Assembly (NCBI GenBank): GCA_024655825.1 | Contig: JANLFJ010000032.1 | Location: 1 to 40,341, forward strand | Source of the DNA: Peptococcaceae bacterium | Lineage (GTDB): Bacteria > Bacillota > Peptococcia > DRI-13 > PHAD01 | DNA length: 40,341 bases | Reading direction: 5' to 3' | In this document: one piece after another, positions 1-40,341 of the stretch | Layout of the letters: the number at the start of each line of letters is the position of its first letter | Position numbering within the stretch: the stretch's first letter is position 1 | Notes under the pieces: generated by a model | Told to the model about the DNA's origin: nothing | Seen by the model: only the letters and a program-made list of their open reading frames with translations | The model's database searches: none | Translations under genes and position numbers: made by a program

Positions 1-60
1 ATTACAGCGGCGATTAAGTCGCTGATTGATTACAACTATATTGTACTAGGAGGTGAAAAA

Positions 61-1107
61 ATGTCGTCCGCCCAACTGTTTCCGGTAAAGAAACTGCAGG
101 ATTTTTCCAATGAAATCTTATTAAAGCTCAACGTGACCCCCGGCAATGCCGAGATTATAACCGATTCCCTGCTTACTGCCGACCTCAGGGAAGTCAAATC
201 CCACGGTATAGTCAGGCTGCCTGTATATATCGGTCGCATTGAAGCCGGCGTAATGAAAGCCGACGCTCCGGTAGAGGTGCTAAATGACCGCAGCGCCACC
301 GCATTAATAGACGCCAACAATTCTTTCGGCCAGGTCGCCGGGCACAAGGCCATGAAGCTGGCGATAAGCAAGGCCCATAAAAACGGGGCGGGAATAGTCG
401 CGGTGAAAAATTCCAACCATTTCGGCATTACGGCCTATTATTCGATGCTGGCCTTGAAAGAATGCATGGTGGGAATCGTGCTGACCAACGCCTCGCCGGC
501 CATGGCCCCTTACGGGACGACTGCGGCTCTCTTGGGGACGAACCCGCTGTCTGTGGCTATACCGGCGGCGAAGCAGGTGCCGATAGTGCTCGATATGTCT
601 TCTTCCGTGGTGGCCAGGGGTAAAATCAGGTACGCTGCTCTAAAAAATGCTGCTATCCCGCTTGGCTGGGCCCTGGACAGCGAAGGAAAACCGACCACCG
701 ACCCGCAAAAAGCGCTGGCGGGAAGCCTTGAACCGATTGGCGGGGTTAAAGGTTCCGGCCTGTCCCTGGTTATTGACATCTTATGTGGGGTGCTGACCGC
801 AACAGCTTTAACCGGCGAAGTCTTAAACGTGACCGACTTTAGCGGCCCGTCCAAGACTGGCCATCTTTTCTGCGCCCTGAGCATCTCCAGCTTTAGCGAC
901 CCCGCCAAGTTCAAAGAATCAGTCGACGCGGTCATTCAGCGGATCAAGGCGCTTCCTTCAGCCGGCGGAGGCCCCGTATACCTTCCCGGTGAAATCGAAC
1001 ACAACAATACCCTCAAGAACCTGGAAAACGGCATCCCTCTCGATGAGGAAGTGGTTGAATCTTTGAATAAACTGGCGCGCAAGTATGGGGCCAGCCCATT
1101 GACTTAA
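61..1107 (+). CDS. Ldh2/malate dehydrogenase-family NAD(P)H oxidoreductase
   Basis: 348-residue protein of the Ldh2 (malate/L-lactate/sulfolactate dehydrogenase 2) family, cytosolic NAD(P)-linked oxidoreductases that interconvert 2-hydroxy and 2-keto acids; some members instead reduce the cyclic imines pyrroline- or piperideine-2-carboxylate. Family signatures seen are SHGIVRLPVYIGRIEAG near residue 45, the nucleotide/substrate motif NSNHFG near residue 118, and the late GGVKGSGLSL glycine-rich segment near residue 228. The length is normal. The start is set by AGGAGGTG at 48-55. It is the only plus-strand enzyme gene here. The first 60 bases hold the end of whatever lies upstream; frame 1 stays open into the window, so that gene cannot be identified. 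A bidirectional hairpin terminator follows. The substrate is uncertain. An imine reductase role beside the aconitase-X genes is possible but unproven. Confidence 0.88.
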   Translation: MSSAQLFPVKKLQDFSNEILLKLNVTPGNAEIITDSLLTADLREVKSHGIVRLPVYIGRIEAGVMKADAPVEVLNDRSATALIDANNSFGQVAGHKAMKLAISKAHKNGAGIVAVKNSNHFGITAYYSMLALKECMVGIVLTNASPAMAPYGTTAALLGTNPLSVAIPAAKQVPIVLDMSSSVVARGKIRYAALKNAAIPLGWALDSEGKPTTDPQKALAGSLEPIGGVKGSGLSLVIDILCGVLTATALTGEVLNVTDFSGPSKTGHLFCALSISSFSDPAKFKESVDAVIQRIKALPSAGGGPVYLPGEIEHNNTLKNLENGIPLDEEVVESLNKLARKYGASPLT

Positions 1108-1144
1108 AAATCGACCGGCAATCTTGGAACCTCATCCTCCCTAT

Positions 1145-1187
1145 AAAAGCATTACCCGTCAAAACTTTCGAGGGGTAATGCTTTTTT
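1145..1187. terminator. Bidirectional rho-independent terminator
   Basis: The inverted repeat AAAAGCATTACCC / GGGTAATGCTTTT is followed on the plus strand by a run of T and on the minus strand by TTTTAT. It lies between the convergent Ldh2 and cupin genes and can end both transcripts. Confidence 0.85.
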
Positions 1188-1217
1188 AACGGCCCGTGCT
1201 TTTAAACACGGGCCGTT
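1188..1217. repeat. Perfect 11-bp inverted repeat beside the terminator
   Basis: AACGGCCCGTG at 1188-1198 pairs perfectly with CACGGGCCGTT at 1207-1217 across an 8-base loop. It has no T-run on either strand, so it is an additional hairpin stacked next to the terminator, possibly stabilising the 3' end of the cupin transcript. Confidence 0.7.
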
Positions 1218-1236
1218 AAGGCGTTCCAGCAGCTTG

Positions 1237-1596
1237 TCATCCTTTCAAGTGTTCCGGGAGGGGCGGTGCGTAGGCCCACACGATTTTGAACGGCTCATCG
1301 CCGGTGTTGATAATCTCGTGCTCTACCCCGATCGGCGAAAAAATGCAGGTGCCGGGATAAAGCTCATACTCCTCCCCGCCGGCAATAAGCTTGCCCCTGC
1401 CGGAGACCACGTACATGGCTTCTTCCTGGTCGGTGTGCTTGTGCAGGGGGATCCTGCTCCCGGGTTCCGTCACATTCGTCCCCATGGAAATCTGTCTTGC
1501 ACCCACGGTCTTTTCGCAAATCAGAAGTTTCGACACGCGGGGAGGTTCTCTCCTTGTTCCCTCCACTTCGCTTTCCCTGACAATCAGTTTCTTCAT
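1237..1596 (-). CDS. Small single-domain cupin protein
   Basis: 119-residue protein with one cupin barrel. The first cupin motif is seen as PLHKHTDQEEAMYVVSGRGK (metal ligands His, His, Glu and a later His), and the second as PGTCIFSPIGVEHEIINTG. Such proteins bind a divalent metal and act as small isomerases, dioxygenases or ligand sensors; sequence alone does not tell which. I chose the ATG at 1596 because GGAGG lies nine bases upstream; an upstream in-frame ATG at 1614 overlaps the ribosome binding site. It is the second gene after the ferredoxin at 1693-1875, about 96 bases downstream, and probably shares its promoter near 1926-1955. Confidence 0.8.
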   Translation of the reverse strand: MKKLIVRESEVEGTRREPPRVSKLLICEKTVGARQISMGTNVTEPGSRIPLHKHTDQEEAMYVVSGRGKLIAGGEEYELYPGTCIFSPIGVEHEIINTGDEPFKIVWAYAPPLPEHLKG

Positions 1597-1692
1597 CGTT
1601 TCATACCTCCACAAAGTAATTTTGCCATATAAACGGCGGCCTTTCCCCTTGCCTGCCGGAAGTCAAGCCGGTACACAAGGGCTTTCCCTCAA

Positions 1693-1875
1693 TCAATCGT
1701 TTTCTTCGTAAATCGCCTCCTGAGGGCATGTATTCATGCAGGCATAGCATTCTACGCATAAACTGCTGTCAATTTCCACTTTCCCGTCGGTTTCGCTGAT
1801 TTTCGGGGCGCCAACAGGGCAAACCGAAACGCAAACCGCATCGCCACTGCATTTTGCTTTATCCACTTTGAGCAC
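1693..1875 (-). CDS. Small 2[4Fe-4S]-type ferredoxin
   Basis: 60-residue ferredoxin. The second cluster motif is classical (CVECYACMNTCP, CX2CX2CX3CP). The first is atypical: Cys9-X5-Cys15-X3-Cys19-Pro, so the first half may bind a 3Fe-4S or an altered 4Fe-4S cluster. It starts at GTG 1875 with AGGAGG seven bases upstream. It probably carries electrons for the AOR and other iron-sulfur enzymes in this cluster. It is preceded by a well-defined promoter that is almost duplicated in front of the TRAP/UGSC selenoprotein operon at 24.5 kb, which ties its expression to that operon. Confidence 0.87.
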   Translation of the reverse strand: MLKVDKAKCSGDAVCVSVCPVGAPKISETDGKVEIDSSLCVECYACMNTCPQEAIYEEND

Positions 1876-1925
1876 CGATGACCCTCCTGATTCGTTATTA
1901 AAAATACTGGATTGATTCTAAGTCT

Positions 1926-2000
1926 ATCTTACTTCGGTTTTATTCATTAGCGCAATTTATGTTTATAATTGTATTTATCGGTTATGCTTATTAATAACGT
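1926..2000 (-). promoter_or_regulatory. Promoter A with conserved upstream block
   Basis: Read on the minus strand, TTGCGC (1950-1955), an 18-base spacer and TAAGAT (1926-1931) form a sigma-A-type promoter for the ferredoxin-cupin unit. The AT-rich block just upstream (1956-2000) contains ATTAATAAGCATAACCGATA and is closely matched by the block at 24542-24588 before TRAP set 2, where the promoter elements have the same spacing. A shared activator site is the simplest reading. Confidence 0.65.
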
Positions 2001-2441
2001 TCAAGTTTGCCGCTGCAGGCCGCCTTTGAACACCTCAACGATTCCCTCGTCGCCGTTTACAATGACATAATCGCCGGTTTCGATTATTTCTATCGGATCC
2101 CGATCAAAATCCGTAACAGTCGGAATGTTTGCGATCATGGCGGCAAGGACCGTCAGGGCGCATCCTTCTCTGTAGACGAAGGCAGCCGGGTTGACCCCGT
2201 AAGACCTAGTCCTGCCGTACCCCATAAAGCCGCCGGAACCTCTGGGTTCAGGAAAAACCAAAACCTTGCCCTTAAACGGGACCTGGTACAAGGGGTGGTT
2301 TCTTTCCGTCGTAAAACCTCTTTTTTCATCCACATTTCCCCAGCCCATTAAAGGCTTTTTTGACACAAGTGCTTCTCCTTCGGCAATACCGCCGATCACC
2401 TTTCTGCCGCGGAGAACGATTTTTTCTGTGCCAGTATTCAT
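2001..2441 (-). CDS. Aconitase X small subunit (swivel domain, DUF126)
   Basis: 146-residue protein matching the swivelling domain of aconitase X: an early GGIAEGEALVSKKPLMGWGN segment, then GKVLVFPEPRGSGGF near the middle and the late hydrophobic strand IANIPTV. The family pairs with the catalytic large subunit to dehydrate hydroxy acids; characterised members act on cis-3-hydroxy-L-proline (bacteria) or mevalonate 5-phosphate (archaea). The start is the ATG at 2441 with GGAGG upstream. The gene begins five bases after the stop of the large-subunit gene, so the two are surely co-translated. The canonical serine-rich loop after RGS is changed to GG-Phe here, which may bear on substrate. Confidence 0.88.
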   Translation of the reverse strand: MNTGTEKIVLRGRKVIGGIAEGEALVSKKPLMGWGNVDEKRGFTTERNHPLYQVPFKGKVLVFPEPRGSGGFMGYGRTRSYGVNPAAFVYREGCALTVLAAMIANIPTVTDFDRDPIEIIETGDYVIVNGDEGIVEVFKGGLQRQT

Positions 2442-2446
2442 AAGTA

Positions 2447-3715
2447 TTACCTCCATTCGCCTTTCCATTTGCCTGTGATAGCCGCCTGGATGCAATCTTC
2501 CGTAGTTCCGTACCAGACCTCCAGCTTTCTTGGATGAAGATGCCCGGTCATGTAATAATTCAGTTTTGCCGCATCCGTGGCCATAACCGCGGCTGGCGGC
2601 ATCTCCCCGCGCATCTCTCCAGCGCAGGTACCCGACAGGAAATTTGCTCCCGCCCGTTCGATTATGGCCTTGTACCCCATGGCCTCGGCGATTTTGTACG
2701 TCCAGGGGTTGGTCATGACCCACAAACTCGTCTTGCACCTTTTGCCCTCAAGCAGCCGCGCCGCTTTCTGGATTTCCTGAATATTGTAGTGGGGACAGCC
2801 CAAGTAAACAAAGTCCACATCGTCAGTAGAAGCAAAGTTCAGCATTTCGTAAACCCTTTTTAAATCACTGCGGGTTATAGTTATTCGTTTTTTTATCTTG
2901 TCGCCTTTAAACGCAGCTTCCAGGGTAGGCGCTTCAGGGGTCAAGCCGGGAACGTGATACATCCGTACCTCGCCGCCGGTGTTCAGCGATGAGTTCATTT
3001 TGACCAGCTGGCTGGTGGTCGGTTTGCCGATGCCGACTATGGCCGGGACTTTGAGACCCACGGCTTCCCCTACCGCCCAGCCAAACAGGTCATAGTCCAT
3101 GTCGGTTTTTAGTTCGGCCTCACACTCCACCAATACCGTCGCCGCCCTGTTTTCATCGAGATGCATGTCATAGGCCGGAACCTTTCCTAAGTATGCGGTT
3201 TGGAAACATCCATCAATGTTTGTCCTGGCTCCCAGTATGGCATTGGCCCACGGGATCGCAGAGCTTTCCCCCCACGAACAGTGCTGGCCCACCGTGGGCC
3301 AATACGAGCTGACCAGGTAATAATTGCATGAAAGGGTGGGAATCATCCCCATTTGTACATATGGTTTAATGTTTTGCAGGCACTTTTTGTGGTATTCCGG
3401 ATCGCTGTTGGGCCAAGTGCAGCAGTTTTCCCACCCGTCGACAATAAAGCCGGGAGCAATAGGTTTATTGCCAAAAGTGGGTACCTTGAATTTCTCGCCC
3501 CTTTTAGCCGCCTCCTCGATTTCTTCAATAGTAATGCGGTAATCTGGGACCCAGGAAGACTTTAAACCGGGATGCAGGTCCGCCGTCCCGTCGATGTCAA
3601 CCAGCCTTTCCGCACCTGCTGCTTCACCGTAGGCGACTAGAAACTGCATGCATTTTTGGGCCAGATAACCCTGCTCGCCGTCCAGTATCCTTTTTTCTTC
3701 ATCGGTCAAGCGCAT
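2447..3715 (-). CDS. Aconitase X catalytic large subunit (DUF521)
   Basis: 422-residue catalytic subunit of aconitase X, a cytosolic iron-sulfur dehydratase. Family features seen are an N-terminal LTDEEKRILDGEQG, the GESSAIPWANAILGARTN motif near residue 153, cysteines flanking it (QHC before and DGC after), and LGCPHYNIQEI in the C-terminal half. The length is typical. ATG 3715 follows a GAGGAG at about 11 bases. It lies 98 bases after the AOR gene and immediately before the small subunit. The known bacterial reaction is cis-3-hydroxy-L-proline to pyrroline-2-carboxylate; the neighbouring AOR does not fit that simple pathway, so another hydroxy acid is quite possible. Confidence 0.87.
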   Translation of the reverse strand: MRLTDEEKRILDGEQGYLAQKCMQFLVAYGEAAGAERLVDIDGTADLHPGLKSSWVPDYRITIEEIEEAAKRGEKFKVPTFGNKPIAPGFIVDGWENCCTWPNSDPEYHKKCLQNIKPYVQMGMIPTLSCNYYLVSSYWPTVGQHCSWGESSAIPWANAILGARTNIDGCFQTAYLGKVPAYDMHLDENRAATVLVECEAELKTDMDYDLFGWAVGEAVGLKVPAIVGIGKPTTSQLVKMNSSLNTGGEVRMYHVPGLTPEAPTLEAAFKGDKIKKRITITRSDLKRVYEMLNFASTDDVDFVYLGCPHYNIQEIQKAARLLEGKRCKTSLWVMTNPWTYKIAEAMGYKAIIERAGANFLSGTCAGEMRGEMPPAAVMATDAAKLNYYMTGHLHPRKLEVWYGTTEDCIQAAITGKWKGEWR

Positions 3716-3813
3716 CTCAATTCACGCTCCTCATAATTTTTCGTGTCTGTTCGTCCGCCGCCCGTTAATGATATGCTGGAAAAAACCGGACGACGCTACC
3801 ATATTTGCAGCAA

Positions 3814-5691
3814 TTATAGCTCGATGTAAAGTTCCTCCACCTTTTCCGGCAGCGGTACGCCGTTTTCATCCCAGCCCATCAGCGTATAATAATACTTTTT
3901 TGCCTTTTCCAGCGCTGCCGGATCGAGAGTGGGCTTCCCGGACAGCACCCCGCCGATCTTGGGCTGGAAATAACGCTGCGGCAATATATCGTAGGCAGCG
4001 GTGAATCCTTCCCGCACATTGAACAACCTGGCCGTTGTCAGTATCCGCTCAGCTATCCTCAACAGTTCCGCCGCGCTGGTGTCCCAGCCGGTTACGGCCG
4101 CAGTAAGGGCGGCTATTTTCTGGTAATCCAGGATTACTCCCGTGAGATGGCATAACAGCAGGCTGTCGTACAGCACCTGTTTGAAATGCTCCACCCTGAA
4201 CAAAGCCACCTTGCGGGGCCCAATATCGTATACAGGAACTGTGTCATGGTATCCCAAGGATTTCAGCGGGTTGATCCCTGCATCCGCCGCATACTTGCCG
4301 TCCATGATATTGCAGCAGTGATCGGCCCCGTGCGGATTAATCATAAAGCCAAGACCAAAGCCCGGCATGAGCCTTGGTTCATGCTGCCCAGGTTCCAACC
4401 CCTTAACGTGCATAGCGAACCTTTCCGATCCCTTCCCGATTTGCTGAGCAAGCCTTAACGTCCCTTCGGCAAGCAGCCTGCCGAAACCCTCCTTCTTGGC
4501 GATAAGCTCAATGCATTTCAACATCGCCCCGGCATTTCCCCATGTCAGTTCAATGCCGCCCGTGTCTTCAACTGTCAGCAATCCGTTCTCAAAGCACTCC
4601 ATGGCGAAGGCTATCGTTCCGCCCACAGAAATGGTGTCCAGGGAGTAAGCATTGCACAGTTCGTTACCTTTGACTACGGCCTTCATATCATCTATGCCCA
4701 GGTTGCTGCCCAATGAGGCGATTGTTTCATATTCGGGTCCGCCATAGGCAGGATCCACCGGATAGGGATCGTCGAATTTTATCCTTTTTTTGCAACGCAT
4801 GGGGCAAACATAACACCCCTCCATTCCTATCCGGACAGTATCTTTCATGACTCCGGCATGGATGTTCTTTACCCCCGGAAATACTCCGTCCCGCCAGTTG
4901 CGGATCGGCAAATTGCCGACCGCCTCAAAACCGACGATTTCCGGACCGCCGGTACCGTACTTCATCCATTCCATCGTGCGCCAGGATGTCTCTATCCGGT
5001 GTTGGGTATCCTTGTTTTGTTCCGCAACTCGTTCCGGGCAGCACGCCTGCGGCGTCCAGGTCCCTCTGACCGCGACCGCCTTTAGATTCTTTGAACCCAT
5101 CACCGCACCCAGGCCGCCTCTGCCGGCAGCATCATAACAGCCGTTCATTATGCAGGCATACCGCACCTGATTTTCCCCACCGGGGCCTATCAAAGATACG
5201 CGTATCTTATCGTCGCCCAGTTCGGAGCGGATGGCCTGCTGCACTTCTTTTACGGTTTTGCCCCATAGGTGGCCGGCGTCCCTTATGCTTACGTTTTGAT
5301 CTTTTATCCAGAGGTAAACCGGCCGGTCAGCCTTCCCTTCCACAATCAGGGCATCGTACCCGGCCCTTTTAAGCTCGGCCCCCCAGAATTCGCCCACCTG
5401 CGAAAGGGCTATGCCCCCGGTCAGCGGAGATTTGGCGCCGACGGCATTGCGCCCGCTCGCGATTACGGATGTTCCGGTAAGAGGCCCCAGGGCAAAAACC
5501 AGTTTGTTTTCCGGCCCCAACGCGTCTATACCCGCTTTAACCTCTTTAAGAAGAAAATAGGCTATGAATCCATTCCCGCCCAAGTACCTCCTGTAAAACT
5601 TCTCATCCTTCTTTTCCACGCTGACGGTTCTGTCCGTCAGGTTTACCCTGAGAATCTTTCCCGCATATCCACCCGGTGTTCCTTCAGCCAT
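3814..5691 (-). CDS. Tungsten-type aldehyde ferredoxin oxidoreductase (copy 1)
   Basis: 625-residue AOR-family enzyme that oxidises aldehydes to acids (or runs in reverse) with ferredoxin, using a tungsten or molybdenum bis-pterin. Seen are the N-terminal GGYAGKILRVNLT, the pterin-binding stretch with SGRNAVGAKSPLTGG, the cluster motif Cys293-X2-Cys296-X3-Cys300 and a late Cys in SLLLCHLTG that should complete the 4Fe-4S site. I prefer ATG 5691, nine bases from GGAGG; the ATG at 5697 is too close. It is the first gene of an AOR-aconitase X unit transcribed away from the MFS gene. It is paralogous to the AOR at 11859-13787 but clearly divergent. Confidence 0.92.
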   Translation of the reverse strand: MAEGTPGGYAGKILRVNLTDRTVSVEKKDEKFYRRYLGGNGFIAYFLLKEVKAGIDALGPENKLVFALGPLTGTSVIASGRNAVGAKSPLTGGIALSQVGEFWGAELKRAGYDALIVEGKADRPVYLWIKDQNVSIRDAGHLWGKTVKEVQQAIRSELGDDKIRVSLIGPGGENQVRYACIMNGCYDAAGRGGLGAVMGSKNLKAVAVRGTWTPQACCPERVAEQNKDTQHRIETSWRTMEWMKYGTGGPEIVGFEAVGNLPIRNWRDGVFPGVKNIHAGVMKDTVRIGMEGCYVCPMRCKKRIKFDDPYPVDPAYGGPEYETIASLGSNLGIDDMKAVVKGNELCNAYSLDTISVGGTIAFAMECFENGLLTVEDTGGIELTWGNAGAMLKCIELIAKKEGFGRLLAEGTLRLAQQIGKGSERFAMHVKGLEPGQHEPRLMPGFGLGFMINPHGADHCCNIMDGKYAADAGINPLKSLGYHDTVPVYDIGPRKVALFRVEHFKQVLYDSLLLCHLTGVILDYQKIAALTAAVTGWDTSAAELLRIAERILTTARLFNVREGFTAAYDILPQRYFQPKIGGVLSGKPTLDPAALEKAKKYYYTLMGWDENGVPLPEKVEELYIEL

Positions 5692-5781
5692 TTCCATTCA
5701 CCTCCGGATCTCTCAGCAAAATTCTCCCGCAGAATCGCTGCAAAACGAATATAAACGGATCTTCTCTCTCCTTTTTGGTTA

Positions 5782-5820
5782 TTGACAATCAAAACCCTAA
5801 GATGCACAATTATTTATAAT
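5782..5820 (+). promoter_or_regulatory. Possible MFS gene promoter elements
   Basis: TTGACA at 5782-5787 is followed after 17 bases by CACAAT (5805-5810). A perfect TATAAT lies at 5815-5820 but is 27 bases from TTGACA. Either could serve the plus-strand MFS gene at 5861. On the other strand the same AT-rich stretch precedes the AOR gene. Confidence 0.4.
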
Positions 5821-5860
5821 GGTTAGTCCATTTCTCAATATCATTGCCGTGGAGGTCTAA

Positions 5861-7258
5861 ATGAGAGGGCAAGCAGACCGGAGAAAAATCCTATTTGTTA
5901 CAACCCTGGGAGCATTAATGGCTCCCTATGTCTTCTCTTCGATAAACACCACCTTGCCGTCAATAGGGCGCGATCTGTCGATTAATGCCGTGCTGATGAA
6001 CTGGATTGCCCTGTCCAGCGTGCTGTCGGCAGCCATGTTCATTATTCCGATGGGTAAAATTGCCGACATATACGGTCCACAACGGGTTTTATTAATCGCG
6101 GTAACAGTGCATATCACAGCCTCGTTTTTGTGCGGCGTTTCTTCTTCGGCGGCGATGCTGATCGCTTTTCGAGCGTTGCAGGGGATCTGCGGAACCACGA
6201 TGATGGTTACTACCACCGCAATCATATCGTCAGCCTATCCGCCGGGTGAAAGGGGGCAGGCGCTCGGTCTGAACGTGGCAGCGATTTATATAGGTTTATC
6301 CCTGGGTCCTTTTATTGGAGGCATCCTTACGAATAATTTCGGCTGGCGAAGCGTCTTTTTTGTGGTGGTGCCCGTCGGGGCGCTAATGATCGCCCTCCTG
6401 CTAAACCTTAAACAGGAATGGACAGTCGCACAAGAAAACAGGTTCGATTTCAAGGGTTCGTTGATTTTCTCCATAGGGCTTTTCGGCCTTATTTACGGAC
6501 TGTCCACAATCAGCAGCGGCCGGGCTGGCCTGACCATGGTATTCATTGGTTTGCTTGCTCTGGTTGTGTTTGGTTTCTATGAGGCAAAAACTCAAGACCC
6601 GGTACTGGACGTCAGGTTGTTAACAAGCAACAGGATCCTCTTGTTCTCCTCGTTGGCCGCGCTAATAAGCTACAGCGCCACTTACGCCGTCAGCTACATG
6701 TTGAGCCTGTATTTACAGTACATAAAAGGGTTCCCGCCGCAGCAGGCCGGCCTCGTGCTTGCCATACAGCCGGCCACGCAGGCCTTTTTTTCCCCGCTGG
6801 CCGGCAAATTGTCCGACCGGGCTGAACCGCAGAAGGTCGCTTCCCTGGGTATGCTGCTAACGGCAATGGGGCTGCTGTCCCTTTCCTGTTTAACGCCGGA
6901 TACCGGGCAGCATACTGTTTTAGGAACTTTGTTTATTTTGGGCGTTGGCTTTGCCTTTTTCTCTTCTCCAAACTCGCTGGCAATAATGAATTCCGTAGCC
7001 AAACAACATTACGGCGTGGCCTCAGCCATTATTGCCGTCTCACGTTCGATCGGGCAGACGTTGAGCATGGGCATTACAACCTTGACCATGGCTTATTATC
7101 TGGGAAAAGCGCATATCGACCCGTTAAATTACCATAAGCTGCTCATGAGCCTGCGTGCATCGTTCACCATTCTATCTGTCCTTTGCGGTCTGGGCATTTT
7201 CGCTTCACTCGCCAGGGGTAAAACGCGCAGCACGGCAAACATGCAAGGCAAGGAATGA
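5861..7258 (+). CDS. MFS exporter, DHA2/EmrB-type (14 TM)
   Basis: 465-residue integral membrane protein of the major facilitator superfamily, drug:H+ antiporter-2 type. Its hydrophobic segments are consistent with about 14 spans. Motif A-like GKIADIYGPQRVLL follows span 2, and the motif C-like LGPFIGGILTNNFGWRSVFF lies in the N-terminal half. It probably exports a small organic molecule by proton antiport. GGAGGT stands just upstream of ATG 5861. It is transcribed divergently from the AOR/aconitase X unit and ends 12 bases from the convergent alcohol dehydrogenase gene, with no obvious terminator between. Its role in the catabolic cluster is unclear; export of an end product or toxic intermediate is possible. 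Confidence 0.88.
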   Translation: MRGQADRRKILFVTTLGALMAPYVFSSINTTLPSIGRDLSINAVLMNWIALSSVLSAAMFIIPMGKIADIYGPQRVLLIAVTVHITASFLCGVSSSAAMLIAFRALQGICGTTMMVTTTAIISSAYPPGERGQALGLNVAAIYIGLSLGPFIGGILTNNFGWRSVFFVVVPVGALMIALLLNLKQEWTVAQENRFDFKGSLIFSIGLFGLIYGLSTISSGRAGLTMVFIGLLALVVFGFYEAKTQDPVLDVRLLTSNRILLFSSLAALISYSATYAVSYMLSLYLQYIKGFPPQQAGLVLAIQPATQAFFSPLAGKLSDRAEPQKVASLGMLLTAMGLLSLSCLTPDTGQHTVLGTLFILGVGFAFFSSPNSLAIMNSVAKQHYGVASAIIAVSRSIGQTLSMGITTLTMAYYLGKAHIDPLNYHKLLMSLRASFTILSVLCGLGIFASLARGKTRSTANMQGKE

Positions 7259-7270
7259 TATGGAATAAGC

Positions 7271-8410
7271 TTACAAAGCGCGCAGATAAAGTTGCTCCAC
7301 GTCTTGGGGCGTGGTTTGCCTTGGATTTATCTCAAAAAGGGTGCTGCGCAAGGTGTCGGCAAGCAAACGCGGTATATCGTCTTTGGTTACTCCCAACTCT
7401 GAGAGATTATTGGGTATCCCGAGCTCTTTGTTCAGCTTTCTCGCTTCATCGATCAGCATTTCAGGTTCAAATCTGTTGCCGCTGGCTGCCCCTGGTTTAA
7501 TTAGGCTGTAAATCTTTTTGTATTTTCCGGTATCAGACAGTGCGTTGAATTCCAACACATGCGGGAAGAGCACGGCGTTGGCCACTCCGTGGGGGATATG
7601 GAACAGGCCGCTCAAAGCATGAGACAAGGCATGAGTGTTGCCGGGGCGTGCCAGGGACTGAGCCACTCCCGCAAACATACTTCCCAGAAGCATGTCCTCC
7701 GCTGCCTCCAGATTCCTCCGGTTGGCCACAAAGGCACGAAGGCTCCTCCCAATCAGTTGCAGGGCTTTTTCCGCCATGCAGTCCGTAAAAACATTGCCGG
7801 TCAACGAAAGATAGGCTTCAACCGCATGGATCAGGGCGTCCATTCCCGATGAAGCCGTAATCGAGGCCGGCAATGTTGTGATTGCCTCCGGATCTAAGAG
7901 TGCGTACTCCGGCACCAGGTTATTTCCTCCAATAACCATTTTGAATTTATTATTGTCAGTAATAACCGCAACCCGTGATACTTCGCTCCCTGTTCCGGCC
8001 GTAGTGGGTATGGCAAAAATAGGTGCCACCTGGCACTGGTTGTTTGGCCTTTCGTAATCTTCAATCTTTCCCCCATTGATAGCAACTAAGGCTGCAGCCT
8101 TGGCCGCATCCATTGCGCTGCCACCGCCCAAAGCCACAATTCCTTCGCATTGGTTTTCAGTAAAACATTTGACAGCTTTGGCCACGGTTCTTGTGGAGGG
8201 GTCGGCTTCGATGTCAATAAAAACAGTGAAATCTATGCCGTTCCCGCTTAACATTCTTTCCACGTTTTTTCTTTGCTGTTCCAGAGCCGGATCGGCCATG
8301 AGCAGAACCCTTTTCAGGTGCCTGGCGCTTACCTTTGCGGGCAATTCCTTCATGCAGCCGGCGCCGAACGTCACTTCTCCCCTCATGCTGAACGAAAAAC
8401 GTTTATACAT
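7271..8410 (-). CDS. Iron-dependent alcohol dehydrogenase (copy 1)
   Basis: 379-residue group III (iron-type) alcohol dehydrogenase, a cytosolic NAD-linked enzyme interconverting alcohols and aldehydes. Seen are the nucleotide motif GGGSAMDAAKA, the substrate/NAD loop PTTAGTGSEVSR, and metal ligands in MDALIHAVEAYL and HALSGLFHIPHGVANA. I place the start at ATG 8410 (AGGTGA upstream), giving the usual family N-terminus; the frame is open for 25 more codons. It lies after the TRAP set 1 binding protein, from which it is separated by a hairpin. It is a close paralogue of the dehydrogenase at 13812-14963, sharing for example the late LNKELGIP / LNKDIGLP region and the QTTPQDVEQLY / QTTPEDMKRLY ends. 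Confidence 0.92.
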   Translation of the reverse strand: MYKRFSFSMRGEVTFGAGCMKELPAKVSARHLKRVLLMADPALEQQRKNVERMLSGNGIDFTVFIDIEADPSTRTVAKAVKCFTENQCEGIVALGGGSAMDAAKAAALVAINGGKIEDYERPNNQCQVAPIFAIPTTAGTGSEVSRVAVITDNNKFKMVIGGNNLVPEYALLDPEAITTLPASITASSGMDALIHAVEAYLSLTGNVFTDCMAEKALQLIGRSLRAFVANRRNLEAAEDMLLGSMFAGVAQSLARPGNTHALSHALSGLFHIPHGVANAVLFPHVLEFNALSDTGKYKKIYSLIKPGAASGNRFEPEMLIDEARKLNKELGIPNNLSELGVTKDDIPRLLADTLRSTLFEINPRQTTPQDVEQLYLRAL

Positions 8411-8516
8411 TTTCACATCACCTGTCTCAATTTTTTGAGGCCATACTCGGATGATAGATATATTATTTGATATCAAGCGCCGCAATCGAATACTGCTGCA
8501 ACAAAAAGAATATGGG

Positions 8517-8553
8517 GGGATGCAGTCCTCATGTGCATGGAAAGCTGCATCCC
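8517..8553 (-). terminator. Hairpin after TRAP set 1 dctP, likely terminator
   Basis: GGGATGCAG (8517-8525) and CTGCATCCC (8545-8553) form a perfect 9-bp stem. Read on the minus strand it is followed by CCCATATTCTTTTT, a weak T-rich tail. It would end or attenuate transcription between dctP and the alcohol dehydrogenase gene. Confidence 0.6.
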
Positions 8554-8643
8554 ATTAATACCGTAATAATTTCTGAGCTGTTTACAGCTTGTTAAATTTT
8601 ATTCAGGCATTGACCGTCCCTGACTTTCCTCTGATAGAGGCGT

Positions 8644-9699
8644 TTATTGCAACGCCTCAAACGACTTGATCAATTCTTCACCTTCCGGGCCTGAAATGCC
8701 TTTAACCTGTTCCATCAGCGATTTGGTTGCCTTTACGAATTCAGCATTTTCGGCATCGGTCAAATGGTAAACTGTTCCATTGGCGTTCTTTATCGCGTCG
8801 ATGGTGTCTTGCTTCATTTTAGCCGATAAATCACGCATATAGACCATCAACTTTTCGGCTGCTCTTTGGACATCCGCCTGCTGCTCCTTGGTCAATGCGT
8901 TCCACGCCTTTTCGCTCATCATCAGCCCGCCGAATATCTCCTGGAGAGTGGTGAAAGTTATGTAGTGCGCCGTTTCATAAAGCTTTTGGGGTCCCGTGAT
9001 CGTCCAGCCACAGTATGCCACATCGACAGTATTGCGCTCCAGGGCCACAGGCAGGTCTCCCAGCGGGATCGTCACCGGGCTCCCGCCCCACAGTTTGATT
9101 GCCTCGCCAATCCATTTGCCGGACACACGCACCTTGAGGCCTTTTAAATCCGCGGGGGACTTAATCAGCTTTTTCATGCTGGTAAACGTGGTTGTTCCCC
9201 CCTGTTCGGACGGCGCTATGTATTTGACCCCGTATTTGGCAAAGATTTTTTCGACTATGGAATGGGTGGCTTTGTCCAATTCCATGTACTTGTCGCCGCG
9301 GTAAGCTCCAGGCACTTCAAACGGGGTAAGCTCCTTGATGGTGGGCGATATATATGACACGACAAAGTGAGCAATGTCCACATTGCCCTTGCGAACGGCA
9401 TCAAGAGCATCTTTATTTGAAACCAGAGAAGCGGCGGGATAAACTTGAACCTTGATCTGACCTTTGCTTTCCTCTTCCACACATTTGGCAAAATAGTTGT
9501 ACGCCTGACCGGTTAAACTGGTTTCCGTATTGGGATAACTCAGCTTCAGCGTTACCTGTCCTCCTTGCGCCTGGCCCTCGTTTCCTGCAGGCGCTGCGCT
9601 TTGCTTGGAGGAAGCGCCGCTGCATCCTGAGAGGGCTGCGAAAGCAACCAAAACTATAATAAGCAACACGCTGACATAAACCTTTTTACTGTTATTCAT
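8644..9699 (-). CDS. dctP: TRAP transporter solute-binding lipoprotein DctP (set 1)
   Basis: 351-residue extracytoplasmic binding protein of the DctP/TeaA family. A hydrophobic signal with lipobox LSGC (Cys26) and a following Ser/Ala/Gln/Gly-rich linker show that it is a membrane-anchored lipoprotein. The ligand region reads LKVRVSGKWIGEAIKLWGG; the Arg here is the residue that usually binds the substrate carboxylate. GGAGGT precedes the ATG. It follows dctQ and dctM of the same set with a 250-base, hairpin-containing gap. It is closely similar to the DctP proteins at 21313-22359 and 38837-39886. The substrate is not known, but an organic acid or sulfonate is expected. Confidence 0.93.
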   Translation of the reverse strand: MNNSKKVYVSVLLIIVLVAFAALSGCSGASSKQSAAPAGNEGQAQGGQVTLKLSYPNTETSLTGQAYNYFAKCVEEESKGQIKVQVYPAASLVSNKDALDAVRKGNVDIAHFVVSYISPTIKELTPFEVPGAYRGDKYMELDKATHSIVEKIFAKYGVKYIAPSEQGGTTTFTSMKKLIKSPADLKGLKVRVSGKWIGEAIKLWGGSPVTIPLGDLPVALERNTVDVAYCGWTITGPQKLYETAHYITFTTLQEIFGGLMMSEKAWNALTKEQQADVQRAAEKLMVYMRDLSAKMKQDTIDAIKNANGTVYHLTDAENAEFVKATKSLMEQVKGISGPEGEELIKSFEALQ

Positions 9700-9748
9700 G
9701 CAAAGGACACCTCCTTAAATTTAGTTGCAATCGACTTTAGGAACCTGC

Positions 9749-9902
9749 CTGCCAACAAGGCAGCATCCGGCACTAGCCGCTAACCAGTGCAACTTATCCT
9801 TGCGGCAGTGCCGCAGACGGCCCGATTGCCTGCATAGGTTTTAGAAAACCGCCCTGTTCATTGGAAACCACCTCCCCTTCTGTTTTCTTGGCGGTTGCCG
9901 CC
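9749..9902. repeat. Three short hairpins in the dctM-dctP gap
   Basis: The 252-base gap holds no gene but three perfect short inverted repeats: CTGCC-AACAA-GGCAG (9749-9763), TGCGGCA-G-TGCCGCA (9801-9815) and GGCGG-TTG-CCGCC (9890-9902). None has a T-run. They may act as processing or stabilising hairpins that separate the level of the binding protein from that of the membrane subunits. Confidence 0.55.
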
Positions 9903-9951
9903 TGTCAGTCTCGCCGCCATCCGGTTAAGCCGGTCCCAGCATTCAACAAAA

Positions 9952-11271
9952 TCACATCCTGGAGGGAAGATATAGTGCAATCTCCGGAAATATTGTTATT
10001 ATTATCAAGGCGGTTATCAATACCAGCACATAAGGGAGAGTGCCTGTTATTATCTTGTTCATCGGCACATCCGTAACGGTTCTGATGACAAACAGATTCA
10101 AGCCCACCGGAGGGGTAATCATCCCGATCTCCACGCACAGGGTGGAAACAACCCCCAGCCAGATGGGATCAAAGCCAAGGGCAATGATGGTGGGATATAC
10201 GAAAGGTATGGTAAGAATGACCATGCTGCCGGGATCCATTAAGCACCCCAGCATAAACCACAAAATGTAGAGCATGGTCATGACCAGCCATTTGTTCAGG
10301 CCGGAAGCAACTATGATTTTGGCAATCGATTGGGCCAGCCCCAGATAGCTTATGACGTAGCTCAAGGACAGCCCGCAGATGACCAAAAAGAGAATCATGG
10401 TGCTGGTCCTGGCGGCGGCGGGCAGCGTGCTGATGAAAAGTTCCTTGGTCAACCTTCTCAAGTAAAGAACGAGCAGCATGGCCCCGATGGCGCCGAACCC
10501 CGCTGCTTCGGTCGGGGTGGCTATCCCGGAATACAGGGAGCCAATAACCACAAATATCAATACAAAGGAAGGGATGAGAAGCTTTAAGTCCTGGCCGATG
10601 CCGCCCGCTTGCTCCTGGACAAAGCTGGCCGTTTCCTCGTCAACCTGCCTGGATGAACCTTCTTGAAGCGCAGGATTCAATTTAACCCTGATTACAATGA
10701 ACAAGCAGAGAAGAAAGCTGATCAGCAGGCCGGGCAGGATACCGGCAATCAACAGTTTGGCGATGGAGTTCTCGGTGATTATTCCGTACGTGACAAAGGT
10801 GATGCTGGGGGGAATCATTATGCCCAGAGTCCCGCCGGCGACAACCGTGCCGACTGCAAAATCCTCCCTGTACCCCCGGTGGATCATTTGTTTGATCGAA
10901 ATTCGCCCTATCGCCGCAGCGGTGGCCGGGCTGGAACCGCACAGGGCGGCGAACACCGTGGAGGCCAGAGTGGCGCTCAGGGCCAATCCTCCCTTTACCC
11001 GCTGAAGGTATTTATTCAACACCATGAAAATGTCCGCCGCAACGTTACCCCTGGCCAGGAATTCGGCCATTAGAATGAACAGCGGCGCTACAAGCTGGTT
11101 CATGCTGGTGCCCTGGTTAAAAGCCATGGTGCCTATCTGCGCCAACTGGTTTGGAGATAAATAAAGCAACGTTGAAGCAACTGTCGTAAACCCCAGGGCA
11201 AATGCTACTGGAGTTCCAATAAAGATTGCCGTTAAAAGAATCGCCAGCAGGGTTATCAAAACAAGTATCAA
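9952..11271 (-). CDS. dctM: TRAP transporter large permease DctM (set 1)
   Basis: 439-residue polytopic membrane protein, the Na+- or H+-coupled channel subunit of a TRAP transporter. Family signatures are GTPVAFALGFTT at the N-terminus, LCGSSPATAAAIGRISI near residue 95, and the C-terminal MDPGSMVILTIPFVYPTI followed by CVEIGMITPPVGLN. The start is TTG 11271, with GGAGGT seven bases upstream; no nearer ATG fits. It lies 55 bases after dctQ. It is highly similar to DctM at 22507-23847 and less so to the copy at 37305-38642. Confidence 0.93.
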   Translation of the reverse strand: MILVLITLLAILLTAIFIGTPVAFALGFTTVASTLLYLSPNQLAQIGTMAFNQGTSMNQLVAPLFILMAEFLARGNVAADIFMVLNKYLQRVKGGLALSATLASTVFAALCGSSPATAAAIGRISIKQMIHRGYREDFAVGTVVAGGTLGIMIPPSITFVTYGIITENSIAKLLIAGILPGLLISFLLCLFIVIRVKLNPALQEGSSRQVDEETASFVQEQAGGIGQDLKLLIPSFVLIFVVIGSLYSGIATPTEAAGFGAIGAMLLVLYLRRLTKELFISTLPAAARTSTMILFLVICGLSLSYVISYLGLAQSIAKIIVASGLNKWLVMTMLYILWFMLGCLMDPGSMVILTIPFVYPTIIALGFDPIWLGVVSTLCVEIGMITPPVGLNLFVIRTVTDVPMNKIITGTLPYVLVLITALIIITIFPEIALYLPSRM

Positions 11272-11326
11272 TTAAATGACCTCCCCTTTGAACTTCAATG
11301 CGTTCTTTCGGGCCGCGTTCCTGGAA

Positions 11327-11833
11327 TCATAGATACTTTTGACCGCCGCTGATCAAATCTGAAATGATGCAGATCACAGTGACAAACATCATTACTGATC
11401 CCACGAGCATGGCCGCATACAACAAAACAATGGGAATCTGCACGTTTGCCAGGGTAAGCTTATTTAGTTCCAGGGCGTCCTTTATCATCAGAACGCTATC
11501 CCCTGCAAGCACGACAATATAAACCAAGGCCAGCAAATAACCGGTGACCGCCATGGCCTTCCTTGCCTTCACGTCCCAGACCTGGCCAATCCTCTCCCGG
11601 ATAAAGTCCACAGCCACATGTCCTTTTTCCTGAAAAGAATAAGATGTGCCCAGGAATATCGCCCAAATCAGCATGTACAAAGAAATGTCCATGCTCCAGG
11701 AAGTCGGGCTTGCAAAAACGCTGCGCACAATGCCTTCCATCACGGATAGTGCACCGATTATGAGTATTAACAGGCCGGATATTATCCCCATGATCAGATT
11801 GAAGCGCGACATAAAATGCGGGTATTTCAACAC
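11327..11833 (-). CDS. dctQ: TRAP transporter small permease DctQ (set 1)
   Basis: 168-residue four-span membrane protein, the small subunit that partners DctM. Typical features are the conserved W(A/V)IFLG-type segment seen as LIWAIFLGTSYSFQEKGHVA and the following VDFIRERI. GTG 11833 (or TTG 11830) is the start, with GGAGGTGAAAA just upstream. The gene begins 25 bases after the AOR stop, so AOR and transporter are one transcript, suggesting that the AOR acts on the imported compound or its product. Confidence 0.9.
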   Translation of the reverse strand: MLKYPHFMSRFNLIMGIISGLLILIIGALSVMEGIVRSVFASPTSWSMDISLYMLIWAIFLGTSYSFQEKGHVAVDFIRERIGQVWDVKARKAMAVTGYLLALVYIVVLAGDSVLMIKDALELNKLTLANVQIPIVLLYAAMLVGSVMMFVTVICIISDLISGGQKYL

Positions 11834-11858
11834 TTTTCACCTCCCTGTGACAAGCTTC

Positions 11859-13787
11859 CTAACGCTCCTTATTAACCTTATTACTCCTATTAAGATTAAG
11901 GTCGCTCACCAGCCCCGCCAGATTCAAAGTTTCAAGTTTCCGCGGCGAAGGCAGGCCCGTGGTTAAATCCCACTCCATTTCCTGGTAATAGGACCTTCTG
12001 GCGGTTTCCATATCGATGGTTACCCCGGCGGTTGGCCCGGCCTTCAACGGCGGTATTCCCTGCGCCCTGGGGGGAAGCCTGAAGCCTTGCGGTTCAAGAC
12101 CCTCCCTCAGATTGAAGCAGTGCCTTAAAGTGTTGATCCTCTCTCCCGCCACCAGGGCCTCTTCCAGGTCAAAATCCTTCCATCCGGTAACCGCCTGGAA
12201 GGCCTCCAACAGCGGGTAATGGTTATACCCGAATTTGGTGAACAGGCACATGCCGGCCGAGTTAAAGAACTGGAACCATTTATTGAGAATCGCCAGCGGC
12301 TTGCCTTTCGAGTTGTAATCGTATTTCTTGCTGCCCAAATCATCCAGGCCGAATTGTGCCAATTCCTTATCCGACCAGCCATGCTCGATGAACCCGACGC
12401 CGCCGGTGGTATGGCGTCCCGGAGTCGGATCCAGAACATAACCGTACCCGAAGCCCGGCCAGCAGCGCGGATCGTGCATTCCCAGCTCCTGCCCGCCCAC
12501 GTGAATGGCAAACTCTTCGGCAGCCTGCCCAATTTTTTCGGCTGCGGCCTTCACGCCGTCGGCCAGAAGCGCGCCAATGCCCTTCCGGTCGCGCATCATC
12601 TCGATCAACGGGATGACAGCGTCCTTGTTTCCCCACTCCAGCGAAAGGCCGTCCGTATCTTTTTCAGTTATCAGGCCTTTCTCATAACATTCCATGGCAA
12701 AGGCCACCGTCGCGCCGGCTGAAATCGTATCAAAACCGCAGCGATTGCATAATTCATTGACTTTGATGACCGTTTCCGGATCATCAACCAGGCACATGCT
12801 CCCGAACGCGGCCACGGTCTCGTATTCCGGCCGGTGCGTCAGATACGTCTTTCCATCGGCATCTTTCATTTCCAATATGGCGCCGCACACAATCGCGCAC
12901 TGGGCGCAGGCGTATTTTCTCTTCATGTACTGTAAATAAACATCTCCGCCCAAATTGCTCGCTTTTTCCAGCGGGTAAACTTCCTCCGCGATCCCTTTCC
13001 AGTTCTGGATGGGGGCATCCTGAATCGCGATGTTTTTCAGATATATCCCTACGGTGCCTAGTTTTCCGATGTTATTGGCCAGTCTTGTCCTGGTTTTAAT
13101 GTCTTCTCCCATGCGGGCCAGAACCTCCCGGTATGCGGACTCGTCCGCCACAGGGACCTGCCGGCTCCCTTTTACCGCAACAGCCTTGAGCAGTTTCGAT
13201 CCCATCACCGCACCCAACCCTGACCTTCCTGCCGCCCGGCCGTAATCGTGCATAATAGCAGCAATTTTCGACCGGTTTTCCCCCGCCTGGCCAATCAAAG
13301 CCACCGCGGCACCGGAGTCCACCTCTTGTTTAATCATGTCTTCGGCATCCGAACTGTCTTTGCCCCACAGATGACCGGCATCGCGTATTTCTACCGCCCC
13401 GTCGGTTATCCATAAATAAACGGGTTTTTTCGCCCGGCCGGTGATAAAGACCCCGTCATAACCGGTGCTTTTTAATACCGGGCCAAAATTGCCTCCGCAG
13501 CTGGAATCTCCCCAGCCGTTGGTAAGCGGCGATTTGGCCACCACATTAAACCTGCCGGCGCCGTGGCACCTGGTTCCGGTAAGGGTGCCGGCAACAAAGC
13601 CGAGAATGTTTTGGGGTCCAAGGGGATCAGCCCCGGCTTTCATTCTTTCATAAAGAACCCTTACGCCTAGCCCGTAACCGCCAATAAACTCCCGGTAAAT
13701 GTCCTCGGTTAATGCTCTTTCTTCATAGGCATTACTCGTGAGGTCCACAAACAGCACCTTGCCCATGTATCCTCCGGGCATCGACAT
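11859..13787 (-). CDS. Tungsten-type aldehyde ferredoxin oxidoreductase (copy 2)
   Basis: 642-residue AOR-family enzyme. Seen are the N-terminal GGYMGKVLFVDLTS, the pterin-binding GAGRFNVVAKSPLTNGWGDS, the cluster motif Cys294-X2-Cys297-X3-Cys301 (CAQCAIVC) and the later Cys in AGMCLFTKFG that should be the fourth ligand. It oxidises an aldehyde to a carboxylate with reduction of ferredoxin, or the reverse. ATG 13787 has GGAGG eight bases upstream. It sits between an iron alcohol dehydrogenase and TRAP set 1, an arrangement suggesting an alcohol-aldehyde-acid path for the transported substrate. It differs from copy 1 in insertions around residues 380-500. Confidence 0.92.
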   Translation of the reverse strand: MSMPGGYMGKVLFVDLTSNAYEERALTEDIYREFIGGYGLGVRVLYERMKAGADPLGPQNILGFVAGTLTGTRCHGAGRFNVVAKSPLTNGWGDSSCGGNFGPVLKSTGYDGVFITGRAKKPVYLWITDGAVEIRDAGHLWGKDSSDAEDMIKQEVDSGAAVALIGQAGENRSKIAAIMHDYGRAAGRSGLGAVMGSKLLKAVAVKGSRQVPVADESAYREVLARMGEDIKTRTRLANNIGKLGTVGIYLKNIAIQDAPIQNWKGIAEEVYPLEKASNLGGDVYLQYMKRKYACAQCAIVCGAILEMKDADGKTYLTHRPEYETVAAFGSMCLVDDPETVIKVNELCNRCGFDTISAGATVAFAMECYEKGLITEKDTDGLSLEWGNKDAVIPLIEMMRDRKGIGALLADGVKAAAEKIGQAAEEFAIHVGGQELGMHDPRCWPGFGYGYVLDPTPGRHTTGGVGFIEHGWSDKELAQFGLDDLGSKKYDYNSKGKPLAILNKWFQFFNSAGMCLFTKFGYNHYPLLEAFQAVTGWKDFDLEEALVAGERINTLRHCFNLREGLEPQGFRLPPRAQGIPPLKAGPTAGVTIDMETARRSYYQEMEWDLTTGLPSPRKLETLNLAGLVSDLNLNRSNKVNKER

Positions 13788-13811
13788 TATCAGCACCTCC
13801 CCAAATAATTG

Positions 13812-14963
13812 TCAACCAATTGCCAGACTGTACAGCCGTTTCATATCCTCGGGCGTGGTCTGGCGGGGAACAAACAAATAAATCCTTGTCCGTTGCGCGT
13901 CTTTCAGGAGTAGCGGGATGCAATCCTGCGTTACCCCCAGTTCAGAGAACCGTTCAGGCAAGCCGATATCCTTGTTCAGCTTCCTTATCTCTTCAACCAG
14001 CATCCCGGGTTCGAATCTATCTATATCAGGGGCATTCGGTTTAATCAGGCTGTATATCTTTTTATACTTACCTTTATCCGCCAGGGCATTGAATTCCAGT
14101 ACGAACGGGAAAAGCACGGCATTAGCCACCCCGTGCGGAATATTAAAATAGCCGGTTATCGGGTGAGAAAGGGCATGGGCTTGACACGGCAAAGCCAAAG
14201 AAAGGGCTATCCCGGCGAACGCGCTGCCCAGGATCATGTTTGATGCTGCCTCCAGATCAGCCCTGTTGGCAACAAACGCGCGAAGGTTCGGCCCAATCAA
14301 TTCCATGGCCTTTTCGGCCATACAGTAGGAAAACACCGACCCGGCCAGGGAAAGATATGATTCTACCGCATGGATCAAAGCGTCCATTCCCGCTGCTGCC
14401 GCCACGGAGGCAGGCAGCGTCGCCAGCAGCTGCGGGTCCAGGAGCGCACAGGCCGGCAGGATTTTATCGTTTAGAATAACCATCTTGTACTTTTCTTCAT
14501 CAGTAATAACAGCGTTGCGCGTAACTTCACTGCCGGTACCGGCCGTGGTGGGAACGGCAATAACCGGCGGTACCGGGTGGTCGACGGGAAGGTAATACCC
14601 GGCAAAGTCCTTGATTTTCTTTCCGCTTTTCCCCACAATGGCTATGCCCTTGGCGGTATCCATCGCGCTTCCCCCGCCAATGCCGACAATACCATCGAAG
14701 TTGTCATTCACGAATATTTGAATTCCTTTTTCCACCGTTTTATAGGACGGGTCCGGTTCAATATCGGTAAATGTGACATATTCAATGCCATGGCGCGTCA
14801 GCATGTCTTCAACCCTGTTGATCAGCCCTGTTTTGACCAGACCCGGATCGGAAGTAATAAGGACTTTTTTCATATTCCGGGAGATGATTTTTTCCGGCAG
14901 CTCCTCTAAACAGCCTGACCCGAACGTCACTTCTCCCTTTACGCTGAATGTCTGATATCCCAT
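13812..14963 (-). CDS. Iron-dependent alcohol dehydrogenase (copy 2)
   Basis: 383-residue group III alcohol dehydrogenase. Seen are GGGSAMDTAKG, PTTAGTGSEVTRNAV, the metal-binding MDALIHAVESYLSLAG and HPITGYFNIPHGVANAVLFP. The start is ATG 14963, seven bases from GAGGTG; a GTG two codons upstream is also in frame. It precedes AOR copy 2 by 24 bases and follows the IlvD/Edd dehydratase by about 100. With the AOR it could connect alcohol, aldehyde and acid using NAD and ferredoxin. It is a paralogue of the dehydrogenase at 7271-8410 in the same block. Confidence 0.92.
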   Translation of the reverse strand: MGYQTFSVKGEVTFGSGCLEELPEKIISRNMKKVLITSDPGLVKTGLINRVEDMLTRHGIEYVTFTDIEPDPSYKTVEKGIQIFVNDNFDGIVGIGGGSAMDTAKGIAIVGKSGKKIKDFAGYYLPVDHPVPPVIAVPTTAGTGSEVTRNAVITDEEKYKMVILNDKILPACALLDPQLLATLPASVAAAAGMDALIHAVESYLSLAGSVFSYCMAEKAMELIGPNLRAFVANRADLEAASNMILGSAFAGIALSLALPCQAHALSHPITGYFNIPHGVANAVLFPFVLEFNALADKGKYKKIYSLIKPNAPDIDRFEPGMLVEEIRKLNKDIGLPERFSELGVTQDCIPLLLKDAQRTRIYLFVPRQTTPEDMKRLYSLAIG

Positions 14964-15065
14964 TGTCACTCACCTCGCCAATATCCAATATAATTTCAGA
15001 ATAAATTGATTGAAAACTTCATGGAAACTTCACTATTGGTTCTGCTCGACAATTTTTCGCAGCCT

Positions 15066-16745
15066 TTATTCCACCAGCACGGCGCCGTCGGACAACGGCC
15101 GAACCACACGCCTGTATATCGAAAGCCATCCGCTGTCATCCTTGGTGGGCCAGGCGCCCATGCGGGCCCGGCGTGAGGCGAGTTCGTCTTCCGGTACCTC
15201 CAGATTGACCACGCGCTCCTTGACATCAATGGAAATCATGTCGCCGCGCTCCACCAGCGCGAGCGGTCCGCCTTCCGCCGCCTCAGGACTGATTTCACAA
15301 ACCAGCAGCGTTTTATTAACCAGTCCCGACACATGGCCGTCGGTCACCACCGCCACCTCCCCGGTCAGGCCGGCACCGTCCAGGGCAAAGATGACGCTGG
15401 AAAGCAGCCCCATACCAGGATTGCCCTTCACGCCGAACCCCCTGAGCACAAGCACCTCTCCGGCCTTGACATCGCCTCTCTTCAGTCCTGCAATTGCCTC
15501 CTCCCGCGATTCGTATATAACGGCCGGGCCGCGGAATTTGAGCGGTCTGTCATCAACAACCGCCAGCTTCACGATCCCGCAGACCGGGGCCAGCGAACCA
15601 CGGACCAGTACGATTGACGGCCGGGTGGAAAGCGCGCGGTCCACCGGGTATATTATTGTTTCGTCAATCACTTTCGCCTCACGCAAGATCTCGCCCACTG
15701 TCTGCCCGGTAATTGTCCTGGCCTCCTTGTGCAGGAAGCCTTCCAGTTGCTTCATCACCGCTCTTGTGCCACCCGCAGCCTCAAATTCTTCAATCGTGTG
15801 CTGGCCATTGGGCCGCACTGCAGTCAACAGCGGGATGCGGCTGGCATATTGCTCGAACAGGCCGTAAACGTCTACCTCGCACTTCGCTTCCCTGGCCACC
15901 GCCTGCAAATGCTTGATCGTGTTGATCGACCCGCTCACGGCCAGCATAACCATGACCGCATTGGCAAACGCTTCCGGCGTCAATATATCGCGGGGCTTTA
16001 CGTCTTCCCAGACCATCTGCACGATTCTTTCCCCCGCCAGGCGCACCGTCTTCCACATGTTTGAGCTGTTGGCCATCACCGGCGTGCTGCCCGGCAGGGC
16101 CATCCCCAGCGCCTCGGATACGCAGTGCATGGAATTGGCAGTCCCGAACCCCGGACATACGCCGGGCCCCTGGATGGCGGTTTCGGTCATTTCGGTCAGT
16201 TCCTCAAGCGTAATCTTGCCGGAGGCATAATGGCCGGCGTTGATGAAGACATCTTCAATGTCGCAGTGCTCTCCGCGGTACTTTCCGCTGGGTTGATAGC
16301 CGCAGGCGATGATCAGCGTGGGGATGTTGAGACGGGCTGCCGCCATCAGCTGGCCGGGCGCCGTTTTGTCGCAGGAGGCCAGGCATATCATCCCGTCAAG
16401 CTGGGCCCCTTCCACGGCAACCTCGATATCGTTGACAATCAAATCACGTGTCGATTGGATATAGCCGCCGGTGCGGCCCACGGCCGTGATAAAATCGCTC
16501 GGTGCGGCGGTGCGAATCTCAAACGCCAGCCCCCCGGCAGCCCGAATTTCCTCTTTGAGCCTCAGCGCTATCGCGTCAAGATGGGTAAAGCACAGGGCCA
16601 GGCTGGACGAAGAATTGACAATGGCAATTTTCGGTTTTTCCATGTCCTCATCCGTAAGCCCGATGGCCCGCCAATGAGCCCGCCGGCTCGCCCAGGCCAG
16701 AGTCCCCTTTTTAAAATTGCTGCGCAGTTCCGTTTTCGACTTCAT
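15066..16745 (-). CDS. IlvD/Edd-family dehydratase
   Basis: 559-residue [2Fe-2S] dehydratase of the IlvD/Edd family, which removes water from 2,3-dihydroxy acids or sugar acids to give 2-keto acids. The three expected cluster cysteines are visible: Cys52 (SLALCFTHLD), Cys125 (ASCDKTAPGQLMAAARLNIP) and Cys197 (GPGVCPGFGTANSMHC). The C-terminal swivel domain contains GMGLLSSVIFALDG and VVTDGHVSGL. It is of normal length. It stands alone among catabolic genes and not in a branched-chain amino acid operon, so a sugar-acid or other hydroxy-acid dehydratase is more likely than dihydroxy-acid dehydratase of valine synthesis. The start is ATG 16745, preceded by GGAGGAGAAACCG. Confidence 0.9.
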   Translation of the reverse strand: MKSKTELRSNFKKGTLAWASRRAHWRAIGLTDEDMEKPKIAIVNSSSSLALCFTHLDAIALRLKEEIRAAGGLAFEIRTAAPSDFITAVGRTGGYIQSTRDLIVNDIEVAVEGAQLDGMICLASCDKTAPGQLMAAARLNIPTLIIACGYQPSGKYRGEHCDIEDVFINAGHYASGKITLEELTEMTETAIQGPGVCPGFGTANSMHCVSEALGMALPGSTPVMANSSNMWKTVRLAGERIVQMVWEDVKPRDILTPEAFANAVMVMLAVSGSINTIKHLQAVAREAKCEVDVYGLFEQYASRIPLLTAVRPNGQHTIEEFEAAGGTRAVMKQLEGFLHKEARTITGQTVGEILREAKVIDETIIYPVDRALSTRPSIVLVRGSLAPVCGIVKLAVVDDRPLKFRGPAVIYESREEAIAGLKRGDVKAGEVLVLRGFGVKGNPGMGLLSSVIFALDGAGLTGEVAVVTDGHVSGLVNKTLLVCEISPEAAEGGPLALVERGDMISIDVKERVVNLEVPEDELASRRARMGAWPTKDDSGWLSIYRRVVRPLSDGAVLVE

Positions 16746-16850
16746 CGGTTTCTCCTCCTGTTCCTGTCAATTGGTCCTACCCCGCACCATCCTCGTTGAA
16801 CAACTTTATTAAAAGCTAAAAATTAATTCAATGCATATAAACTCGATCGG

Positions 16851-18152
16851 TTAATCGGTGCGCTCCACATTGTCTTTAACCCGTTCCGCCAGTTCAGACA
16901 AGGCGATGTCATGTACGCTGCCGGAACCCGCAAGGTCAAGCGCGTGGGCTGCCGCCGCACCCATGGCGATGCACGGTCCCATTACGCGCACGCTGGAATG
17001 CGCGGCCACATCGCCGTCCAGGCAGCGGCCTGCGGCCACCAGATTATCTATACCGGGAGGGGTTAAACTGCCAAACGGCACGTAATGCACATGGTCCTCG
17101 GAAAACTGCTCCCAGTAATATCCTTCCAGCGAGTCATGGATTTCAATAGGCCATGCCGTCCGCGCGATCGAATCCGGAAAGCGCCTGCCGGAGCGCACAT
17201 CATCCGCCGTCAGCTGGTACCGTCCAACAATCCAGCGCGTTTGCCTGATTCCCGGCAAGGCGTAGGCGCGAACCCGCGCTTGACCAAAATTTTGCGGAAA
17301 CTCATTTTTTAGAAACTGGAACACGCGGTCAGCCTGGGCCTTCCCCTCGAGCGTCTTTAAAGAGGCTGCAACCGGTTCCAGCGGCGTCTCCTCGTGGGTC
17401 AGGTTGACGGTTACCGTTCCGCGGGGAGGGAAAGGGAAGACCTGGCCGACCGCCCGCACCAGCCCATAAGCCTTCCCTTTTTTTCGCATTACTTCGGACA
17501 GCTCGTCCTTGTTCGGTAATCCCTGATACTCGACTCCTTCCAGCACCATCATATGGCTGCCGTAAATAGGTCCGTCCACCGGCTCGCGGCAGGGGAGCCC
17601 GGCATGCCAAGCCAGCGCGGCATCTCCGGTGGCATCGACAAAACCCGCGGCTATTACCTTCAAGTCGCCGTAGCGCGTGGCCAGTTCAAGAGATTGTATC
17701 CTTCGCCCTTCAACAATTGCCCCGCGCAGAACGGCGCCCAAAACAACCACGATCCCCGCCCTGGCGACCTCTTGCTCGATCCAGCGCGCCAGGTCCACCA
17801 CGTCGTACATTACCGTGGTCCAGGCTCCGCGCCGGTAATGGAGCGCACCTGCCCGGCCAAGGTCGCGCAGTATGTCGTCGGCGATCCCGTGGGTAAACTG
17901 GTAAGGATTGGGACCGTTGGAAAACAGGCCGCAAAACATGTGGATCATCGAGTTCACGGCCTGACCGCCCAAGGCCGGCAAACAGTCAAACAGTATCACC
18001 CTGCGCCCGAGGCGCGCGGCTTCAAGCGCAGCCGACACCCCGGCAATGCCGGCACCCGCCACGCAGATGTCGGCGGTTAATTCCTGCGCAGGAACCGTGC
18101 CTTCTCTTTTTACGGTGCGTGTGGCGGTATTCAATCCCTTCCCTTTTTCCAT
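16851..18152 (-). CDS. FAD-dependent oxidoreductase (FAD_oxidored family)
   Basis: 433-residue flavoprotein. The N-terminal Rossmann motif GAGIAG (residues 33-38), after a hydrophilic extension of about 25 residues, binds the FAD ADP moiety; ALGGQAVNSMIHMFCGLFSN and the VDATGDAALAWHAGLP stretch are typical of the FAD-dependent oxidoreductase family related to fumarate reductase and glycerol dehydrogenase-like enzymes. The C-terminal DNLVAAGRCLDGDVAAHSSV closes the FAD domain. The substrate is unknown. I use ATG 18152 (AGAGG eight bases upstream); GTG 18161 is an alternative. It is the first gene of the block leading to TRAP set 1, about 105 AT-rich bases before the dehydratase, so it may or may not be co-transcribed with it. 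Confidence 0.85.
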   Translation of the reverse strand: MEKGKGLNTATRTVKREGTVPAQELTADICVAGAGIAGVSAALEAARLGRRVILFDCLPALGGQAVNSMIHMFCGLFSNGPNPYQFTHGIADDILRDLGRAGALHYRRGAWTTVMYDVVDLARWIEQEVARAGIVVVLGAVLRGAIVEGRRIQSLELATRYGDLKVIAAGFVDATGDAALAWHAGLPCREPVDGPIYGSHMMVLEGVEYQGLPNKDELSEVMRKKGKAYGLVRAVGQVFPFPPRGTVTVNLTHEETPLEPVAASLKTLEGKAQADRVFQFLKNEFPQNFGQARVRAYALPGIRQTRWIVGRYQLTADDVRSGRRFPDSIARTAWPIEIHDSLEGYYWEQFSEDHVHYVPFGSLTPPGIDNLVAAGRCLDGDVAAHSSVRVMGPCIAMGAAAAHALDLAGSGSVHDIALSELAERVKDNVERTD

Positions 18153-18234
18153 ACCGTTCACCTCTTATCACAATTTATTCAGCAATTAAAAAGCAATCAG
18201 AGATAACAGTTCGATGACTTATAATTGATTAAAT

Positions 18235-18258
18235 GGTAGGACCTTTATAATGACTACC
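18235..18258. repeat. Small inverted repeat upstream of the FAD oxidoreductase
   Basis: GGTAG (18235-18239) and CTACC (18254-18258) flank a 14-base AT-rich core with TTATAA. The position about 80 bases before the FAD oxidoreductase start suits an operator or promoter region, but arms of five bases are weak evidence. Confidence 0.3.
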
Positions 18259-18281
18259 AGCCCTTGATTTGCTGAGAACAC

Positions 18282-18326
18282 CCATAAATGATGACAGGTA
18301 GTACCCTGCCATCGCCACATTTATGG
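18282..18326. repeat. Nested inverted repeat in the 250-base gap
   Basis: CCATAAATG (18282-18290) pairs perfectly with CATTTATGG (18318-18326); inside, CAGG and CCTG form a second stem. It lies after the small CxxC gene and before the FAD oxidoreductase start, so it may end or stabilise the selenoprotein operon transcript. No T-run follows on the minus strand. Confidence 0.5.
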
Positions 18327-18410
18327 ACAGTATCAGACAATACAAGCAATCCAGGATCACCGGGACTTAACCAGCGATTGCGGCAATTATTGGGCACACC
18401 TGTACTCGAG

Positions 18411-18638
18411 TTAATCCGGCATTGTAACAATCAGCCTTCTGTACTGGACACCCTTTTCCTGCAGCTCGGACGCAATTATTTTTTCCAAAACGGCCCTGGA
18501 GGTCAGACACTCTTTACAGGCATCAGGTCCGGCTTCGATTATTACCTCGATGTCGCCGTCGGCGGTTTGCCCGGCTTTAAGTACATATCCTTGCACAGCC
18601 AAGGAATCAGCAGTATCGCTCAAAGCTTCCTTCAGCAT
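18411..18638 (-). CDS. Small conserved-looking CxxC protein
   Basis: 75-residue soluble protein of unknown function. The only clear motif is ACKECL near residue 41, a CxxC that could bind a metal or cycle between thiol and disulfide; the rest is predicted to be mixed strand and helix. AAGGGACGG precedes ATG 18638. It starts 48 bases after the UGSC selenoprotein gene and ends the operon, so it is probably a partner of that protein, for instance a thiol carrier or assembly factor. I do not recognise a family. Confidence 0.65.
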   Translation of the reverse strand: MLKEALSDTADSLAVQGYVLKAGQTADGDIEVIIEAGPDACKECLTSRAVLEKIIASELQEKGVQYRRLIVTMPD

Positions 18639-18686
18639 TTGCCGTCCCTTCTTTCGTCCCAGCTTTTGAATCCGTATGTTCCTTAT

Positions 18687-20324
18687 CTATCTCCATTTAT
18701 CAATCGATTTGGTCACTCCGAGCATCGGAGAAGCCGCATCAAAGATCATGAAATATGGATTCGTTTGCCCGCCCACCACCACAATCGAAATGGCTTCCGG
18801 CCTGTTGTATTTTGGTATCATGACCTCGGGAGCGAGATACTGGTACCATCTAGGATACAGGTTGTGGCGAACATCCACCGTATAGATGAAGCTGTTTCTC
18901 CATTCTTCTATGCTCCGTTGCAGGCTCAACCACATGAATTCCTGCACGTCTTTTTTGCTCATCCCTTGTTCGGCAATCTGTTTGGCCAACAGGGGATCCA
19001 ACAGTATGACCAGGCCCCGCCAGGGATTAAAGCCGATGGCGCTGTCCATATTCCTGGCGGTCCAAACCATGTTGTCGAGACCGAGCCCTTTGCCGCTAAG
19101 GGGAGTGGAACGAAAGCCCCATGTCTTGAAGAGCGTAATCGTGCTTTCTTCCGGCTTATACCCTTTGTCCACATGGAACGGCTGCCACGGGCTCTCTGCT
19201 TCATTTTCGGAAAAGGAAAACCCGTACTTCAGAGGGTTGCCCTGGGAGGAGACATTGCGGTTGCTCGGATTGGACCCTCCCAAATTGATCAGGAACAACC
19301 TTATTGCCCGTCCGATTGTCGCATTGGCGCAATTGCCGGTCCCCAACGCATTTATCCCGCAATTCATGCCTATTTCCCCGGCGTAAGGGCCGTTGATGAA
19401 CCCCCAATAAGCGAAGGAATTTGTGCTGCCGGCATCCGACTCCGTGTCCAGGCTTGGTTCGGTCATCGCTTCGGCCGCCGCCAACAAAACCGGCATGTAT
19501 TCCGGCAGGCAACCCGCCATGACCCCGTTGATGGCCACTTTTTCCACCGTGACTTCCCACTTTTCGGGATCCATCCTACCAATGATCTCATCAGGAGAAT
19601 GGCTCGTTCCCTTGAGCATCTCTTTCACTCTATCCTCGGTAGGCGGAATAACCGGCAGACCATCGCTCATCGCCATGTCCACAAAACTTTTGTGCACCTG
19701 CCACAGTGTCCCTTCCATTACGACCCTCGGCCGGGGCGTCGCCTTGATAACACCGGTTTCCTGCTCTTCAGGGGTGAGCGGAGAGGTCAGCCCTCGTACA
19801 ATGTCCTCATAAGCCGCCTCGAGCTTGGCAGGGATCGTCTTCTCGTCGACGTCGGCGATGGGGTGAGGCAGGGCCACCATCCTCACGCGGGGCATCTTGT
19901 AAATCTCGGCGGCTGCTTTGGCGTCCCGCCTGAACGGCGTCGTGATTATTGCCACCGTCGGAATGCCGAGCCTTTCAATTCTAATCTGCATGTGGATACA
20001 CCACATGGTGCAGGTCCCTCAGTCACCGAGAGCCACTATTGCGGCGTCCGCCCTCTCTTCGATGGTTTTCCACCACTCCTCGCTTTCCGGTTTCATAAAG
20101 CTGGTGTTCTTGGGGTAATAAACCAGACGGGCCGACGGCACCCTTTTCTCCATCATTTCCATTGCTGTCTTTAACAGGACATCTGATCCCGGTTTCCCAA
20201 TATCGACAAAGAAGACCGTCTTGTCGTCGAGTGCCGCCAGCCGTTTGCTGGGAGGCAGGTACTCAATGTCGGGCGGATTGCCTCGAGGATCCAGGCATCG
20301 ATAAACGCAATCCCTATTCTCCAA
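18687..20324 (-). CDS. UGSC-type selenoprotein, 545 aa (in-frame UGA = Sec102)
   Basis: The reading frame is interrupted by one TGA at 20019-20021 and continues in the same frame to 18687. With selenocysteine the junction reads GD-U-GTCTMWCIHMQ, giving 545 residues with Sec102 and Cys105. The N-terminal ~170 residues match the UGSC family ((seleno)proteins with a U/C-G-S/T-C motif after a Rossmann-like strand, followed by ERLGIPTVAI). Residues ~203-545 form a second domain I cannot assign; it contains SDGLPVIPPTEDRV and AINGVMAGCLPEYMPVL (Cys272) and MNCGINALGTGNCANA. A hairpin directly after the UGA fits a bacterial SECIS. The TTG start at 20324 has AAGGAG nine bases upstream. It follows a QueG-like iron-sulfur gene by 34 bases. 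A thiol/selenol redox or reductive-cleavage role is likely; the substrate is unknown. Confidence 0.85.
19989..20007 (-). promoter_or_regulatory. Putative bacterial SECIS element of the UGSC gene
   Basis: Bases +15 to +33 counted from the T of the UGA form CATGTGG-TGTAT-CCACATG, a perfect 7-bp stem with a 5-base loop containing G. This is the position and shape that SelB recognises in bacterial selenoprotein mRNAs, supporting Sec insertion rather than a stop. Confidence 0.7.
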
Positions 20325-20358
20325 TTTGAATCACTCCTTGGACCAGTCGATTTGTTTA

Positions 20359-21252
20359 TCAGGATTGAGCATAAAACATTTCTTTGCTGGACTGCTTCCC
20401 TTTTACGCAGTGAACCAGGCATTCGTTGCAGTTCTGGTAGCCCATGTATTTGGTCGACAGCTGCATATAATAGTCGATGTCCGGGTACATTTGTCTATAT
20501 TTGGGCACAAGTTGCACCGCTTCCGCAATGCTGTTGCATTTCATCCAGTCTTCCGGCGGCTGCTGCCCGCCGCTCCCCTTGTACAACCCCCAGGAGGCTC
20601 CCCACACGCATCTCAACCGATTGAACCCTTCGCCGGTTTCGTTAATGGCATGCACCGGGCACCGCCGGGCAGCATTGCAGACGGCGCACCCCTCGCAGCC
20701 CTGTCGTCCGGTTTGAGGGCCGTCAATCTCGAGCGCCGCGCTGGTTATAACAGCTGCGAAAAAGACCCGGGGCCCATATTGGGGGGTAATAATCAGCATG
20801 TGGCGCCCAAATTCTCCCAAACCAGCTTGTTCGGCGGCTTTCCGCAGGGATATGGTGCCGACCCACCTCTTTTCGTCCCTGCCGTGCGAGGGGGAAACAG
20901 GCACGGCTATATAGCCTGTTTTTTCGATGAAATACGCCAGGTCGAACACCAGGTGCTGCAGATTAAAGAACATGGTCATGTACGACGCCACCGACACCCC
21001 GCCGTTAACGACCTCCAGCTCATCTATCGGCCCGTCAAAGGGAGGGTGCGGGATTTCCAACGCGCCGTAAGGCATGCGCCTGGCGACCACGACCACCGAG
21101 CGCGCCTGCGGCAAAATGCGGAACGGTGAAGGGTGACCGTCCGGCGACCCGTCCAGGGACGCCGGATCGGTGATCCCGACCAGGTCGGCGCCAAGTCTTA
21201 TCGCCGTATTTTTGACCTCGTTCGTCAGCGCTTTCTTCATCCCACTGGACAT
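20359..21252 (-). CDS. QueG-like iron-sulfur protein
   Basis: 297-residue soluble protein resembling the iron-sulfur half of epoxyqueuosine reductase and reductive-dehalogenase-type proteins. The N-terminal KNTAIRLGADLVGIT and QARSVVVVARRMPYGAL, and the central AGLGEFGRHMLIITPQYGPRVFF, are family landmarks. A cluster motif Cys186-X2-Cys189-X2-Cys192-X4-Cys197-Pro is followed by further cysteines at RLRCVWG and CNECLVHC, enough for a second cluster. It is shorter than QueG and lies in a TRAP/selenoprotein operon, so tRNA modification is unlikely; electron transfer to the UGSC selenoprotein is a better guess. ATG 21252 or TTG 21255 may start it (AAGGG upstream). Corrinoid binding cannot be judged from the sequence. 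Confidence 0.82.
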   Translation of the reverse strand: MSSGMKKALTNEVKNTAIRLGADLVGITDPASLDGSPDGHPSPFRILPQARSVVVVARRMPYGALEIPHPPFDGPIDELEVVNGGVSVASYMTMFFNLQHLVFDLAYFIEKTGYIAVPVSPSHGRDEKRWVGTISLRKAAEQAGLGEFGRHMLIITPQYGPRVFFAAVITSAALEIDGPQTGRQGCEGCAVCNAARRCPVHAINETGEGFNRLRCVWGASWGLYKGSGGQQPPEDWMKCNSIAEAVQLVPKYRQMYPDIDYYMQLSTKYMGYQNCNECLVHCVKGKQSSKEMFYAQS

Positions 21253-21312
21253 CAAATGTCACGCCCTTAATAATTTTATTTTTTCCTCCAGTTTTTTCCC
21301 GCAGCGTCAACA

Positions 21313-22359
21313 TCACTTCAGTTTATTAAACGCATCGATCAACTCGGCCCCTTCCGACCCGGCAATCTTCTTGACTTCTTCCATCAGGGGCGCCGCCTTG
21401 GAGTTGAACGCCGCATTCTCGGCATCGTTCAGGACATACGCGGTGCACTTGGCGTCGCTCAGCACCTTTTTGAACTTATCGCGTTCGTCGACAATGAGCT
21501 TCATGCTGTAGACCTTGAATTTCTCCATCGCCCGGTCGATGGCGTCCTGCTGGTCTTTGGTCAAGCTGTTCCATTTCTTTTGGTTCATCATCACGCCGAC
21601 AAAGGTCTCCTGCTGGTTATTAAAAGTGATATACGGCGCCGATTCATAAAGTTTGAAGGTGTTGGTCGCTATCCAAGTGGTATACGCCGCGTCCACCGTC
21701 CCCCGCTGAAGGGCTGTCGGCAGATCGCCAATCGGAACGGTGACCGGGGCTCCTCCCCACAATTTGACGGCCTCGCCCGCCCATTTGCCGGCTGTCCGTA
21801 TCTTCAATCCCTTGAAGTCCGCCGGCGTCTTCAGGACCTTCTTTTTAGAGACATACACCATCGTGTCTTGCCCGATCGGTCCGAGGTACTTAACCCCGTA
21901 TTTATCGAAAATCTTTTTCACAATGGGCGTGGTCAATTTGTCAAAATCCGTAAACTTGTTGCCAGGATAAGCCCCCGGTATTTCAAAAGGCGTCAACTCT
22001 TTCATCGTGGGTGTAAGGTTGGCCACCTGGAAGTGCGCAATATCCACGTTGCCGGCCTGTATCGCTTCGAGCGCGCCCGCATCCGACACCAGGCTGCCGG
22101 CAGGGCTAACTTTTACCTTAAGCTGCCCTTTGCTTTCTTCTTCAATGGTCCTCGCCAAATATTCATAACTGAGGCCGCTGATGCCGTTGGGCGGCTGGCT
22201 GTGACTGAGTTGCAAGGTAACGGGCTGGGGTTGAGCCGTGTTTCCCGCGGCTGGCGCTTTATCAGCGGCCGGTTTTTGCTGGCAGCCGGCCGCAAAAACA
22301 AGGGCCACCACCACCAAGAATACAAGTGCCTGGATGGCGTAATTTTTTTTCATTGCCAT
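21313..22359 (-). CDS. dctP: TRAP transporter solute-binding lipoprotein DctP (set 2)
   Basis: 348-residue DctP-family binding protein. The signal sequence with lipobox FAAGC makes it a lipoprotein; a Pro/Ala-rich linker follows. The ligand-binding stretch LKIRTAGKWAGEAVKLWGG and PVTVPIGDLPTALQR closely repeat those of sets 1 and 3, so the three proteins should bind similar anions. The start is ATG 22359 with GGAGG seven bases upstream; the frame is open 39 codons further, but that part is untranslated leader. It lies between dctM and the QueG-like gene and so couples uptake to the iron-sulfur/selenoprotein pair. Confidence 0.93.
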   Translation of the reverse strand: MAMKKNYAIQALVFLVVVALVFAAGCQQKPAADKAPAAGNTAQPQPVTLQLSHSQPPNGISGLSYEYLARTIEEESKGQLKVKVSPAGSLVSDAGALEAIQAGNVDIAHFQVANLTPTMKELTPFEIPGAYPGNKFTDFDKLTTPIVKKIFDKYGVKYLGPIGQDTMVYVSKKKVLKTPADFKGLKIRTAGKWAGEAVKLWGGAPVTVPIGDLPTALQRGTVDAAYTTWIATNTFKLYESAPYITFNNQQETFVGVMMNQKKWNSLTKDQQDAIDRAMEKFKVYSMKLIVDERDKFKKVLSDAKCTAYVLNDAENAAFNSKAAPLMEEVKKIAGSEGAELIDAFNKLK

Positions 22360-22506
22360 TCTTATTCCTCCCCAAATTTTAATTTTTTGAAAACTCAAGG
22401 ACCAGGGTTGGACGCTTCGCCAGAGGCTCCTGAAAAATACCCGTTCCAGTCTTAGATATGCCTGTCCCTCCACCACCTCTTTTCCTTTTTTTGTTCTCTA
22501 TTCGCC

Positions 22507-23847
22507 TTACATCTTCGAGGGCAAATAGGTTGCTATCTCCGGGAAAACCGTCAGAATGGCCAAGGCCAAAGTGAGCAGTATAACGAAAGGCAAGGCGCCG
22601 ACGATCACTTTTTGCATCGGTATGTCACATGACGACTTGATAATGAAGAGGTTAAAACCGACCGGCGGAGTGATCATGCCGATTTCCACGCACAAGGTGG
22701 AAACTACTCCCAGCCAAATGGGATCAAACCCCAGAGCTATGAGGGTGGGATAAATGAACGGTATGGTTAAAATGACCATGCTGCCCGGATCCATCAAGCA
22801 TCCCATAATGTACCACAAGCCGTACAACAAGACGATAACCACATATTTGTTGATTCCAATCCCCACAATCAAATCTGCGATGTCCTGGGCCAGGCCAAGG
22901 TAGCCGACGGCATAGCTCAGCGACATCCCAAAAATCACCAAAAACAGAATCATTGTGCTTGTGCGGGCTGTGGCTGTAAGCACATCCGTCAGAAGCGGTT
23001 TGGAGAATCTTCTTAACAGCAAAACGATCATCAAGGCTCCTATGCCGCCAATTCCGGCTGATTCCGTGGGGGTAGCCCAGCCTGTATACAAGGAACCCAA
23101 CACCAGAAGTATCAAAATTGCGGGAGGTATGATCAGTTTAAAATCCTGGTAAACAGTGGTGCGGCCGGAGATATCGTCGATTTTGGGGTTGGCCGCCTCC
23201 GCAGCCGCCTTCTGTTCTGCTGCTGCCAATCCTTGTTCGATCAGCTTGGGGTTCAATTTAACCCTGATCATTATGAAGATGCACAGCATGGCGCTTAACA
23301 TGAGACCAGGCAAAATCCCCGCGATCAGCAGCTTGGCAATGGAATTCTCGGTAATGATGCCATACATGACAAAGGGGATACTGGGAGGAATCATAATCCC
23401 CAACGTGCCGGCAGCAGCCACCACCCCTGCCGCGAACTCCTGCCTGTATCCCCGTGCGACCATCTGCGCGATGGATACCCGGCCGATGGCCGCCGCCGTG
23501 GCAGGGCTTGATCCGCAGAGGGCGGCGAAAATGCTGCACCCTAGCGTGGCACTAATGGCCAAGCCGCCTTTGATCTTGTGGAGATATTTGTTTAAGACCG
23601 TAAAGATATCTGCCGCAACGTTCCCCTTAGCCAGGAATTCGGCCATCAGAATAAACAGCGGCACCACCACCTGGTTAATGCTTATCCCTTGCTCATAAGC
23701 GATACGGCTTATTTGTGAGACCTGAGACGGATTCATGAAGAGTACGATGGAGGCGATGGTGGTGAAACCCAGAGCAAAGGCGACCGGTGTGCCAATAAGA
23801 ATTGAAATCAAAAGGATCGCTATTATGACGGCCAAAACCGTTAACAA
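22507..23847 (-). CDS. dctM: TRAP transporter large permease DctM (set 2)
   Basis: 446-residue polytopic membrane protein, the ion-coupled large subunit. Signatures are GTPVAFALGFTTIAS, LCGSSPATAAAIGRVSIAQM and the C-terminal MDPGSMVILTIPFIYPTLI with CVEIGMITPPVGFN. It starts with TTG at 23847, GGAGG seven bases upstream. It is very close to DctM of set 1, including the shared ITENSIAKLLIAGILPGL segment, so the two sets arose by duplication. A charged, Ala/Lys-rich cytoplasmic loop near residue 225 differs between the copies. Confidence 0.93.
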   Translation of the reverse strand: MLTVLAVIIAILLISILIGTPVAFALGFTTIASIVLFMNPSQVSQISRIAYEQGISINQVVVPLFILMAEFLAKGNVAADIFTVLNKYLHKIKGGLAISATLGCSIFAALCGSSPATAAAIGRVSIAQMVARGYRQEFAAGVVAAAGTLGIMIPPSIPFVMYGIITENSIAKLLIAGILPGLMLSAMLCIFIMIRVKLNPKLIEQGLAAAEQKAAAEAANPKIDDISGRTTVYQDFKLIIPPAILILLVLGSLYTGWATPTESAGIGGIGALMIVLLLRRFSKPLLTDVLTATARTSTMILFLVIFGMSLSYAVGYLGLAQDIADLIVGIGINKYVVIVLLYGLWYIMGCLMDPGSMVILTIPFIYPTLIALGFDPIWLGVVSTLCVEIGMITPPVGFNLFIIKSSCDIPMQKVIVGALPFVILLTLALAILTVFPEIATYLPSKM

Positions 23848-23901
23848 TGTTAGACCTCCCTCGCCATTTTTTAATTCCCGTGTCTCTTTATTCTGATAAT
23901 T

Positions 23902-24405
23902 TTATTGATACTTTTCTCCCCCGCCAAACAAATCAATGATGGCAAAACCAACCGTCAACAGCAGTATCGCCGACCCGACGACTATGGCTGAATATAAGAA
24001 TATGATGGGCACTTGCACATTGGCGATGGTTAGTCTCTTCAGTTCCACCGCCACTATGCTCATTTCAATACTAGTCCATAGCAGAACGGCGATCACCAAC
24101 AGGGAAAGCAAATGACCCACCAGCGACAGCGCCCACTTTGCCGCCCTGCTCCAGCGTCTCCCAATTGCGTCCCGGATAAAGTCCACCGCTACATGGCCCT
24201 TTTCTTGATAAGAATAAGATGTGCCCAAAAAAATGGCCCAAATCAAAACGTACCGGGAAACGTCCATGCTCCAGAATGTCGGGCTGGAGAAAACGCCCCG
24301 CATGATAACTTCCATTACGGACAGCAGTCCGATAATTAAAATCAGCGCCCCGGACAGGATTCCCATCGCCTTGTTAAAATGAGCCAATAAATCCGGATAC
24401 CTCAT
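23902..24405 (-). CDS. dctQ: TRAP transporter small permease DctQ (set 2)
   Basis: 167-residue four-span membrane protein with the DctQ landmarks LIWAIFLGTSYSYQEKGHVA and VDFIRDAIG. ATG 24405 has GGAGG seven bases upstream. It is the first gene of the operon that runs through dctM, dctP, the QueG-like protein, the UGSC selenoprotein and the small CxxC protein. The promoter at 24512-24541 leaves a leader of about 100 bases. Confidence 0.9.
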   Translation of the reverse strand: MRYPDLLAHFNKAMGILSGALILIIGLLSVMEVIMRGVFSSPTFWSMDVSRYVLIWAIFLGTSYSYQEKGHVAVDFIRDAIGRRWSRAAKWALSLVGHLLSLLVIAVLLWTSIEMSIVAVELKRLTIANVQVPIIFLYSAIVVGSAILLLTVGFAIIDLFGGGEKYQ

Positions 24406-24511
24406 CACATCACCTCCAAATGTATTAAGCCCCCCAATTTTCAACTTGCTGCCGTGAGGTGTTGCCGATCTTATCCATCATCTGTGGCCTTAATCGGAAT
24501 ATCTTAATCTT

Positions 24512-24588
24512 ATCTTATCGCCACTTGATTAATTGGTGCAATTTATATTTCTTATTATATTTATCGTTATATCTTATTAATGTCAGCA
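24512..24588 (-). promoter_or_regulatory. Promoter B with conserved upstream block
   Basis: On the minus strand TTGCAC (24536-24541), an 18-base spacer and TAAGAT (24512-24517) give a promoter for the TRAP set 2/UGSC operon. Its elements, spacing and the AT-rich block at 24542-24588 (ATTAATAAGATATAACGATA) match promoter A at 1926-2000 closely, well beyond the -35 and -10 boxes. This points to one activator or repressor acting on both. Confidence 0.65.
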
Positions 24589-24858
24589 ACTTGAAGGCCT
24601 TTTCCCGTTGATTAAAAAGTATGAACCTGTCGGCAAAACGCTTCCTTTCTCTGCGAACAAAAGCGGTCACTAGCCAGGCCAGGTTCAATAAGCTCAACAC
24701 TTATCAGATTGAGAGCCGAGATTTTATCGCCAATGCTTTTTCATTAAATACTGTATTGAAGTTATTATTGTTATATTGTTATTATTCTTTTTATTGGTAT
24801 GACCTTTTAAGTCAATACTAATACATTTGCCGCGCATCGGTCAATAGCTGTACAACGA
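24589..24858. other. Intergenic region without a gene
   Basis: Together with promoter B this gap between grdA and dctQ is 453 bases. It is AT-rich, short frames on both strands lack ribosome binding sites and recognisable products, and I see no convincing T-tailed terminator for the grd operon. Confidence 0.5.
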
Positions 24859-25317
24859 TTAGTACTTTTCTCTCGCCTCGCGCAGCACCCTGCAGATGCC
24901 TTCCTTGTCCAACGACAGCTCCATCAATCCCACATGCTCCTGGTAAACGTCCTGAGGGATTGCTTCTTTTATCTCATCTTCCAAAATGTGGTACACCGGC
25001 AAGCGCAGGGCTACCCCCGCCAGCGGCCCGGCATAAGTCGGGTCCCCGGCAATTACGGTTTCGGCATAAATGTCCGCGCTGTCAGGGTCTGGACAGCCCA
25101 GTATCACCATCAAATCCTCGTTTCCGTACTTCTCAGCCGCCTTCTTCAGTTCTTCCTGGACCAACTGGTCCATCGCGCCGGCAGCAGTTCAGACAAAGCA
25201 CTGGGTATCCATATAAACGACTTCGGCACCGGCCGCTTTAAGACACTCGGCTATGGCCAGCGCCTGGACGCCATCCCTTTCTCCCAACACAAACATCTTT
25301 TTCCCTTTCAGTTCCAT
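24859..25317 (-). CDS. grdA: Glycine reductase component A selenoprotein GrdA (Sec43)
   Basis: 152-residue selenoprotein A. Two frame segments join through a TGA at 25189-25191; read as Sec the junction is [12 protein letters not shown], the hallmark of GrdA. The N-terminal [25 protein letters not shown] and the C-terminal [30 protein letters not shown] agree with the family. GrdA takes the carboxymethyl group from component B as a Se-carboxymethyl selenoether and passes it to component C while a selenide-sulfide forms with Cys40 of the CFVU motif. ATG 25317 (GGACGGAG upstream) gives Sec43, close to the family position. It is the last gene of the operon, 46 bases after thioredoxin. Confidence 0.95.
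25157..25172 (-). promoter_or_regulatory. Putative bacterial SECIS element of grdA
   Basis: Bases +20 to +35 from the UGA form TGGACC-AGTT-GGTCCA, a perfect 6-bp stem with a 4-base loop containing G, within the window where bacterial SECIS hairpins occur. Confidence 0.7.
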
Positions 25318-25363
25318 GCTTCTCCGTCCTTTCCCTTTCATGTCTGGTACCTTTTCAAATGCC

Positions 25364-25681
25364 TCAGGCAATGTCGTCAATCAGGTTTCTGATATCCTGG
25401 ACAGTCAAATGCTGGCCAGCCAATCTCGCCACTTCTTGGCCATCTTTGAACACCAGGAAGGCGGGCAGCCCCATCACGCGATGTTCGATGCACAGCCTGC
25501 GGTTTTCAGCACTGTTTATTTTAACTATTTTAACCCTGTCCTTAAACGCCTCGGCCAGCCTTTCCACTTCCGGCATCAGCTTCAGGCAAGGCTGGCAAGA
25601 CGGGCCCCAAAAATCCACAATCACCGGTTGAGTCGCTTGAAGCACCTCCTCCTCAAAGTTTTCCTTGCTGACCTGAATCAT
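25364..25681 (-). CDS. trxA: Thioredoxin with CQPC active site
   Basis: 105-residue thioredoxin. The active site reads WGPSCQPC in place of the usual WCGPC, and the cis-Pro loop [13 protein letters not shown] is normal. In glycine reductase operons a dedicated thioredoxin re-reduces the oxidised selenide-sulfide of GrdA, and such thioredoxins are known to carry non-canonical active sites. It sits between grdC and grdA, as expected for that role. ATG 25681 has GGAGG seven bases upstream. No thioredoxin reductase gene is in the window, so reduction must come from elsewhere, or from the iron-sulfur proteins of the operon. Confidence 0.92.
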
Positions 25682-25702
25682 CCAAATCCCTCCTTGCTGA
25701 TT

Positions 25703-27145
25703 TCAGTTTCCGTTTTTTTCGATGATAAACGACATGCCGTCGGCAAGCTTGGTCATCTTGCCCAAAAACATGCTCCCTTTGCCCACGAACATGCTATTAT
25801 TTATTTCTCCGCTCATGATCATCTCCCTGGCGTGGCCCAGGAACGGGACCGCTGACGGGACATGGCCCTGGGTGGGGGCAAATCCGGGCATGCCGTATTT
25901 CCTTTCAAAGCCGTCAATTTCCGTTTTGTCCATCTCTCCCCGCAACACCGCCATGCCGGCAATGATCCGATAGTTGCCCCGGGGAACGTTCCCGTTGCCG
26001 TTCGGCTCAGTAATATCGGGGTTATGCAGTTCGACCGCGTATTTGTCTATGTCCAAAATACCCTTGCCGATCCGTTCCAGCGGTTTAACGATGAGCGACT
26101 GGTAAATCGCCTGGGCGGAGGAACCGGCGTGAATCTCATGCTTGCCGATGGCGTCCAAACGAATGAAGGGGCTTCGTCCATCATCGCTGCCCAGCACAAT
26201 GGCAAACGCTCCCATCTGGTCCTCAATCACCGGCATGTTGTGCTTGAGGTTTCCAGCAAATTTCATGCCCAGTTTGGCCACGGACCCGCCGCCGATCACG
26301 GCCACATTGTTGTGCACGCCGGCCTGGACAAGGCTGGCCGCTATAGTAACCGCATGGGCCGGCCCGCAGCAAAATGCCTTAACATCGCAGCCCGACGCGT
26401 TAAGGCACCCGGCATGTTCGGCGATCGCCTTGCCCATGTTGCCTCCGCCCCGCTGGTAGCGGTCCCCCACCGCCTCCTCGTCGCAGGCAATTGCATAGTC
26501 TATCTGGTCAGCCGTCACCTCAAAAGCGCGCAGGACATGTCTGAGCGCCACAATACCCGAGGCTTTGTTGCACAGGTTTTCCAATAATATCTGCGGCGTA
26601 AGAAACCGGTCTTCCTCGTGCCCTTGCTCCACGCAGCCGATCAGCCGCTCCTTGTCGACGTACAGCGGCTGTGCAACGCCGTCGGCAATCTTTTTTTCAA
26701 TATCCGGCAATCGCACCCCGCATCCCAGGCATTTCAAGTCTTCTTCACCAATCAGCGGATGAGCGGCTAGTCTTCTTTTAACCTCCTCCTGTAGAAACCG
26801 TTCCTCCAGGTGTACAAGGTTGAAAACATCAGCAATTTTCAACCAGCCATAAAATTCCGTTTCAGGCAAGATCTCCCCCCAGCGGCTGAACCGCCTGGCG
26901 CCAGGCACCTTTTTGTCTGACCACGACCGTTCATACTCGTACAATTTGTCCGGTCTTAGGTTGCCGATAAAGACCTGGTTCGGCGGATAAGCGACCGCGT
27001 CTTCAAAACTGCGCAGGCTGGAAAGAATGCTGAAAAGAACCTGGGGATTTTTTGCTATCTCCCTCTCCGGCTTGGACCCGTAACGCACCAAGCTGGGAAC
27101 ATGGGCAATGACATAAGCAGCCCCTTTTATCACCGGATATTTCAT
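25703..27145 (-). CDS. grdC: Glycine reductase component C beta subunit GrdC
   Basis: 480-residue GrdC, related to 3-oxoacyl-ACP synthase III-like (thiolase-fold) proteins. Seen are the N-terminal YPVIKGAAYVIAHVPSLVRYG, the DEEAVGDRYQRGGGNMGKAIAEHAGC stretch near residue 230 and CCGPAHAVTIAASL, all typical of the family. In the classic complex GrdC with GrdD turns the Se-carboxymethyl group into acetyl-enzyme and acetyl phosphate. Here no grdD follows: the next gene is thioredoxin. ATG 27145 (GGAGG upstream) is preferred over the longer frame at 27184. A normal GrdC without GrdD suggests an acyl product that is released differently, or a GrdD encoded outside the window. Confidence 0.9.
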   Translation of the reverse strand: MKYPVIKGAAYVIAHVPSLVRYGSKPEREIAKNPQVLFSILSSLRSFEDAVAYPPNQVFIGNLRPDKLYEYERSWSDKKVPGARRFSRWGEILPETEFYGWLKIADVFNLVHLEERFLQEEVKRRLAAHPLIGEEDLKCLGCGVRLPDIEKKIADGVAQPLYVDKERLIGCVEQGHEEDRFLTPQILLENLCNKASGIVALRHVLRAFEVTADQIDYAIACDEEAVGDRYQRGGGNMGKAIAEHAGCLNASGCDVKAFCCGPAHAVTIAASLVQAGVHNNVAVIGGGSVAKLGMKFAGNLKHNMPVIEDQMGAFAIVLGSDDGRSPFIRLDAIGKHEIHAGSSAQAIYQSLIVKPLERIGKGILDIDKYAVELHNPDITEPNGNGNVPRGNYRIIAGMAVLRGEMDKTEIDGFERKYGMPGFAPTQGHVPSAVPFLGHAREMIMSGEINNSMFVGKGSMFLGKMTKLADGMSFIIEKNGN

Positions 27146-27200
27146 TCGCCTACCTCCCAAAAATCGCCATAACGCATATTCCATAGTAACCTAAATTTTG

Positions 27201-28508
27201 CTATTCAATGACCGTTGGTGCGGTTATCTGGGTTTGGACTGCGGATAAGGCGCTTCTCACAATTCTTTTCCGCAGTTCGTATTCCTCCGGCGGGGACAAA
27301 TCGGGATCCCCGGTGGGATAGAGCACGCTGCGCGACGGCACCAAGCGGTTCGACCCCATTTCTTTGGCGACGTTGATCATTGTGCAAACATGAGCAGTGG
27401 GAATGCCTGCCCGTTCCAACTCCCTGACCATCACTGCACCGCAGCGAGTACTGGTCCCTCAGGTCGATGTCAGAATGGCCGCCAGTACTCCTGTTTCTTT
27501 CAGTTCCCTGGCGATTTCCCGGCCGAAGGAGGCGGCATTTTCCATAGCGGTTGCCGCTCCGGCAGTAGAATAAATAACGGGATGCAAGATGATTTCACCG
27601 GTTTCCTCCAATTCGCGCAATGCATCCAAAGGCACCAGCCGGTTGGGATCAGCGGCGACATACCGGTTGTCGTAGCCGAAGTGATTCACTTCCACCTCTT
27701 GCGGCGTCAATTTTTTCCAAGAATCTATTTTAATCCTGTACCAGCGCTCGCAGCGCCCCGAGGGCATCCTTTCCGGGTTCCCTTTTATTGTCAGGCCGCC
27801 GTCCGTGATCAAGGCCAGCTTAAACCCCTTTTCCCGGGCAGGCGGGGCCGGATTTACCTTCTCGTTTTTCGGAATGGGCAGCTCGCTTTGCCACTTCTCG
27901 CCGCGGTGCTTGGCCAGAAGCATGCGAATGGCCCTTTCCGCCGCATTCAGTTCCATCACCACGTTTTGTTTCAATCCGCGCTTGAAAAGCATCTCCCGTT
28001 CGCTTACCGACAGTCCTATTCCTTCCAGCAGTTTGACAAGAATGGCGCCCATTAGTGGGAGGCTGTTTTTCATATCCGCTCCCGTGGTGCCGGTGCGAAA
28101 TATCGGTATATGCTTGCGGAATCTTTCCACCGCCGGGTGTTCCGGGGCCAAGCCTGTTATAACCGGAATGCCCAGTCTTTCCTGTACGGCCCGGCTGACA
28201 GAGGCGCAAGCTTCGCCGTACCTGCCAGCCAGAAAAGCAGGCCCGGCTACAAAGCCGTCGGGATGGAGGCTCTCGATCAAGGACATCACTTCTTCCAAAG
28301 CGTGCTGGTCCTCCACAAACCGGTTGTCGCCGCACACCACTGTCCCGACGATCTTTAAGGCTCCATTTGAGGTCTGCTCCAGCAGCCGGCCAGGCCCGAC
28401 GCTGCCTTCCACCTTATACGGCGCGACACCCGCGAAAGCTTCCCCTCCCTTCCCGGCATAAAACTGGTTCAAATAATGGACGATCCTGTAAGGTCTCTGC
28501 CCTGCCAT
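27201..28508 (-). CDS. GrdB-like selenoprotein, reductase component B (Sec350)
   Basis: 435-residue relative of the Sec subunit of glycine/sarcosine/betaine reductase component B (GrdB/GrdF/GrdH). The TGA at 27459-27461 is in frame; read through, it gives ILTST-U-GTSTRCGAVMVREL, followed by ERAGIPTAHVCTMINVAKEMGSN, as in GrdB. The N-terminal YRIVHYLNQFYAGKGGE and CGDNRF also match. Sec350 should attack the substrate carbon to release the leaving group. Where GrdB usually has U-G-T-C-T this protein has U-G-T-Ser-T, so the nearby cysteine is lost, while Cys356 stays. The start ATG 28508 has AAGGAG upstream. Substrate specificity cannot be inferred, and the partner GrdE-like protein is also altered. 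Confidence 0.9.
27431..27447 (-). promoter_or_regulatory. Putative bacterial SECIS element of the grdB-like gene
   Basis: Bases +15 to +31 from the UGA form TCGCTGC-GGT-GCAGTGA, a 7-bp stem with one G-U pair and a loop of GGU, at the expected SECIS position. Confidence 0.7.
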
Positions 28509-28580
28509 AATCACATCTCCTTCTAAAACCGTCTTAACCGTCTTAACGCTTTCCGAACAAAGGATCGGTTGCCTGCCGCT

Positions 28581-30875
28581 TTAAGTTGCGGGGCATTCTG
28601 TAAAGCAGCGCTCCACAATCGGGCAATAATCAGTCCGCTGCAATTTGTCCGCTTTCTTTATGGTCTCCAGGAGAGCCTGCCGGGTGATCTTCGGCGGCGG
28701 GTAAAAGTTATTCAAAGACCCCATATATGCCGGCCCTTCTTCTCCCACCAATCCATAGCGGGCTGCCCAGTCGCAGCGCAGGATGTCCGGTTTGCCCCAT
28801 CTGAACTCGCGTCCTTCAAGCTTAATGACCAGGGCTTCATCCTCGGAAATGGCCTTGACCGGGCAAGAGGTTACGCATTTTTTGCAACCGGTGCACAGCG
28901 GCCTGCCTCGATATACATCGCCGTACGACAGAACCGCGTCGGTCACCACAGCGATGAATCTTTGCCGGGGACCGAATTCCGGCGTTAGCACCAGGCCGTT
29001 CCATCCCAGTTCCCCCAGCCCTGCCGCTATTGCTGGAAAGCGATTAGCTTTAAGGTCCGGCCGCAGGTTGGAAAACACTTGGGAAGCAAGCCCTTCCAAG
29101 TCCTCGACAATCCGGGCTTCAAAGCCGTTGTCGGCCAGGAATTTGGCTGCCTGCAACGCGATCGACTCGTTTTGGAAAAAAGCCTCTTTATGCACTGTGG
29201 CAGCATAGTGCGCAGCCTTGAAGGCTGGAGGTTTCCCGGCGTTTTCCACGCTGGCCTTCAGCAGACCCAGGCCTATCACCAGCACTGATTGGGCCGAGGC
29301 CAAATAGTCCCGCGCCCGTTTAGGCGTCAACTTAACATCATGAATGACGGGATTGGCCGGCTTCGCTTTCATGTCGCGCGGTTCGGTCGCCTTGGGTCCC
29401 CAACCCATCTCCCGGGCGTAAAAGTAATCAATGCCCTGAAACATTTTCTCCAGTTGATCAGCAATGGCATCAAGGCGTTCCACGGGCGTGACCCCGAATA
29501 AATCGGCGCCGTGCGAGCGAACCAGTTCTTTAAGTGCGCCTGTCAACATGTCGGGAGATTTGGAGGACGAAGCCAGGGTATATCTGCCTTCGCCTAGCTT
29601 CCACTGACACTCGTCCGCAAACGGGATGCTGGAAACCACCACGTGCAGCTGCCACCCCTTGTCGCCGGGAGAAAACCCGGCTGCTGCAGCCACAGCGGCA
29701 CGATCAACGCCCGTTTCTGCCACGGTATCAAACCCGTGCCTGTTTTGCAGGTGTTTGGCCAGCCACAGAGCGTTGCGACCCACTGTCCTTGCCGTGTCGG
29801 CCGCGCAGCCCCGCGGGTAGCTTTGCCCTACCACTATTGCGCTGCTGGCGGTCGGAAGAAAAGCTGTCAAATCAATCCCGCATTTCAGCAGTGTTTCCCT
29901 GCCGATCACGGCGAGGTAATCCACCCCTATTTTTTTCGCTAAAGCAAGCATCTCGTTGGAAGCCCGCTCCACGCCTTCTTTGCTCGTGTCCGCCTCTATA
30001 TCCCTTCGCCGGCGGGGGGAGGGAGAAAAGCTCGGGTCAAAATAACGACGTTGCCTAGGCACGCAATACTTCAAGCACATGCCCATTTTCCAGCTGAAGC
30101 GCCATTCCGGGTGGGTCCTGGCCGCCTTTTCGGCAAATTCTTCGATGGTCTGTTCATCGATCTTCTCCGGCCACGGAGCAAATACATCCAGGTTAAAGTT
30201 CTCCCCGGCCGAACAGCGCCACAAGTTTTTGTTGGGAAAAGAATATTTTTTTTCACCGAAGTCAACCTCCAGCATACCGTCCACTTCCTTGTCGAAAGCC
30301 TGCATGGGGCATTTCTTGGCGCACAGCAGGCATTTATCGCAAAGAGGCGGACCGCTGTATAAGGGATCAGCCACCAACGGCGCATCTGTTATTACGGTAA
30401 CCAGCCTTTGCCTGGGGCCGAATTCAGGTGTAAGGCAGATGTTGTTCCAGCCTATTTCCCCCAGCCCTGCCGCCACTGCTGCATAATAATGCGTCAGGTC
30501 GGCCGCAAAACCGCGCGGGGCGGATTTGCTCGGACGATAGCTCCACCAGACCGTAGCCGGAACCATCAAGGCCCGCCAGCCTTGGTCCTGCAGAAACTTG
30601 GCCAGTTTGAACGCCAAAAAGTTCCCGTGCTCGGAGGCAATGTGGTTTGACAATGCAGGGCCGGGAATCCTCACGTCAAGGTTCCCGCCAAGTTCGACAC
30701 AGGAGTCGAGATAATGAAACCCGCAGACCACGGCCGCCTTGCTGCCGGGCATAATTCCCTGGGGAGAACGTTCCAGCGGAGCCGACTGCCAGCGGTCCAC
30801 CGAAGCTATCCCGACCACATCCGCGCCCAGGTCATAGGCAAATTCCTTTACTGCCTTCGTTAAATCGCGATCCAA
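28581..30875 (-). CDS. Tandem QueG-like iron-sulfur fusion protein, 764 aa
   Basis: Cytosolic protein built from repeated QueG-like modules. Module 1 (residues ~1-290) has the cluster motif Cys179-X2-Cys182-X2-Cys185-X3-Cys189-Pro; module 3 (~480-764) has the same at Cys661, 664, 667 and 671. Both contain the sequence LTPEFGPRQR just before the cluster. A middle module (~300-480) resembles the N-terminal half only and lacks a cluster. Extra cysteines at residue ~280 and in the last 20 residues could complete second clusters. I choose TTG 30875 (AGGAAG upstream, 20 bases after the GrdE-like stop); the open frame extends to 31076 inside that gene. Its place between the two component B genes points to electron delivery or activation of this Grd-like complex. 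Confidence 0.85.
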   Translation of the reverse strand: MDRDLTKAVKEFAYDLGADVVGIASVDRWQSAPLERSPQGIMPGSKAAVVCGFHYLDSCVELGGNLDVRIPGPALSNHIASEHGNFLAFKLAKFLQDQGWRALMVPATVWWSYRPSKSAPRGFAADLTHYYAAVAAGLGEIGWNNICLTPEFGPRQRLVTVITDAPLVADPLYSGPPLCDKCLLCAKKCPMQAFDKEVDGMLEVDFGEKKYSFPNKNLWRCSAGENFNLDVFAPWPEKIDEQTIEEFAEKAARTHPEWRFSWKMGMCLKYCVPRQRRYFDPSFSPSPRRRRDIEADTSKEGVERASNEMLALAKKIGVDYLAVIGRETLLKCGIDLTAFLPTASSAIVVGQSYPRGCAADTARTVGRNALWLAKHLQNRHGFDTVAETGVDRAAVAAAAGFSPGDKGWQLHVVVSSIPFADECQWKLGEGRYTLASSSKSPDMLTGALKELVRSHGADLFGVTPVERLDAIADQLEKMFQGIDYFYAREMGWGPKATEPRDMKAKPANPVIHDVKLTPKRARDYLASAQSVLVIGLGLLKASVENAGKPPAFKAAHYAATVHKEAFFQNESIALQAAKFLADNGFEARIVEDLEGLASQVFSNLRPDLKANRFPAIAAGLGELGWNGLVLTPEFGPRQRFIAVVTDAVLSYGDVYRGRPLCTGCKKCVTSCPVKAISEDEALVIKLEGREFRWGKPDILRCDWAARYGLVGEEGPAYMGSLNNFYPPPKITRQALLETIKKADKLQRTDYCPIVERCFTECPAT

Positions 30876-30895
30876 TTGATCATCACTTCCTAACG

Positions 30896-32179
30896 CTAAA
30901 TTTCCACCAGCGCGACCCGTGAAGCGCCCAGCTGGCTTATTGCCCCGCTGATGTCCCGAAATCGCACGCGCAGGGCGGAGTTCGAGGGCTGCGGCTTGTC
31001 GGCCGGGTCGTCTGAAAACGGGCCAATAAGCGGGCCTCCGCCAACAACCTTCGCCTGTTCGGAAAGAGTTACCCACGCGTCGTTTATTCCCACCGACACC
31101 AGGGCGTCGGCAGCAGGCGAGTATGCTGTGAGCAGGTCCCGGATGGTACCGTCTCCCAAATGGGACCAGATGATGGCGCAGGTGCGGACTCCCCTTTGCT
31201 CTAAGTTCTCGATAATCTGCATCACGTCCGATTCGGGGATCCCTCCGCCCACTTTGGTGATAAGCGCCAGATCCGCCTTTAAAATATTGGACACCAGATT
31301 GACCGCCATTTGCACCGACCGTTCCCGCCGTTCCCGCGTAACGTGCGCGGCGTACGCCACCACGCCGGCAAAATCAAGCTCCTTCCCGTGCCGCTGGTAA
31401 AGCCCTTTGATGACCGGGTTGTTCTGGAAGGTGTATGTATCGACGCCGAGATTGAAATCAGGTGAAATCACCGCGCCATCCAGCAATTCATTGGGGTGCA
31501 GGACGGTCGGAAGCATGCCCGACAGGTCGTCGCCGTACAGGATGGCTTCTCCCTTTTCCGAGCTCTGGTGAGAAGCCAGCATGCAAACATAAGCCACCCG
31601 CGGCAGCCCTGGGGGGCAAGAGTCGAGCGCATAGGCCACCGTATTCGCTGGTTCAGTAGAAGCCGCAGCCTTGGCCAGATAACTCCCCACTCGCAATCCG
31701 ATTTTTTTTAGGCGCCTGTAATATTCGCCCTTGCTCATGTCTTGGCGTTTAGGTTCGGCGCGCAGCGCGAGGTGGAAATGGCCGGCATGCGGCGTGAGCT
31801 CGGCCCCCACCCCTGATTTGTCCAGAATTTTATTGTGACGGCTGGGCAGGCTGGAAATCGCCAGCACCGAAAACCCGCTCAGCGCGGCTGAACTTCCGTG
31901 CCCCACAGTCTGAACCGCATCGAGAAACCCTGGGTAGTTGAAAACCCCTTCTCCCAACCGCGAATGAGCCGGAATCACATCGAAAACATTCACCACTCTG
32001 CTCGGGGTATGGGGCGAAACCAGTTCCATCTCGACAATATCAACATCCTTCAGGTCACCGGCACTTTCCAGAAGAGATAAAACGTTTTCCCTGCAAACAG
32101 TGAGACGTCCACCTTTGTATTCTGTGGCTTTACCCCACTCCACGGAACTTACCGGATACTCGTTTATCTTCAGCTGCAT
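30896..32179 (-). CDS. GrdE-like component B subunit lacking the pyruvoyl cysteine
   Basis: 427-residue relative of the component B proprotein (GrdE of glycine, GrdG of sarcosine, GrdI of betaine reductase). Seen are DKSGVGAELTPHAGHFHLAL near residue 120, PRVAYVCMLASHQ, PTVLHPNELLDGAVIS near residue 224 and NNPVIKGLYQRHGKELDFAGV. In GrdE the proprotein is cut at a cysteine between the DGA and NNP segments to make a pyruvoyl group that binds the amine substrate. Here residues 234-255 contain no cysteine and are about three residues shorter. Processing may therefore not occur, and the substrate may not be an amine. ATG 32179 has GAGGAG upstream. It is the first gene of the operon, divergent from LysR. 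Confidence 0.85.
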   Translation of the reverse strand: MQLKINEYPVSSVEWGKATEYKGGRLTVCRENVLSLLESAGDLKDVDIVEMELVSPHTPSRVVNVFDVIPAHSRLGEGVFNYPGFLDAVQTVGHGSSAALSGFSVLAISSLPSRHNKILDKSGVGAELTPHAGHFHLALRAEPKRQDMSKGEYYRRLKKIGLRVGSYLAKAAASTEPANTVAYALDSCPPGLPRVAYVCMLASHQSSEKGEAILYGDDLSGMLPTVLHPNELLDGAVISPDFNLGVDTYTFQNNPVIKGLYQRHGKELDFAGVVAYAAHVTRERRERSVQMAVNLVSNILKADLALITKVGGGIPESDVMQIIENLEQRGVRTCAIIWSHLGDGTIRDLLTAYSPAADALVSVGINDAWVTLSEQAKVVGGGPLIGPFSDDPADKPQPSNSALRVRFRDISGAISQLGASRVALVEI

Positions 32180-32230
32180 GATACGGTCTCCTCGCCTTTA
32201 TTAGTTTTCTTGTCTGCTTCTTAAATAGAT

Positions 32231-32282
32231 AATTTAGCAAAAGGTATTGATTTATACAATCGATAATATTTATACTATTAAT
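32231..32282. promoter_or_regulatory. Overlapping divergent promoters, probable LysR site
   Basis: Minus strand: TTGTAT (32254-32259), 17 bases, TAAATT (32231-32236) for the grd-like operon. Plus strand: TTGATT (32247-32252), 18 bases, TATACT (32271-32276) for lysR. ATTGATTTATA and TATACTATTAAT form an imperfect inverted repeat across both, the typical layout of a LysR-autoregulated divergent promoter. Confidence 0.55.
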
Positions 32283-32312
32283 ATAATTAATCTATTAATT
32301 GGGGGCGTTTCT

Positions 32313-33188
32313 ATGGAAATACACCAGCTGGAATATGTGCTGGCCCTGCAAAAGTACATGCAGTTTTCGCTGGCCGCGGAGGAAATCAACATTTCGCAAC
32401 CCACCTTGTCGCACGGCATAAAAAAGCTGGAGCAGGAACTTGGAGTCAACCTGTTTACCCGCAATACCAGAAACGTGCAGTTAACCCCCGCCGGGGAGGA
32501 GTTCGTCGTTTATGCCAAACGCATCCTGTCGGAAATTGACAAGGCTAAGAACGCCATGCTGGCGCATGCCAATCTGGACAAGGGCAACATAAAAGTGGGG
32601 GCCATTCCCACAATTACTTACCTGGGCATAACTTCCGTCATCGCGGCCTTTCAAAAAACATATCCCGGCATCAACATGGAAATCAGCGAAGAAGACACCG
32701 ATGTTCTTATCAAAAAAATGCATGCCTCCGAACTTGATGCCGCCTTCCTCAATTCTACGAATATCTCCCACGACGAACTGGAATTCTATCCGCTCATCAA
32801 TGACAAACTGGTTCTTCTGGTCTCAGCTTCCCACGAGCTGGCCCGGCAAAAAAACGTGAACCTGGCCGATCTGTCTGCAGAAAAGTTTATGGTTGTGACC
32901 GGACTAAGGAACGATTTTGTAAATTCATGCCGCCTGGCCGGGTTTGAACCAAACATTGTCCTGGTAAGCATCCAGGCACTTACGGTCAAAGAACTGGTAG
33001 AGGAGGGTCTGGGCATAGCGCCGTTTACTACCCGCATTGCCGAGTTTTTTTCCAGCCCCCGGACGGCCATCGTGAATTTTACTCCCGAAATTAAGCGAAC
33101 CATCGCTCTTACGGTCGCCAAGCATAATAAAACGATAACCACCCAAGCATTCAAGGATTTCATCTTAAAAAATTTCCGCAAAATATGA
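32313..33188 (+). CDS. LysR-family transcriptional regulator
   Basis: 291-residue LysR-type regulator. An N-terminal winged helix-turn-helix (residues 1-60: EIHQLEYVLALQKYMQFSLA, ISQPTLSHGIKKLEQELG) and a periplasmic-binding-like effector domain (residues ~90-291) are clear. GGGGG at 32301-32305 sets ATG 32313. It is divergent from the Grd-like operon and probably controls it in response to a small acid. Its gene ends 13 bases from the activase gene, with no terminator seen. The shared ATTAATA-rich block at promoters A and B contains pieces like those in its own promoter, so it may also control those operons. Confidence 0.93.
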   Translation: MEIHQLEYVLALQKYMQFSLAAEEINISQPTLSHGIKKLEQELGVNLFTRNTRNVQLTPAGEEFVVYAKRILSEIDKAKNAMLAHANLDKGNIKVGAIPTITYLGITSVIAAFQKTYPGINMEISEEDTDVLIKKMHASELDAAFLNSTNISHDELEFYPLINDKLVLLVSASHELARQKNVNLADLSAEKFMVVTGLRNDFVNSCRLAGFEPNIVLVSIQALTVKELVEEGLGIAPFTTRIAEFFSSPRTAIVNFTPEIKRTIALTVAKHNKTITTQAFKDFILKNFRKI

Positions 33189-33201
33189 GGTTGGCGTTTG
33201 T

Positions 33202-34122
33202 TTATGGCAAAACCTGCAGCCCGGCCGAAATTATAGCAGCCTTGCTGCGGTCCATCAGTTCCGCGGAGGGAGGCAGCAATTCAGGCAGCCGATAAACGCG
33301 TTCCAATTGATCATATTTACTCATGCCGTAACGATGGTATGGCAACAGCTCCACTCCCTTCAAATATGGGAGCGAGCGCAAAAACTCCGCGGCCCTGTAA
33401 ATGTTTTCGCCGTCATTCAAACCCGGCACCACAACCATTCTTACGACAAGATCGCGGCCGCGCCTGCCAAGCACGTATGATGCCCGTTTCAAATTCTCAA
33501 GAATCAAGTCGTTCCCTTTGCCGGTGATTTTCAAATGTTCTTCCGGGTCCATATGTTTGATGTCAATGAACAGCCAGTCAACTTCTTCCAGCACCTTTTC
33601 AAATATTTCTCCGTTGCCGTAAGCACTGGTCTCCATGGCGGTGTGAATGCCATTCTTGCGGCAGTATTGGAGCAAAACCAACAGCGCCTCCCCTTGGCAA
33701 AGGGGATCCCCCCCCGTGAAGGTAACACCGCCTCCCGTCTTTCGATATAAGAGCCTGTTTTTTTCTATAATTTTAATCGCATCACTAATTTGCCAATTCT
33801 CGCCCCAGATTTCCAGGGCTTTAGAGGGGCAAGCCCGGACGCACTCTCCGCACAAATTACACTTGCCCCTCTCCACCCTTAATTCCGGCTGTCTTAATCC
33901 GCAGTCTTTCTTCAATTGAATAGCCCCGGCGGGGCATTTTTCTTCGCAGAAACCACAACCAATACACCGCACCTGCCTGTACACCAGGTCCGGCTTGCTG
34001 GTTTGCCCTTCAGGATTTGAACACCAGAGGCATCTCAGCCGGCAACCCTTGAGATACACTGAGGTCCTTATTCCGGGCCCGTCATGCACCGCGGCAAAAT
34101 CCACTTTCCAGATGTTTATCAT
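33202..34122 (-). CDS. Glycyl radical enzyme activating enzyme (radical SAM)
   Basis: 306-residue activase that uses S-adenosylmethionine to place the radical on the glycine of the partner enzyme. Radical-SAM cluster Cys27-X3-Cys31-X2-Cys34; the SAM-binding GGDP in TFTGGDPLCQGE. Two further ferredoxin-type clusters lie in an insert: Cys53, 56, 59, 63 and Cys88, 91, 94, 98, as in activases of hydroxyphenylacetate decarboxylase, glycerol dehydratase and related enzymes rather than of pyruvate formate-lyase. ATG 34122 has AAGGAG upstream. The gene lies 136 bases after the glycyl radical enzyme and is its cognate activase. Confidence 0.95.
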   Translation of the reverse strand: MINIWKVDFAAVHDGPGIRTSVYLKGCRLRCLWCSNPEGQTSKPDLVYRQVRCIGCGFCEEKCPAGAIQLKKDCGLRQPELRVERGKCNLCGECVRACPSKALEIWGENWQISDAIKIIEKNRLLYRKTGGGVTFTGGDPLCQGEALLVLLQYCRKNGIHTAMETSAYGNGEIFEKVLEEVDWLFIDIKHMDPEEHLKITGKGNDLILENLKRASYVLGRRGRDLVVRMVVVPGLNDGENIYRAAEFLRSLPYLKGVELLPYHRYGMSKYDQLERVYRLPELLPPSAELMDRSKAAIISAGLQVLP

Positions 34123-34258
34123 TTGCCGATTCTCCTTAGTGATATTAAAACCAATTGCGCCCCTGCTCCATCTTCTGATGCTGAAATTTCAATTAACAAA
34201 CAGGCTGTCTGTCCCTCCATAAACTTGCGTTGGATTGGCTGCCGCCGGGCATCCTGCC

Positions 34259-36715
34259 CTATATGTTGAGCGAGGTCCGGTTGATTATTTCATCCTGCAC
34301 TTCTTTAGGGAGCTCAATAAAGTTGGCAACATATCCGGCCACCCTGACCATCAGCGTTGGATATTTTTCCGGGTGCTTCTGCGCGTCAAGGAGCACTTCT
34401 TTGTCCTGGCAGTTGATCTGGATATGGTGGCCGCCAAGGCTGATGTAGATGTCAATCAGCTCCACCAGCCGGTGCAGTTTTTCCCGGCTGTCAATATTGG
34501 TGAAATACATGTTGTGAATGCTACCAAAACCTGTATCCAGGCCCAGTTTGGTGACCGACCGGATATGCGCCAGCGGCCCGCTGGTATCCCGGTTATCGTT
34601 CGGGCCAATATGCGAGGAAAGCGGCAGTCCGGCCTTGCGGCCGTCAGGCGTCGCCCATGTGAATGTGCCTGCCGAAATATACCCGGTGGCTATGCAGCAG
34701 GACGGTATGCATCTTTCCCCAAACGGCAGCCTGTACTTGCGGACCTCGGCGCAGAAAAACTGCCATACTTCCCGGGCCAGGTCGTCCACATACTCATCGT
34801 CATTGCCGTATTTGGGAGCGTCGTTAATCAACAGCTGCCGGATCGGCTCGTATCCTTCAAAATTGGCGTCGATGGCCTGTATCAGCTCGTCCATGGTGAT
34901 CCGTTTTTCTTCGTAAACCAGCTTCTTGATGGCCGCCAGGCTGTCAGCCGCGGTAGCGATTCCGCCGGTAATGGCAATGCTCGGCCCGACGTTGATTTGG
35001 GCCCCGCCGGCGCTGGCCCAACGGCCGCGCTCGATGCACGATTCAGTGGTGAGGCTTTGCACCAGCAACGGCAAATGCTGCATCTTAATCTTTTCGGCAT
35101 ACAGGGCGGCGGCATGGCAGTCTTTCACCTGCTGGGCCACCTGCTTCTTAAACGCAGCCAGGAATTCATCGAACGTCTTGAACTGCCGGGGTTCACCGGT
35201 TTCCACCCCCACCGTCTCGCCGGACATGTTCTGGTCGGGCATGCGCTTGCGGCCGTTGTACAGCACTGCTTCCAGGGCAATACCCACATTGAATTTACCC
35301 GCGGAAGGATAGCCATACTGCTTGCCGCCCGGCCCGTAGAACTCCGTGCATCCCCTTATCCAGCCCACCCTGGCCTCTTCCCTGGTAAAGCCGGCTTCCA
35401 TCAGCTGGGTCTTGGTCGTTTCCGTGCTGATAAATTTAGGCAGGCCCAAACCCAGGGCCACCAGTTCGGCGGCCTTGATCTTCAGTTCATACGGCGTTTC
35501 ACGGGAATGGCACAGCAGGACGATGTCGGGCTGCACTGTCCTCACGGCCTTGGCCGCATCAAGGACCAGATAGGATATTTCATTGGAGGCATCTTTGCCC
35601 TCACTGTTAAGACCGCCGATGCAAATTGTCTGGCCGGGGAACAGCCCTGCCGCTCTCAAGGCGGTCACTTTGTCACACAGCCACAAGTTGCCGCTTATCT
35701 TGAGGAGCAAGCATTCCATCAGCTCCTGAGCTTTCTCCCGCGTGAGGAGGCCTTTCTCCATATCAGCCTTGTAAAAAGGATACATGAGCTGGTCAATTCG
35801 CCCGATGGTGTACGCCGGGCCGGGCCCTTCCATATGCATAATCATATGGATGAACCAGAGGGACTGCAGCGCTTCCCTGAAGGAGCGCGCCCCGCGATAA
35901 GGAACCCATTCCATTGTTTCCGCGATCTCCAACAACTCCTGCTTGCGGGCTGAATCATTTTCCCGGCCGGCCATCTCGCGCGCCTTCTCGGCGTACTTGG
36001 CGGCAAATTCCCTGATGGCCTTGATCACCATCAGCAGCGCATTATAGAAATGTTCCTTGCCCACGTCTTCCGGATTGGCGCAGTCCAAAGCCGCAAGCTG
36101 CCTGTTGATTCTCTCCTCGTGCCACTGCAACCCCTGTTCAAGGATAGGCTCATAATAGGGGTTGAAGTGCGAGCCGCCCTGGTGGAAATACCCCGCCGTC
36201 TCCGCCCAGCCGGTCCCTTCGATCTTCCGCCGCAGGTCGGGCGGGCATAACTTGGTAGTCAAGGCATAGGTGGTCTTGTCCAGCCAGTAGGGCAGCAGCT
36301 CCTTGGCCTCCGCTATCTGCTCCGGCATCACGGTGAACGGGTTTACTGTGCGGCTGGACAGCCCGTCAATTTCATCGATCAGCCAGGAAGCGTGATTGAT
36401 GGGTAAAACCGGGATTTTCTTCAAACCGCAAGATGGAAGCCCTACGATAAGTTCTCCCTCGCCGATTATTGCGGGCAAATATTGCGTGGCCCTGTAAAAT
36501 GACCTGGCAAAACGCATTGGCACCGGTTCGCCTTCCGTCTCTTTAAACACTTCGGTATATGCCCTGGCCGTGTGAAGGCAAATGCCGGGGACCGCCGACC
36601 GCAGGGCAAGGCTCAACCTTTTCACCCTCTCCGTGCTGCCTATATCAGCGCGCATCCCCTTCCGCAGTTCCTCCGAATAGTTCAACTCCCGCTCCAGCTC
36701 CAAGAGTTTAGCCAT
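34259..36715 (-). CDS. Glycyl radical enzyme of unknown substrate (PFL-like)
   Basis: 818-residue glycyl radical enzyme. The radical glycine is Gly794 in RVAGYVANF near the C-terminus; the thiyl cysteine is Cys456 in RGCTEFYGPGG, with Glu458 at the C-x-E position found in dehydratases and C-S, C-N and decarboxylating lyases. Unlike the common GCVEP motif, it reads GCTEFYGPGGKQYGYPSAGK. The length suits the PFL-like lyase group. It acts anaerobically in the cytosol after activation by the radical-SAM protein downstream. TRAP set 3 is upstream in the same direction, so the substrate is probably imported by it. Choline, glycerol, isethionate and hydroxyproline types cannot be assigned without structural comparison. 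Confidence 0.93.
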   Translation of the reverse strand: MAKLLELERELNYSEELRKGMRADIGSTERVKRLSLALRSAVPGICLHTARAYTEVFKETEGEPVPMRFARSFYRATQYLPAIIGEGELIVGLPSCGLKKIPVLPINHASWLIDEIDGLSSRTVNPFTVMPEQIAEAKELLPYWLDKTTYALTTKLCPPDLRRKIEGTGWAETAGYFHQGGSHFNPYYEPILEQGLQWHEERINRQLAALDCANPEDVGKEHFYNALLMVIKAIREFAAKYAEKAREMAGRENDSARKQELLEIAETMEWVPYRGARSFREALQSLWFIHMIMHMEGPGPAYTIGRIDQLMYPFYKADMEKGLLTREKAQELMECLLLKISGNLWLCDKVTALRAAGLFPGQTICIGGLNSEGKDASNEISYLVLDAAKAVRTVQPDIVLLCHSRETPYELKIKAAELVALGLGLPKFISTETTKTQLMEAGFTREEARVGWIRGCTEFYGPGGKQYGYPSAGKFNVGIALEAVLYNGRKRMPDQNMSGETVGVETGEPRQFKTFDEFLAAFKKQVAQQVKDCHAAALYAEKIKMQHLPLLVQSLTTESCIERGRWASAGGAQINVGPSIAITGGIATAADSLAAIKKLVYEEKRITMDELIQAIDANFEGYEPIRQLLINDAPKYGNDDEYVDDLAREVWQFFCAEVRKYRLPFGERCIPSCCIATGYISAGTFTWATPDGRKAGLPLSSHIGPNDNRDTSGPLAHIRSVTKLGLDTGFGSIHNMYFTNIDSREKLHRLVELIDIYISLGGHHIQINCQDKEVLLDAQKHPEKYPTLMVRVAGYVANFIELPKEVQDEIINRTSLNI

Positions 36716-36751
36716 AGTTTTCCAACCCCCTTTGAATTAAATCGTTTATTG

Positions 36752-37255
36752 TCAGTATAAATATTTCTCTTCATCGCCTATCACGCTCAGGATGATAAAC
36801 ACGACAGTGACCAACATCAAGCCTGAACCAAACAGCATGGCCAAGTATAAATAGACAATCGGGATCTGAATATAAGCCATGGTCAGTTTCCCTGTTCTCA
36901 TCGCCGCCCCGATCATGCTGATGCTTCTCCAGCCAATCACGCCAATAAATATGCACGCCAATAAATATCCAACCACAGTCAGGACTTTCTTTACCTTAAT
37001 ATTCCAATTGGCAATTATTTGCTGGATAAAATCAACCGACACATGGCCTTTTTCTTGGAACCCGTAGGCAGAGCCCAAAAATACCGCCCAAATCAATATG
37101 TAGCGGGAAACATCCACCACCCACACGGGAGGTTTGGCGAACAAATACCGCAAAATGCTCTCCAGGCTTTGAAAAATTGCCACCAGGAAAAACAGGGCGC
37201 CGGCCAAAGCGGCCATATTATCGTTTATTCGAGACAACAACTTGGGGTATTTCAT
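36752..37255 (-). CDS. dctQ: TRAP transporter small permease DctQ (set 3)
   Basis: 167-residue four-span membrane protein; DctQ landmarks LIWAVFLGSAYGFQEKGHVS and VDFIQQIIAN are clear. ATG 37255 is preceded by GGAGGGCAACA. It lies 49 bases after dctM and 36 bases before the glycyl radical enzyme gene, so transporter and enzyme form one operon. The gene order is dctP-dctM-dctQ here, the reverse of sets 1 and 2, where dctQ comes first, although all three are encoded on the minus strand. Confidence 0.9.
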   Translation of the reverse strand: MKYPKLLSRINDNMAALAGALFFLVAIFQSLESILRYLFAKPPVWVVDVSRYILIWAVFLGSAYGFQEKGHVSVDFIQQIIANWNIKVKKVLTVVGYLLACIFIGVIGWRSISMIGAAMRTGKLTMAYIQIPIVYLYLAMLFGSGLMLVTVVFIILSVIGDEEKYLY

Positions 37256-37304
37256 TGTTGCCCTCCTTTCTGCTCGGTAATGTCCCCGGGGAACATTTCG
37301 CTCA

Positions 37305-38642
37305 TTACATGCGCGACGGCAAATACAGCGCTATCTGCGGGAAAATGGTCAACAGGATTAGACTTATGATAAGAACTATCACAAAAGGTACAGTGCCTTT
37401 GCTGACTTCTTTCATTGGCGTCCCGGTAACCGACGTCAGGATAAAAAGATTCATCCCTACCGGCGGAGTAATCATGGCAATTTCAATGCACAGGGTGGAC
37501 ACTATGCCGATCCAAATCGGGTCAAAGCCATAGGCGACAAGGGTCGAAAAGATAAAAGGTATAGTCAAAATGATCATGCTCATCGGGTCAATAATCATGC
37601 CCAGGATAAACCATATGGCATAAACCATTATAATAATAAGCCATTTATTGGCAATAGTGCCCGTCATAAAGCTGGCCAGCTCCTGCGATATGCCCAGATA
37701 GCTTACCAAATAACTCAACGAAATGCCGCCAAACAATAGAAACATAACCATGCTGCTGCTTCTGGCCGTCGCTTTAAAAACATCTACCAGCACCCCGCTG
37801 CTAAATTTTTTGTTAATGGCAATTATTATCAATGCTCCAATTACTCCTACACCGGCCATTTCCGTCGGAGTAGCGATACCCAGATACAAAACAGACAAAA
37901 TCAAAACGATCAAGGCGATGGGAGGGGACATCAGCAACAGGTCTTTCTTCAGCTCAGCCAGCTTAAACTTATCCAGGTCAACAGGCGGGCTCTCATCCTG
38001 TTGTCCTGCATTTTCCGTCCCGGCTCCCACGAGCTTTGGGTTCAGCTTCGCTCTTAACAAAATAAACATAATGAGCAAGAAGCTGTTTAACAGCCCTGGC
38101 AGTATACCAGCCATAAACAGTTTTACTATAGAGGTCTCGGTAATTATTCCGAAAATAGCAAGAGGAATACTGGGGGGAACCATAATGCCGATCGTGCCGC
38201 CAGCCGCCACCAGCCCGATGGCAAAATTTTCGTTCCAATTGCGTTTAACCATTTCCTTAATTGAAATGCGCCCCACTGCTGCAGCTGTAGCAGGACTTGA
38301 ACCGCACAGGGCGGCAAATATAGTACATGCTAAAACAGCGCCGACTCCCAACCCGCTTTTGACCTTCTTCAGCCATTTGCTGAGCACGGTAAAGAGATCG
38401 CTGGCGATGCCTCCTTGGGCAAGGAACTCGGCCATGAGCAGGAAGAGGGGTACGATCAATTGATTAATATTTGTCCCTTCAGAATAGACGACATTCCCGA
38501 TTTGGATGAAATGTGAAGGCGGCAGCAAGAAATAAATGCCCGTAACAGCTACGAACCCTATGGCAAAGGCCACTGGAGTCCCGACAACAATAATTATGAA
38601 AAGCAGCAGGGCCAACAGCAGCAACGTTTCAACAAAAGCCAT
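37305..38642 (-). CDS. dctM: TRAP transporter large permease DctM (set 3)
   Basis: 445-residue polytopic membrane protein with GTPVAFAIGFVAVTG, LCGSSPATAAAVGRISIKEM and the C-terminal IDPMSMIILTIPFIFSTLV and CIEIAMITPPVGMN. It is the most divergent of the three large subunits. ATG 38642 has GGAGG seven bases upstream; a GTG one codon before is too close. A 194-base gap with a strong inverted repeat separates it from dctP. Confidence 0.93.
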   Translation of the reverse strand: MAFVETLLLLALLLFIIIVVGTPVAFAIGFVAVTGIYFLLPPSHFIQIGNVVYSEGTNINQLIVPLFLLMAEFLAQGGIASDLFTVLSKWLKKVKSGLGVGAVLACTIFAALCGSSPATAAAVGRISIKEMVKRNWNENFAIGLVAAGGTIGIMVPPSIPLAIFGIITETSIVKLFMAGILPGLLNSFLLIMFILLRAKLNPKLVGAGTENAGQQDESPPVDLDKFKLAELKKDLLLMSPPIALIVLILSVLYLGIATPTEMAGVGVIGALIIIAINKKFSSGVLVDVFKATARSSSMVMFLLFGGISLSYLVSYLGISQELASFMTGTIANKWLIIIMVYAIWFILGMIIDPMSMIILTIPFIFSTLVAYGFDPIWIGIVSTLCIEIAMITPPVGMNLFILTSVTGTPMKEVSKGTVPFVIVLIISLILLTIFPQIALYLPSRM

Positions 38643-38682
38643 CACAATGCCTCCCCGTAATGTTTGCAGTTAGCCCCAGATA

Positions 38683-38764
38683 AATTCTGACGGCCGAAGG
38701 ATGATTCAGGCGGACGCATTTATTTGCTTTGCAAACCTTTCATTAAACTCCGGCCGTCAGAATT
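38683..38764. repeat. Perfect 14-bp inverted repeat between dctP and dctM (set 3)
   Basis: AATTCTGACGGCCG (38683-38696) is the exact reverse complement of CGGCCGTCAGAATT (38751-38764). The 54-base loop contains a second small stem, TTTGC-TTT-GCAAA. As RNA this folds into a long stable hairpin just after dctP. It may protect the dctP message or reduce read-through to dctM and so give excess binding protein. Confidence 0.75.
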
Positions 38765-38836
38765 GATGATATGGGTGCTAGCGCATAAACTCAGCCAATT
38801 CAAGGGCAGAAAAATTTAATTTTATTTCGTTAACTT

Positions 38837-39886
38837 TTATTTGTTCAACTCTTCGAAGGCCTTCATCAGCTCCAGGCCGCCCTCTTTTACATTTCCTTTG
38901 ATTTGTTCAAGCAGGGTTTTGGACACCTTCGCGAACTCTTTATTTTCGTCTGGTGTCAGTTCGTATGCCTTAACCCCTTTAGCCTTGGCGTCCGCCAACA
39001 ATTTTTGATAGCTTTCCACCGTTTTCTGCCTGTGAAATTCCGTCAGCTTGGGAAATGCGCGTTTGATTGCCTCTTGCTGTTCCTTTGTCAACTTGTCCCA
39101 GGTCTTTTGGCTGAAGATCACGCCGGCATAAATCTCCATCTGGTCTGTAATGGCCAAATTTTTTGAAACCTCATACAGTTTGAAAGCCTGTGTGGCCGCC
39201 CAGCTGGTATTTACCAAATCAATGACCTTGCGTTCAAGAGAAGTCGGCACATCGGCAATAGGGATGGTCATCGGCGTACCGCCCCACAACCTTACCGCTT
39301 CGCCGCTCCATTTACTTGCTGTGCGGACTATGGTGCCTTTTAAATCCGCCGGCTTATGGACCTCTTTATTCCCGACAAAGACCAGGGTTCCCGGCGGAAT
39401 GGCCCCAATGTATACCACGCCATATTTGCTGAATATCTTCTGCAATATTGGAGTTGTGAGAGTTGCAAACTTGTCAAATTTGTCCATATTGTATGAACAT
39501 GCTCCAGGTATTTCAAACGGAAGCGTCTCGGGAATTGTAGTGGAAATATATGCATTCTGGAAATGGGCTATATCTACAGTGCCGTTCATTATCGCATCAA
39601 TGACATCCGGATCTTGCACCAGCGATCCTGAATGATATACCTGAACTTTAATTTGGCCACCGCTTTCCTTTTCCACCTGCTGGGCAAAATAGCTGTACGA
39701 TTGGCCGTGCAGGCTGCCTTCCGGGTTCTGGTTGGCCATTTTTAAAATTACTGGGGACGGTTTCGGTTCTTCTTTTTTTGCCTCTTCATTGGTGCCGGTT
39801 GTTTTCGTGCATCCGAACAGCAGCAAAACAGCAAGGAATACCGCCGTCGTCAGGAGGGCAAAAGCTCTTTTCTCCCAAAGCCTCAT
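38837..39886 (-). CDS. dctP: TRAP transporter solute-binding lipoprotein DctP (set 3)
   Basis: 349-residue DctP-family lipoprotein. The signal ends in lipobox LLFGC, followed by a Lys/Glu/Pro linker. The ligand-binding stretch GTIVRTASKWSGEAVRLWGG and PMTIPIADVPTSLERK is of the same type as in sets 1 and 2, with the substrate-binding Arg kept. ATG 39886 has GGAGG upstream. It is the first gene of the dctP-dctM-dctQ-glycyl radical enzyme-activase operon. Confidence 0.93.
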   Translation of the reverse strand: MRLWEKRAFALLTTAVFLAVLLLFGCTKTTGTNEEAKKEEPKPSPVILKMANQNPEGSLHGQSYSYFAQQVEKESGGQIKVQVYHSGSLVQDPDVIDAIMNGTVDIAHFQNAYISTTIPETLPFEIPGACSYNMDKFDKFATLTTPILQKIFSKYGVVYIGAIPPGTLVFVGNKEVHKPADLKGTIVRTASKWSGEAVRLWGGTPMTIPIADVPTSLERKVIDLVNTSWAATQAFKLYEVSKNLAITDQMEIYAGVIFSQKTWDKLTKEQQEAIKRAFPKLTEFHRQKTVESYQKLLADAKAKGVKAYELTPDENKEFAKVSKTLLEQIKGNVKEGGLELMKAFEELNK

Positions 39887-40341
39887 TCAACTTCCTCCCC
39901 TCAAAACATTTAGAAATTTTCTACAAGCAGCTCTGTAAAACCCCTGGCTTCATTTTGCCGCCATCCAACACCCCCCCTTTTCACATTAATTAGTCGGCGG
40001 ATTTGTATCATTTCAAGTCAACCCGTGTTGATGCCGACACAATATTTTGTATTTTTCAAGGTTGCTAACCTATTCTGCAACCATATTATTTTTTTATAAA
40101 TACAATTTAAATTATGGTTGTTATTATAGGTTTTCTTTTTCATTATTTTTTGATATTTTTATTGAAAAAATATTCTGCATCATTTGATCAGCAATATTAT
40201 AACAATATTAATTCTTGTAATAATTATTCTAATGCTGTTCTTTGATTAGTACAATCTATGTTTTGAATCAATATATTGATTTTATCTCACTAGCGTTGCA
40301 TAAAAAAGATTAACCAATTTACAATGCTATCGGGTCAAATG
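39887..40341. other. AT-rich region upstream of TRAP set 3, no gene seen
   Basis: 455 bases without a credible gene on either strand. It is AT-rich from about 40040 onward. A perfect 8-bp inverted repeat, CAACCATA (40078-40085) and TATGGTTG (40113-40120), flanks a 27-base AT-rich core, and TCAAC-CCGT-GTTGA lies at about 40017-40030. Either could be an operator for the minus-strand operon; I find no convincing -35/-10 pair. Confidence 0.45.

Follow-up and report, generated by a model that had tools for sequence, protein, structure and literature searches.

The window, by which we mean the whole 40,341-nucleotide stretch of DNA that was analysed, contained a gene for a UGSC selenoprotein. The features to which the text refers were the following:

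2001–3715, minus strand: aconitase X (AcnX), large and swivel parts, also found repeatedly near UGSC genes at other loci
18687–20324, minus strand: UGSC selenoprotein gene, 545 aa, TTG start, single in-frame UGA
18690–19739, minus strand: C-terminal domain of the UGSC protein, residues 196–545, with no Pfam or NCBIfam family and no significant PDB fold match
19785–20297, minus strand: UGSC domain (PF24696), residues 10–180, homologous on profile comparison to the GrdB/PrdB Sec domain
19989–20007, minus strand: SECIS-type stem-loop at +15 to +33, 7 bp stem CAUGUGG/CCACAUG, loop UGUAU
20019–20021, minus strand: UGA codon 102, predicted Sec102, in the UGTC motif with Cys105 (context GD-U-GTC)
20359–21255, minus strand: QueG/reductive-dehalogenase-like Fe-S protein, 298 aa, 34 bp upstream of the UGSC gene, a linkage that is rare elsewhere
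21313–24444, minus strand: TRAP transporter DctP, DctM and DctQ, upstream of the UGSC gene
24859–25317, minus strand: GrdA selenoprotein, UGA at 25191–25189, Sec58
25364–25681, minus strand: thioredoxin TrxA of the Grd cluster, candidate electron donor
27201–28514, minus strand: GrdB selenoprotein, UGA at 27461–27459, Sec352, homologue of the UGSC Sec site

The Grd genes belonged to a second Sec system, a single minus-strand cluster (24859–32179) comprising GrdA, GrdB, GrdC, TrxA and a GrdE-like protein; between GrdB and GrdE lay an Fe-S protein of 831 aa, tandem and QueG/RDH-like. The segment from 2001 to 16745 held, besides aconitase X and its swivel part, two aldehyde:ferredoxin oxidoreductases, two iron alcohol dehydrogenases, an IlvD/Edd-type dehydratase and a TRAP set, and resembles a catabolic cluster for acids or sugar acids. 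A glycyl radical enzyme and its activase (33202–36715) adjoined a third TRAP transporter; the enzyme scored under every NCBIfam equivalog cut-off, the nearest models being choline lyase and the hydroxyproline and sulfopropanediol dehydratases. A small minus-strand ORF of 75 aa with a CKEC motif (18411–18638) was found directly after the UGSC gene.

The TTG start of the UGSC gene was preceded by AAGGAG. An earlier note, made from the sequence of the window, had given the right coordinates for the gene and left its strand unstated. It had also read the in-frame TGA (GD-U-GTC) as a Sec codon, and the comparison with homologues bears this out: the UGA was kept in most of them and replaced by Cys in others, and the alignment with non-Sec relatives that the note had proposed did show Cys at position 102. 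The U102-G-T-C105 motif has the Sec/Cys-x-x-Cys form and was conserved in 72/74 and 70/74 of the homologues. Three signs by which bacterial selenoproteins are recognised were present, namely a UGA aligned with Cys, a downstream element of the bSECIS type, and selB together with tRNA-Sec, the two adjoining each other in the host genome. Every test applied agreed, and the UGA at codon 102 is, as far as sequence can tell, a Sec codon.

The 7-bp hairpin with a G in its loop, already reported at +15 to +33, agreed in all respects with the bSECIS model, in which an apical loop of 3–9 nt with a G in its first two positions sits on a stem of at least 4 bp at a spacing of 16–37 nt (PMC13188914). When the 29-nt element was shuffled, 4 of 200 shuffles folded equally well. 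Across 80 TGA homologues, 66.8% of the cells were paired in the register of the stem, compared with 31–53% when the 3′ strand was slid, and six or seven of the stem pairs were retained in 37 of these 80. The stem covaried, with compensatory exchanges from C-G to G-C at positions 15/33 and from A-U to U-A at positions 16/32. Part of the stem conservation may come from the coding sequence. The 40 nt following the UGA were more stable than most of the gene to which they belonged (median percentile 0.08 for 67 homologues, whose genes are related and not independent). At Rfam gathering thresholds there was no match in the window; bacterial SECIS elements are very variable. The retention of the UGA in most homologues, its replacement by Cys, the stem held in register and the stable fold together place this UGA beyond chance.

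Relatives were detected in 22 of the 398 genomes of the phylum, mostly at full length and with exactly one in-frame TGA or none. At least 583 stretches of the GTDB contigs encoded relatives, and the two-module UGSC protein was present in hundreds of genomes; the best 80 of these 583 or more came from Bacillota, Chloroflexota, Acidobacteriota, Pseudomonadota, Myxococcota, Thermodesulfobacteriota, haloarchaea and others. In the aligned relatives, which were drawn from genome searches, plasmids and GTDB contigs, codon 102 was TGA in most cases, else Cys, and occasionally Met, Ser, Gly or Ala. The tree of 94 rows (80 with Sec encoded by UGA, 10 with Cys and 4 with another residue) needed at least 11 switches, and the nearest relatives on it were a Bacillota MAG with Sec (53% identity) and Emergencia with Cys (47%). 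Cys forms were carried by plasmids of Variovorax, Neorhizobium and haloarchaea. On the conjugative IncP plasmid of Acidovorax sp. T1, a UGSC homologue with an in-frame TGA was annotated only as a short truncated CDS. In one subclade, Met replaced Sec/Cys (GDMGTS), so that the UGSC family includes members without the redox residue; one of these members lay beside aconitase X and an FAD oxidoreductase. The N-termini of several Sec-containing relatives resembled signal peptides, often of the lipoprotein type, which suggests that the family may include exported selenoproteins.

The N-terminal third of the protein had been called UGSC-like, and it matched PF24696 over residues 10–180 at 132.4 bits, far above the gathering score of 25 bits. 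With NF041046 the score was 120.7 bits, about 4 bits short of the equivalog cut-off of 125 bits, and all 21 aligned relatives matched this model at E ≤ 0.5. The NCBIfam models of GrdB and PrdB also matched the UGSC protein (E 9e-5) and 8–9 of the 21 relatives (best 9e-6), with scores of 16–21 bits that covered the Sec region only and stayed below the cut-off (65 bits for TIGR01918). When the UGSC and GrdB alignments were compared with hhalign, the probability was 97% (E 9.5e-11) and Sec102 fell on Sec352 of GrdB. The UGSC protein and the GrdB of the window itself shared 29% identity across 76 columns. From these alignments we conclude that the UGSC domain and the selenocysteine domain of GrdB and PrdB are homologous, Sec on Sec. 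This kinship questions a simple thioredoxin-like view of the domain. A sequence search retrieved no solved GrdB structure, and when PDB folds were searched with the whole model, the best 50 matches included no thioredoxin, only weak matches to Rossmann-like parts.

The C-terminal domain, which the earlier note could not place, had no Pfam or NCBIfam family either in this protein or in 20 relatives. AlphaFold2 modelled the whole UGSC protein confidently (pLDDT 93, pTM 0.93) and the C-terminal domain alone nearly as well (pLDDT 91.6, pTM 0.93). Against PDB folds the domain alone gave nothing at E ≤ 0.001, with TM-scores of about 0.2; the matches to fumarase and cyanuric acid hydrolase were in this range (E > 0.001) and are not taken as real. 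Neither the domain nor the full profile matched a PDB sequence. A GrdE-like identity was ruled out, the two being unrelated in profile comparison. Among 74 homologues the most conserved positions of the domain were polar or glycine/proline (Asp221, Gly222, Pro228, Thr229, Gly271, Gly312, Asn334, Gly338, Arg339, Glu373, Glu375, Trp380 and Gly388), and Asp221, Asn334, Arg339, Glu373 and Glu375 were invariant or nearly so. Cys272 (VMAGCLPEY), singled out earlier as conserved-looking, was Cys in 57 of the 74 homologues and Ala in the other 17; it is therefore not a strict catalytic residue, and its candidacy as such is weakened.

The two modules were fused in most genomes. Haloarchaea had them split into adjacent genes, and so did Variovorax SRS16, Roseovarius and Arthrobacter, where the order was reversed. 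The existence of fused, split and reversed arrangements implies that the two modules probably work together. In two haloarchaea a C-domain gene lay on either side of a single UGSC gene, which suggests that complexes form with two distinct paralogues of this domain.

The neighbourhoods of the UGSC genes varied widely. The TRAP and QueG-like linkage seen in the window, on which the earlier note had based its functional reading, is rejected as a conserved system, DctM and the QueG-like protein each being found in 2 of 93 related loci. At other loci TctC, Opp/Dpp or TAXI-TRAP stood in for TRAP, and TctC receptors occurred near UGSC genes in 24 loci. The other recurrent neighbours were class III CoA transferases, SDRs, Opp/Dpp transporters, MmgE/PrpD, luciferase-like oxidoreductases and DUF6282. 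Aconitase X was present in four loci beyond the window (Sporomusa, Vibrio, a proteobacterium that also had a TRAP transporter, and a Chloroflexi MAG). Of 94 loci, 11 had thioredoxin-reductase-like genes, usually at 1–3 kb and in nine cases no further away than about 3 kb; in Arthrobacter the gene row was trxB-trxA-Cdomain-UGSC. In the 80 unselected GTDB loci there were 5 such genes for 0.54 expected, an enrichment of about tenfold (P about 2e-4), the background of 0.43 per Mb corresponding to about 36 matches at E ≤ 1e-20 in 83.6 Mb from 18 host genomes. The plasmid loci were hand-picked and support the trxB enrichment qualitatively only.

We know of no biochemically characterised UGSC member. 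As the best reading we propose, with confidence that is about evenly balanced, that the UGSC protein is a selenol reductase that is recycled by thioredoxin and acts on an imported organic acid. In this model it would be a two-module selenoenzyme, in which the N-terminal UGSC module is a selenocysteine domain of the GrdB/PrdB type with the Sec102-x-x-Cys105 pair between a beta strand and a helix, and the C-terminal module (Asp221, Asn334, Arg339, Glu373 and Glu375) would hold the substrate. The selenolate of Sec102 would attack or reduce an imported small organic, probably carboxylic, compound, Cys105 would close a selenenylsulfide, thioredoxin would reset it, and thioredoxin reductase would recycle the thioredoxin. 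We infer the reductase activity, thioredoxin as the donor here, substrate binding by the C-terminal domain and the class of substrate. The thioredoxin step has a precedent in glycine reductase, which uses thioredoxin dithiol, and D-proline reductase, the other homologue, was reported to work without it (PMC10298544). That report counts against a thioredoxin-coupled reductase, as does the window itself, which has trxA 6 kb from the UGSC gene but no trxB. The lipoprotein-like relatives also look to sit away from cytoplasmic thioredoxin, which counts against the coupling, and members with Met, Ser or Ala at position 102 are predicted to have lost this chemistry. The importers TctC, TRAP and Opp, with CoA transferases, lyases and AcnX nearby, speak for an imported acid; the neighbourhoods vary so much that no single substrate can be named. 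The Sec-dependent reductase of an imported compound suggested by the earlier note thus stays plausible, its TRAP/QueG-like basis falling away and the kinship with GrdB and the linkage with trxB giving better support.

The UxxC motif, the trxB neighbours and the presence of UGSC genes in some aerobes would also suit a general thiol/selenol redox-repair enzyme or peroxide scavenger without a specific catabolic substrate, and a Trx-like fold was suggested in 2008 (PMC2398784). We consider this unlikely, as the neighbours are importers and acid-catabolism enzymes and not stress genes, the Sec domain matches GrdB and not thioredoxin, and a defined ligand is implied by the second domain, which is large and conserved and has invariant polar residues. 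It is more doubtful still that the protein acts as an alternative substrate-specific "protein B" of the window's Grd system, its Sec passing a selenoether to GrdA and GrdC leading to acetyl phosphate and ATP. The homology with the Sec domain of GrdB would fit such a role, as would the sharing of the window with GrdA, GrdB (the only GrdB of the genome), GrdC, the GrdE-like protein and TrxA; however, none of the other 93 UGSC loci contained Grd genes, the C-terminal domain is unrelated to GrdE by profile, and B-type subunits are already part of the Grd set itself.

If the UGA were a genuine stop or had arisen in assembly, the two ORFs would be separate genes or a pseudogene, an arrangement reminiscent of the haloarchaea and some bacteria that encode the modules as two genes. 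In these two-gene forms, however, the break lies between the modules and not at codon 102. The same codon is UGA in dozens of independent genomes and Cys in others, and a covarying SECIS, selB and tRNA-Sec are present, so this explanation has a negligible probability.

Beyond the thioredoxin-recycled reductase proposed for the window, we tentatively suggest that UGSC with its C-terminal domain might represent a large class of selenol/thiol reductases that depend on thioredoxin and have been overlooked, sharing their Sec domain by descent with glycine and proline reductases, using a new substrate-binding fold, and serving imported-organic-acid catabolism in bacteria and haloarchaea, aerobes included. 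The ties with GrdB/PrdB and with thioredoxin reductase, and the Cys versions in cultivable Neorhizobium and Arthrobacter, make the function testable; what is gained above all is a concrete role for UGSC proteins that can be put to the test.

The UGSC selenoprotein belongs to a known, uncharacterised family and is a known type of fusion. The earlier note had suggested a "possible undescribed system"; as a protein it is not undescribed, such a fusion having been published in 2008. Zhang and Gladyshev described a fusion of UGSC with a conserved domain labelled only Unknown_1, and UGSC among the most abundant selenoproteins of marine and freshwater metagenomes (PMC2398784). Unknown_1 is likely the C-terminal domain described here, the likeness being the same architecture as described in words. 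The literature searched gave no function for UGSC, and a 2026 review still listed these proteins as functionally uncharacterised. Absent from the same literature were the homology with GrdB/PrdB, the split and reversed modules, the trxB enrichment, the recurrence of AcnX and a C-domain fold without PDB match.

With the PF24696/NF041046 family the protein shares residues 10–180, the U/C-x-x-C motif and the use of Sec or Cys at the same site; here the motif is UGTC and, as in many members, there is an extra C-terminal domain. With GrdB and PrdB it shares a homologous Sec domain, in which the UGTC motif is followed by a helix and Sec falls on Sec. Unlike them, it lacks the first approximately 330 residues of GrdB, carries an unrelated C-terminal domain, and in most loci needs no GrdE/PrdA partner. 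The fluoroacetate reductase FarB/FarE differs in that FarB is a full GrdB paralogue with FarE, which the UGSC protein is not; the likeness lies in the proposal that a Sec site of the GrdB type acts on an imported acid, by C–F cleavage in that case (PMC10838667).
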